Positions 1-64,000 of a DNA stretch of 64,000 nucleotides are shown here, in pieces. Made by a program: the position numbers and the translations under genes. The notes beneath the pieces were generated by a model. The model did not search any database. It saw only the letters and a program-made list of their open reading frames with translations, and was not told the origin of the DNA. Numbering within the stretch: the first letter of the stretch is position 1; every line of letters starts with the position of its first letter. This DNA comes from Craterostigma plantagineum. Its lineage: Eukaryota; Streptophyta; Magnoliopsida; Lamiales; Linderniaceae. The stretch is taken from contig JAPQWV010000641.1 in assembly GCA_027422505.1 (NCBI GenBank), positions 62,001-126,000 of the forward strand, read 5' to 3'.

Positions 1-1761
1 AATTGTAATCAAGGCGGCATCTATGTAATCCGTCTCAGGTTGAAGAGTATACAGTACATCAACTGGATATTGTCGCCCCTGGACGTGCACGGCTCTAGCA
101 CCACCAAAGTAATTGGAAAATATTTGTGCATCCAGACTAGCAGACATGATTATTAACTTCAACGGGGAGAACTTCTTGCCTCTACATAGCTTGAGAGCAC
201 CATTGCATTGCAAATTATTCTCTTTTTTCATGAATCCATTTTCAGCTTTTGTAGAATTACTGAGTACCATGTCAGTGCTGCCAAGAGATCTTGATTTTTG
301 TATACTCTTCAGAAGTCCAAGCAACAAGTCAGTCTGTACAGTTCTCTCATGGGCCTCATCAACAATTATTACTGCATATTTTGACAGATAAGGATCCACC
401 AATGCTTCCCTGAAGTATAAATTGCAATTTGCAGGTTGTCTAGTTAGTTCTAATAAAGAACAACTAAAACAATAACATTACAGCAACTTCGACTAAGGGA
501 CTTAGTAAAACAGACTCTCTACCTCAACAACAGACCATCCGTCATGTACTTGATTCGCGTAGAGCTTGAAGTCACATCTTCGAATCTAATGGCATATCCA
601 ACCTTCTGGCCCAATGCGACTCCACATTCCTCTGAAACCCTCTTTGCAACAGTAACAGCAGCAACACGTCTAGGTTGAGTTATTCCAATAATCCCCCCGT
701 TACGACAGAACCCTCCATTGAATAAATACTGAGGTAGCTCTGTCAACATGCAAAAGTTAAAGCCACCATCCATAAATAACAAAAGACTCTGCAGAAAGAA
801 AAGGAAGGTCGCCTGGAAACAGAAAGTGCAGGGGTTCTAATCAAACACGTCTTTAAAAAGAAAACTGCATGACATACAGTCTCTATGATGAGTACTGGAG
901 ATTTTCAGATGAAAGAGCCAATGTCGGGCTAGTTCAAGGAAAAGAAAATGAACATCAAAGAGACACAGAAAAAGTAACTTTAACTCTCCCCGCTTACGTG
1001 TTGTCTTCCCACTGCCAGTTTCACCAACAATAATAAGCACGTCATTCCTGCTCACCTCTTCCAATAGTCTCTCTTCCACTGCAGAAAAGCATAACCATAC
1101 TCAAGTAAGCGGATCACAAATACAAGAGCAACTGACAAGACATAATTGCATCCTCGTTCAGAAACAAAATACCACAGGACCAACCAATGCTAACTAAAAA
1201 GCATATGTTAACCATAGTTATTAAAGGTATAGTCACTCTGCTAATAAGCATCAGCAATAGTTCACTCATCAGAACAATGTGACACGACGATGTAAAAAAT
1301 CTCACGTATTCAATAAACTGGATCTTGATTGTCTCGTCCCTATTGTAGTTCTCCTCCATAAAGAGATTCGGTGGATGAGATAAACAATTAAAGAGACGAT
1401 TAGCTTACTTAAGAATCATCACATCGGAAGACACCTATTCTAAATCTAACCTAGTTAATAAAAACTAGAATTACCAAAAGAATAAACTCAAAATTCAGAA
1501 ATTAAAGGTGATATAGACAAGGCATTTGTTACCAGCAGCTATTGGAAGTGATTTTCTGTGCTGTTCGATCTTTTGCCTCCTAAGGAACGATTCAAAATCG
1601 TTAACTCACAGAAGAAGAAAACACGTCGTGAAAATGTAAAGAGTCTTGATTACAATCATGTGATAGAGCAAGTACCTGGCAGCAAAATCAGGCCTGTCGC
1701 CGTTGAGTTGCTCGAGTTTCTTCTCCAGATGACTTGAGCTGTCAGAAGCCATTGAAGGCAT
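1..1761 (-). CDS. DEAH-box RNA helicase, N-terminal part (DHX33/DEAH10-like)
   Basis: The gene is spliced and runs off the left edge. Five exons join in phase: 1761-1676, 1579-1533, 1078-998, 739-523 and 409-1 (840 nt, 280 codons), all with GT..AG introns. The start is the first in-frame ATG (1761); a second ATG lies three codons on. Exons 3 and 4 join to give Walker [11 protein letters not shown]. Exon 4 carries motif Ia, [15 protein letters not shown], and ends TDGLLLR. Exon 5 carries the DEAH box ([11 protein letters not shown]) and motif III (MSASLDA), then [18 protein letters not shown]. Such proteins are ATP-dependent RNA helicases of nuclear RNA processing. The segment [19 protein letters not shown] looks most like human DHX33 and Arabidopsis DEAH10 (RID1), but the ortholog call is from memory. 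No stop or frameshift is seen. The C-terminal helicase, HA2 and OB domains lie outside the window. Confidence 0.93.
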
Positions 1762-2140
1762 TGAAAGTATGTCACCGTAGTCGGAGGAGACGGTAAAGGG
1801 TTTGCCGAACAGGGAAACCGGCGATGGAGTGTATATAGGCGACTCGGCCGGCGGGGTAATTTAGAGCGATGCGACGCCTATCTTCGGTAACTAGTTTTGG
1901 CCCGTGTATGCCTGGTCGACTCGCATTTTGTTTCAGAGTGAAGACGATTGCTGATCGCCTGACCCCACGTCTTTAAAATGACGGCGGAGTGTGTATTTTT
2001 GGTAAAAACCTCATGGAACCGAATGACATTCTAAAACATAAATATTGTTACTAAGAAAATACTTTTGTTAAGAGAGGTTCATATCATCTTCATTAGCAAC
2101 ATATATATATAATCGGAAGATAGATGATAAGAGATGATAA
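1762..2140. other. 5' flank of the helicase gene
   Basis: This holds the presumed 5' UTR and promoter of the helicase on the minus strand. The stretch just before the ATG is GC-richer than the introns and stays open upstream with no further ATG. No other gene is seen. Confidence 0.5.
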
Positions 2141-2149
2141 AAATTAACG

Positions 2150-2835
2150 TTGATTGCACTGCGGTTTCTGATGTTTGATTTCACTATAATTATACTCTTC
2201 TTCCCAGTTGACTCCAAAAACATACAACACCTTAATTTCATCATCGTATGTTTTGGGCGCTCGAAGAATAAAAACGAATTCTGACATCAAACGATTATCT
2301 AGGTAGTCTTTTAAACCATCATCTCCACCCTATAGTATATAAAGAAATGAATGTAAGATATTAAGCAAAAAAATGAAGCATATAAACACTTATACCTCAT
2401 TATAAACTTGCTCTAAATCAGATGCTGATATTCCAGTTATGATTTTAGCTTGATTATTCCAGCATCTCACCTGTTTAGAACCTAATTTATCAGTACGGTA
2501 ATATGGGGAAGCGCTGATAACATCAAAGTCGGATATAGAAAAGATACATCCATCTCGAAGAATGTCATCGAAGCTATCGACCCGCGTACTATAGATAGAA
2601 GCTTGCATGAGAGCATCTTATAACACATCAGAACAGATTTGTGAAGATTTTGAAAGAAGTAACTTGCAAAAGAATAAAAGAACAGTGTTCAAACCATTTC
2701 GTCGAGTAACATGAGATCAACACTGATTAGCTCTCCGTTCCTTTTAAAATTTGTTGCCTTCCATAATCGCAAAAGCCTAACAGTTATGGTGCAACACCCA
2801 ACTTTAGGATTTAACGAACCAAGTACGCAACAATT
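2150..2835 (-). pseudogene. RPA1-like OB-fold protein fragment
   Basis: Three minus-strand blocks resemble the N-terminal OB fold (DUF223 type) of plant replication protein A large-subunit-like proteins. About 2,830-2,695 reads TITVRLLRLWKATNF..GELISVDLMLLDEM. 2,608-2,390 reads MQASIYSTRVDSFDDILRDG..FDVISASPYYRTDKLG. About 2,330-2,150 reads KDYLDNRLMSEFVFILRAPKTY. The first two match the usual order of WxxxVRVLRLW followed by a DEKG-IQATI-like stretch. RPA-like genes bind single-stranded DNA and are often carried by plant Helitrons, and a Helitron lies just to the right. Here the gene is only a fragment with no convincing start or C-terminal domains. It lies beyond the Helitron 3' end at about 3.91 kb, so it may come from another copy. 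Confidence 0.5.
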
Positions 2836-3890
2836 TTTAGGCAAGACCATTGTTGTTTCCAAATAACTTTTGCTATATGAATATTACTTCATCAAACCAA
2901 TATATATAAATAGCCGTAAAGAAAACCCATGAACTACTCAACGTAAGTAGACCTAAAAGAGAATCCGAAAGGCATAGTTAATTTAATTTAATTCACCTCA
3001 GTTAAATTAAAAGGAAAATCCGAAAGGCATACCATAAATATCATAAAGTGCTTCTTTAGGGTTTAGAGGAAAACACGTCTACAATCTACATACATATTAA
3101 ACCATTTTGTTGTGGAAGGTGGAACTTTCAACACGTCTACTCTCATAAAGTGCTTCTTTAAGACCGTTACCGCTTCACCATAATCTTTTCTCATTAACTT
3201 GGTTTTAATTGCATTATATTTTGGTCCTTCCACTATCCATCCTTGTAAATTCAAATTTGAAATCATCATAACAAAATTATTATTATTCAACACACGCGAG
3301 GGCTTGATTATTAATTTTATTATGACTATAATAATAATTATTATTATTATTATTATTTTTTTGCATGTTAAAGCCATGCTCTCATATGGGGTTATTTCTA
3401 TTTACTTTGTCAGTGCTATAATGTCACATTTTAGCTCACATTAGATTAGATTATCAAGGGTACATAGCACGTTCATGTGGAATATTGCGTTATTTATATA
3501 TGTAATTATATGTATACATTAGGGTTTGTCTGAGACCGCGGTTACATGTAGTAGTATATAAGGGTTTGTGTTAGACCATTAATCATTTTTCGTTAACTCG
3601 GTTTTAATTGCAAAACCCAAATAATATTTGCACTCTTTAAATTATCACGGGTATATTTGTCAAATTACAATAGGACGAAACATTTTTTATTCATAATAGC
3701 CCTAAAAAAGTCATTAGTATAATTTATTATTAACTTAATAAAATGGCATGTGCAATTACAACCTCGTATAGACCTAAAAGAGTCATTTGCATTTCTAATG
3801 ATGACGTGTCACATAGGATTGGTTATGAGAGTGGTCAATGTGAGTCCACATCCAACTTTTATATAGTATAGATTAATATACAAACTATAA
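2836..3890. other. AT-rich spacer, no gene
   Basis: No supportable coding sequence. It contains an ATT microsatellite and a repeated phrase, CATAAAGTGCTTCTTTA, near 3,042 and 3,145. Confidence 0.5.
3328..3360. repeat. (ATT)n microsatellite
   Basis: A run of ATA/ATT triplets ending in a T tract. Reading frames crossing it on either strand give only poly-Ile and are not genes. Confidence 0.85.
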
Positions 3891-3908
3891 TATACTAGGT
3901 GTTGCATA

Positions 3909-3938
3909 CTAGGTGTTGCCCGGTGTGCGATGCACGGG
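3909..3938 (-). mobile_element. Helitron 3' terminus (hairpin plus CTAG)
   Basis: On the minus strand the sequence reads CCCGTGCATCGCACACCGGG, a GC-rich hairpin with a two-base bulge, then CAACACCTAG followed by T. A short hairpin about 10 nt before CTRR and a T in the flank is the standard 3' end of plant Helitrons. The phrase TACTAGGTGTTGC occurs twice (3,893 and 3,908), so the terminus is duplicated by one short unit. This end belongs to the element whose PIF1 tail lies at 4,740-4,905. Confidence 0.65.
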
Positions 3939-4739
3939 TTATACTTATCCGTTTGACTGTTTGTTGGATTTTGGTTTGCAGAAGTAAGTAATATCATTGT
4001 GTGCTTACCTAGAAATGTCATGTACAATGATTTTCTTGTTTAATCGATGGCGAAGAAGTTCTTGGGCACTATTATTGCTGAGAGAGATGATGGGTCGTTT
4101 GCATTTTCCAGCTACATGAAAATTCTATGTATGTGTATTTGTGTGTGTTGAGAATGGAAAAGGGTTGCTGCTTTATTACACACCCTTTGTTGTCATCGGG
4201 GACTGTTCAGATGCACTAAAATCATGCTACACAAGACTGCTTTGCTGTCATCGGGGACTGTTCAGATGTCCTATAAACACTGAATAATACGCAATACTGG
4301 AGATTTTCGGATGCCTTTAAAAAAGAAATAAATTCAACCACATCATGTCACGTCAGCATTTCAGCATCGTATAGGAGATCAATAGGCACATGCCTTGAAC
4401 CTTGACACACGAAAACAATTCGAAAAATAAATTAAAAATTTTATGCATCCTATGCTCATTATCAGTTGCTGAGATTGTATGAATTAGTGCTAGGAAAATA
4501 TGCAGATTAATTTTGTCAGCAATATTTAAATATAATGCTTTTTAGTTACTATACATCTTTCAGTGCAATTTATCCTATGAAATGCATTTATCCTATATGG
4601 AATTATGTGACTACCACATGTGTATTCTGCCTTACGGAAGAATGGACCGCTTCGCAAAATTCAGTTGCCTTATCGTCACCAACTGTAAGGGAGACATCCC
4701 CAAAACTACATAAGAATTTTCACCTTAGATGGCGATAAA

Positions 4740-4905
4740 TTTTGCTGAATGTTGCTGAATACTTCCTGGTAAACTATGTTGGTAACCTCATGATCGTTTG
4801 CGCCATCTTCATTCATGCTCAATAGCTTAGTTCATGTTGATGATGTCACGCGAAAAAGTACAACATACAACTGCCCATGCGTGAAAATAGGGTTTTGAAA
4901 CGCAG
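4740..4905 (-). pseudogene. Duplicated Helitron PIF1 helicase C-terminal tail
   Basis: The minus strand encodes a decayed copy of the last part of the PIF1-type helicase: FTHGQLYVVLFRVTSST, a stop, then [21 protein letters not shown]. It matches 5,199-5,365 almost line for line ([39 protein letters not shown]). The downstream noncoding DNA also matches between copies: the phrases near 4,445 and 5,090 are nearly the same. It is therefore the 3' end of a second, related Helitron placed head to tail with the first. It has internal stops and no helicase core, so it is not functional. Confidence 0.7.
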
Positions 4906-4914
4906 GCAGCGATG

Positions 4915-4938
4915 TTAGCAACTGTGCAATGCACAGGG
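4915..4938 (-). mobile_element. Second Helitron 3' terminus (hairpin plus CTAA)
   Basis: The minus strand reads CTGTGCATTGCACAG, a perfect hairpin, then TTGCTAA. This fits the Helitron hairpin plus CTRR rule. The flanking base is C rather than the usual T. It lies just where the first Helitron should end and abuts the duplicated PIF1 tail of the second. Confidence 0.5.
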
Positions 4939-5198
4939 TAAAGTTATTTATCAGACTGTTCATTGTATTCTGGCTGGCAGAGATAATTAATATCGTATTT
5001 CTTCATAAAAGCTATGTGACAACGGAGCCATGCTCGGTAATGTAATTCACATAAACGTAGGGCTCTGTGCTATAGAATGCATCTTATGCTCATCGATAAT
5101 TGCTGAAATTGGTAAAGTAAAATACTCAGCAGAATTTAGAAATAAAGCTTTTGAAAACAGTATTATACATCTTTCACTGGGAAAGTAATTTTCCCACA

Positions 5199-6815
5199 CT
5201 AATTATTTTGGTGAATGTTGTTGAATACTTCCCAGTAAACTATATTGGTAATCTCGTCGTCGTTTGCACCATCTTCATTCATGCATGGTACCTTAATTCT
5301 TGTCGATGATGTCACGCGAGAAAGCTCAACATACGACTGACCATGCGTGAAAACAGGTTTTGGAAGATACACCCCTACTCTCTTTAGGCTCTGTCCTTGA
5401 CTTTTGTTTATTGTCATTGCATAGCAAACTTTCAGTGGAAACTAACGACGACGGAGTTTGAACGGCCATGTTGTGTCCGATGGAGAAAGGATGATTCTTG
5501 GTATTATAACCTTTTTCCCTATATGAGTACCTGTTAAAATTTCTGCCTCAACCTCTCTTCTTCCCAGATGTGATACAATCATTCTGGTTCCGTTGCAAAA
5601 ACCATCCCTCTGGTTTGTTCCTCAATAACACGACAGGAATTGCCGGCTTCAATGTTAGTTTATGGTTAGGAATACCAGAAAATTCAAGAGTGTTTAGAAA
5701 CTCAACTAGATTCATTGTGTCCATGTTGTTCTCCAATTCAGCATCTAGCTCAACTGTCTGCATTTAAATATTCAGTAGGAAGGCCTTGCGTTATTGATAG
5801 CATGTAACTATTTACTTCATCTACCGTTTGGTTTCGTGGCTTCAATATTGCTCTTTCCCTGATATACTTATGATCTGTCAGATCGATCTTCAAAATCTGA
5901 GTAGACATACGTAGCTATGCCACTAACGGTGTCACCATGAGTGTTAATACACATATCCTCTGGCATTGTAACTGTTTCCATGTATTTATCCGTGTCATCT
6001 CGGATGTTGTCATCTTCAACTTGTAAAATCCACTCGGGAAACTCAATTTCAGAGTGACGTAATCTCATGTTCTGCGACAACGTGTAGACACAGCAGTCGT
6101 CCCATAAATATGGGCGATTAATGGAAGCATCTATTGTATCTTGTCTCGATCCTCGAGCTATTACTGGCAGAATTTGCCTGAAGTCACCACTCAGCAAGAC
6201 AGTTTTGCCACCAAAAGGTCCAGCAGCTGCGACAACATTTGCCCTAGACATAAGGACTCTGAGTGTTCTGTCTAACGTCTCAAGTGCGTATTTGTGAGTC
6301 ATTGGAGCCTCATCCCAGATAATTAGCTCTGAATGTGTCAGTAATTCAGCCAGCATTATTCCATGCTTTATATCGCACATAGAGTTTTCTTGGAGAGTTA
6401 TTAGACTCTTAAATCTGGAATGTGTTGTCCTTCCACCTGTTAGTAATAATGTCGATATACCTGAAGATGCAATCGGGATGACAATTTGACTCTCTGATCT
6501 TAATTTTGTGATTAACGTCTTGTAAACGTGTGTTTTCCCGGTCCCTCTAGGTCCATATAAGAAGAATAAGCCTCATTTGTTGTTGTGCACTGAGTGAATA
6601 ACGCCATCGAAGAGTCTTTGCTGTTTTTCATTCAGAGTATCAATAAGACGTTGGTGTTCAATTGTGATCTCTTCAATAATGTAATTAGATTCTTCCATGA
6701 GCATCCTGTTGTTGAGTTCTTTTAGAATCGTCTTTGAGGGTGTAGGCATCGGTGGGAAATCTGAAAGATCTTGGAACTCTGAATCATGATTTTTCATCTG
6801 TAAGTTGTAGTTCAC
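5199..6815 (-). pseudogene. Helitron PIF1-type helicase domain, degenerate
   Basis: This is the C-terminal helicase half of a Helitron RepHel protein, which unwinds DNA during rolling-circle transposition. In transcription order: TLNEKQQRLFDGVIHSV (about 6,640), Walker A GPRGTGKT (about 6,550), Walker B and motif II IIWDEAPMTHK (about 6,310), motif III LLSGDFRQILPVI (about 6,195), motif IV YTLSQNMRLR (about 6,075), and the C-terminal motif [19 protein letters not shown] with YVELSRVTS (5,414-5,300). A TGA interrupts the frame just before Walker A. A frameshift falls near 5,600, after VVLLRNKPEGW, and other breaks separate the blocks, so the gene is dead although every helicase motif can still be read. 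It follows the Rep half in the same direction. Confidence 0.88.
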
Positions 6816-6853
6816 TTATGCCAAACAGACGTCGTTGTCGTATTAGCACGTCT

Positions 6854-9404
6854 TCAGAAAGACTCTTCCAACAGCAGTTCCAGAGGTTCAAGGCATCCCT
6901 GACTTCGCAGAAAATCAATAGCGTAACAAATAGTTGTCGAAGCTGATTTGGCGAAGCCCTTGAGCGCCTCGACCATAGCCTGATACCACTCTAAATCACC
7001 ATCTAACAATCCCCTTTTATAGCACGCGTCCTTGAAAGTCTGCATAACTTGCCCGTTTACGGTATGTATATCCGGATACGATGTTGGTCCTTTTACCATA
7101 GTAAGCAACATTCTCATGTGATATATTTTCGCCTGCTGTTGGATGTACGTCACATTCTTGCCAACGATAAACCCTTTCTTTCGCGGTGTCCATGCCTTGT
7201 TAGATGCATTCCGTACAAACTTCGATGGAAACTGCACGTAAGTAAGATTCCTTGCCTCAGGATTGGACTTGTTTGTTTCCATCCATTATGTGAACATAGT
7301 CTTCTGAATGCCAATTGTACCCATCATATTTTCCAGATTGGCAGATTCATCATACAACAGACTCTGTTTGCCTTCCAAATGAATTTGAAGCCTCTGTACA
7401 GCAGGTTTTCGGTGGTGGATGTCGAGCGCCAGCATTCTCCACATTGCTTCACAAGCAGATAAATATCTGCAATCTAGAAATCTTGATATTTCGTAACCAC
7501 GTTGGGGGGTTTTCCCTATGGATTGTGTGTTCGCCGACTCAATTATCATCGTCGCCTTGTCAACTCCCTTTCTGATATATATTTGAACAAATACTTCATT
7601 GCCCTTGTTGTGTTGCACTATTCCACGTTAATATGTGCCTTATATTTTCAACATTGCCAGGTTATGCGATACCACGTAACCGTTGTCGAGGACGACGTCT
7701 TTTTTAAGGATAAATCTACCATCATTCCTCTGTCGTCAATCGTTGTCCTAGCATTATATAGTTTTGGGAAGTTCTCTGTGCATTTGTTTTTCCATGCTTG
7801 GAGAATTTGATCCATTGAAAACACACGGTCCATGGATCATGAATTGTTCGAGCAAAGCATATCCCTCTTCATCAATTTGGCGATCAAGAATCTCTACCGA
7901 AATAATAGCATCAACCTCTGCAAGAGTAGGCTCGGCGGCTGCTCGATTAAGCCATAGCAGTATATGGGCATGTGGCAAACCACTTTTCTAGACTTCAATA
8001 GTATACAATGCTGCATTGCCGACAAATATATGAATTGTTAGAAATGATTACGTGATTACTAAAGCTATTGCGTAAATGACATACCAGCCTTAATATTACG
8101 GAAGAAGCATCCACTGCGAATGGCTGCCATTAGTTGTTCTAACTTTATTGAACATTCTGCATTGCAGGTCAGGTCTTTCGTTGGGCACGTCATCACCATA
8201 CGTTTGAAGATGATCAGCAATCTCTTCCCAGTTTGGATTTGCTGTTATTATTATGAATAGATGTGGGTTGCCATACCATCTGCATAAGGCGAGAGGTCAT
8301 GATAATTCTCTACCATATATCTCAGAGATCCCGTGAAAGACGAAGGCAAAATTATTTTTTTCCCAAGTGATCTTCCATCCATCTCTCCCTTGATACTGCA
8401 TCGCATATGTTGCTATAAAGTTCTGTCCTCAACGTCTTCTGATTATTTCTGACCCAACACAATCTTTCCTGTTCTATGGCTGTATATGCATCAACTACAT
8501 ATTGTTGAAAAAGACGGCCCGCTCGAATGACACCATTTCCTTGAGACAATCTTGTTTGTATTTGGTAAGCATAAAACTCCCTCATTGTTATACATTTCCT
8601 CTTGAACGTTGCGTGCAGCACTCCGTTGTATGGAATCTGGTCGTGGTAACCAATTTCAAAAAGCAATTAAAGGAATGTGACTCGCTGATTCTTGAAAGTT
8701 GGCCATTTTTGATCTGGACAATTATGTCCCGTTCCCTAGTTGTTACCCGCAGGTCACCGCCTATTAGTCACGCAACTTCGTCTGTTGTGGGTAGGTGATA
8801 TCGCCTTTGGTGGCGTCCGCAACCTATCAACCTTGTCGATAATTTAGTTGCCCTTTCGGCTTCATACCTGTCTCTTGCCATCATGAAGATTTTAGCCAGC
8901 TCATTGTTCCCATCTAGCATTGTTATTAGTTTGGCAATGACATCTGTATCCAAATTCTCAGAGCTTTCTATTGGAGACTTCATTTGCCGTTTCGTAAATG
9001 TATAGCTGAGCAATCTTGGCTTATCTCCTTCAGCTGGAAGCAAAGAACCGATGTTGGATAGTTTTGTCCGTGGATCCTGTAAACATATGCGCCTGATTTT
9101 GGTTTGACCGACGTGTCAACTTTTGCTCCCATGGATGTAAATGCAAGAATTGAATTATAAACCCTGATGTACAGTCGAAATGATCTGTCAGAAATCATTT
9201 TGAGCAAGTATTGAGGTGGTTGCCTCGATGGGGGAAGCGACACTCTACCCTGGTTGCAACATATAGTGTAGAGCAAAGTTTTTCCATGGTCCTGTTTTTT
9301 TGTCGGCTCCGCTTTCCAAACCAGCGCACACAAAAATGGCAATGAAGAAGCTCCTCTTTACATATTGTACCGGGGGTAAAATTCTTGTTCGTTGTCTTCA
9401 TCAC
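6854..9404 (-). pseudogene. Helitron Rep (HUH) and Helitron-like N domain, degenerate
   Basis: This is the N-terminal half of the same Helitron protein, the single-strand nicking and joining part. Blocks in order: TLLYTICCNQGRVSLPP (about 9,270), FTSMGAKVD with YVYRIHGQNYPT (9,150-9,050), the MREFYAYQIQTRLSQ..AGRLFQQYVVDAYTAIE block (8,590-8,470), MPHAHILLWL (7,978-7,949), YIRKGVDKATM (about 7,570), FLDCRYLSACEAMWRM (about 7,470), and the C-terminal block with VKGPTSYPDIHTVNGQVMQTFKDACYKRGLLDGD (about 7,110). The HUH motif survives as HAH in PHAHILL. In the Tyr motif one Tyr seems replaced by Phe (EVFVQIYIRKG). Several frame changes and stops break the ORF. The 5' end of the element (TC terminus) could not be found above 9.4 kb. 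Confidence 0.87.
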
Positions 9405-9729
9405 TTTCTGCAGTCAACGCTTAACAACTTCAGCAATAGCTAGCATTAATATTTGTGTTTGGTGATATTTTGCAAAAATTTTACTTGCATACCCTCTCGT
9501 GTTCCTAGGTTTTGTTTTGCTCTCTAAATCCTCTATTGTCGTTTAGATTTCATGATTTCCAAACGCTTCTATCTTGCAATTTTGGCTTGATGGGATCGTG
9601 ATTTTCCAGGAAATAACAAATGCATGTTGTCGTCTCGTGTTCCTGCGAATGTGTGCAATTTTAATTTAGTAATAAAACACTAAACAGTGCATGAAAATAA
9701 TGGATGTGTTTGCATATAAATTCCTGAAA
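9405..9729. other. Spacer upstream of Helitron Rep
   Basis: About 320 bp with no supportable gene. It may hold the Helitron promoter or 5' end, but no TC..terminus could be fixed. Confidence 0.4.
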
Positions 9730-10080
9730 AATAGATTAACGATGGTGACATCGATGTTGGACAATTTTTTGTCAATCTTCATGTAATGTTCATTGAGAAC
9801 CCTGAGCATGTTTTCAACACTTCCTACGAGAGTATCGTATCATACTTGGAACATGTCGTATGTACGTTCTTCAAATAGCCTGTAGAGTTTATCTTCGTAT
9901 CGATCCTTTCCTCTACTTGGTTAACTAAAGATCTCAGGTAGTCACACTGCCAATCCACGAGTGTATGGACGTTAGTATGCATAGTATGAAACTGATGAAC
10001 TGTAGAAACTATATGCAGCACTGGGCCATTGTTGGCTGATTTGCGTATTTCTGCGAGTTGTCTGTTAAATTTCTGATTTC
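9730..10080 (-). pseudogene. Coiled-coil protein fragment of unknown family
   Basis: The minus strand reads RQLAEIRKSANNGPVLHI, then VDWQCDYLRSLVNQVEERIDT, and after one frame change GSVENMLRVLNEHYMKIDKKL. The spacing of Leu, Val and Ile suggests a coiled coil. It is similar in style, not clearly in sequence, to the coiled-coil exon at 14,690-14,375, so it may be the end of the neighbouring DUF1985-type gene. Not otherwise recognised. Confidence 0.35.
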
Positions 10081-10769
10081 GGATGATTGAAAATTGCTTC
10101 TACAGCTGTAAATCTGTTTATAGGATATAAGCATTTACACTTTTTAGCATTTTGGTTCCTCCTTGGCTAATCAACCTTTGAGTGCAACGATTTTATGGAA
10201 TTTAATTTTGTTGACTGTTTATATTCATTGTTTACTGTTCACGAACATCACATACAATCTTCATTAATTAATGTTGTCCATGCGTTTAACAATATTCCAG
10301 CATACTGCTTGAAAGTCGCGTATGACTGTTCATATTCAGGTAAAAGATAAATGTAGCAATGCAACAATAACGTGCATCTGTCTGGATTTCAGTAACAACA
10401 AATAAACATGGATGTCTGGCGGATCCCATGTCTACATAGTAACATTTTTAGTAATGAAGACTTTGAAGGATTTATCATTACCAATACACATTTTGTAAGT
10501 AAAGATAATGCTACATTCATGTTAATGTAATGGCATAAAATCCACACACTTGCACATAAACATCGAAAAACTGTACACAAAGCATAGACATTCAGTAAAG
10601 CGTCCAACCCATTTAGCGTTCTAGTTACACACTAAGGCCACGCTTTTCATTACACCGCTACGAAAAGAAGAATGAGAGTTCGCCATATCTATTCATTCGG
10701 CCAAGCCCAGTATGAGAGAAAAACTGATACCGTCAAGTACTGCCTAAATTCATACACCTATGAGCTCGT
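10081..10769. other. Spacer, no gene
   Basis: No coding sequence that can be supported. The short open frames here have no recognisable motif. Confidence 0.4.
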
Positions 10770-12986
10770 TAATTCGAACAGATCATCTTCCGGAAACGTC
10801 ATTGCAAAAGCATTCCGCCACAATCTCCACTGAAATGCATAACAATATATTGGTGAATTTCATTAGCGATAAGTAATGTATAAATAAAATATAGGCGTCA
10901 AGATTACCCGCCAGGCTGTTGCGGAACACCAAGATGTCTCTGTGCGACCAGCGGCTTCTCTGAATTTGGGAGTTGCAAGTCCTGTTCTAGCAAGCGTATG
11001 GCATCTGCCAGTTTTGTCACCACAACATTTGTGTAGGTGAGATCTAGATCACACCAAATGTATGAATCTAGGATAGTCATCCTCTGAGACCTGGGTTTGA
11101 AGACGCGCAAAATCCAGTGTGATCTTTTAATAGTCAATGGAAACAAATTGTATATGCTCGTCTCCATGGACAAGAACGCCATTCTTCTGCTTTGCCTCAC
11201 AGAGCGTAGACCAACACCCCCATTTTTTGCATTGACTGTTGTTGCAAGCCTTTCAAATGATGTGCTCATGATTGCAACATCTTTTTTGGAATCTTGCCCC
11301 GGGACTGCAGCTCAATGAATCCACGCAGGCATTCGTCGACATGCTGTCACATACACATAAAGTAAAGTCATGTGATATTCATAACTTGTATTGTTAGAAG
11401 ACATGGTAGCAAATGTACTCTTACGTCATCACTGAGGCAGGTGTCATTTATCATCAATGCAACGAAGAACTCTCGTGTCAGTTCTGATTTGTGAAGTCTC
11501 GTCACAAGATGATGTTCCTTCATGGCCTCTATGCTTCCACCACTTTTGGGAACATTTCAATCTTGTACATGTTTATCAATCTTCTGGTTTTTGTATGCAA
11601 CTCTCTTGGCTTTCTTTGATGTGGGGGGGGGGCTTTATCGGTAGAGCAGCCTTTTTGAGTCTTGGTGCTGCAGCTTATTCGACATTTGTGTATCTTCCAT
11701 ATCATGAACGTCCTTGTGAATATGTGCTGTTTTTCAGAAATCTTTCTTACGAGGATCATAGTAGGAAGTGCCCCTGTTGATGCTTCACTATGAGATGATG
11801 ATCTTGATGTTTTACACTTATGAACTCCGTCGACCAAACAAGAAAAGCTTGAAGATGGCATTTCTTCAGGTGAACTGCCTACTTTGTTTGGCGTACAGTA
11901 GGCAGTTCTAGTGCCGGCACTCTATTCCTTTCCTGCACATGCATCTTGTTAACGGACTGCTTGGTTCTTTGTACAATTTTTCCACGAACATGCCTTCTAC
12001 AAACAACGCGTACGTACGTTGTCAACATCGATGGCTCTCCACATGCGGCACTGAACGAACCTGAACCTCCATCCGTACTTCTAATATTCTTTCTCTCTGA
12101 AGTCGGTGACTGTAGGACCGTAGAATTACCGATGGATCCGAAATGGGACGCTGAAATGTATTCTGTTGCACTTTCTTGAACAGTAGGCAGCAAAACACTT
12201 GTCTCTGCAGTTGACTTGGACATTATTTCACTGATATAATTCAACCTTGGGGAAGCTTTTCTTCTCCAGTTTACGGTTCTACAATGGCACATGTGTGGGA
12301 GTGTTGTATTGGCAACGCCTTGTATCTCGCAAATGTAGCTGCCACGCCAGGTATGCATTCATATGCAAGTACCTAAGCGAAAGACATTACGAATTACGAT
12401 GAATGATTTGCATGTCAGACAAACTAAAATGCAAATTGAAGTAAATACTCAAATTATACACATATGAAGAAAACAAAACATTACATGTAATCGAAGTTGA
12501 TAACCTGAAGAGAATGCACAAATCCTGCTAAGGTCAGACTATGGTCTTTTTTCCTACAATCCGTTGCAATTGCAATACCACAGTTAAACGAACTAAGATC
12601 CCGCTTCAATGACTTCAGAACTTCATGATATGCAACAGTTCCCCATGTATAATTGTTGAACTCGTCAAAATCGTCAACCAAATATAACCACTTTGTATCA
12701 ATCAAGGACGTTTCTCTGGCACTTCGTTCTGCAGGACACTTGCAACAAAGAGAATGCTTGCCATCTTTAGCTTTTCAATATCGACGGCAGGAGATTTTTG
12801 CCTGCCCATCTCCTTCAATCGGACTCTAACATCCTGTATTGTAACCCTCCCATTCCCTTGAAAGTGCCTTGAAATGAAACCCTTATTTTCAACCACAACG
12901 GGCTGAGCATAAACTTTCATGCCCGTCAAGAGGCAGAATTCAGAAGCTGAAAAGCACAGGGGCCTGTTGTTTGTCATCATCAACAT
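10770..12986 (-). pseudogene. DUF1985 plus Ulp1-like (C48) protease gene, degenerate copy B
   Basis: Exon-like blocks in order: DUF1985 at 12,986-12,702 (PLCFSASEFCLLTGM..FISRHFQGNGRVTIQDV), its C-terminal part at 12,705-12,481 (WLYLVDDFDEFNNYTWGTVAYHEVLKSLKRDL), then near 12,350 a stretch reading VLAYECIPGVAATFARY, a poor linker, FFVALMINDTCLSDD (about 11,450), and a Ulp1-like catalytic end at 11,269-10,900. That end has HWILRVFKPRSQRMTILDS and VPQQPGG. Splicing 10,904 to about 10,840 gives GGDCGGM, which supplies the catalytic Cys. So His, Asp and Gln-Cys of a SUMO-type protease can all be read. A stop follows five codons after the Cys, and frame changes occur near 11,270 and in the linker. 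DUF1985-Ulp1 genes in plants mostly ride on Mutator-like elements; no terminal repeats were found here. Confidence 0.68.
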
Positions 12987-14137
12987 TTCATCTATATTCT
13001 CTTACTTAGTCTAAGACTGCATCAAATACCAATAAGCTGACTTGATAAGCAGAAATTGTCCGCATGTTCAATCAAACTCCCAAATTGTGATATTTGGATC
13101 ATTTGTTCCATCTATATACCGCTCAGCATGCTCCTAATGATATTGCACGTTTTCTTGTAGTCTGAATACACTGCTAGTTACAATATATGACTCTATGCTG
13201 GGGAAGCTGATTCTCCAATTTCACCTGAATATATGTTGTATCATAGATAATGAAGTCACCACACAACGCATTATAAGACAAAAACCAATATATCTTCAAA
13301 AAGGATTTGAATACAGAGAACATTACTACTGTAAAAATATCCGCTGCAAATTTGTTGTGCAACACCAATTTTAATGGAAAAATCAGTAACCTTCGCACTT
13401 CTGGCCTTCATTACATTCAGTTGATGTTCGGCAGTTAAAAAATTCATGTAGGAAAACAATTATAAGAATAACCCACAAATATGGGAAGTCGCACATACCC
13501 TAGGAATAATCCCCGACATTTTGCTGAGCTTTGGAAGAGGTGCCGGCGGCACAGACATACTGATAACTGATGAAGCCAGGTTAGATATTTGATGATGCCA
13601 CTAATTTGGGTTTTGCATGCAGGTAGCACCCACTTAGATGTGAGTTGATGGTTTCAATGTATTTGGCAGGAAGATCAAGCGGACTCATGAAATATTATGA
13701 TTTGGGTATTTGTACAGTCACTTATTTCCATTGCTTATTTTAGAATTAAATAATTTGACCAAATTAATGGTAGGCATGAAATAAATGAAGGTGCGAAATT
13801 CAACTTGTGAATTAAATAACACGTTGCGTTCGATTTCAGGCACTTTTATTCGCTAAACTTTATATGGGTAAAATCGCAAAAAAAACAATCGTATGATACC
13901 TTTTGTCCTGGTTTGTGAAGAAAGCTCATCATCATAACAACGTTAAAATGCCTGAACACTATTACTTGAAAAGGGAGAATGATGTGCATTCTTCAGGCAA
14001 TACAAAAGTACTTAAATGTTGTCCGAAAACAACACAACAATAGTCTACCAAACATTGCCCGATATAATCAACGCGACAAAAAGCAATCGGTCCCATACAA
14101 CCATAACAACCGAAGCATTAAAGTTTGAGCACGGTTC
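12987..14137. other. Spacer between two DUF1985-type copies
   Basis: About 1.1 kb, AT-rich, with no supportable gene. Possibly the promoter of copy B and 3' flank of copy A. Confidence 0.4.
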
Positions 14138-16195
14138 AATCGGCCTTCCTGCGCTTCTTCTTTGATACCCTGACAATGCCAGGAGTATCATAGAGCCTGC
14201 ATGCATCGCCGACAACAGTGTCTGCCTCGACCACCACCTCCATAGCCCCTGTGCCTGCCTCCACATCAACTTGAAAACATAATATAGAAATTTTTTTATG
14301 ATCATGCTACTATGTTATAAAACAGTGTGTAGGAAACTTTAATAGAACGTGAAAAAATGGTTAGTACAGCAAAATTACGGACCTAATTCATCACGTTGAT
14401 GCGCGTAGACTGAAATCTGCTTGACCTTCTCCTCAACCAACTGAATCCTGGCGTCACTCAGCTTGGAGCTTGCCTCCATGATTGCTAACCTCCCATCAAT
14501 TTTGTCGTGAACCGTTCCCACCCTCTCATTAGTCGCAAGTGATTGTCGCGAGTGGTGCTGTATGATCTCCCTCATTCTCTGCAATTCGGGGAGGATGGTT
14601 AGTGATTGTGGATCAGTTACATCGGAGGCATCTGCTGTAATTAGCTTGCAAGGAACTTTTTCGATTTTCACTCCTCTCGAGGGCCTCATAGAGGTTGCTG
14701 CCTGGTGATTTGCCTGCTCAAATGGCGCAGTTGATGTTTTCTTGCATCGTTTAAATCCGACATGCTAGGTAATAAATTTGACATTCAATGTTTTACATAA
14801 TTGAAGGCTTACCTGAGTGGTTTATCTCTCCGAATAGCTTGTAGAGAATTCATACCACTTCGTGGAGTGGACAGGTCCTCTGGAGCGGCAGCTTGACGAT
14901 GTTTTTTCGACATCTTCGTTTCAGTCATTGCCTATAAAGATGATGGTTTTTGACCATATTTCATATGCTCACTGTCATCCTCGTCTCGACTTGCCTGATT
15001 CTAACGTCTCATAATTCTGACTTGTGCGGTAGACACCATCGACGAATCTCTATGCTGTTCAGGGACGTCCACGTGCAATGGTTCGCCACCAACGATCTTT
15101 GAGTCGGACGATTGAGATGCGGTGGAGGGAGATTTGCCCTTGCGTTTAGGTTTCTCGTCATGTACAGGAGATGCTAGTTTTGGTGTGTCGGTAAGAAGAC
15201 CCTTAGATGGAGCTTTTTTTCTCTAGTGTATCATGATGGGAAGATCTGCGGCACCTGACTTGTCACTAACTTTAGCCGTAGGCTGTTCACGCGCTTTGAC
15301 GTTCTCAGACGGAACACACGTTACTGTAACTCCAGTTCTGCCAGGTACATGGGCGGGCCTCCTGGGCTACCTTGCGCGCGCCGCGTCCCAACGCTGCCTA
15401 TCTGCCGGGCACCGTGGAAATAGAAGCTAGGTTATTTCCTGGAGGAGCTCATTGTCATTAGTAGACACGAACTGACTGGGGCCATGAAAGAAGGACGCAC
15501 ATTGTTCGTCTGTGGGCTTTAACAGGCTCCTTTCGACGCCTGATGAAGAAGCTGCTTTCACAATTTCACCCATCAACGGAGATACGTTTGTCTTCCAATC
15601 ATTTGTGTACCAGTAACGCGTGTGGGGTTTTGAACTGCCCGTCAGCTGCTGCCGTTTCGCGAAGTTCTTGGCAATACCATGTAGACACTCATACGCAAGT
15701 ACCTGAGGCACAGCAGATGATAATGCCATTTGAAATGATTTGAATCACAATAAAACAATAATTAACATTACATTAATTTTGGAAGAACAAATGATTACCT
15801 GCAGTGTGTGTACAAACCCACCAAGTCCAATACCACGATAATGTTTCTTCTGACCAATTCTTGTAGAGCCTTCCAAATAACTGAGGTCTCTTTTCAAAGC
15901 AGCCAGAACTTCTTCAAATGCAAGAGAACCCCACAGAAATTTGTTGACTTCGTCGAAGTCCTCAACTAAGTAAAGCGTAGTGTCCACCATAGCATTTCGA
16001 TAGCTTCTTCTTTGCAGCACTCCAACTACGGACATCAAGCTAGCAATCTTCAGTTTCTCAATAGTGACATGGGCTAATGATTAGGTAGGGATTTTTGACA
16101 ATGCTTCGATCAGGTCATCCAGCGTATTCCGTGTACTATTTCCAAAGTGCCTCTTAATAAAGGCTTTATTCGGCTGAAAGGAAGGTTTGGCCCCC
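14138..16195 (-). pseudogene. DUF1985-containing gene, degenerate copy A
   Basis: Blocks in order: the DUF1985 core at about 16,170-15,745 (QPNKAFIKRHFGNSTRNTLDDL, one stop, IEKLKIASL, then TLYLVEDFDEVNKFLWGSLAFEEVLAALKRDL and GLGGFVHTLQV), then VPQVLAYECLHGIAKNFAKR (15,705), a basic linker with KPKRKGK (about 15,150), a coiled-coil exon (14,689-14,375, with ERVGTVHDKIDGRLAIMEASS and QLVEEKVKQISVYAHQ), and a basic C-terminus VSKKKRRKAD before a stop at about 14,138. The first half matches copy B block for block, so the two are duplicates. No Ulp1 catalytic block is seen. The 5' part of DUF1985 is missing at about 16,195, where unrelated sequence begins. The two basic stretches look like nuclear import signals; that is inference. 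Confidence 0.6.
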
Positions 16196-16204
16196 GAATA
16201 ACAA

Positions 16205-16560
16205 CGCCTAGATCCTAGACTTCAATACTAAGGAAATCGATTAGAATTGTATCAAATGTAATTTCGATCGAAAACCTTTCGTGAAGAACTTTGAGAGAGA
16301 TTTCGTGTAGTGAGAGAATGATTTCTGATTTTCTCTCTCTAGAATTTGGATTGGCATCATTTCGGATGAATTGACTAAAATTCTCTATTAAGCTCAATGT
16401 GTACAATCTTATTCGTACCATACAAACTTGGTATAATTAGCAAACAAGTCCTAATCTAAAGACAAATACAAAAAAGCCCCAATCTAGGAACAGCTAATTA
16501 ATCTAAGCATAATTATAGTGTTTTCTACATTCTCTCCCTTTGTGCTTGATTGCCCTTCCG
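16205..16560. other. Noncoding junction segment
   Basis: This lies between the broken end of the DUF1985 gene and the transposon ORF to its right. It could be the 3' end of the element that cut the gene, but no matching repeat was found near 18.8 kb. Confidence 0.35.
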
Positions 16561-16639
16561 CGCTATCTATCCTCGTCGGGCATAGCAAGACCTGCGCAAG
16601 CCCAACACATGCTCATCGTTTCTTAGAGTGTCTATCAGC

Positions 16640-18840
16640 TCCAAACGCTCCTCGTGACTTCAAGTAGTTCCATCAGAAGCGGTTGTTCTAACAAACATAT
16701 GAAGCTTCAGCGTGGTCTCTCTGTTGATTTCTTCCAATCTCTTTTCTATATTCTTTCTGATGACCTTGAGCGTCCCATCGCAGAAATTATGAACTTCAGT
16801 CTTGAGTATCAACCTATTCTTCTTAGCAATAGGATAGGGATAGGTGATTCCTAAGACTGAGCTTATGTGCAGGTGATTGTTGGGAAGCCCTTCGATCTCA
16901 GGTCCTTTGTTAAGCGGCGCAGTCATGTTGACCTTCTTCATATTGCTCTCCATAGCCATCTGAAGACCCTTAGAGTCCCTCGAGACCTTCTTTCTTTATA
17001 AAGTCTTGAGGATCCTTGTACTTCTCTACGTACAGTTGGTAGAGATGGTACACTTCCTCGGCAGGGAGGCGCTCTCGCTTAGCTCTTCTCGAGTTCTGTC
17101 CATCCGTTCCATGATGTTGAATGGAGTTGGAATATTTCCTTTTGTACAGTAGACGCTTAGTAGCTGACATATTGGGGATAGGTCCTTGAAGTGACTCTTC
17201 AATTGTTCTTTTGGATTCCCCAGCCTCATATCAGGTCCAAGTTGTGTTAGCATCCAAAGATAAGTCATCATCTTCTGCTGTTCCCAGTTAGATGAGCTCG
17301 AACTCGTTCAACTGCTTGACTTTGTCTGGTGACCTCCATATGTGCTGACGAACTTCTTCAAAGAATGGAATTTCAATTCTAATGTTCTCCCATGACGTGT
17401 CGATACGAACAAATCCCGACATTGGACTAGTAGGGGAATCTGCTCGTTGAGCAATCAACTCTGGAAGCCTTGGGGGAAGTTGCTCATGATCTTCACCTTC
17501 CTGAAGTTCTTCGTCTTCTATGAAGACTAGGTCAACCGAAGCTTGTTGTAAGAAGTGTCGAACATTCTTGAGTCTCTGTCTTTGAAGATCACCGGGCATG
17601 ATGTGGGTCATCCACTGTCTTTCGAAGATATACTTGTCAAGGACTTCATGTGGGTTCACTCCACGTCCAGATGTTCCCGATTGGTGTAGAGCGGTCAAGC
17701 TGGGAGTGGCCTGAGTAGCTGCTATTGCTATGAGCAATTCAACACTTGATTCTTCTTTCGAAAGTAAGGGGCCTGTGTCGGTCGGAGGAGTGGGCGGAGG
17801 CGTCCTTAGATTGAAGGTTGGTGGTTTGATTTGGGTTAGAGTCTTGGTAGTGGTTTGCGTGGTAGTGGTTTGGGTTTGGGTTTGTGAGCGGGTAGTGGGC
17901 GTGAGGTTTCAGCGGCTTCCATTCTGGCGTCCGGTTGGTCAGCTCAAATAAGTGGGCAACTAGAATGGACTGGAGGTCGCTGATGGGTACGGTAGCGGGG
18001 TTGATAAGGTTGTGTGAGAGGATGGGAGTTGTGGTCAATATGGGTTGAGTGGGTGTGAGGTTTAGTCATGATTAAGGGGCCTCTGAGACGGGTGCTTTCC
18101 ATCGTTCTTGGCGGGACGGCTCGATAGCGTGTGCACTCTCTCCATCAATTGTCTTCGAATGATTTGAGAGCTTCAGATAGAGCAGCCTTGAGTCGTTCTT
18201 CGGTCACTAACGGCGAGAATACCTCCATTGATGGACCAGGTCGACTGATGTCGCCTGTTGACAACCCGTGAGCTAACACCTGCTCCTCAGGCTGGCTCGT
18301 AGTCACTTGAGGTTGTGACTGTCCGAGATTTCCATCTAATCCTCGATTCGAATCTTGTAGATTCTCATTTATGGATGTTGGAGCAAGTTCTGATTGAACC
18401 TGTGTATCAGACACGTGAAGGTCCTGGCCGGTAGTAGTCGGAATCTGAATCTCGGCCATGACTGACGCTGATGGATCGGACTGTGGCTCCAGATTGAGCA
18501 ATGTAGGGTCCGCTGCTCTTAGAGTGATAATCGGCGTTGTGTCTGATGTCGTAGTGACAGGTTCTAAGATGGGCTCGTCGGATGTAATTTGTCGTGTGGG
18601 AGGCCGTCTTATGAGATGAATTTCCTCGTCTGACTCAGTGTCTGACGGGGTAGCCGTATGAGGAGATGGATTACATGCTGCCTCCTCATGGGCTTGCTGT
18701 CACTAGAGGGTAGAATCGTTGAGATCAAAGCCTCTGTCTCAGGCGTTGTAGCCTGTGGTAGTGGGCTGTGCTTCGTTTCAGCTTCAGGGTGTGCTTCTTG
18801 TTGAAGGATATCCTCAATAGAAATTACATGCCTGTCTCGT
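16640..18840 (-). pseudogene. Transposon-derived ORF of an uncharacterised family
   Basis: From right to left, a Ser/Thr/Pro/Glu-rich N-terminal part (18,840-18,145) is followed by a Pro/Asn/His-rich stretch (18,038-17,739), a globular part (17,737-17,288, with KYIFERQWMTHIMPGDLQRQ and IRIEIPFFEEVRQHIWR) and a C-terminal part (17,271-16,660). The end reads TEVHNFCDGTLKVIRKNIEKRL. A KFxDGTL phrase after a Glu-rich pair, and a Met-Glu-Ser start to the segment, occur in ORFs widely annotated as retroelement proteins in asterid genomes; I recognise the pattern, not a named domain. Frame changes occur near 17,270, 17,050 and 18,100, so the frame is broken. No RT or integrase is near it. Confidence 0.45.
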
Positions 18841-20157
18841 AACGTCTGGTGTCAGTAATAGTAGATTTTTATGCATGTGTATCTTTGAATGTAGAATATC
18901 ATGATATTAATAGTTGAAACTATCTGCCTATTATATCGCTAAAAAACACTCTTTAACATATGAACCATGTCAAAAAAAATAAAAAATAAAAATCTGCATG
19001 CATGCATACGACATCATAACAATTGTTAGAATTTGTATAGGTAACCAATTATACAATAGGAAAACAAAAAAAAAATGCATGCTTGATACATCATGTTGTT
19101 TGTTAGAATATTTATAGATTTTTCATGTCCTGATTAGACAAAGAAAAAAAGAAGAAAAAGGAAATGAACGGTTTGTTAACTAACCTCTTGATCAAGACAC
19201 TAACCACTTGATCAAAACGCTCATAAGCCTTTTAAATAATTATCGCATAAAACCTGATTAATATTTATAATAATGAGCTCAAATTCGGGATAGCCACTCA
19301 ACCCATTCCACTATTAGTGCTTCACGAAACAAATTATTAGATTGAAGTGTCTATAGGATCATTATTTGTGCATGCGTATAGAAAATTATTAGGCATGTGT
19401 AATAGACACGGAAAAAAGATATCTATATATTATTTATTATCATTTAAATGACTTTGTTCCTTCAAAAATTAAACGACACCCAAAAGTGTTTGTTGTTAGT
19501 AACTTCTAAGTCTATCGACACGTGTCAGTTTTTCCATCTCAATTGACAGAGGTCTAACGGTAGGACCAATTTCGCTAAAAAAATCAATAACACCGGGACC
19601 TAATTTGGTCCACACGAAATATCACGCGGTAAACGTTAGGGACCATTTTGGGTTTTATTCCCGGCTAAATATCAATCGTTCTATATCACAGGGTCTTAGA
19701 TGTAACTATTAAAGGTAAATTTGTTCAATCATTTTTTAACCAACGAATTATTAACAGTTACTAACTCTTTTACGCGACTAAATATATCAATCATTCTATA
19801 TCATAGGGTAACAAGATATAACTAACTAAAATGTATAAATTTTTCAATTATTGTTTCAACCAAAGAATTATTAATCGACTTCCCCTTCCTTGATGATTGA
19901 ATATTGAAAGCTACACTATACAAGGGACGCCTGTCTCCATCGCGTGGAAAACAATTTCAATAGCCAATTTAGAAAACACGTAAATAAAACACTAATTGTA
20001 GGCAATTATATGAATTATTGCTGCTTCTGTGCATGTATTATATGAATCTGGACCACCGAGTTCCTCAACTCGTACTTGAAGATTTCATGTTCGAAAATCA
20101 ACCCCAAGAATTCCGTAATAATTAAGGAGAGAGCTAGGCTTTGTTTGATGGGATTAC
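18841..20157. other. AT-rich spacer, no gene
   Basis: No supportable coding sequence. A phrase near 19,580-19,660 resembles one near 58,090-58,160 (forms of GGGACC..TTTTGGG), so both may be remnants of one LTR family. Confidence 0.45.
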
Positions 20158-20160
20158 TTA

Positions 20161-21585
20161 GACCATCTCTAACAGTCAATCGCAAACGCATTTTGCAGTA
20201 AATCATAGTTTGAAAATGTTCACCAACAGTCAACCGTGAAGGGGGTCCCGTTCAATATGGATGTAAAAACACTAAGTTGTAAACTGATGTTGGGTGAAAT
20301 GTCGGGTTAACACTCAATCCACAGTTGAAGCGCACAACGGAAATAGAACGAACTTAGTGACGAAATGAAACGAACACACGGAAGTGATTTTGTGCAGCAA
20401 GTCAAATAACTTGTTGCGTGCCTCAAGGCGCAAACTCCACTATAAAGATCGATTACAAACTATCAAAAAGGATAGTTAAAAACTAAGCCTAGCAAAACCT
20501 ACGAACCAAACGATTCTGCAAACTACAAAGTCATTCGACCTTTGAAAAACTAGGCTAAACAGAAAACTCTCTTGAGAGATGGTACTCGCTCGCTCTGATC
20601 ATCCCGTTCTCGCTCGTTAAAAGTTCGTCGCCTTGTCCGAAAATGAATTCGCCCTTATAAACTCTTCGACTTGGGCGTTACTCCACAAAATGGACTTAGC
20701 AACTGTCACTAACGTCCACTAACGTCCTTAAGGTAGATTTGGTCCATTAGTGACCGATAGGATGAGACTTGGTCAGCTCCAAACACTCGGTCTTCACTTG
20801 AGCTCCAAGCATCCTATTTTTAGTGTGCTCCTTTCCATTTTCTCGCTCCAGCTTATCCACACTCTTTCCACACGGTTTGATCCATTCTAGCACTTATCCA
20901 TATCCTGCCCAACACTAGAAAAATGCCACGTCACAAATAAAATTAGTTTTGGGCATGAAAGATAAAACTGAGATAGGGAACATTCTGGGCCAACAAATGT
21001 TGACTAGAATGTTACCCCAACATTGCTAATGTTGAAAGCTCAACATCAACAAACCGCAAACGCAAACGCAAAAGAATATTCTTGTATTGTTCTCTTTCAT
21101 AACAACTTTTATAATTTTTCAATATCACCCCTATATTAAATTACTCTACAAATTAACCGACAATATTCTTTTAATTTTGATTAAGAAAATATTTAAGCAA
21201 ATATATATAATTGGTCAAAATAGTATTTAATTATATCTTGTGGTCAAAACAATATATAATTGTATTATATATCAAAAATTATTTCTGCGATAAGTGTGAA
21301 GGTTAAAATAATGATTTATTATGTTAATTTATAATCATAATGATTACAATTTCAAATTCTTTAATATATTTTTATTTATTTTATATTTTTTTATTTAATA
21401 TTGTAATACAAGTAAAGGCCTTATTTGCAGATTTAAAACATCAACGCATTTTGCGTTCGAACGCAAATTTGCGTTCGCAACAGGAGAGAGAAAGCAAAAA
21501 ATGCATTTTGCTTTTTCGTTTGAAGTACTGTTGGAGCAGTTTTATTGCATTTTTGGTACGTTTTACAGTACTATTGGAGATGGGT
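20161..21585. mobile_element. Non-autonomous DNA transposon with inverted ends
   Basis: Ends are GACCATCTCTAACAGT (20,161) and ACTATTGGAGATGGGT (ending 21,585), an imperfect inverted pair. Both are flanked by TTA (20,158-20,160 and 21,586-21,588), as in PIF/Harbinger elements, though the superfamily call is tentative. Near both ends GCAAACGC/GCGTTCG phrases repeat. It has no coding capacity. Without the solo LTR inside it the element is about 605 bp. Confidence 0.6.
20237..21051 (-). repeat. Solo LTR of the large Copia family
   Basis: The 815-bp segment in reverse matches the LTRs at 32,726 and 50,549 from TGTTGATGTTGAG to CCCCCTTCA. It is flanked by AACCG on both sides (20,232-20,236 and 21,052-21,056), a perfect 5-bp target duplication. 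No internal sequence remains, so it is a solo LTR left by LTR-LTR recombination, inserted in the DNA transposon above. Confidence 0.92.
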
Positions 21586-21727
21586 TTAGGGTTTTGTTCC
21601 CCATTTTAATCATTTCTGAAGTACGACGATAATTCATTAATTAATATTTCTTCAAATATAATAGAAATCAGATACATTAAACTCTCTTATATCAAGATAC
21701 ACATCTTTATTTTATATCTAAGCATAG

Positions 21728-24700
21728 TCAACCTAGACAGGCAACAAGATCAACCTCCAATCCTGGCCAGAAGCGATTGACGATGTAGCTGAACATTTTC
21801 GGTGGCAAAGGGTAGAAATTCGCCGGAGTATTTGCAGAGCTCGGGGCTCTTCTCGGGCTGATGGGCTCCCGCTGGTCCTGGCCTGAATATGCCACATACG
21901 AAGATAACAGTACTACATTGCAGTTGCAAAGATTTTGTAGCGTAGCTTCGTACATATTTATTCCTTTTCTTGGGTCCATATCAATTATACGCTGATTGAT
22001 ATCTATGTCAGAGCAATCATCTCCTGCAATATATATATAATGTAAATAAAAAGCTTAGTGTTAGAACTTGATATGAGGGTGTTGAACATTCAACACAATC
22101 GGCTATTGACAATGGATTTTCACGTTGGACAAAGGAAAGTACTGTTAGGTGCCGATATAATTATTCAAAAGGGGGTGGCAGCTTTATATCTTCTTCAGTT
22201 GACATAATAATTCATTACAATGCCTTGCCTATAAATAGCAGCGATGGGTCGAAGAGAAACCACACCACATCAAGAGATCTTCTCTAATCATTTATATATC
22301 TAGCTTATTTCTCCTAGTCGGTATAACTGCTTTTGTATCACGTCATTATACGTGTCTGTAATATCTCTACATAATATAAAGGTTCTACCCTCCGGTATGT
22401 GGACGTAGGTGATTCTGAGCGAACCACGTAAATCTCGTGTTCACTTTCCAAGTTTATTTTCGTCTCTTTTATTAATTATTGTCATTTTTTGGGCAAATAA
22501 TTATCGGGAATTTCCGCATATCCTAACAAATTGGTATCAGAGCCAACCCGATTTATTTTTTAGCCACCATGACGATAGCAAAAATGTCTATTGAAAAGTT
22601 CGACAGAAACGTTAACTTTGCAATGTGGAGTCTCAATATGGAGGCCATACTCATACGAGACGGTTGTGAGGTGGTACTTGTAGGAGAAAAGAAGAAACTG
22701 ACGGAAATGAAAGACGCTCAATTTAAAGAGTTGCACATAGAAAGCCAGATCGGCTATTATATTAAATCTCTCTTACGAAGCTTTACAAGAAGTTGCCACG
22801 GAGACGATGACCATGGGTATGTGGGATGCATTAAAAGCTATCTACATGAAGAAGACTAAGGAGAATCGGCTTTATTTAAAGCAGAAGCTATACAATATGA
22901 AAATGAGGGAAGATACTTCTATTCTCTCGCATCTCGATAGAGTCGCTTATATCATTATTGATTTGGCGTAGAAGTAAAAAAAGTGACGGACGAAGATCAG
23001 GCCATAATACTGTTGTGTTCCCTTCCCTCGTCTTTAAAGCATTTTCGTGACACTATTATATACGGGAAAGATACGATATCATATTCTAGTGTCAAATCTG
23101 CGTTACAATCGAAAGAACAGATAGACATGGATATTACGGGAGAAATAAGTGGCAGCCAGGCAGAAGGCCTGTTTGCACGGGGAAGACCAGAACATAGAGA
23201 CGCTGAAAGTAGCAGATCTAAAGAAAGGTCGAAATCCAGGTACAGAAATAAAGTCTGTAATTTTTGCAAGAAAAAAGGTCACATCAAAGCTGATTGTTTA
23301 AAATTAAAAAATAAAGAGAAAAATAATCAAGAAAATAATAAACCCGCCAAAGCTAGTGTAGGTGATGATGAGAGCGATGGAACTATTTTTGTAGCAACTG
23401 CAAATATTGTTAGGTCTGATAATGAGTAGATCTTAGATTCGGGTACCACATAAGTCGGAGTTGGGATTGTTTTTCCACATATGAAAAATTCGATGGTGGA
23501 TATGTCTTAATGGAAATTGATGCCCCGTGTAAAGCTGTTGGTAAAGGCACAGTTTAGATCAAGATGTTCGATGGAATCATCCGAATGCTCACAGAAGTCA
23601 GACACGTTCCAGATATGAACAGAAATCTTATCTCTTTAGGCACACTTGAATCTCAAGGGTGCAGGTTCTCAGGTGAAGGTAGCATTTTGAAAATTGCCAG
23701 AGGTGCCCTTGTCGTGATGAAAGCTTGCAGGTTCTGGAAATTTATATGTTTGGCAGGGAGGTTCCACTGCAATTTCGACATCCCCGGAGGTTGATACCAC
23801 GAAATTATGGCATATGCGACTTGGACACATGGGAGAAAAAAGCTTGAGGACTTTAAGCAAGTGGGGCCTACTTTACGGTCAAAGTACTGGTAAGATTGAC
23901 TTTTGCGAACACTGTATTTTTAGGAAGCGAAAACGAGTCATCTTCAATTCGCCAGCTGTCCACAGGACATGGACTATATTCACTCTGATGTATGGGGTCC
24001 TTCTCGTGTTCCGTCCAAGGGTGGTGCAAGATACATATTGACTTTCATTGATGATTTTTCAAGGAAAGTCTGGGTCTATTTTCTTAAATAGAATAGTGAT
24101 ATTTTCCTAACGTTTAAATAATGGAAAGATTTGATTGAAAGCAGACAGGAAAACAGATCAAGCGATTGCAGACAGATAATGGATTAGAATTTTGCGGAAG
24201 CGAGTTCAACGAATTCTGCAAGAATGAAGGAATTACTCGACATCACACTGTTCGAATGACGCCTCAACAAAATGGTGTTGCCGAGCGCATGAACCAAACG
24301 CTTTTAGAGAGAGCTCTATGTATGATCTCCAACGCTAGATTGACAAACGATTTTTGGGCTGAAGCTATCGCCGCAGCATGTTATATTGTCAATCGCTCAT
24401 CGTGTTCACCGATCAATTTCAAGACTCCTGAGAAAGTATGGTCAGGCACATCAGCTGATTACTACAACTTAAGAATATTTTGGTGCCCAGCTTATATGCA
24501 CGTAAACGAGAAAAGTTAGAGCCTACAGTTTAGAAGTGTATTTTTCTCGGTTACGCTTCAGGGGTGAAAGGATATAGACTATATATAATCCTGATCCCAA
24601 CTCGCCCAAATTCATAATTAGCAGAGATGTTACATTTGACGAGTCTTCTATATTATATCATTCAAAAGAATCTACTAATTCTTCTAATCAAGAAAAGACG

Positions 24701-27153
24701 GATAGTGCCCAGAACGTGGTGGAGCTCGAGATTAACAAAGATCCTTCAGATGATCCTGCTACGAGTTCAAAAGATCAAGAGGATGAGCCAGAACCCGATT
24801 CAGATCCTGTTGAAGATGAAAGTACAGAGCATGAATATTCTATAGCCAGAGATAGGGAGAGACGGGAGATTAGACTATCACAGCGGTACGTGATTTAGTT
24901 TCGTACGCTTTATCAGTGGCACAAGAAACAGGTGGAGGCGGCGAACCTTTTACCTATTCAGAGCCAATAAGTGATACAAATTCTGGTAAGTGGCTGGTAG
25001 CGATGAATGAAGAAATGGAGTTCCTGCACAAGAATGGTACGTGGAGTCTTGTGACGCCGCGAAAGAAAAAGAAAATAGTCGGATGTAAGTGGGTCTTCAA
25101 AAAGAAACAAGGTTTATTTGGTTCTGACGATGCAAGGTATAAGGCACGATTAGTCGTGAAGGCTATAGTCAGGTACAAGGTGTTGATTTTAATGATGTAT
25201 TCTCACCTGTCGTTAGACATAGCTCTATTCGTGTATTACTTGCATTAGTTGCCATGTATGATTTGGAGTTAGAACAGCTTGACGTCAAGACGGCATTCTT
25301 ACATGGCGATTTAGATGAACAGTTTTATATGAAACAACCAGAAGGCTTCATAGTTGAAGGAAAAGAATATCAAGTTTGTTTACTGAAGAAATCCTTATAC
25401 GAATTAAAGTAGTCTCCAAGACAGCGATATAAACGGTTTGATTATTATGTTGGGCCATTGTTTCTCCAAGAGCAAGTATGATAGTTGTGTTTACTTCCTA
25501 AAGTTAAATGACAGTTCGTTCATTTATCTATTGTTATGTGTTGATGACATGCTCATTGCGGCTAAGAATCTTGCAGAAATTCACCAATTGAAGGCCTTAT
25601 CGAACGGTGAATTTGAAATGAAGAATTTAGGAGCGGCTAAGAAGATTCTTGGTATGGAGATTAGACGTGATAGAGGAGCTTGTAAATTACACATGACCCA
25701 GGAAAGTTACTTCAGAAAGGTTTTGGAGAGATTTGGCATGAACAATGCCAAACTAGTCAGCACTCCTCTTGCTAGCCATTTTAGGCTAAGCGCTGCTCAG
25801 TCACCATAATCATATGAGAAAGAAGCGTATATTGCACGCGTTCCTTACTCGAGTGCAGTCGGCAGTATTATATATGCAATGGTATGTACACGTCCTGATA
25901 TTTCACGGGCTGTTAGTGTTGTTAGCATGTATATGGCTAATTCAGGAAAAGAATAATGGCAAGCAGTGAAGTGAATTCTCAGATGCTTGAAGGGTACTCT
26001 AAGCACTTGTTTGGAGTTTGGCAGAAAAAGTGATACTCTCGTTGGCTTCGCCGATTCAGACTATGCAGGTGATCTCGATAAACGACTATCACTTACTGGT
26101 TATGTATTTTCTATTGGAGGTTGTGCAGACAGCTGGAAAGCTACTCTACAGCATGTAGTGGCGTTATCTACTACTGAAGCAGACTACATGATGATTAATG
26201 ACGCGATCAAGGAAGCGTTATGGTTGACAGAGTTATTCAGCGAATTAACCCAGAATCAGGGAGTCATTACTATTTACTGTGATAGTCAAAGTGTGATTCA
26301 TTTGACCAAGGATCATATGTATCATGAAAAGACTAAACATACTCATATTGTAGATGAGAAGGTGTTTATCAATAAGATCAACACGAAGGATAATCCTACA
26401 AATATGTTTATGAAGGCTCTTCCCGTTACCAAGTTCAAGCATTGCTTGGACTTGTTTGGTGTTTTAAAGTTGTTGAACTAGCCCGTCGGGGCTAAGGTCG
26501 GAGGGAGATAAAAGTATTTCTACATTAAGATGGAGTGATGTTTTGGAATCAAGCTCAAGGTGGAGATTTGTTAGGTGAGCTTGATATGAGGGTGTTGAAC
26601 ATTCTACAGAATCGGCTATTGACAATGGATTTTCACGTGGGACAAAGGAAAGTAATGTGAGGTGCCGATATAATTATTCAAAAGGGGTGGCAGCTTTATA
26701 TCTTCTTCAGTTCACATAATAATTCAGTACAATTCCTTGCCTATAAATAGCTGCGATGGATCGAAGAGAAACCACACCACATCAAGAGATCTTCTCCGAT
26801 CATGTATATATCTAGCTTATTTCTCCTAGTCGGTATAACCGCTTTCGTATCACGTCAGTATACGTGTCTGTAATATCTCCACGAAATAAAAAAGTTCTAT
26901 CCTCCGGCCCGTGGACGTGGGTCATTCTGACCAAACCACGTAAATCTCGTGTTCACTGTCCAAATTTATTTTCATCTCTTTTATTTATTATCGTCATTTT
27001 TTGGCAAATAATTATCGGGAATTTCCGCATATCCTATCACAAAGTTATTAGGCTTTGCTACTATGCTAGAGAAGAACCTTGCACAGCCATGGCGAGGGCG
27101 AAGATGGTGAGTAGTAGGAGAGCAATGTAGTTGGAACCCATGGACATCATCAT
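21728..27153 (-). CDS. Small secreted TPD1-like protein gene, intron invaded by Copia
   Basis: Exon 1 (27,153-27,078) encodes [20 protein letters not shown] and AMAVQ, a clear signal peptide, and stops at a GT donor. Exon 2 starts after TATATTGCAG at 22,023 and reads in phase [11 protein letters not shown], then [17 protein letters not shown]. The fused frame stays open to 21,728, about 124 codons. A secreted protein with Cys-Ser-x-x-x-Ile near the mature start and a [17 protein letters not shown] stretch fits the TPD1 family of cysteine-rich signalling ligands (TPD1 itself signals to a receptor kinase in anthers). Past NCNV the main frame loses the family look. Another frame there reads [19 protein letters not shown], which fits better, so one or two indels may have damaged it. 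The Copia element 22,059-27,039 lies wholly between donor and acceptor; the original intron was about 90 nt. Confidence 0.6.
22059..22528 (+). repeat. 5' LTR of the 22-27 kb Copia element
   Basis: Begins TGTTAGAACTTGATATGAGG and ends TATCCTAACA. It matches the 3' copy over its whole length, with scattered substitutions and short indels. Confidence 0.9.
22569..26481 (+). pseudogene. Copia gag-pol polyprotein, disabled
   Basis: Order is gag, protease, integrase, RT, RNase H, as in Copia. Gag: [20 protein letters not shown] (22,590 on) and zinc knuckle [14 protein letters not shown] (about 23,257). Protease: ILDSGTT (about 23,430), followed by a stop. Integrase: the zinc-binding [14 protein letters not shown] and C..C pair (23,810-23,935), then [14 protein letters not shown] and [20 protein letters not shown] (24,160-24,310). 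[27 protein letters not shown], and [11 protein letters not shown], where the usual Tyr of YVDD is Cys. RNase [33 protein letters not shown] and [12 protein letters not shown]. Stops or frameshifts lie near 22,860, 22,970, 23,430, 24,090, 25,170, 25,410 and 25,950. The RNase H is open for 164 codons. Confidence 0.9.
26569..27039 (+). repeat. 3' LTR of the 22-27 kb Copia element
   Basis: Begins TGTTAGGTGAGCTTGATATG and ends TATCCTATCA. It is preceded by a purine-rich tract, AAGGTGGAGA. Confidence 0.9.
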
Positions 27154-27542
27154 TTTATGTTTCAGAGTTTTTAAGTAATTTTTAGTTTGGTGAATAAAAA
27201 TGGGAGGAGGTGAACGGTAGTTATAGAGGACGATGAGGAGACCGCGTGTTGAATGGGTTGAAATGATTAATTTAAAACATAAATATATTCTTGGGAAACA
27301 ACAAAACATGACACGGAGTTTGTCTATTAGCCCTAGCCCATGCCCATTGTATTTTTTAATTTTGTTTTTTTTTTCTAATTTCTTTCTTTTCTTTTTGCTG
27401 TTGTTAGACATCGTGTGTTGTCATTATTTGTAAAAAGCTATAATTTCACTCAATTCAGCTTCAACAAAGCTCTGATCCCTACTATTGGGCTTCAACCATA
27501 ACTTGATATTTCGGAAAGGACTTAAAATTAACTTTTTATTTC

Positions 27543-28015
27543 TAGACCTGTCAAATAGGCCCACGGAATGAAGGCAGCCAGTCACGCTAAGAGCGGGGCA
27601 GGTCTGAAGGGCCAACCCGTGTCGGCCCTCTGGCTTTGCAAGGTGGACTTGCCCACAGCCCCGCCCGTCAGCTATTGTAGTTATATATAAATTATATGGG
27701 GAAAATATATTAGTTTAATAGTTGATGCTTATTTTAATTAATAAATACATAATTAATGGCATGCTTATACATTATTTAATAAGAAGTAATTAGTTTAAAA
27801 ACTATTAGTAAATCAAAATATTAAAATAAAATAAGTAAAAACTAGTTTTATAAGGAGGGCAAGCTTGGCCGGCCAGCCCCGTCGGCGGCGGGATGGGCCT
27901 CAATTTCTAAGCTCACCACATGGCGGGCAAGCCCGCCCTGCCCCACCTCGCCAAACAGAGGGCTTTGTTGGGATACGGACCGGCCCGCTCCACCTGTCCA
28001 TTTTTAACAACTCTA
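27543..28015. mobile_element. hAT-like MITE 1 (GC-rich ends)
   Basis: Ends TAGACCTGTCAAATAGGCCC and (reverse) TAGAGTTGTTAAAAATGGAC. Flanks are TTTATTTC (27,535-27,542) and CTTATTTC (28,016-28,023), an 8-bp duplication with one change, as made by hAT transposases. GC-rich GCCCGCC arms surround an AT-rich core. No coding capacity. Confidence 0.75.
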
Positions 28016-28023
28016 CTTATTTC

Positions 28024-28541
28024 ATATATATTGAGTAGGCCCTAATTATATTTTAAGTTAGTACTTTAATCTTTTTATTAAATACATAAACAAAATATCT
28101 CACTGTATAAATTATACTCATTGGTAACTAAAATACATGTCAACCATTCGCAGAAATAGTAGGCTAAAGTCTTTCGTTAGCCATTTTAAGAGAATGGTAG
28201 AAAGAGTGAAACTTGACAAAAAAAATACAATTATAAATAACTTTTTAACAATATTTCGAAATTAAACAACTTTGTAATATTTTATTGATAATTATATTTT
28301 AGTCTCAATTTATTTAATCAGTTTTAAATATTTTTTAATAAAAACCTAATTCGTCACAATGACCTTTTTAGCAAGAGTGGAGAATCTCAAGTTTTATTAG
28401 GATTGTTTTTTATTGCATAAAATAAAATAAAAAGGAGATCAAAAGAACAAACAAACATGTGCGAACCCTATGCTTGAAGTGCTATCATCAACTGATAGTC
28501 GTACAACAATCTACAACAACTGTGAATAATATTGTGTTGTG
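28024..28541. other. AT-rich spacer, no gene
   Basis: Nothing supportable beyond AT-rich sequence. Confidence 0.45.
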
Positions 28542-30065
28542 CCCCGTATGGATTCCGGATTCGATTTGAAATCCGGATTTCGCCCAAATCTTCCGTTTGG
28601 AAATGGCACTGATTCGATTTTGCCCAAATCCGAGGGGAAATCCTAACTCTTATAAATCATCGGATTTGAAATTCCATGTTAAATGGTCTGCTTTCGAAAT
28701 TCAAAGCTGATCACGTAACGAGTTTTTCGTAACCGATAATAATAGTATAATAATTAATAATAATGAAAAATATAATAATAATAAATAATTACTAGGAGGT
28801 GGATGATGAGTTGGGACAATTCGGAAGCTTGATGAGCCGACTCGAGCTCGCTATTGATATGCGAATGAGCCGGCTCGAGCTCGACGAGCCCTTCGAGGTC
28901 GAGCTCGTCACTGTTTCGCGAATGAGCCGGCTCGAGCTCAAGCTCATGTTAGGGAGTGTGCCCTCGGAATGCCATACGAGGACTAGGAATAGTATAGGGC
29001 GCACGATGATGTATAGGTTGATAGACAGGTTTATTGTATATACCGTCAAATAAATTAATGAATATTATTTACATTATAATAAAGGCATTATTATTTATTT
29101 ATCGAATTTAAAGTCTACTTGGCATTCGGCAGTGCGATAAATAAGTAACACCCTTGAGTTGGACGTCTGATTCTCGTGGGGACGAGAGAGGAGACACCGG
29201 ACGGTCCTTAATCTCAGCATTAAATAAAAAGCTCGTAAGTCTAAGGATTATAGGTGGGTGACTAGATATCCGAATATGACTTGTCCATTGACGACCACAT
29301 AGTACCGGTAGTGTCACCGATTACCTGAGAGGTTGTGGGTCGTGATGGAGATATCAGTGATCGGAGAGATCGCATATTCGGACATTCGGCTTGTATTTGT
29401 TTCAATCACATGACTACGATGTTGCCAATGATTGAACGAATGACTATAGCACCCTCAGACCGATAGGGTCATTGACAGATTTGCTTTCGCGATTTCGGTT
29501 TGTAGCTAGTTGGCTAGGCTCGCAAGTCTTCATAAATGGGACACGGGTCAGCGACGAAACGCAACCGACTTTACGGAGGTGATTGCCGGGCTTTGACTGC
29601 TATCGGGATTCACTGCCTATATTCGTATAGGTTAATGTCCTATGAGGTAATCGGAGAGCGACGATTATAATGTCTTCGGCCGAAGCTTAGAAAACTTGCT
29701 CGTATTAGATACGGAGCGTAGTTTAAATAATCGGTTCGGTCTCGATTATAATATATTGTTAGGTTAGTGAATTTTGACATATGCATGGCTCTCACCTAAC
29801 CGGGATGCAAGTGAAAGGCGTAAGAAGTATTTAAATATACACTATAGTCTGTTCGCCCGAATTTCGATTAGATCAAAATTCGTTCTCAACTGGAATCTGT
29901 CCGGTACCGCGGGATTGGCTAGGCGAATACCGGGTGGATTCCTCCCATGCCAGTTGAGACGGACCTAGAGAGTCACGCTTAAAAATGGTAATGAACTCGA
30001 ACGAAAACGGCGGGCTTTTCTCTGAAACCTAACGAATGAGATTCGTTGAGGTTGTGGCATAGTTA

Positions 30066-30532
30066 GTACTGTCAAAACGGGTCGGTGGGGCGGGCCGGCC
30101 CGTAACCCGCCAAAGCCCGCCAGTGGCGGGGCGGATACGGGTAAGCCCACCTCCTGGCGGGCCTGAAAATTTAAGGCTCGCCCCGCAATTTAAAAAAATA
30201 AAATAAAATAAGAAAAAAAGTAAAAAATAAGAAAAAGTAAGAGAAAATAATAAAAAATAGGAAAAATAATATAAAAATAGTAAAAAATAAACAAAAATAA
30301 CGAATTTAAGTTGGAAAAAATATCTAATTTTTATACTTTTTTAATTTTAATTTATTTATGATATTAATTACCAGTTATAGCTAAAAATATAAAAATCATC
30401 ATAATTTATTTATAAATCTTAAAAAGAAAAATATTAAATTTTCCGACGGGCCTAAAAATTAGAGCCCGCCCCGCCACTTTGGCGGGCGGGACGGGCGGCC
30501 CGCGGGCCGTGGGCTCGTTTGACAGCTCTAGA
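30066..30532. mobile_element. hAT-like MITE 2 (GC-rich ends)
   Basis: Both sides carry CATAGTTA (30,058-30,065 and 30,533-30,540), a perfect 8-bp duplication. The ends contain CTGTCAAAACGGG and, in reverse, CTGTCAAACGAGCCC. The arms are rich in GGCGGGC and the core is AT-rich. It belongs to the same family as MITEs 1 and 3 and sits inside the solo LTR. Confidence 0.85.
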
Positions 30533-31213
30533 CATAGTTAAATTCCAGTGACGGTCACGGAAATAATTAGGACTTGAGATTGTCTTAAGTGCTTAATTAA
30601 TTAACTAAGTGGGCTAAATTATAATTAAAATAATTAGATTGGATTTAATTATTTTATTATTTAAAATTGAGGGACTAAATTGAGAATTTAAAAACCTCAA
30701 GAGCCAAAATGAAATTGTCATAAAAAAAATTATATAGAAATATCTACATATCCACGTTAGGATGTGTAGAAGAAATGACTCATGCTTTGACTCATTAACA
30801 AGATCAAACTTGACACTGTTTTCATTTGATTAAAAGAATAAAAATAAATAAATAAATAAATAAATTATTAAGCATGCATAAAGCAACGTGGGTTGCTTAA
30901 TGTTAGGAGGGACTTGATATTTTGTTTACTAAAAATAAACTAGAGAGAATCAAGAATTTGAGTTGTAGTTTTGAACTTCTCAAGCCACGTTAAGTCATGG
31001 ATCGTTCGACGAACCCCGACGCCCGAACCGAGCTGCATCTAGCCATCGGGAGCAGTCTCAAAGGATTGTTCAAGGTCATACCGGCGTGATAATCTAGCCT
31101 GGAGGCCCCGGGATCCCGACGAGGTGAAGCTACGTCTATCCGAGGCGACAACAGAAGAAATTCCGTTCACCGAAGGTATACCTCGAACACTAACAATTTG
31201 ATTTATAATAAAT

Positions 31214-31545
31214 ACCAAACGGAATCAGAATAATTCAAAAGACCCCACGTTGCGAACGCTGGGAAGTGTAGAATTTTTCTGGAAAATTTAGTATTGATCG
31301 GTAATCATTTCAATCATCAAATAGTCGAAAGACGACAGGCTGCCGCTTTACTCGACTTAATAATTTTGAACCACTGAATTGATTTTATGAAAATTACCAA
31401 ACGAAATCAGAATAATTCGAAAGACCCCGCGGCAAACATTGGGAAGTGTAGAATTATTCTGAAAAATTTGGTATTGATCGGAAATAATTTCGGTCACCAA
31501 ATAATCGACAAACGACTGGCTGCCGCTTTGTTCGATTAGTTTGGA
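31214..31545. repeat. Two-copy tandem repeat within the solo LTR
   Basis: A unit of about 150-180 bp occurs twice. Each copy holds CGGAATCAGAATAATTC or a close form, GGGAAGTGTAGAATT, TATTGATCGG and GGCTGCCGCTTT in the same order. Confidence 0.75.
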
Positions 31546-32071
31546 ACTAAATTATTAATTCAAATAAATTTGAAATAAACTCGAATTTTGATAATTCGAA
31601 CTAACCGTGGTCTCCCGAGGCTTCGGGCAGTATCTCAGGCCCTTGGGAGAAGCCGAAGGACGTAAGGTCGAATTTAGATATTAAAAATCGAAAATTCTTC
31701 ACCCTACGCCGCTCGGTTCGAAACACGCTTCCGCTATTGCCACGTTGCGCTTCGGGGGCCGGCGACAATGAATCGGGCCAACCTCAACAGCTCACTCATG
31801 GGCACTCGAAAGCATGCAAGCCGGCTCATGAGCTTGTTTTTTATATAATGATTTTTATTTTATTTTATTTTGTATTTTTTGAAATTGTTTTTGAAAAATG
31901 TTAGAAATCGAGTTCGATGAGCTTCACGAGCTCGCGTCGAGCTCTGTTTTGAAATCCGAATTTCGAAATCTTAATGTTTGTCGAACAGTGAATTTGGATT
32001 TGAAATTAAGATTTTGAAATTCATTATTTCATCAAGCGATTTCGTTCAAATACGTGAATCCAAACGCAATC

Positions 32072-32720
32072 ATACGTTAGTTTCTCCATACAGTTCCATG
32101 TAACTAATTTATCAGTTGTTTGAATATTTTGTGAAGACCATATTTTATTCAGTATTACATATCACCGTTTTCTAAATCTCTAGAACTGTTAACGGGTCAC
32201 CGGGGCGGGGCGGCATGTAGCCTGCTAACGTTCAGCATTTTGCTGGCCTTCCCATAATAAAAAAATGTTACATAAAAAATTTATATAAACATGAAAAACT
32301 CAAACTCAAAACTACCTATAATTAAATCCAACCCCAATACTAATAATTTATTTGTGTTACTAAACCTGATTAAATTAGAAAAAATCATAGCTCGAAAAAT
32401 ATAAAAAAACTATATAAATCATTTATATTTCAATTATCTAATTAAAAGAAATTAGTTAATCACCGGCGCTGCCCGCACTCGTAGGTCTACCGCCAAAGAA
32501 GAATTCTTACCATTGTTCGAATGGTTCACCAAGATATCAAATATATAAGCAAATAAAACTAAAGCAGATAAACTAAAGAAGTTAAGAAAATGAGTGAGAT
32601 AAACCTAATTAAATAAAATGGGACTTAAAATATAATATCAATGTTGCGTTTAGTTTTGTATATAAGAAAACGTCACATAAATTTATCTAAGATAATAATC
32701 TCCTCATTTGTACTGCTTAG
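32072..32720. other. Spacer with a hAT-like MITE fragment
   Basis: From about 32,187 the phrase TAGAACTGTTAACGGGTCACC looks like the left end of the same MITE family. A GC-rich patch near 32,460-32,500 may be its other arm, but the right end is not clear. No gene. Confidence 0.4.
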
Positions 32721-32725
32721 GTGTT

Positions 32726-33523
32726 TGTTGATGTTGAGCTGTCAACATTGACAATGTTGGGGAACATTCTATCCAACATTTGTTGGCCGAGAATGTCTCA
32801 TTTCTCAGTTTTATCTTTCATACCCAAAACGTGTTTAATCCGTGTCTATGCTATCTTTAGTGTTTTGCAGGACTTGAATAAAGGTTGGGAATGGATCAGA
32901 CAGGGGGAGAACCGTGTGGATAAGGTTGAGCAATTAAGGAATGGAGCACACTAAATATAGGATGCTTGGAGATTAAGATGGAGACCAAGTGATTAGAGCT
33001 GACCAAGTCACTTCCTAACAGTCACTAACGGACCAAATCTACCTTGGGGACGTTTGTGGACGTTAGTGGTAGTTGTTGAGTCCACTTGTGGAGTAACGCC
33101 CAAGTCGAAGGAGTATAAAGGGGCGACTTCATTTCCCGGACTTTGTACGACGTTTTGACGAGAGAATCGAGCGAACTTTGAGAGATATCACGAGAGTTCA
33201 TTTTAGCCTAGCGTTCTGTTTGCAAATGTCTTAGGAGTTTGTAGGTTTTCAGGATCGTTTAGATTCGTAGTTTTTCTAGGCTTGTTTTCACTATCTTTTG
33301 ATAGTTATTTTGTAATCCATCATCGTAGTGGAATTTCACCTTGAGGCACGCAGCAAGTTGAAGAACTTGCTGCAAAATTTACATCTCGTGTTTATCATTT
33401 TCGTCACTAGGTAATTCACTATATTCCGCTGTGCTCGTGAGTGTTAGATTGAGTGTTAGCCAAATATTTCATCCAAGTGCAATCACTTAGTATTTACATC
33501 CATTTCGGACGGGACCCCCTTTT
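32726..33523 (+). repeat. 5' LTR of the large Copia element
   Basis: Begins TGTTGATGTTGAGCTGTC. The 3' end is CCCCCTT, then bases that differ from the CCCCCTTCA seen in the other two copies, so the last two or three positions are uncertain. It carries several ATGTTG and CAACAT half sites near its start. Confidence 0.9.
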
Positions 33524-33576
33524 AAGTGGTATCAGAGCCTACGCTTGACATTACTAAATGCTGAAAATCCTCGACA

Positions 33577-35346
33577 TTGGATGTTACTAGCTCAAATTAC
33601 ATCGACAAAGTCCCTGTGTTAGATGGCACCAACTATGCTTATTGGAAGGTTCGTGTTCGGCAGTGCATCAAATCCATAGATGTGCGCGCGTGGGAATCAG
33701 TACTCAATGGATCACCTCGAATATCTCCTGATGTTGACGGAGAAGTCTTTGACAAGCCGGTCGAAGAGTGGATGGTTCTTGAGAGAAACACTGCCTAGTT
33801 CAATGATAAAGCCTTAAACGACATCTTCTCTTCGGTGGACATCTTCATGTTCAAGATCATCCAAAACTGCACTACTGCAAAGAACACGTGGGATCTACTT
33901 CAGAGGTATTGCGAAGGCGATGCGAGTGTGAGGAAAACCAGACTAAGGCTTATCCTCAACCAGTTCGAAAACCTCATATCGAAGAAAGACGAGGACGTTA
34001 CCACATACGTTGGAAAGCTCTTGACGATCTCGAGCGAATGTGCTAGCCTAGGAGATTCGATCGCCAATAAGGTATTGAATTCTACAGCAATACGTACACT
34101 AACTGAAAAGTTTAATGTGAAGGTAGCGGCTGCTGGGGAAGCACTTAACTTGGTCAATATGGACTTCAACACCTTGATGAATATTATGAAGAACTACGAG
34201 ACCAATCTCGAAGTCCGAAAGAGAGTTTCTCGCGGAAAAAGCCTCGCTCTAGTCAGTTAGCCATCTAGGGGTCAAACCGAGGATGACTCTGATGATGATG
34301 AGAATGCGGCCATGCTAGTGAAGAAGCTCACTAAGTTCTACAAGAAGAAGAATGTGGTGTCAAATGTTGGCCCAACATTTTGGAAAGGCCAAAGTGCAAA
34401 GGAACCGAAGTCAGCTCCTCCATTCTTCAATCGCAAACCAAATGAAAAGAAGAACTTCAACTGGGAATCAGTGAGATGCTATGAATGTCAAGGATGGGGC
34501 CATTTTACCAACGAATGTGCTAACACTCTTCGCAAGCACGGAAAGGCTATGTGGATCGATCTGTCCGACGATGAAGACGAGGAAACAAGTTCAAAGGAGT
34601 CCAAGAAGTCAAGTAACCATTCAATCCTTCTCGGACTGTGAAGAAGAAGAAGATCATCAAATCGGTTTTACGGCGGTAATTGATGTTGAGCCAACATTTG
34701 ACTACATCTGACAAACAAATTACTTTTATTATGATGACTCAAACTGTCTTGATGGCTATTCTAGTTCTGATGATGCAGAGTTAGAAACTGACTTTTGTGT
34801 AGAAGTCCAAATCAATGAAGCCGTCAAGTTGTTGTCCGTGCAATGTGAGAAGGAAAAGGCGAGGAATACGGAACTCAAAGCCGAGCAAAAGTTGTGTCCG
34901 AAGAAAACAAGAAAAATGAGAAGATGATAGAAAGCTTGTTGGATGGCATGAACAAGATGGAAGCCATACTGACACATAAGGACAAGGAGATTGACAAACT
35001 TCAAAAGCGAGTCAACGAGGCCAACGAAACGTTCACGAAGTTGAACAAGGGTAAATCGACCCTTGATAAGGTATTTTCATTAGGTATTTTTGATAAGCAA
35101 GGTTTAGGATTTAATTCTCAGTCTACTACTGATTCTATTGTTCATGATAGACCTAAGATAGTTTTTGTTAAGGAGAAGGCCGAGCATGTCACGAACGAGA
35201 GTAGTGAGAGTTTGATCGTTAAGAAAAATTCTAAGCATACTGCAAGTATGTCTAAGGACAGACAGTTTACATGTAACCATATATGCTGTCTGGTTATATT
35301 AAGCCATACTGCTGGAAATTGGAGGAGATTTCTGCGAAGAAATTGA
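33577..35346 (+). pseudogene. Copia gag, disabled
   Basis: Gag packages the element RNA. The N-terminal part reads PVLDGTNYAYWKVRVRQCIK (33,610 on). After a stop at about 33,797 comes a UBN2-type gag domain: NTWDLLQRYCEGDASVRKTR and YVGKLLTISSECASLGD. A stop falls at 34,258. A zinc knuckle CYECQGWGHFTNEC follows at about 34,475. A Lys/Glu-rich coiled-coil stretch (34,894-35,060, MEAILTHKDKEIDKLQKRV) leads to a second knuckle near 35,270, broken across two frames. Two ATGTTG..CAACAT inverted repeats lie in this part, encoding SNVGPTF (34,363) and DVEPTF (34,682). Confidence 0.85.
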
Positions 35347-38300
35347 TGTCGGCTGCAAAGTCATCCAACATCCCGCTCAATATTGAGAAATCAGGGTTGA
35401 AAGGTGTGTCTGGAGGAAGTTCAGTTGGCGCTCCTTCAAATTCTGGTGCTCCAAATGCTGTTTTATCATTTAAGAAAGTCTGGGTAGAGAAGTCTGTGTA
35501 TAAATGCAATGTTGTGTATACCTTTTTGCGAGCTAACGTGATAGGTTCTTGGTACTTCGGTAGCGGGTGTTCCCGACATATGACGGTTACCAAAGAATAT
35601 CAAAGCCAGTACAAGCCATTAAAGTGTGGATCGGTGACGTTCGGAGGAGGTCGTAAAGGACGGATTCTCGGTCGAGGCAGATTGAACGTTCCAGCTTTCC
35701 AAAGCTTAGTAATGTGCTTCATGTTGATGGACTTGTTGCTAACTTGATTAGCATAAGTCAGCTTTGCGACGATGATCTAGAGGTAAGATTCAACAAAGAA
35801 TATTGTGAAGTCTTTAACAACAATTGCCTGCGAGTTATGACAGGTAAAAGATCAAGCGACAATTGCTACTTAGTCGGCGACAAATCTAGCTCGCAGGACG
35901 TGTGCCAATAATCGAAGGCCGAAGACGAGGTGATCTTGTGGCATTACAAACTGGGACACGTCAACTACCGAACCTTGGAGCAGCTTATCAAACACGAAGC
36001 CATCAGAGGCATCCCAAAGTTAAAGGAGTTCGGTAAGGTTGTATGTGAGTCATATCTTAGGGGTAAACAAGTGCATGTTAGCCATAATGTTGATCAACAT
36101 GCTGCCCAACATTTTAAAACTGCTCACTGTTTTCAACTTATGCACATGGATTTGTTGGGTTCGATGGAAGTAGATAGTATTGGTGGTAGAAAATATGCTT
36201 ATGTGCTCGTTGATGATACTCTAGATACGGATGGATATTTTTCTTCGGGGAAAAATCTGAGTCATTCGATTTTTTCAAAAAATTATGTGCTAAGATTAAG
36301 AATAATTTCAGTGCGTCTATTTCTCGTATTAGGTCTGATCATGGTAGGGAATTTGAGAATCAATCGTTTGATGAATTCTGTGATAGGAAAGGTATTAGCA
36401 TGAAAATTCATCTCCTAATACGCCGCAACAAAATGGGGTGGCCGAAAGGAAGAATAGGACCTTGCAAGAAATGTCACGTGTTATGTTGCAATCTAAGAGT
36501 ATCTCTAAGCGCTTTTGAGCTGAAGCTTTACATACTGCATGTCACATATCTAATCGTGTGTTCTTTCATCATGGTACTAAGAAACGTCGTATGAGTTGTT
36601 GAATGGAAAAAAGCCTACTGTGAAGTATTTTAATGTCTTTGGATGCTTCTGTTATATGCTGAATGATCGTGACTACTTGACCAAATTTGATGCAAAAAGT
36701 TACAAGTGCATTTTTCTAGGTTACTCGTCTAATAGTCGTGCATATCGTGTATATAACTTACGCTTGAAATCTGTTTAGGAGTCTATAAATATTGTATTTG
36801 ATGGTGCTACTGATCTAAGCAGAAATGCTCCACAAGTTGATATTTCAGATGTTGTCAAAGCGGTTGATGAAACAGAAGCGGATGTGCAGGAAAATGTTGA
36901 GCCAACATCTGACTCAACATCAGCCCCTGAACAGAATGATGATGTTGGACCCAGCGAGGTGCGAAGAGATCCTCTTGCGAAGATACATAAAGACCGTCCC
37001 ACAAACTTAATCATTGGAGATGTGAACGTAGGGAGGAAACGAGAGGCAAGCTGCGCAAGGATTATAAGTCTATGGTAAGGAACGTATGCATGAATTCTGT
37101 ATACGGGGAGGTACGTTTTAATTGTTTTTGTTTCTGAGATAGAACCTAATGTCCTTGAAGCTCTCAAGGATAACTTTTGGATAAATGCGATGCAAGAGAA
37201 ACTCTTGTAGTTTGAAAAAAACCAAGTGTGGACCTTGGTTCCACGGCCGGAAAACATTAATATCATAGGCACTAAGTGGATCTTCAAGAATAAATCGGAT
37301 GAACTTGGTAGGGATGTTAGAACAAAGCACGTTTGGTAGCTCAAGGTTATACTCAAGTAGAAGGCATAGATTTTGATGAGACGTTTGCTTCTGTGGCTAG
37401 GCTAGAATCGATTAGGTTGTTGTTAGCTATTGCCTATTGGCTAACATCACGTTGCACCAAATGGATGTTAATGGTGCATTTTTAAATGGGTACATTGATA
37501 AAGATATTTATGTCGAACAGCCTAAGGGATTCGAAGACCCGCATTTTCCTAACCATCTTTTTAAGCTACAGAAAGTGTTGTATGGTCTAAAGCAAGCTCC
37601 TCGAGCTTGGTACGCGAGTTTACCCACATTTTTACTTGAATTTGGGTTCGTACGAGATGAGGCTGACCGTACTCTTTTCATAAAGAGAGTCGGTATTGAT
37701 ATTTTGATTGCTCAAACTTATGTTGATGATATTGTTTTTGGAGCAAGCTCACAATCTATATTAGATCAGTTCGTACAGGCTATGAACACCACATTCAAGA
37801 TGAGCATGATCGGGGAACTAACCTTTTTATGAGGCTTGCAGATCAAACAAAGCAGTGACGGGATCTTTATGTCTCAGGAAAAGTACCCTAAGAACACTGT
37901 GAATAAGTTCAGGTTGGACACGGCGAAGGTAATGAAAACACCCATGGGGACTACGCAAAAGGTAAGTAAAGGCAATGTTGGACAGAATGTTGACCCAACA
38001 TTGTATCAATCCATGATAGGCGGTTTATGTACATGTCAGCTAGTAGACCCGACATTATGTATAGCGTATGTGTCTGTGCTAGATATCAATCCGTGCCTAA
38101 GGTGTCTCATCTAAATGCCGTTAAACGTATACTTCGTTAGGTGAGCGGAACGTGTAGCCTAGGATGTGGTTCTCAAAAGATACTAATATGAGTCTTGTAG
38201 GCTACAACGATGCTGATTGGGTAGCTGACGAGGATGATCAGAGCACAATTGACGGTTGTTTCTTCTTAGGTAACAATTTAGTTGTTTGGTATAGTAAGAA

Positions 38301-38650
38301 GCAAAACTGTGTGTCTTTATCTACTGTTGAGCCTGAGTATGTTGTCGTTGGTAGTTGTTGTACGCAATTAATGTGGTTGAATAACATGTTGTGTCTATGG
38401 TTTAGAGTGCGAATCTGTTCTCATGTATTGTGATAACCTTAGTGCCATCAACATATCTAAGAACCCCATCCAGCATTCACGCACAAAGTATATAGATAAA
38501 AGACATCATTTATGAGAGATATGGTAGAGAAAGAGTTAGTGCACATTGAGCATATAGACACAAAAATCAGTTAGCTGACATTTTCACGAAAGCATTGGAC
38601 TCTGAAAGATTTTCAGACCTGAAGAAATCCATAGGTTTGCATCAGTCTGT
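35347..38650 (+). pseudogene. Copia pol (protease, integrase, RT, RNase H), disabled
   Basis: Protease: WYFGSGCSRHMTV (about 35,550); the catalytic Asp of the usual DSG is Gly. Pre-integrase: LWHYKLGHVNYRTLEQL (35,936). Integrase: HMDLLGSMEVDSIGGRKYAYVLVDD (about 36,145) and, frameshifted, the NGVAERKNRT region near 36,430. RT: GTKWIFKNK (about 37,270), [26 protein letters not shown] (37,450), LYGLKQAPRAWY, and TYVDDIVFGAS with intact YVDD (about 37,720). RNase H: GYNDADWVADEDDQSTIDGCFFLG (38,200), where the usual first catalytic Asp is retained in DADW, and SLSTVEPEYV. Stops and frameshifts lie near 35,745, 36,230, 36,390, 36,590, 36,776, 37,330, 37,830, 38,113 and 38,430. The frame ends at about 38,654. 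Confidence 0.88.
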
Positions 38651-38682
38651 CTGAATGTTGGCCAACATTTGGATAAACATAG

Positions 38683-39190
38683 CAGTCAAATTTGATAGTT
38701 ACTGTTTTGAAGTTTGATTTCGTATTCTGTTCTGTTTTCCTGTGAAATGACTTGATTCTTCTTGACTGGTTCCTGAATGAACCCGATCCCTAAATTATAG
38801 GCTCTTGGTAATAAGTTCCCTAGGTACATGGCATTCGCGGTGACGATGTACTCTTTGCGACAAAATACCAATCCTTGACACATATAAGCCTGCTCATAAG
38901 CTCTGTGCAAGATATGGGTACTTGGTAATAAGCTTTCGTAGGTACACGACATTCGTTGTGATGATGTACCCTATGCGACAAAAAAAATCCAAACCTTGAT
39001 GCTTAGGGTACAAGGGCAATGCATAAAATCGGATAGATAAATAAGACGAAAGGGTAGAAATGAAAGGGAATTGGTTTTGAGAAGGATTGGGCAGATAAGT
39101 CTCGGATACGGAGTAAGATATTGAGTCAAATGTTGGGGCAACATGTGTAGCTGTCAGTTTGATCATGCTATATTACTGTGCTTTCGTTTA
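38683..39190 (+). repeat. Noncoding module shared with the nested Gypsy element
   Basis: This block lies between pol and ORF3. Read in the same sense, it matches 44,080-43,660 (minus strand) in the same order: AACCCGATCCCT, GGTACATGGCATTCG, GATGTACTCTTTGCGACAAA, AAACCTTGATGCTTAGGG, GCAATGCATAAAAT, ATGAAAGGGAATTG and GTTTGATCATGCTAT. One part (TTGGTAATAAG to GATGTAC) occurs twice here, near 38,805-38,855 and 38,925-38,970, but once in the Gypsy element. It has no coding frame. Confidence 0.85.
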
Positions 39191-39688
39191 TGTGCATTAG
39201 TTATTAAGTAAACATATGTTAGTGTCTTGTGTCTAGTTCATATTTCTCTCAGAGTTGCATTAGAACTCTCGAAGAACAGCTTGTTCCATTTGTCTTAAGT
39301 GCTCATCATCGACACCTAAATGGTTAATCTCGCTTATGTCTTCTATGAATTTTGACTTGGTTTATTTTTGAGTTCAATCATGTTCTGATATGCTACTAAA
39401 TTTTTGGTTGACCGATTCGTTCATATACTATATTTATGTTCATAGTCAAGTCATGATCTAGTCCAAGCTTAATCTTTCAAACAGCCATATTACTCAATGA
39501 TTCCAACGGTTATTTTTCAGTCCAATTAACTCCTTTATATGCGAGAATTGCTCAGTGACTATTTTTATTTTTCTATGTTAGAACTGTCTCATATTTATGC
39601 CCTGGCTTAGTTTGATCGAGCATCACTGTTCACAAACCCTACTAGCATTGTCGGAACTACTCTGTGATTTCTTTACTACGCTTTTCAA

Positions 39689-41023
39689 TTGTTCGATAGA
39701 ATTTCAAGGGTGAACAACCTGTCCAGCTTTTTCAACAAACCTCCAGATTTTAAGATGTCAAATTCACCTCCTAGACCGAATGTTGGCTCAACATTCGACA
39801 CTGGCATTGATTTTCCAGTTCCTCTTGAAGTTGTCCCACGTCCTCAAGAAATTGTGGTTTACAGAGGTCCCTTCCAACCTTGTATTCCGACGCCTCAGAC
39901 TGAAGAAGTTCCACCGCGTAACTCCGTGAAGCAGCGCCGACCAGTGAAGCCAACCCAAATGCAGCAAACCCAACTTCTGATGGAAACCCTCAAGAACCCA
40001 TCCCTGAAAGTCAAGAAATCCGGCATGAAACAGAGCCGAATCCCATCTCCGACGAAATCCCAATTTTCGGCGAAGTTGAGACCGAAAGCTCAACCCAACC
40101 CAAATCCTTCCAAAGAAACCACAACTGAAATGGCTTCCAAACCAGTCCCTGAGAAAATCCAAGAATAGCTACAAAGAAGTCTGATGGGTCGACCTCAAAG
40201 TTCCCAACTGTGCCTACAAGATGTTGAAGCAACCGAGTTCGAGGGTACCTGAACCCCACTTTCAACGCCGACGACCCCATTGGTCTGTCTAGCTCCTCTA
40301 CTGAATCGATCATCGACTCGACTACCTATGATGACTTGGAGTCTGACAGTGATGACGAAGATTTAATCAATTTAGGGGGAGAGACTCCCTCTTACGTATC
40401 GGAGTCTCTCACTGACTCTGACGTGCAACGAATTAATGATGAGAACGAGGCTGACATGGAGGAAACCCTGTTCGCCGTGAAGAACAAGCTCAAGAAGATA
40501 GCTGGGAAGAGGCCTGTAGAAGATGAAGTTAGGCCGTCGAAGAGAGCTCGCACTGAGGATTCATCGCAACCAGACGCTAACCTTCATGCCCTCTCACCTG
40601 TCCCAACCAATAACGAAAATGTTGAGCCATATACTGACCCAAGATTGGATGATTCTGACTGGGAGACCCCGCTGCCTACCCAAAAGTTCTATAGACCAGT
40701 CAACGAGGATCAGTGGGAAATCCTGAGACATAGGCTCGTACGGGTAGAGCAGGTTGTGGACGTCGCAAGCTTCAGGAAGTACGGTGTGATGCAATTCCTG
40801 GAGTCGCGACACCTCGGGCACATGGTGACAAGTTTTGGAACGTGCTGTAACTAAGTCGTCCGTGAGGTATATGCGAACCTTTTCTTTAACGTAGCTGAGA
40901 TAAATTCTAAGAAGTATGGGAAAGTGTTTTTGACGGGGAGGCTGTATGATATGTCTTCTAGCGCTATTTTCTGAAAACACCCGAGGTAGATATGGGTTAC
41001 GAGTATGACAACGATGAGGTGGT
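39689..41023 (+). pseudogene. Copia third ORF, 5' part
   Basis: It encodes a Pro/Ser-rich N-terminal part (39,689-40,168), an acidic stretch (40,336-40,500, SDSDDEDLINLGGETPSY), a basic RPSKRART patch (about 40,535), then FYRPVNEDQWEILRHRLVRV and FLESRHLGHMVTSFG. After a frameshift at about 40,850 come EVYANLFFNVAEINSKKYG and GRLYDMSSS. The last stretch resembles the putative plant transposon protein domain (PF20167-like) found between pol and the 3' LTR of some plant elements; that name is from memory. Function unknown; similar ORFs have been called env-like. It has frame breaks at 40,168, 40,850 and 40,970, and is cut at DEVVD (41,023) by Gypsy sequence. Two inverted repeats lie here, at 39,779 (PNVGSTF) and 40,618 (ENVEP, half site). 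Confidence 0.65.
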
Positions 41024-41676
41024 TGATCGGCACGTGGTGTGTGAATGGAAAGTGCGACAAGTAATAATTAAAACGAATACCTAATTACTATCACCGACGT
41101 GCGATAGGCAGTGGACCTATCGTTTGTAGTGCAGTAAAGTGAGTAAACGAGTATCGAACACAAGGAATGAATCAATTACTAGTAGTGACCTATCGACTCG
41201 ATATCTAGCCTAAACAAAATACGCAATTTGTTTGACGACTTATTCTAACAGATCGTTCCTAAATCAACTAGAGATTCAAATAGCACGCTTAAAACTGATA
41301 CGAAGCTTCAGATAATAAAGATGTGCTCGGGATTCGAATCCCGCTAGGTGTTATCGACTAAGACAATAAAATCGTTCCTACGTGATCTTGACTAAATCGC
41401 AGTAATTTCCTACCCGCTCGCGAATTTGCTGTCGCCCTAAACGCTCGCGGGGATCTAAAATTCAATAATTACTAACGGCGAGGATCGAGTATTTGCTTCC
41501 GCCCTATACTCGAATCCTATCTTCTATGAACGGCCTAAACGTTGTTTAGCTGTCGCTCTAAACGTTTTTCCACACGATCACTTTAACACATAGACATATT
41601 AAAGCGACGAAACATATTCATAGAACGATAAATAGTCAAAACACAAAATCACGATAATATACGTCTTAAGTACGAC
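41024..41676 (-). repeat. Truncated extra Gypsy LTR
   Basis: It matches the first about 653 bp (plus-strand order) of the LTR at 41,677-43,225, from TGATCGGCACGTGG to AAGTACGA, and then stops where the next LTR begins. It is visibly more diverged than the two full LTRs are from each other. It contains CGGGATTCGAATCCCG, a perfect palindrome that reads CGGGATTTGAATCCCG in the other two copies. Confidence 0.88.
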
Positions 41677-43225
41677 TGATCGACACGTGGTGTGTGAATG
41701 AAAAGTGCGACAAGTAATAATTAAAACGAATACCAAATTACTATCACCGACGTGCGATAGGCAGTGGACCTATCGTTTGTAGTGCAGTAAAGTGAGTAAA
41801 CGAGTACCGAACACAAGGAATAAATCAATTACTAGTAGTGACCTATCGACTCGATATTTAGCCTAAACAAAATACGAAATTTGTTTGACGACTTATCCTA
41901 ACAGATCGTTCCTAAATCAACTAGAGATCCAAATAGCACGCTTAAAACTGATACGAAGCTTCAGATAATAAAGATGTGCTCGGGATTTGAATCCCGCTAG
42001 GTGTTATCGACTAAGACAATAAAATCGTTCCTACGTGATCTTGACTAGATCGCAGTAATTATCCTACCCGCTCGCGAGTTTGCTGTCGCCCTAAACGCTC
42101 GCGGGGATCTAAGATTCAGTAATTACTAAAGGCGAGGATCGAGTATTTGCTTTCGCCCTATACTCGATTCCTATCTTCTACGAATGGCCTAAACGTTGTT
42201 TAGCTGTCGCCCTAAACGTTTTTCCATACGATTACTTTAACACATAGACATATTAAAGCAACGAAACAAATTCAAAGAATGATAAATAGTCAAAACACAT
42301 AGTCACGATAATTATAAATCTTAACTACGAAACATCCTAGCGTTCATCTAATCCCAAACACAAAGGGGAATTAGCTACGCATAATAGACGGGAAAACAAT
42401 GAAAGAAATAAGGAATAAAGGCGAAGAATTCATATTCTTGATATTCGGATGATCTGCGATGGAAGCGTCGATGATTCTTCGTTCTTCGTTCAATTGGGCG
42501 TGATTTCGTCGATGATCCGTCTCTTGCGCTCCGGGACGCGATTCTGCGTTCTTATGTGCTATTTTTCGTCTCTAGAGGGATTAGGGTTGATCTCTGGTCG
42601 GTTGTGCCCTTTCTGGGTCGAATTTGGGCTTTTTATAGTGAAATTCGACACTGTCACGGCCTGGGACAAGACAGGTCACGGCCGTGACACTCTCTGGGTC
42701 GAATTTGAGCTCACTGCCGCTCGTCACGGCCTGGTGCAGCAGTGTCACGGCCGTGATCCCCTCAACAGCTTTGCGGCAGTTTCGTATTTCTCTCGGATGG
42801 AGGGATAAACGATGTCCGATTGACCTGAAATTTTAACCATAGATAGAAGACTCGCCAATCTTGATTCTGACCAAACGGATTCTCAATCCGAGATCTGGAT
42901 TGAGAGATATGAATTTTTTAATGCTGCTGCTGCTATGGGTCACGGCCTGGTGCAAGAAGTGTCACGGCCGTGACCATCTTCAGTCTAACTCTCTGCCAAG
43001 TGTCACGGCCAGGTGCACTATGTGTCACGGCCGTGACCTTCACCAGTTTTCATCGTTTTCGCGTCGTTTTGCCTCGTTTTCGCTCCTTTTCGCCCGAAAC
43101 TTGTCCTAAAGCCTTATAATACCTAAACAAGCAGAAATAGGGTTAATAAGTGCATAAAATGACTACGAAAACTCTATTATGAGCCAATTAAATACTATGA
43201 TAAACGTACTACGATACGTTTATCA
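41677..43225 (-). repeat. 3' LTR of the Gypsy element
   Basis: In plus-strand order it runs TGATCGACACGTGG to CGATACGTTTATCA. It carries four pairs of GTCACGGCCTGG-like and TCACGGCCGTGA phrases between 42,652 and 43,040. A 119-codon frame (42,449-42,808) is also present in the other LTR because the copies are nearly identical, not because it is a gene. Confidence 0.93.
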
Positions 43226-44817
43226 AACCTCCCCACACTTCAGCATTTGCTTGTCCTCAAGTAATTAGAAGTCAGAAAAGGCATCAGATCAAGATAACGG
43301 CACGATTGTTCGCAATTTATCAACAAAGCTAGAAAGCACAAAACGGAATCAAGCAAACAATCATGGACATCGCAATAATGACTTGCACTTGTTGACCTAA
43401 ACTTCCTTCGCACTGCCAGTCGAGACTCATACCTCACAGGGATTCGCTCAAATCACTCAGTGTATAGGTTAACATATAGTGAATCACTCAAATCGTGCAC
43501 TAGTCTCACCCCTACCATAAACTTGCAAGCTAATCGCATCTCTACTATTTAAAGTGGCAAGCATAAATTTGAGGGTCTTTCGGGGGAAAACGGGTCGAGT
43601 AATCATGAAGTGACAAGTATGTATAATGAATACGTAATCGTATAGCTAGGACACGTAAGCGAAAAGTATCAAAGACATAGCATGATCAAACTAACAGTCA
43701 CATGCTCCAACATAGACTCAACGTTCTCGCTCTGAAATCCTAGACTTTTCTGCCCGACCCTCTCAACTCAATTCCCTTTCATTTTCTGCCCTTTCACCTT
43801 AATTACGCTCTAATTTTATGCACTGCCCTTATTCCCTAAACATCAAGGTTTGGCTTTTGTCGCAAAGAATACATCGTCACAACGAATGCCGTGTACCTAG
43901 GGATACTTATTACCAAAACCTATATCTTGCAAAAAGTTTATGGGCAGGCTAATATAAGGGATCGGGTCATTTCAGAAAATGGTCAAATAAGGGCGAGTCA
44001 TTTCACGAATAGCAGAGAAGAACATCAAATCATACACTGAAACAGTAACTTTCAAGTTCGACTTCTGCTCTATTCTAATCAACTCGGGTTCATATAATCT
44101 CTTGAGGTTTATTCGAGTCAGTGGCTTATATGATTTACGAGGAAAGCAAACAAATAGGCTCATCTCAAAGTGGTAACTAATGGGGTTAGTCATGGAAGGG
44201 AAATCTGGCCCTGGACTTAATTCCTAATGCCCTCGTCATTTCCATACTAACGCACCAAAACAGTTTCAACACGTATCAGACAGGCAAGTTCTAGAGAGAT
44301 ATAGACTAGGCACGTCACACAACCAAGAAAATGAGCATAAGCTCGTCAGGCTCAAACTCTCACAACGAAACAGGGTTATGTGTACGAATCTCTCAAGACA
44401 GTGCTATATCTATTTAGGCAGACACGATTCAATCAGTCATGCATATCCTAATTGCTCACAAAAATTCATAATAATGCAGACCAACTCGAGATAAGTGCAA
44501 ACAATCATGTCTGATTTAGCTAATTTATGCCTTTCTAACGAAATTCACGACTCACAGACACGTCATAAAAAAAATTTTACGTGCATTTTCAACCTAAATT
44601 TCCCTCCCAACACTTAAGCCGTACGTTGTCCTCAACGTAAAAATTGAATAAACGAAAGGGAAAAGTAGGTGTAACAGAACGAAACTTCCCTGACGGAAAA
44701 TATTGACGTGGTCGTGACTAGACGCGTGATGGTTGTCATATCGTGACTCGTGATGCCTGGGTTGCCTCCCAAGAAGCGCTTCCTTTACCGTCTTTAGCCG
44801 GACGTGATTGCGTTCGC
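43226..44817 (-). other. Gypsy noncoding region with shared module
   Basis: This 1.6-kb stretch between the gag stop and the 3' LTR has no gene. Its part at 44,080-43,660 matches the noncoding module of the Copia element at 38,683-39,190 in the same sense. The purine tract at 43,240-43,226 would prime plus-strand DNA synthesis. Confidence 0.8.
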
Positions 44818-47691
44818 TTAGGGTGGCTGGAAGTCGAGGTACAACATCTCTTTTCTGCTTAAGTTTTCCTCGCCTACATCCATACCATGGCGGTGTCTCC
44901 TTTCGCCGGGCAGCGGTTTCAACTCTAGTGGCGGTCGCTCCTCGACTGGGCTCTTGTCCTTAACTTTTTCGATGCTCTCGTCGATGACTATGATGGGTTC
45001 GTCGATCTCCTCCCCACATTTATCGAATGCCATAATCGTGTGCCTATCATGCTCGCTGACCTGTGATAGACCTTGCACAGAAAAGAGAAAATCGCGCTCA
45101 AAGACATCTAAGAAATAGCATTTATCATCTTGCTCATTGCTCTTTTTCATCGAATCAGCCATATTGAATGTAACTTTTTCACCGTCTACTGTCAAGGTTA
45201 ATGTTCCATTCCTAACATCTATCATGGTCTCGCCTGTAGCTAAGAATGGTCTACCTAGAATTAATGGAACATTTTCATCCTCGTCCATGTCTAAGATCAC
45301 AAAATCAGCAGGGATAACGAACTTATCGACCTTAACTAGAATATCCTCGATAACACCTAGGGGGTATTTTAACGATCTATCGGCCAGTTGAATACTCATT
45401 CTAGTGGGTCGTGGTTCACCTAATCCTAAGCGCTTAAACATGGAGTACCGCATTAAATTTATACTAGCGCCTAGATCAGCTAAAGCATGCTCAACAACTA
45501 AATCACCTATCAGACAAGGAATAGTAAAACTCCCTGGGTCCTTGAGTTTTTTCGGTATCTTGCTCTGGAGTATCGCCGAGCACTCTCCTCGTAGGTATAC
45601 CGTGGAGACGTGTTCGAGCTTCCGTCGATTCGTCAGCAAGTCCTTCAGGAACTTAACGAAACTGGGCATCTGCGCAATAGCTTCAACAAACGGTAAGTTA
45701 ATATGTAATTCTTTGCACATACCCATGAATTTGCCAGTTATCGCTTCTTCTTTGTCCTTCTTCAACCGTGTTGGATAGGGAATCTTCGGCTGGTACGGCA
45801 TCACTAGTGGCCGCTCGTTCTCCCTCGCTTTTTCTATTTCGGGTGCAGCCTCCTCCATTTTAGGTTGAACCTTCTCTTTTTCAGGTGCATCTCCCCTCAA
45901 CCGAGCTGGATGTGGGATCTTTGGTTGATACGGCTTCACGAATGGCCGCGTCTTTCTCTCGTCATCCTTGACCTTCTCGACTCCGTCGCCCTTACTTTCC
46001 TCCACTTCTGGCTCGTCGTGGCCCTCGAAATCGACTTTCTCCTTTAAATTCTGCTTGGTGGGAGCTTCTTGTAATCCTCTCCCGCTTCTCAGGATTACCG
46101 CATTGCAATACTCCTTGGGGTTTCTCTCGGTGTAGCTCGGGAGTGATCCTTGATTTCGCCCCGCCATTTGCTGTGCTAATTGCCCCACTTGTTGCTCCAA
46201 CCTCTTGATCGAGGCGTCTCTATTCTGAGCACGGATGTCATTCGCCTCCATGTACTCCTCCATCTTTGTCATTCGGCTTTCGTGGGCTGCGGTGGTGCTA
46301 CTGAAATTCGTGAGAAGTGCCTTCATCATGTCCTTCATCTCCCCCATGTCGTCGGATCCTCCTGCGGGCGCGTTCTGGTACTGTCGTGGTGGCCCATTTT
46401 GGAATCCGGACGGTCGGGGCTGAAATCCTGAAGGTCCTTGGCCCTGATGGTTCTGATTCCCGTACGCCAGGTTTGCATGTGCCCGGGGCTGAAAACTTCG
46501 CTGGCCGCCTTGGTAATTTCCCATATAATCTATGTGTTCCAGCGGCTGCCCAAGTTGGCAATCTGAGGTCTCGTGGGCTGAGCCGCAAATCCCGCATAAT
46601 GGTACGTAAGGCGTGTGCTGTGTCGGTGTGGTGGTGGCCACGACGTTCACGGGCTGGGTCTGCCCGGACTTGGGAAGCAATGCACCAATCACCGTCTGCA
46701 ACTGAGAGTTCGTCGAGGCGAGTTGTTGCTGGAGCGCCTCGATCTTAGCGTTAGTGGCCGTCTCCTCGCTCACTCCAAATACGCCTGTCGTCTTCATCCT
46801 GGTATTGCCCCTCATGAAACTATTCCTCGAGTAGTCCTCAATCAAATTCCACGCGTCGGTGGCGTTGAGCTTCACGAGCCCTCCTCCTGCGGCTCCGTCT
46901 AACATATGGACCGTCTGATCATTGAGACCCTCGTGGAATCGGTTGATCTGGGCTGCCTTCGACATCCCGTGCTGTGGGCACCTCTTCAGTAGCGCCTTGT
47001 AACGCTCCCACACCTCATACAAGTTTTCGGAGACCTTCTGGTGGAACAGAGAAATCTCCGTCTTCAATCGTAACACCTTTGTTAGTGGGAAGTAGTGGTT
47101 GATGAAGGCGGCTTGCATCTCCTCCCAGGTAGTGATCGATCTGGGCGGCAACATATCCAACCAGTCTCTCGCTCTGAACTTGAGCGAGAACAGAAACAGC
47201 ATCAATTTGATTGCATCGCCCGGGACACCATTGATCTTGATAGTATCGGTCACCGTCAGAAACGCCTTCAGATGGGAGTAAGGGTCGTCATCTGGGTTGC
47301 CCTCAAACTGGGCCGTCTGAAAGATCATCTGAAGCCAAGAGTGCTTCAGTTCGAAATTGTTGTTCTCGATCGGCGGGATGACAATCGCCGACTCCGTACC
47401 GCCTAGCGCGACATTCTTGAGGAGGTCCTGAAGAGACGGTTCCTCCTCTGAAACGTTGTGGACGGGCACTCGGTGGTCTGCCATGTCTACTTCTGTATTT
47501 GGGCTATCTACGGCTGCCTCTACACGTGAATTCTGAATGGATTCCTGCGAACTATCCTCTGAATAACAAACTAGCGGATCCTGAGAGCTGGTTGATGCTC
47601 CTTCGGTATCGTACTTAAGCTTCCTTCGTAACTTCCGCTCGAAATCCGGGTCTGTGTCAACGATGGGACCCGATGGATGGCTTCGGGTCAT
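44818..47691 (-). CDS. Gypsy gag-protease ORF, intact (957 aa)
   Basis: It is the longest open frame in the window and has no break. Residues about 110-300 form a Retrotrans_gag domain (WLQMIFQTAQFEGNPDDDPY, WDMLPP-like RDWLDMLPPRSITTWEEM, INRFHEGLNDQT). A zinc knuckle CGICGSAHETSDC, of the C-x2-C-x3-H-x4-C spacing seen in Athila gags, follows at about 370. A Gln/Gly-rich and a coiled-coil part (SIKRLEQQVGQLAQQMAG, about 500) lead to a Lys/Pro repeat region where VKPYQPKIPHPARL and VMPYQPKIPYPTRL recur. The aspartic protease comes near 730-840, with VEHALADLGASINLMRY (catalytic Asp in DLGAS) and PLILGRPFLATG. Gag would form the particle and protease would process it. The frame ends at 44,818, before where RT should start, and no RT follows. 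Confidence 0.92.
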   Translation of the reverse strand: MTRSHPSGPIVDTDPDFERKLRRKLKYDTEGASTSSQDPLVCYSEDSSQESIQNSRVEAAVDSPNTEVDMADHRVPVHNVSEEEPSLQDLLKNVALGGTESAIVIPPIENNNFELKHSWLQMIFQTAQFEGNPDDDPYSHLKAFLTVTDTIKINGVPGDAIKLMLFLFSLKFRARDWLDMLPPRSITTWEEMQAAFINHYFPLTKVLRLKTEISLFHQKVSENLYEVWERYKALLKRCPQHGMSKAAQINRFHEGLNDQTVHMLDGAAGGGLVKLNATDAWNLIEDYSRNSFMRGNTRMKTTGVFGVSEETATNAKIEALQQQLASTNSQLQTVIGALLPKSGQTQPVNVVATTTPTQHTPYVPLCGICGSAHETSDCQLGQPLEHIDYMGNYQGGQRSFQPRAHANLAYGNQNHQGQGPSGFQPRPSGFQNGPPRQYQNAPAGGSDDMGEMKDMMKALLTNFSSTTAAHESRMTKMEEYMEANDIRAQNRDASIKRLEQQVGQLAQQMAGRNQGSLPSYTERNPKEYCNAVILRSGRGLQEAPTKQNLKEKVDFEGHDEPEVEESKGDGVEKVKDDERKTRPFVKPYQPKIPHPARLRGDAPEKEKVQPKMEEAAPEIEKARENERPLVMPYQPKIPYPTRLKKDKEEAITGKFMGMCKELHINLPFVEAIAQMPSFVKFLKDLLTNRRKLEHVSTVYLRGECSAILQSKIPKKLKDPGSFTIPCLIGDLVVEHALADLGASINLMRYSMFKRLGLGEPRPTRMSIQLADRSLKYPLGVIEDILVKVDKFVIPADFVILDMDEDENVPLILGRPFLATGETMIDVRNGTLTLTVDGEKVTFNMADSMKKSNEQDDKCYFLDVFERDFLFSVQGLSQVSEHDRHTIMAFDKCGEEIDEPIIVIDESIEKVKDKSPVEERPPLELKPLPGERRHRHGMDVGEENLSRKEMLYLDFQPP

Positions 47692-47918
47692 TCACCGCTG
47701 AATCGTACCTTCAGTACGTGAAAACAAAAATTAGCAAAGGAATACTAAAAACGTCGTAAAGATTACGATAGTACTAATGACGCAGGAAACAAATAACGCA
47801 AATAACACAAATAACGCAAATAGTAATAGCAAATAAAGACGTCAAATAAAAGTGGCTAAATTACCGAACTACGGTGTTCCTAATATCAATTTAATCCCCG
47901 GCAATGGCGCCAAAAACT
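47692..47918 (-). promoter_or_regulatory. Gypsy leader with primer binding site
   Basis: Between the 5' LTR (ending at 47,919 on the minus strand) and the gag ATG. The primer site TGGCGCCATTGCCGGGGA occupies 47,912-47,895. Confidence 0.8.
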
Positions 47919-49467
47919 TGATCGACACGTGGTGTGTGAATGAAAAGTGCGACAAGTAATAATTAAAACGAATACCAAATTACTATCACCGACGTGCGAT
48001 AGGCAGTGGACCTATCGTTTGTAGTGCAGTAAAGTGAGTAAACGAGTATCGAACAAAAGGAATAAATCAATTACTAGTAGTGACCTATCGACTCGATATT
48101 TAGCCTAAACAAAATACGAAATTTGTTTGACGACTTATCCTAACAGATCGTTCCTAAATCAACTAGAGATTCAAATAGCACGCTTAAAACTGATACGAAG
48201 CTTCAGATAATAAAGATGTGCTCGGGATTTGAATCCCGCTAGGTGTTATCGACTAAGACAATAAAATCGTTCCTACGTGATCTTGACTAGATCGCAGTAA
48301 TTATCCTACCCGCTCGCGAGTTTGCTGTCGCCCTAAACGCTCGCGGGGATCTATGATTCAGCAATTACTAACGGCGAGGATCGAGTATTTGCTTTCGCCC
48401 TATACTCGATTCCTATCTTCTACGAACGGCCTAAACGTTGTTTAGCTGTCGCCCTAAACGTTTTTCCATACGATTACTTTAACACATAGACATATTAAAG
48501 CAACGAAACAAATTCATAGAATGATAAATAGTCAAAACACATAGTCACGATAATTATAAATCTTAACTACGAAACATCCTAGCGTTCATCTAATCCCAAA
48601 CACAAAGGGGAATTAGCTACGCATAATAGACGGGAAAACAATGAAAGAAATAAGGAATAAAGGCGAAGAATTCATATTCTTGATATTCGGATGATCTGCG
48701 ATGGAAGCGTCGATGATTCTTCGTTCTTCGTTCAATTGGGCGTGATTTCGTCGATGATCCGTCTCTTGCGCTCCGGGACGCGATTCTGCGTTCTTATGTG
48801 CTATTTTTCGTCTCTAGAGGGATTAGGGTTGATCTCTGGTCGGTTGTGCCCTTTCTGGGTCGAATTTGGGCTTTTTATAGTGAAATTCGACACTGTCACG
48901 GCCTGGGACAAGACAGGTCACGGCCGTGACACTCTCTGGGTCGAATTTGAGCTCACTGCCGCTCGTCACGGCCTGGTGCAGCAGTGTCACGGCCGTGATC
49001 CCCTCAACAGCTTTGCGGCAGTTTCGTATTTCTCTCGGATGGAGGGGTAAACAATGTCCGATTGACCTGAAATTTTAACCATAGATAGAAGACTCGCCAA
49101 TCTTGATTCTGACCAAACGGATTCTCAATCCGAGATCTGGATTGAGAGATATGAATTTTTTAATGCTGCTACTGCTATGGGTCACGGCCTGGTGCAAGAA
49201 GTGTCACGGCCGTGACCATCTTCAGTCTAACTCTCTGCCAAGTGTCACGGCCAGGTGCACTATGTGTCACGGCCGTGACCTTCACCAGTTTTCATCGTTT
49301 TCGCGCCGTTTTGCCTCGTTTTCGCTACTTTTCGCCCAAAACTTGTCCTAAAGCCTTATAATACCTAAACAAGCAGAAATAGGGTTAATAAGTGCATAAA
49401 ATGACTACGAAAACTCTATTATGAGCCAATTACATACTATGATAAACGTACTACGATACGTTTATCA
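47919..49467 (-). repeat. 5' LTR of the Gypsy element
   Basis: Same length and nearly the same sequence as the copy at 41,677. The four palindrome pairs lie at about 48,894-49,282. Its right end joins directly to Copia ORF3 sequence (AIRFITGGR). Confidence 0.93.
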
Positions 49468-50214
49468 GCGATTCGCTTTATCACTGGGGGTAGAGTGACT
49501 GTTTGGGAAGGTAATTGAGGGGGTAGTGCTTTAACATCATTGTATTCGGTGCTTTTTAAGATTGGAGTGTGTAGTTGGTTACCTACGTTGAATGAAATGA
49601 GGATGACTGAGGGCATGGCACACCTGCTGTATGCACTTGGCCGCGATCTGCAAATGAATTGGGGAGAGTTAATCCTCAATCATATGTCGAACCAAGCTGA
49701 AAAGGTAGGGAAATGAATTCTCCCTTACCCGTCGATCATTTATGGAGTTCTTCTGCAAGGCGGATTTCAACCAACCCGGCGAGATAATGTGATCTCTCAT
49801 AGGATTCCATATGTGGTTCAACCAAATCATTTGGCGGGCTCGGACAGACTTGTAGACCTCCCTTGGCACACGCTAGAACAACTCATGTAAGATATTGATC
49901 AGAATGTTGGGTCAACATCTAATGCAACCCTAGAACAGGTGATCAAGTGCCTTGAAGAGTCCATCGCATCTTTGGTGGCTCAAAGAGATATCTTAAGGAG
50001 CTTACTTCCTTCCCAAAAAGGGGGAGATAGGGCAGAAGGATCTAGGGCTGAGGATCAAGTGGGGCCGAGTGGTACGGAGGCTAGAGTTGGACAAAACGCT
50101 GAAGCAGAACAAGTAGGGGAGAACACGAGCAAGAGGAAGTTGCTGAGGACAGAGATGGAGCTGAAAGAGAAGCTGGAGCTGGAGATGATGCTGAATCGAG
50201 TCAGAGTCCTGTGA
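49468..50214 (+). pseudogene. Copia third ORF, 3' part
   Basis: The frame AIRFITGGRVTVWEG continues what was cut at DEVVD (41,023). It goes on as TLNEMRMTEGMAHLLYALGR and MNWGELILNHMSNQAEK, then after a stop IIYGVLLQGGFQPTR. A last open part (49,939-50,214) has a coiled coil LEESIASLVAQRDILRSLLP and a Glu/Lys-rich tail. It has stops near 49,517, 49,710 and 49,888. An inverted repeat at 49,903 encodes QNVGSTS. With 39,689-41,023 it makes up the ORF between pol and the 3' LTR. Confidence 0.65.
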
Positions 50215-50548
50215 TTTAGATTATTGCGGTCTAAGTCATTTGCGTGCCTGCGTGCTTTTATTGCTTTTTGCGTTTCATGCTTGCCTGTCTTACTTGCGTA
50301 TTTAGGTTGCTTGCGTATGTTTTCAGTTTGCCTATGGACCATTTTATTTTGTTTTGCAGTTGTGTTTAATCTTCAGACCTCTTTATGGCTTGTACTATTT
50401 TAGTAGTACTTTGAGTAGTTTAATAGCTATTATGTTTGCGTTTACTCTAACCATATTTTATGGTTGAGTAGATTTAGCCTTCAGGGAGAGTTTTGCTAGG
50501 ACTAAATTCTGTGTTGGTTTTCGGAAGAAAGATAAAAAAGGGGGAGAT

Positions 50549-51334
50549 TGTTGATGTTGAGATGTCAACATTGGCAATGTTGGGGGAACATTGTTGGCCG
50601 AGAATGTCTCATTTGTCAGTTTTATCTTTCATACCCAAAAAATGTTTAATCCGTGTCTAGGCTATTTTTAGTGTTTTGCAGGACTTGAATAAACGTTGGG
50701 AATGGATCAGACCGGTGGTGTGGATAAGGTTGAGCGAATTAAGGAATGGAGCATACTAAATAAAGGATGCTTAGAGCTTAAGATGGAGACCAAGTGATTA
50801 GAGCTGACCAAGTCACTTCCTAACAGTCACTGACGGACCAAATCTACCTTGGGGACGTTAGTGGACGTTAGTGGTAGTTGCTGAGTCCATTTGTGGAGTA
50901 ACTCCCAAGTCGAAGGTGTATAAAAGGGCGACTTCATTTCCGGGACTGTGTACGATATTTTGACGAGAGAAAATATCGAGCGAACTTTGAGAGAGATATC
51001 ACGAGAGTTCATTTTCGCCTAGTGTTCTGTTTGCAAAAGTTTTAGGACTTTGTACGTTTTCAGGATCTTTTAGTTTCGTAGTTTTTCTAGGCTTGTTTTC
51101 ACTATTTTTTGATAGTTGTTTTGTAATCCATCATCGTAGTGGAATTTCGCCTTGAGGCACGCAGCAAGTTGGAGAACTTGCTGCAAAATTTACATCTCGT
51201 GTTTATCATTTTCGTCACTAAGCAATTCACTATTTTCCGCAGTGCTCGTGAGTGTTAATTTAGTGTTAGCCCAACATTTCATCCAACATCAGTGTAATCA
51301 CTAAGTATTTACATCCATTTCGTAACCCCCTTCA
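50549..51334 (+). repeat. 3' LTR of the large Copia element
   Basis: Begins TGTTGATGTTGAGATGTC and ends CCCCCTTCA, right after the purine tract AAAAAAGGGGGAGA (50,533-50,547). It differs from the 5' LTR by scattered changes and small deletions. Confidence 0.92.
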
Positions 51335-51345
51335 GTGTTCACTTT

Positions 51346-52100
51346 AAAAAGCAAACAAACTAGTATCTATCGAATTCTCTCTCTCGCTCAAAACCCTAAC
51401 TCCCCCAACCCAAAAAAAAAAAGCTGCCACCCCCTCCCCCTCCTCCAGTAATGGAGGTAGGGGAGATCAACTTGTTTGTTTTAGTTTCTAGTTTGTAATT
51501 TCTCTTCTCTGTGAAAAAAAAATAAAAAATCGGCCCTCCGCCTCCCACCTGCAGACGACGCGCCTCCGTCACCGCTCGTCGCCCCCGTCACCACCAGACG
51601 CGCCGCCTCTGCCAGCCATGATGTCAGCTGCAAAGGTCGTCGAGCGTGCCGTGGTCCAACCGAGATTCAGCCGGGTCGGGAGAGATCTCCGCCAACGTCG
51701 GGCGCCGTCTGCTGTCGGTCTGCTCCTCCACCGCCGCCTTCCGTCTGCTGTCACCGGCCGCCGCTGCCGACGTCATCCTCCCGCACCGCTTGGCCGTTTG
51801 TGTCCTGCGGTGCTTTCTCCTCGGGAGAGTTTCCTCCTTGTTGGAGGTTCCTCCCATTCGTAGGAGTTTTTCCCGTTTGTGGGAGTCTTTTCCATCCCCT
51901 CGTGGGAGCATTTTCCTCTCTTTGTGGAGTTCTCCTCGGAGTTATTTCTCCTTTTTCGGGCTTTAAGAACGGATATTGTGCTATCACTGGGCATTTACGC
52001 AATAGAAATAGTCAATTGTGTTAACATTTGATTATTGCTCTATTGTATCTTTATATCCCTCAGGATTGATGAAATGAAATCCTTATTTAAAGAAAAAAAG
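51346..52100 (+). mobile_element. Truncated LINE-like insertion with poly-A tail
   Basis: It is flanked by GTGTTCACTTT at 51,335-51,345 and 52,101-52,111, an 11-bp target duplication of the length made by LINE machinery, and ends AAAGAAAAAAAG after GATGAAATGAAATCC, a plant L1-type tail. Inside are C-rich and GTTTCCTCC/GGAGTTTTTCC-type low-complexity repeats. Frames on both strands here are low complexity and no LINE protein is visible, so it is a truncated or non-autonomous copy. Confidence 0.7.
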
Positions 52101-52111
52101 GTGTTCACTTT

Positions 52112-53610
52112 GTATATTTTTACAATTCTATATTACATTATTATCTTGTTTAGTTTCTAATACAACAAAATGTTTATCTTTGTATTATTGGTTAAATTAC
52201 AAAAATAGCTTTTATTCCATCATTATATAATTTACAAGAATAGATATACTTATGCATATTTAAAAATATAAGATGTGCATATCAATTTGATCACCATGAA
52301 ACAAACAATAATTTAGTATTGTTTATTTAATTTTACCATAAAAATAACATGAAATAAAGATGATTTTATAATTTAGTAGAGTAGGGATATTTTAGTAACT
52401 GAATAATCTCTGGCTCATGCCATGAGTTTATTTATCTTGGACAGACCAGTTTATAGTAGCGAGCTTTCATTTATTGCGGGCTCTAAAGAAAAAATTGATT
52501 TACAAAGAGAATAAGATAAAACCCGGATATAATCATTCTTATATGGGCTTATATAGAATGAACTAAACGCAGCCTTACTGAAATAACGAGAGTAAAGAGT
52601 TGTTACTTTGGATAGATTGTGGTGGAAATGAAAATAAATAACGAGAGTAAAGAGTTGTTACTTTGGATAGATTGTGGTGGAAATGAAAATAAAAATTGTT
52701 TAGGTTCGCAACATTGGTAAGCAGTTAATTATAATTGCAATTTAAGCAAAAACTACACTGTTTCTGCCTTCCTCTCGCCGTATTAAGCAAAGATTTCATT
52801 AAATTACACAGTTCTTTTGATATAGCATGGAACTTTCAAGCCACTGTGAAGATAAGCATGGATTTGCTGAGTTCTCCTCATGTGAATTAATATGTGAAGA
52901 TAATAAAAGAACGAAATATTCAAAGCGAATAGAAAATGGGAACAAATATTTTTTGTCTTCAATATTCAAAGATGTAAATTAATGAAGGCACAATATACAG
53001 AAAATGTAAATTATTGACATGTTTATTACAATACAATGTGATAGGAAAGTGTAATGAAATATCGCAAATCCATTTATTTATCTAGTTTCGACTATACATG
53101 GGAAGGAAAATTATACATCGGGCCTAATCATAATTAAATTGCCTAAAACTGAATATAAAAGATATCACATCATTATCCAAAGACAAGAATCATCTTGATA
53201 TACGGAATCGCATACCTAATCTTCGTAATCTCACAACTTTAAAAGAAAAAATCATAGGAAAAATTAAAGTCAAATAAAGTAAGAGTAAAACTTTTTCCAC
53301 ATATAACAAACAATAAAGTCAAATTTAGATATGCTTGACATTGGAAAAGAGTGCCAGTTGTTGAAGTCAAATGTTACATACTATAGTCAATCATTTATTA
53401 TTTTATTATTTTGAAAAAACTTTTAACCCTTTATTTAATTGTCTTAAAAGATATTATAACCATGTATTACTTTTACTTGATTTGTCATTGCAATCTTCCC
53501 TTATATCATAGCCGTAATCCATCCCCATTTATTACATACATATGACCTAGTGAATATAAACTGTTGGCTATAAAATCACATGTAATAAAAGAGAAATATT
53601 CCCATACATC
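52112..53610. other. Intergenic spacer upstream of the subtilase
   Basis: About 1.5 kb, AT-rich, no gene. It holds a 55-bp tandem duplication and, presumably, the promoter of the subtilase. Confidence 0.5.
52581..52690. repeat. 55-bp unit in two tandem copies
   Basis: The unit starting AAATAACGAGAGTAAAGAG occurs at 52,581-52,635 and again at 52,636-52,690 with no difference seen, which suggests a recent duplication. Confidence 0.9.
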
Positions 53611-53620
53611 ATGATTCTTG

Positions 53621-53630
53621 TATATATAAC
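53621..53630 (+). promoter_or_regulatory. Probable TATA box of the subtilase
   Basis: TATATATAAC lies about 200 bp before the ATG, followed by a CA-rich stretch. Transcription would start near 53,650-53,660. Confidence 0.5.
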
Positions 53631-53717
53631 ACTCACACACACACATAACGTAATGCAACACATTTACCGAGCAAACACAAAGCCCTTTGGTCTAAACCAC
53701 CATCAATCATTTTGCTT

Positions 53718-56114
<2,397 letters not shown>

Positions 56115-56779
56115 TTCTGGAAAATGGTGCGTATTTGTCGGGAAAATCGTGGATAAAGAAATAAGTTAAGGTGAAGATCGATACCTACTAGTGTTGGACC
56201 AGTGTTTAGAACTATACCATATATCTCGTGCAAGAACATGCATGCATATACACAGTTGTAGCACAACAATTTGGGTTGGGAAAAAATAATTAAAAGTAAA
56301 GTTAATAGGGATGAAAATAAGTAATTAATAAACATAAATATTAAATTAATAAAAAATCAAATAAATAAAAAAAGTTAACAAAATTCAAAATAAAAAATAA
56401 AACATATCACTGTTAGTTTAAGGGAAATTCATCCCCATTAGTTAACGAGAACAAAATAGTCCAAGTTCTCGCCGAATTTCGTAAAAAAAATATATTATAC
56501 TTGATTCCTCTGTCCGACGGTTGAACTATGTTTGTTATTACGGGAGCACATCTGGATCTGGATAATGTTAAGAATTTTTTTTCTAAAGAAGACATTATAG
56601 AAGATACTAATGAAGGTAATAAAGAAGTTTAGTTACAAGTTCTTTGAATATTTCGTTATGTTTTTATTGTTAGAATATGTTTTATATCCATGATGTTGAA
56701 TGCCAAATTTAGTTTAATGAATTTATTGTTTTTGATTGATATGTTGGCATGAAATTAAATGTACGTGAGAAAGAAAAGA
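56115..56779. other. 3' flank of the subtilase
   Basis: No gene. It holds the 3' UTR and AT-rich sequence. Confidence 0.45.
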
Positions 56780-57325
56780 TAGGGGTGGTAAACAGGTTGG
56801 GTTAGGTCACATTCGAGTTCAACCCATTTAATAAATTGTTGAAAACTTTAACCATGACCTAACTTGTTTACTTAAACATGTTGAAAAATCAAACCCAAAC
56901 CCAACCTGCTTTAACCCTAACCGACCCCGGCAACCCGCCAACCCGTTTAAAAGTTAAAAAAGAAAAAAGAAAATAACAAAATTGGCAGAATTATAAATCC
57001 AAATTAAACAAAAAAAGAGAACTAATGCAATTTTTTTCCAAAAACATCATGTGTGAGCGCGAGAGTGGATAGAGAATTAGGGTTAATCCTCTTATTTTAT
57101 TTATATGAGTAATGTTTTAATAATATATATTATTCGGATTAAATGGGTTGATAAACGGGTTGATTTCGGATTGAAATCCGAAGCCTAAACTGACCCACTT
57201 AATAATTGAGTTTGGTTCGGATTTACCCGTTTACATAAACAGGTCAAAAATGCTAACCCGAACATACTATTTTCGGGTGACGTTCGTGTCGGGTTGGCGG
57301 GTCGGGTCGATTTTTAGCATCCCTA
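56780..57325. mobile_element. Probable MITE
   Basis: Ends TAGGGGTGGTAAACAGG and, in reverse, TAGGGATGCTAAAAATCG are an imperfect inverted pair, with GGGTTGGGT/ACCCGACCC-type arms and an AT-rich core. No 8-bp duplication matches (AGAAAAGA against GTTAATAC), so the ends are less certain. Confidence 0.5.
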
Positions 57326-58200
57326 GTTAATACTGGTCAATATTTCAATTGAACGACAACATTTTTCGAAGTGAATATGACATTCCTCGAACTGAATGTG
57401 TTATACTATCATAGTGAATATTTACAATATCCCCCGAAGTGGAAAAGGTGAAAGTGAACGAAAAAAATGTTGAGCATAGACCGTTGTCAAGAATAATATT
57501 ATCGTAGCGATTATTGAATCTTTTATACTCACCAAAAGATCTCGTCATTCTTTATAATTCAAGTGAAGAAATTTTGACATAATACCTTGCTCAAAATTGC
57601 AGTATTCATGAAAATCCGTGTCGGAGAAGATATTTATCAAATGTTCATTCGAATATTATGGAGGAAATTGATCAATCGGGATAAAATTTTATCCATGCAA
57701 ATATTTTACGCTTATAACTTTATCTATGCTAAAATTTATATGTCACTCCTCGGCCGTAGTTTGAACTTTTCCTTAATGTTCCTATATTTTCTTTCTGACG
57801 GCACAATTCGAAAAAATCGCGCATGTGAGTGGTGTGAGGGCATAAGATGCTTACTTCATTGGCGAAGATGAAGTTACGTTTTGCGATCACATATTCAAGT
57901 TCAACAATAGCTTTGTCTATGGGCTGGGATCCATGGACAATATTTTACTCATTTAGTTGACAGGAAAGGGGAAGGGAATTCCCTGTCTTCGCTGGGGCGG
58001 GGATGGAGATCTAGTTCCCGTCCCCTGGCCGTCCCGTTTATATCCCTGTGTCAAAATTGTTTCAAAATTGATAACATCGGAGACTAAATTAGTTGACGCA
58101 AAATACCGGGCACTAAATTGGTAGATTTGTAAACTTCAATGACTATTTTGGGATTTTCTCCCATTAATAGCAGCGGCCAATTAAAAGATGTGACGTTATG
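57326..58200. other. AT-rich spacer, no gene
   Basis: Short open frames without motifs. A GGGACGG-rich patch near 57,965-58,030 may be another transposon scrap. Confidence 0.4.
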
Positions 58201-58208
58201 CTTAAAAT

Positions 58209-58551
58209 TAGAGTTGTACGGGCCGACGGGCCGGGATGGCCGTAGCCCGCCACAGGTAGATCTGGCTGGCTTTACCGCCCATTTTAAAAGTAATAATAAA
58301 AAATAATAAAAAATAATAAAAAATAATAAAAATAGGGGAAAATCGAAGACAAGTTGGAAAATACATCTAATTTAATCAACTTGTTTAATATTAATTTATT
58401 TATGTTATTAAAGTACAAATCATAGCTCAAACACTTAAAAATTATTTATATATCTATTCTTCGATATTATATTTTATGGTGGGCCTGCCCGCAGCCTGTC
58501 GGGCCCACTCTCTTGCGCGCCTAAAGGTTTACAGCCCGTTTGACAGTTCTA
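58209..58551. mobile_element. hAT-like MITE 3 (GC-rich ends)
   Basis: Ends TAGAGTTGTACGGGCC and, in reverse, TAGAACTGTCAAACGGGC. Flanks CTTAAAAT (58,201-58,208) and CTTAAAAC (58,552-58,559) form an 8-bp duplication with one change. GC-rich arms and an AT-rich core with repeated AAATAATAA match MITE 2. Confidence 0.78.
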
Positions 58552-58969
58552 CTTAAAACCCAATATAAGTGAAAATTAATGTGTCCTTTTAATCATCTTC
58601 TACCCATGTGATTCCATCTGTAACCAGTGCGTACTTTATCGTGTCTATTTGCTCAGCCAGTTGCACTAACAGCCCGATTTCAATAATTGGGGTTACTTTT
58701 CGCTAATATAAATTTGTGGGCAATATGTTTCGAGACTATACATATTCTGGGCCAGGATGTAATATTTTTAGGGACTCTTTTAAATCTATATAACCGTTTG
58801 TTTCCATCTTAAACTCGCATTGAAAAGAAATCTTTAGATATTTCGTCATTTATTTCGTGCCGACGGTACACGGGTTTCTTGATTCGTTGGTTTCAAATTT
58901 TCTTCGATGACATGTGATTTTTTATAGCTACTGCATCATTCATGTATGGATCGACGATGTCATCGTCTT

Positions 58970-61620
58970 CTATGACGATAGTTGATGGGCTAGATTGACC
59001 TTTGGATCTGGATGGGATGCGTAAAAATTTTCTTAATTATGGAAAATCGTTTGACGACCTAAGAACCCTCATGAACAAGGTACATATTTTGGGTTCGACG
59101 GAACATAGTACGAAAGGATTGATGGAATTGGGGCATTCGATTTTGGGATCGGGATCGACGCTTGTTGCGCATGTATTGAATGGATCGGATCCAATGTCAT
59201 GACGACGATGGCTGCAGCTCTGGGTTCAGGATCGGCGATTGATACAATCATGGAAAACGCGAGACAAAAAGATCGGATCCCATGATGTTGATAACAATGG
59301 CGGCCGATTCATCGGGGGCTTATTTCATGATGAAGACGGGGACAGCGACGACTGATGAGACTATGGAATCTCGGACGGTTGGGCCTAGGGTTTCGAGTAA
59401 CAGGCCTACGGTATCTGGCAACGGGCTGCACCAGTCCGAGCAGGCGCTTAATGCAAAAAGTTCGAATTCTACCATGGCTGAAGATAGGGAACGTTGACTG
59501 ATAGCAAGAAGGTGGATCCGATGCAGAATCCCATGATTCGACCGCAAGTTTTTTTTGCTTCGGTGCTGAAAGGAGAACGATTGGGAACTCGATCATCAAT
59601 GGCCACAAGAAGACGGACACGGTTGGACAGGATTATACGCCACCGGTGTGGTTGGCTGAGGTTGCACCTTCTTGGGAAGTGGCTAAACAGCATTTTGCGA
59701 GGTGGGATTTTACTTTGGTGGGTATTTTTCTGGGCCAAAACCTTACTTCCCCTCCGTGGAACATTTCTTCCGTTCGCAGTGGTGTGGTCTTGTCGAGGTC
59801 AAAGCGACTTTGAATAGTTTTTTTAAGTTCTGATTTGACTCTGATATGGCGATGAATGAGGTTCATGAAGGGGGGGTCTTGGTCTTTGAATGGGCAGCCA
59901 TTATTGCTAGACGTTTGGAGAGCCGGAATCTCGTTTGCGAGGCATGAGATTGTTGAAGTGCAATTGTGGGTCAAATTTTGAATGTGCCGAGTGAGTTTTG
60001 GACTCAACCGAGACTCGGAATCATTGCTAGTGGGTTAAGTGCCCCTTTATTTGCTGATGGCATTACAGTGAGAGGGGATAGGATTGAATTTGCGTTTGTT
60101 TGGGTGATGAAGTCTCTTACGACGTCTTTTCTTGAGAATGTGAATATTAAAATGCCTATGGAAGGGGGAGGGAGTTCGGGGTTATCCCGGCGAGGGTCGA
60201 ATATGAGTGGCGTTCGTCTAGATGCGGACACTGCGATTCTTGGACGCATGGGGAAGTGCGCTGCTCGAAACAAGTTCATAAGCTGAATCGCCACGTATGG
60301 GATCGATTTGGACCGCGTATCTTAGTGCCACGAGAGGTGCACTCTAACAAGTCCTTGGGGGATCATACGGAAGATTGTATTCGTGAGGAAGTTCGCTCAA
60401 TTCAAATTAATCGCCAACAAAAGGGACATCCTCAACAAAAAAGTGACTAGTTCCGGCGGATGATGAGGATGTCCGGGTCTCATCTGGTGGTGTGTATGCG
60501 GGGAGGCCAGTTCTTCGGGATTGCCTAATGCAATATCAGGGCGGCGGCAGCGGGATCAGAATTTTGATGCTCTACGTTCTTTACAGGATGACGATGACTT
60601 TATGGGCCCGAGATGCGGTTGTCCAATGATAGGTATCGGCGCTTGGAACATGCGGGTCTTGCCATTCATGAGGAATCGCGCTTCCGTTATCACTAGAAGT
60701 GTGAGGGATCCTCATTGGCGATGCTCACATGACCTGCTCCTTTTTTGTCATGTGGATGATGTATGTGGGAGTTTTACAGGCGGCTATGAAGAAGTTCTCA
60801 ACTCTGTCAGGACTACATCCCAATCCTGACAAGAGTGAGTTGTTCTTATCTCGTCAGGCAGAGCACTTGACCGAGTAGCTGAAGGACATTACGGGATTCC
60901 CATTGGGTCAATTACCGATTCGTTATGTGGGAGTGCCTCTGCTCACCTCGCGCCTTACTATTGGGGATTGAGACCCTTTGATTGGGAAGGCGGACCCGAG
61001 GATTGGAGCCTGGATGTACCGTTCACTTTCATATGTTGAGAGGGTTCATCTTATTAAGGCCATCCTTCAAGCATTGCATGCTTATTAGTCTGATGTTTTC
61101 TTGTTGCCAATAGGCGTCGTGAGGGATCTGGATATGCATTTTAGACGATTCCTTTGGTGGACCCTCGGCGAAGGTAGATGGTCTGATATTTGCTTGTATG
61201 TGGTTGAAGGAGGACTTGGCATCCGCTCTATTGCGGCTGATAACAGGGCACTATTGTTTAGGCAGATGTGGATTGTGATTACTCGGCCTCCGAATATGAT
61301 GTGGGTGGAATGGCTTTATCGACGTGCTTGCGCTCTCGATCAGCTTGGGATAGAGCGGCTTCGGCTAACGATTCCTGGAGTGGAGGGAGATTCTACAGCT
61401 GAGGCAGGTAACTTGTCCAATGATTACCTTTAGGATCGGGGATGGCTCATGGACGTGTTGCGGAAGGATCCATGGCTGGTGCAACCCTCGCTGTTGGATC
61501 GATTTCCCAGAGGCCCTAGAGCGAAGGGTCTCCCTTCGGATGTCTGATTGTGTGCAGTTATTGATTATCAGAGGTGGAACTGGCCACGATGATCGACGGT
61601 GAAGTATACGGAGATCAGCC
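58970..61620 (+). pseudogene. LINE remnant (DUF4283 gag-like part and RT C-terminal part)
   Basis: The first part (about 59,280-60,450) encodes a DUF4283-like ORF1 with many stops: GPKPYFPSVEHFFRSQWCGL, VKATLNSFFKF and, in a shifted frame, WSLNGQPLLLDVWRAGISF. It is an RNA-binding ORF1 type of plant L1 LINEs. The second part (about 60,720-61,600) encodes the end of a reverse transcriptase: HDLLLFCHVDDV at the place of the FADDLLLF catalytic box, LSGLHPNPDKSELFLS, LPIRYVGVPLLTSRLTIGD and RFLWWTLGEGRWSD. The catalytic Asp pair is altered. Endonuclease and most of the RT are missing between 60,450 and 60,700, so there is an internal deletion. The right end is cut by the LTR at 61,623. Confidence 0.75.
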
Positions 61621-61622
61621 AG

Positions 61623-64000
61623 TGTAATACCCGTGAAATTTTATACGGGGTTTATAAAATAACTAGTAGTGCGCATATTTAGGGACATGTCGTTATATTA
61701 TTCAAAAGAAGAATTCAAACTTTAGGTGAAAAATATAAGTTATAAAAGTTTTAAATTAATTCGAATACCTAATAGGAAAATACCGAAAATAAAATTCGGA
61801 CAATAGAAATTAATTTCGGATTACAGGATTAATTTCTGAAATATATGATTTCGATAAGAGAATGACTAATCCGAAAACTTTACTTAACATGGGAGGTAAA
61901 GGTATTAGCTTGGTCACCTAGTTGTCATTCATTAACAAATTCCCAAGATGTTCATGTATATCTAGTACATGTTAATTAACGAAAACACTCATTGAATAAA
62001 AAGGAAGAATTTACGTGGTTTAATTATGTTTTTGGGTTTGTGTGATACGTGTTCAAGTCGATTTCGAGAATCATATAGCGTATAAGCATGTTTAGGGGAA
62101 TTCAAATATGATTAAGGAAGTTTTCGGTATTAGGACACTTGGGTATTTTTGAATGAGTGAATAAATAGTTGGAATAATTTTCGGGTAGTTACTGTTCTTG
62201 AGACTTGGTATAATTTCGGGTAGATGAGTATTTTCGGGTGTTAGGAAGTTTCCGGGCTTGGATTTTCGAAAGGTATTAGGTGTGATTTTCGAAATAGATT
62301 TTCGATAGGGATTTTGATTCTCAAAACGAGGTTTTCGCAATTTATATCTATAATTATTTTCGAAGTGTAAGCTTCGAAAATTATTTTCGAGATATGTTAA
62401 TTTCGCAATGTATTAGGTTTACGAATTTAAGTGTTCGAGAACTATTTTCGAATTAGATTAAGATTATTTTTTGCAATGTTAAATTTTCGATACTTATGTT
62501 TCGAAATTATTTTCGAACAAGAGAAAGTTTTCGCAATAGGTTGAATTCAGGAAATAGGTTAAGTTAAAAAAATTTTGCAATCGCGGGCCGAAGGTGAGTT
62601 TCGCGGGCTAAAATGTTTTCGCATGTGAGAGGGGAACGATTTTCGTGGACCAAAATTAGGTTTTCGTGGGCCAGAGTGATTTTCGAATAAGAAACGAATT
62701 ACGGGCCAAAATTAATTCTCGCGGACCGATCGATTTTCGCGGGTTGACTCATGTGAGAGGGAGAGAGTTTTTCGCGGGGCTGTTTCGCGGGCCTGACAGC
62801 GGATTTCGCAAATTCGGGCAACCTGATTTTCGATAAACGAAATTGTCGAAACCAATTATCGAAAGGGACTTCGAAAATTATTTTGGAAACTTATATTTCG
62901 AATATTATTTTTGAAACATTCCATTTTTGCAACAGGTGAGATTTATGAATGAGACCTCAGGAAAATAACACATTTTCGCATCATGCCCGATTTTCGAAAC
63001 AACGGTATTTCGAGAATTACTTTCGCAACATGTCCAGTTTTCTATAATAGCCAATAACCTTCCAATTTTTGGAACTTAAATAATTTTTGAAAGGTGCAAT
63101 TCCCGATATTTAGTAGATTTTCGAACTGTATTTATTTTTTAACCCAAAGTTTTTGAAGCACAATATTTTCGATATAGACACATTTTGGAGCGTTGACCTT
63201 TGACTGTTGACCAATGCGTTAGCTTATTAGATCTTGATGCATATGAGAAATTTTGAGCCTTGGGTTAATTTTTTGCGTAAGAATTAGAATATTACTGGGA
63301 GAATTTATTTACAGTACTGCATTTCATTTGTACTGCACGTGCATTTCATGCTGCTATGAGGACGGTTGACCGTGTCGATACGGTGACACCTTAATGTGTC
63401 GATGCGTGGGGTAATTGTGACCGATTTCGGTTGTCGACTCGTGGTGGAGTCTAAGGGTAGTACTAGTGCACCTGACAATTGTATTACTGTCGAGACCATT
63501 TGCATATGAGATACGAGAGGGTCTGTTTGGCGAGAGAGGTGACATGGTAGAGTTAGCCCAGGGAGATCATGTATGCCACCCGAGAACCGATCTCCTGACC
63601 CCTTCCTTAAGTAGGTTTGCGTGAGGTGTCTAGTCTAGCCTGGGGGCCCTGTGGTTGAGATGAGATCTAATTGTGGGATGAGCGTGCATTGCATGGTGAG
63701 GTGTCGGTATCGGGGTTGAGTGTACGTTGTATGTCATGCATTTTATTACCTAATGGGCAATTTGCTCAGTATATATGTGTTGTAGGTACTGAGTCCGACC
63801 GAGGTACGTTACGGCTAAGGCAATCTGGTGGCTGTGCTCCACGAACTATTGATGGTGAGGCGGTACATGGATGAAGACCTGTAGAGCGACGTTAGGGTTT
63901 TTGGCGTTTTGATTTTGGGGCCACGGCCTATGTATAGATATGACTTTGTAAACGACGTTGTAACGTATTAATTTAGGAAAAAGTTTTTGTTGATGGACCT
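61623..64000 (+). repeat. Long Gypsy-type LTR, partial
   Basis: Begins TGTAATACCCGTGAAATTTT, a common start for plant Gypsy LTRs such as Tekay/Del, and goes past the window edge (at least 2.38 kb). No gene is seen in it. Between about 62,060 and 63,180 TTCG words are very frequent, mostly as ATTTTCGAAA or TTTCGCAA forms. The orientation is given by the start and is inferred. Confidence 0.6.

What the first reader, a model, noticed from the sequence alone, without database searches (positions are those of the whole stretch)
34363..49920. A short inverted repeat recurs through a Copia element, always in the same codon phase
The pattern AATGTTG-n(1-4)-CAACATT occurs at 34,363, 34,682, 36,086, 36,893, 37,986, 38,654, 39,129, 39,779 and 49,903, with half sites at 36,104, 36,911, 36,941, 37,974 and 40,618. 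The copy at 38,654 is a perfect palindrome, AATGTTGGCCAACATT. In coding parts every copy is read AAT GTT G.., giving SNVGPTF, DVEPTF, NVDQH, NVEPTS, NVDPTL, NVGSTF, NVEP and QNVGSTS in gag, integrase, RT and ORF3. Two copies lie in noncoding DNA, and both LTRs begin with several half sites, as does the solo LTR at 21,051-20,237. The Gypsy element inside lacks it. A DNA word seeded in unrelated proteins and noncoding parts points to a function at DNA or RNA level: protein binding sites, RNA hairpins for packaging, or a seeding mechanism. I know of LTR palindromes in Sireviruses but not of this.
Basis: partly seen in the sequence, partly recalled or inferred. Interest (0 to 1): 0.82.

Follow-up and report, generated by a model that had tools for sequence, protein, structure and literature searches.

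The report
Binding-site array tiling a plant retrotransposon
A family of plant jumping genes carries the same short DNA word, in a fixed symmetrical arrangement, about every 750 bases along its length, even inside its protein genes, as if a DNA-binding protein had to dock all along it; which protein, and why, is not known.

Summary
The host is a Sirevirus-type Copia element in a 1.71-Gb assembly. AATGTTGNNNCAACATT occurs there 4,921 times against 3 for the reversed control. The unit is a half-site, R-ATGTTG-R-n-Y, in fixed geometry: inverted pairs with 3-nt (sometimes 2-nt) spacers and direct pairs with 6-nt spacers, as >>< or ><<. One copy (L010) has 14 clusters from 5' LTR start to 3' LTR start: both LTR ends, gag, pol, pol stop codon, linker, ORF3; gaps 350-1148 bp, more even than chance. 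Positions recur across copies. Third codon positions inside half-sites are 0.95 conserved against 0.66 outside. Both orientations occur in one element (39 >> and 62 <<), and no core stem pair changed on both sides, so duplex-DNA recognition fits better than an RNA hairpin. Best reading: a tiled array for an oligomeric DNA-binding protein, perhaps for activation or anti-silencing. Sirevirus LTR/linker palindromes and VANC arrays are the nearest known kinds; in what I read neither tiles coding sequence. The binder is unidentified; no unbiased sample and no other species could be tested.

The parts
32723..33521 (+). 5' LTR of the Copia (Sirevirus-type) element
   Evidence: self-alignment 89.6% to the 3' LTR
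32731..32779 (.). LTR 5'-end half-site cluster: ATGTTG-N6-CAACAT-N5-ATGTTG ... CAACAT
   Evidence: similar layout in L010 and, more divergent, L021
33527..33539 (+). primer binding site TGGTATCAGAGCC
   Evidence: read; its identity as a Met-tRNA primer site is recalled
34363..34379 (.). gag site, NVGPTF; outer half-site degenerate in the window
   Evidence: arms 0.991 vs flanks 0.766 in 16 copies
34682..34698 (.). gag site, DVEPTF
   Evidence: arms 0.955 vs flanks 0.821 in 16 copies
35366..35383 (.). worn direct pair before integrase (<< in L010 at 3999/4011)
   Evidence: the two L010 half-sites are intact in 0.88 and 0.94 of 16 copies
36086..36113 (.). pre-integrase/IN site, N2 spacer, ><<, NVDQH
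   Evidence: arms 0.948 vs flanks 0.836 in 15 copies
36893..36920 (.). integrase C-terminal site, ><<, NVEPTS
   Evidence: arms 0.935 vs flanks 0.772 in 11 copies
37974..38002 (.). RT/RNase H site, >><, NVGQNVDPTL
   Evidence: arms 0.955 vs flanks 0.828 in 16 copies; kept in divergent L147
38654..38669 (.). site on the pol stop codon; its first base is the last base of TGA in 9 of 20 fetched stretches
   Evidence: arms 0.996 vs flanks 0.866 in 16 copies
39129..39145 (.). noncoding linker site
   Evidence: arms 0.893 vs flanks 0.813 in 16 copies
39779..39795 (.). site just after the ORF3 start (MSNSPPRPNVGSTF)
   Evidence: aligned in only 2 copies
40618..40643 (.). worn ORF3-middle site (NVEPYTDPRL)
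   Evidence: two exact half-sites in L010 near 9626
41023..49467 (.). Gypsy insertion; carries no inverted pair
49903..49919 (.). ORF3 3' site, NVGSTS
   Evidence: L145:447-473 has >>< there
50539..50550 (+). terminal polypurine tract AGGGGGAG + AT/TG attachment site
50548..51343 (+). 3' LTR
50554..50590 (.). LTR 5'-end cluster of the 3' LTR
51272..51289 (.). LTR 3'-end direct pair CAACAT-N6-CAACAT
   Evidence: same in L010:2071/2083
20239..21054 (-). solo LTR, 74-75% identical, with a half-site cluster at its 5' end and a worn one at the other end

Best explanation
The word is the half-site of a sequence-specific double-stranded-DNA-binding protein that binds as an oligomer. Half-site R-ATGTTG-R-n-Y; inner pair inverted with a 3-bp centre; a further half-site 12 bp outward in direct orientation. 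An element such as the L010 copy carries about 14 such docking sites, one per roughly 0.75 kb, from LTR to LTR, whether or not the DNA is coding. Shown by computation: word, geometry, positions, spacing and constraint beyond protein coding. Inferred: that a protein binds it, and that the benefit to the element is to be recognised along its whole length, most likely for transcriptional activation or anti-silencing of the integrated DNA, in the manner of VANC on VANDAL (or of TnpA on En/Spm, recalled). Whether the binder is encoded by element or host is unknown.
For: 4,921 against 3 genome-wide. Fixed geometry in 20 loci plus window: nearest inverted spacers 3 nt 87, 2 nt 10, 6 nt 3, then 15 nt 62 and 14 nt 13, which the composites produce; direct spacer 6 nt 105, next commonest 17 nt with 15. 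Both orientations within one element: 3 >> and 5 << positions in the L010 copy; 39 >> and 62 << in 20 stretches turned to the element's direction. Same purine/pyrimidine flanks at half-sites inside and outside inverted pairs. Third codon positions 0.950 (n=32) vs 0.663 (n=1719); noncoding linker 0.990 (18) vs 0.837 (745). Outer coding half-sites that were not part of the search word: 0.930 (12) vs 0.656 (1716). Even tiling in L010: gaps 350-1148 bp, CV 0.285; 0 of 20,000 random placements as even under one clustering rule, 1 and 0 of 20,000 under two looser ones. Kept in divergent L021 (gag pieces 44-47% aa; LTR ends) and L147 (RT 65-70% aa; RT/RNase H site).
Against: No binder identified: ORF3 folded poorly (mean pLDDT 38) and matches only Pfam PF20167, below its cut-off. 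Copies were fetched because they hold at least one exact site, so the share of family members that carry the array is unknown. Nothing bears directly on transcription or methylation. The two orientations are not equally common (39 to 62). Evenness weakens if a large minimum distance is assumed (23 of 5000 at 300 bp), and is weaker in L020 (59 of 5000) and in the worn window copy (CV 0.48, fraction 0.016); the clusters were defined after seeing the data. One outer half-site (L010:2972) is intact in only 0.35 of copies, about the average for any hexamer.
Confidence: 0.67

Rival explanations
1. RNA-level signal: the inverted pairs form hairpins in the genomic RNA, or complementary half-sites pair over long range, for packaging, dimerisation or compaction.
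For: In 3 of 6 window sites folded (34682, 38654, 39779) the inner pair forms the stem; in the other three CAACAT pairs with an outer or degenerate half-site instead; z-scores -0.89 to -2.76. Of two fetched-copy stretches, one folds better than all 200 shuffles (z -2.91) and one does not (z -0.37). << exceeds >> 62 to 39. At the outermost pair of the linker site 5 of 16 copies have T..A where others have A..T or A..G, a two-sided difference. Equal spacing of >> and << pairs would suit two-part RNA-RNA pairing.
Against: Both orientations are used within one element; to an RNA-binding factor these are different molecules. Direct spacing fixed at 6 nt; flank preference at half-sites outside inverted pairs; of 538 core stem cells at six sites, 25 had a one-sided and none a two-sided change, though variation is low. 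With a 2-nt spacer the full stem cannot close; site 36086 folds otherwise.
Confidence: 0.15
2. Host transcription factor sites captured for ordinary enhancement, with the coding-region sites acting as internal enhancers. RAV-type AP2 domains, recalled to bind CAACA, are one lead. This shares the DNA-binding part with the best explanation and differs in binder and purpose.
For: Palindromic repeated motifs in Sirevirus LTRs were proposed as activators (PMC2829016); LTR-end clusters are kept in the most divergent relative seen (L021).
Against: An enhancer would not be expected to need even tiling through gag, pol and ORF3 or a site on the pol stop codon. No factor was tested here.
Confidence: 0.3
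3. Protein-level constraint: the peptide N/D-V-x-x-T is itself functional, for instance as a protease cleavage site, and the DNA word follows from it.
For: One phase in 47 of 52 open-frame cases.
Against: Half-sites are also kept in LTR ends and linker and at synonymous positions, and are not reproduced by synonymous shuffles.
Confidence: 0.02
4. Plain common descent: sites are shared only because the copies are related.
For: Copies are about 66-87% alike in the main alignments and share positions; they were picked for holding a site.
Against: Half-sites stand out within the same alignments: whole hexamers intact in 0.58-1.00 of copies at 15 of the 16 half-sites listed, 0.35 at L010:2972, against a mean of 0.335 for other hexamers; the number of sites within one element is itself far above chance.
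Confidence: 0.04

Closest known systems
Sirevirus palindromic repeated motifs (RM), Bousios et al. 2010, PMC2829016
   Same: Sirevirus elements; short palindromes with a spacer, many copies per element, in LTR and linker.
   Different: RMs have a CGG-CCG core (except Tnd-1, ACAATCGATTGT), cluster mostly in the upper LTR half and upstream of the envelope-like gene (some at its beginning), and border CpG islands; none is reported in gag or pol in the parts read. Here the word lacks that core, sits at LTR ends and tiles coding DNA, with a direct 12-bp period.
VANC-bound motif arrays of VANDAL DNA transposons (PMC5735166 passages, PMC10398659 abstract)
   Same: A short family-specific word repeated at high density in one transposon family; VANC21 affects the whole element.
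   Different: [quoted passage not shown] Here inverted composites also lie inside genes; no VANC-like gene was recognised, and none was searched for by name.
TnpA sites of En/Spm; Su(Hw) sites in Drosophila gypsy (both recalled, no call)
   Same: Repeated protein-binding sites inside a mobile element.
   Different: As recalled, confined to subterminal or untranslated parts.

Membership tests
Sirevirus (Pseudoviridae) | terminal PPT AGGGGGAG followed by AT/TG attachment site | tested here: met
   window 50539 and L145:1022; definition
Sirevirus (Pseudoviridae) | multiple PPT octamers near the 3' LTR | tested here: met
   2 in the window (50019, 50539), 4 in L145
Sirevirus (Pseudoviridae) | inverted repeat around the PPT/3' LTR junction | tested here: inconclusive
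   complementary stretches AGAAAGATAAAA and TTTTATCTTTC seen by eye; not scored
Sirevirus (Pseudoviridae) | Copia domains gag, gag-pre-integrase, RVT_2 in that order | tested here: met
   PF14223, PF13976, PF07727 in three separate pieces; no integrase-core piece was scanned
Sirevirus (Pseudoviridae) | placement inside the Sirevirus clade of an RT tree | not tested
   no reference RT set was to hand
Sirevirus RM boxes | CGG-CCG core palindrome, at least 8 copies, upper half of LTR and upstream of envelope-like gene | tested here: not met
   the 12 commonest inverted 6-mers in the element contain no CGG core (longer or rarer boxes not searched); the clusters found lie at LTR ends and through coding DNA
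VANC/VANDAL-type anti-silencing | same-orientation motif arrays, mainly in noncoding DNA | tested here: not met
   description
VANC/VANDAL-type anti-silencing | element-encoded protein that binds the motif and removes methylation | not testable with these tools
   ORF3 resembles PF20167 below cut-off, fold unresolved

The most novel reading that the evidence does not exclude
An LTR retrotransposon lineage has written a regularly spaced array of binding sites, one per about 0.75 kb, through its own genes and LTRs so that a dedicated protein coats the integrated DNA from end to end: a sequence-specific self-recognition system (anti-silencing or chromatin organising) in a retrotransposon, embedded in coding sequence at synonymous cost.
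Probability: 0.35. Interest if true: 0.92.

Novelty: new variant of a known kind. Interest (0 to 1): 0.78.

Why it matters
How plant retrotransposons keep escaping silencing is open; sequence-specific anti-silencing is described for VANDAL DNA transposons. A conserved, evenly tiled site array running through the genes of a Copia element is a concrete handle: the composite site can be used as bait to fish out the binder. It also shows that retrotransposon coding sequence can carry a second, DNA-level layer of information strong enough to hold synonymous positions.

Tried and rejected
Protein relatives: one search with the 163-aa pre-integrase/IN piece gave 21 word-sharing candidates, none scoring; RT-RNase H (438 aa) against viral and prokaryote contigs matched patterns in 3 and 22 stretches, none confirmed. 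So no other species was compared. ORF3 as candidate binder: AlphaFold on 8 sequences, mean pLDDT 38; no fold search made. Viral contigs holding one AATGTTGNNNCAACATT served as a background: a scan cut at 120 stretches, 1.04 Mb, none with a second inverted pair, four with one direct-N6 pair. Other Copia elements inside L021 and L146 (about 30-60% aa identity) show only single half-sites by eye. An siRNA-target reading was set aside because spacers differ between sites. Protein-level reading: see rivals. Two ideas of mine were mended: (1) some conserved sites looked like direct pairs with no inverted partner, but L010:3999 and the LTR 3' end have a degenerate partner at the right distance; (2) the counts of 45 >> and 49 << were taken on stretches as laid in the genome, 10 of 20 of them reversed, so their balance meant nothing; turned to the element's direction they are 39 and 62. 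Because of (2) I lowered the best explanation from 0.70 to 0.67 and raised the RNA rival from 0.12 to 0.15; other odds stand.
Full report
What is there. The window holds a worn Copia element (LTRs about 32723-33521 and 50548-51343, 89.6% alike) split by a Gypsy insertion at 41023-49467. All seven inside open coding segments are read AAT GTT G or GAT GTT G. Synonymous-codon shuffles of the element's coding pieces (2123 codons) never reached the observed 7 inverted pairs, 3 direct pairs and 28 half-sites in 2000 trials. An existing copy elsewhere, L010, gave the same result for its gag-pol pieces (4, 5 and 20; none of 2000).

The genome. The window is part of a 1.71-Gb assembly of 6262 contigs. 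AATGTTGNNNCAACATT occurs there at 4,921 places against 3 for the same pattern read backwards. I fetched 20 stretches of 10 kb around sites listed first on contig 1, and later 2 kb beyond L010 and three more stretches around listed sites. All 20 hold sequence aligning to the family. In those 200 kb, 84 of 88 inverted pairs (N2-3) and 94 of 101 direct pairs (N6) lie in stretches aligning to the family; the other 11 lie, by look, in divergent LTR ends and ORF3-like sequence of the same group. This sample is ascertained: each stretch was chosen for having at least one exact site.

Geometry. The unit is not simply a palindrome. Among half-sites ATGTTG/CAACAT in the 20 loci plus the window element, the nearest inverted partner is 3 nt (87), 2 nt (10) or 6 nt (3) away, or 14-15 nt (75), as expected where a second half-site lies between; direct pairs have a 6-nt spacer 105 times, the next commonest being 17 nt with 15. 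The composites are >>< or ><<, occasionally >><<. Flanks agree: half-sites that are only in direct pairs show purine at -1 (0.87 of 79 distinct words), purine at +6 (0.95) and pyrimidine at +8 (0.86), like those in inverted pairs (0.84, 0.85, 0.88 of 80) and unlike lone ones (0.71, 0.71, 0.59 of 235). Part of this may reflect coding, since many sites share a codon phase. The half-site is therefore about 10 bp, R-ATGTTG-R-n-Y, and two of them overlap at the centre of each palindrome.

Position and evenness. In the L010 copy 14 clusters run from the 5' LTR start to the 3' LTR start: LTR 5' end, LTR 3' end, gag twice, before integrase, integrase, integrase C-terminus, RT/RNase H, pol stop codon, linker, ORF3 start, middle and end, and the 3' LTR. 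Gaps are 350-1148 bp, CV 0.285. None of 20,000 random placements was as even under one clustering rule, and 1 and 0 of 20,000 under two looser ones; with an enforced minimum distance of 300 bp, 23 of 5000 were. L024 has nearly the same gaps (1 of 5000), L020 is less even (59 of 5000), and the worn window copy is weaker (CV 0.48, fraction 0.016). These copies are related, so they are not independent tests, and the clusters were defined after seeing the data. In nine of the 20 stretches an open frame ends exactly at the palindrome, the stop's last base being its first base.

Constraint. At seven of the nine window sites 11 to 16 copies could be aligned: arms are 0.893-0.996 identical, flanks 0.766-0.866; 39779 aligned in two copies and 49903 in none. 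Against L010, third codon positions in paired half-sites are 0.950 conserved (n=32) vs 0.663 (n=1719), fourfold positions 0.933 (20) vs 0.608 (656), noncoding linker 0.990 (18) vs 0.837 (745). To meet the ascertainment, outer half-sites outside the search word were tested alone: 0.930 (12) vs 0.656 (1716), p 7e-5; one of them, L010:2972, is intact in only 0.35 of copies. More distant relatives keep the pattern in part: L021 (gag pieces 44-47% aa identity in the two main alignments) at both LTR ends, L147 (RT 65-70% aa) as a full >>< at RT/RNase H.

DNA or RNA. Both orientations are used within one element: 3 >> and 5 << positions in the L010 copy, 39 >> and 62 << in the 20 stretches turned to the element's direction, 27 >>< and 40 ><<. 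To an RNA-binding factor these would be different molecules, to a DNA-binding one the same. My earlier count of 45 and 49 was on unturned stretches and is not evidence. In 538 core stem cells at six sites, 25 had a change on one side and none on both; variation is low, so this is weak. At the outermost pair of the linker site, not among those six, 5 of 16 copies do differ on both sides. RNA folding of six window sites gave the inner stem in three, z -0.89 to -2.76. I therefore favour a duplex-binding oligomer; that any protein binds is inference.

Function. Shown: word, geometry, positions, evenness, constraint. Inferred: binder and benefit. Several window sites are worn, so constraint seems to act on the replicating lineage and not on each old insertion; that too is inference. 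A function that needs sites along the whole integrated DNA fits best: activation or anti-silencing, as described for VANC21 on VANDAL21 (passages of PMC5735166; outline and abstract of PMC10398659). ORF3 is the one protein of unassigned role noticed here. It resembles PF20167 below the cut-off and did not fold confidently, so it is a candidate without support.

What is known. Two sequence features of Sireviruses are met: AGGGGGAG with AT/TG at the 3' LTR, and several PPTs (definitions in PMC2829016, Results parts 1 and 2 of 3). That paper describes palindromic motifs in Sirevirus LTRs and upstream of the envelope-like gene (sections 9 and 19 read), nearly all with a CGG-CCG core, and reports none in gag or pol in what I read. 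A 2016 follow-up on maize Sirevirus LTR palindromes is not held and is known to me only by title and passing mention in PMC5311732 (passages). Searches bearing on this word or on such arrays (listings only, apart from the papers named here) showed no description of it; most subscription papers are not in that library.

Verdict. A real, conserved feature above the protein level; a new variant of the palindromic arrays known in Sireviruses, with coding-sequence tiling and fixed multi-half-site geometry as the new points.

Noticed in passing
41023-43225 and 47918-49467: Gypsy insertion with LTRs 99.0% alike and a further partial LTR (41023-41675, 95%) in tandem upstream; on the minus strand a 957-aa gag/protease frame.
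   Followed up: partly
38882-39171 and 43955-43677: A 290-bp piece of the Copia linker recurs reversed (78%) inside the Gypsy element, with a worn copy of the linker site.
   Followed up: partly
38654 and L010:7315-7334: The palindrome begins on the last base of the pol stop codon in nine stretches; whether it affects termination or readthrough is untested.
   Followed up: partly
40228-40854, 49519-50214; L010:8385-9998, L145:2-739: ORF3 has a conserved core resembling PF20167 'putative plant transposon protein' below its cut-off; a helix near the C-terminus is the only part modelled with confidence. Membrane segments were not looked for.
   Followed up: partly
L013:2501-2545 and 9135-9179: A divergent LTR has a four-half-site array >><< near its 3' end where L010-type LTRs have <<, so site content at LTR ends differs between families.
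   Followed up: no
53712-56114: An 800-aa open frame that looks by eye like a subtilisin-like protease, with a long isoleucine run at the start of the frame as listed.
   Followed up: no
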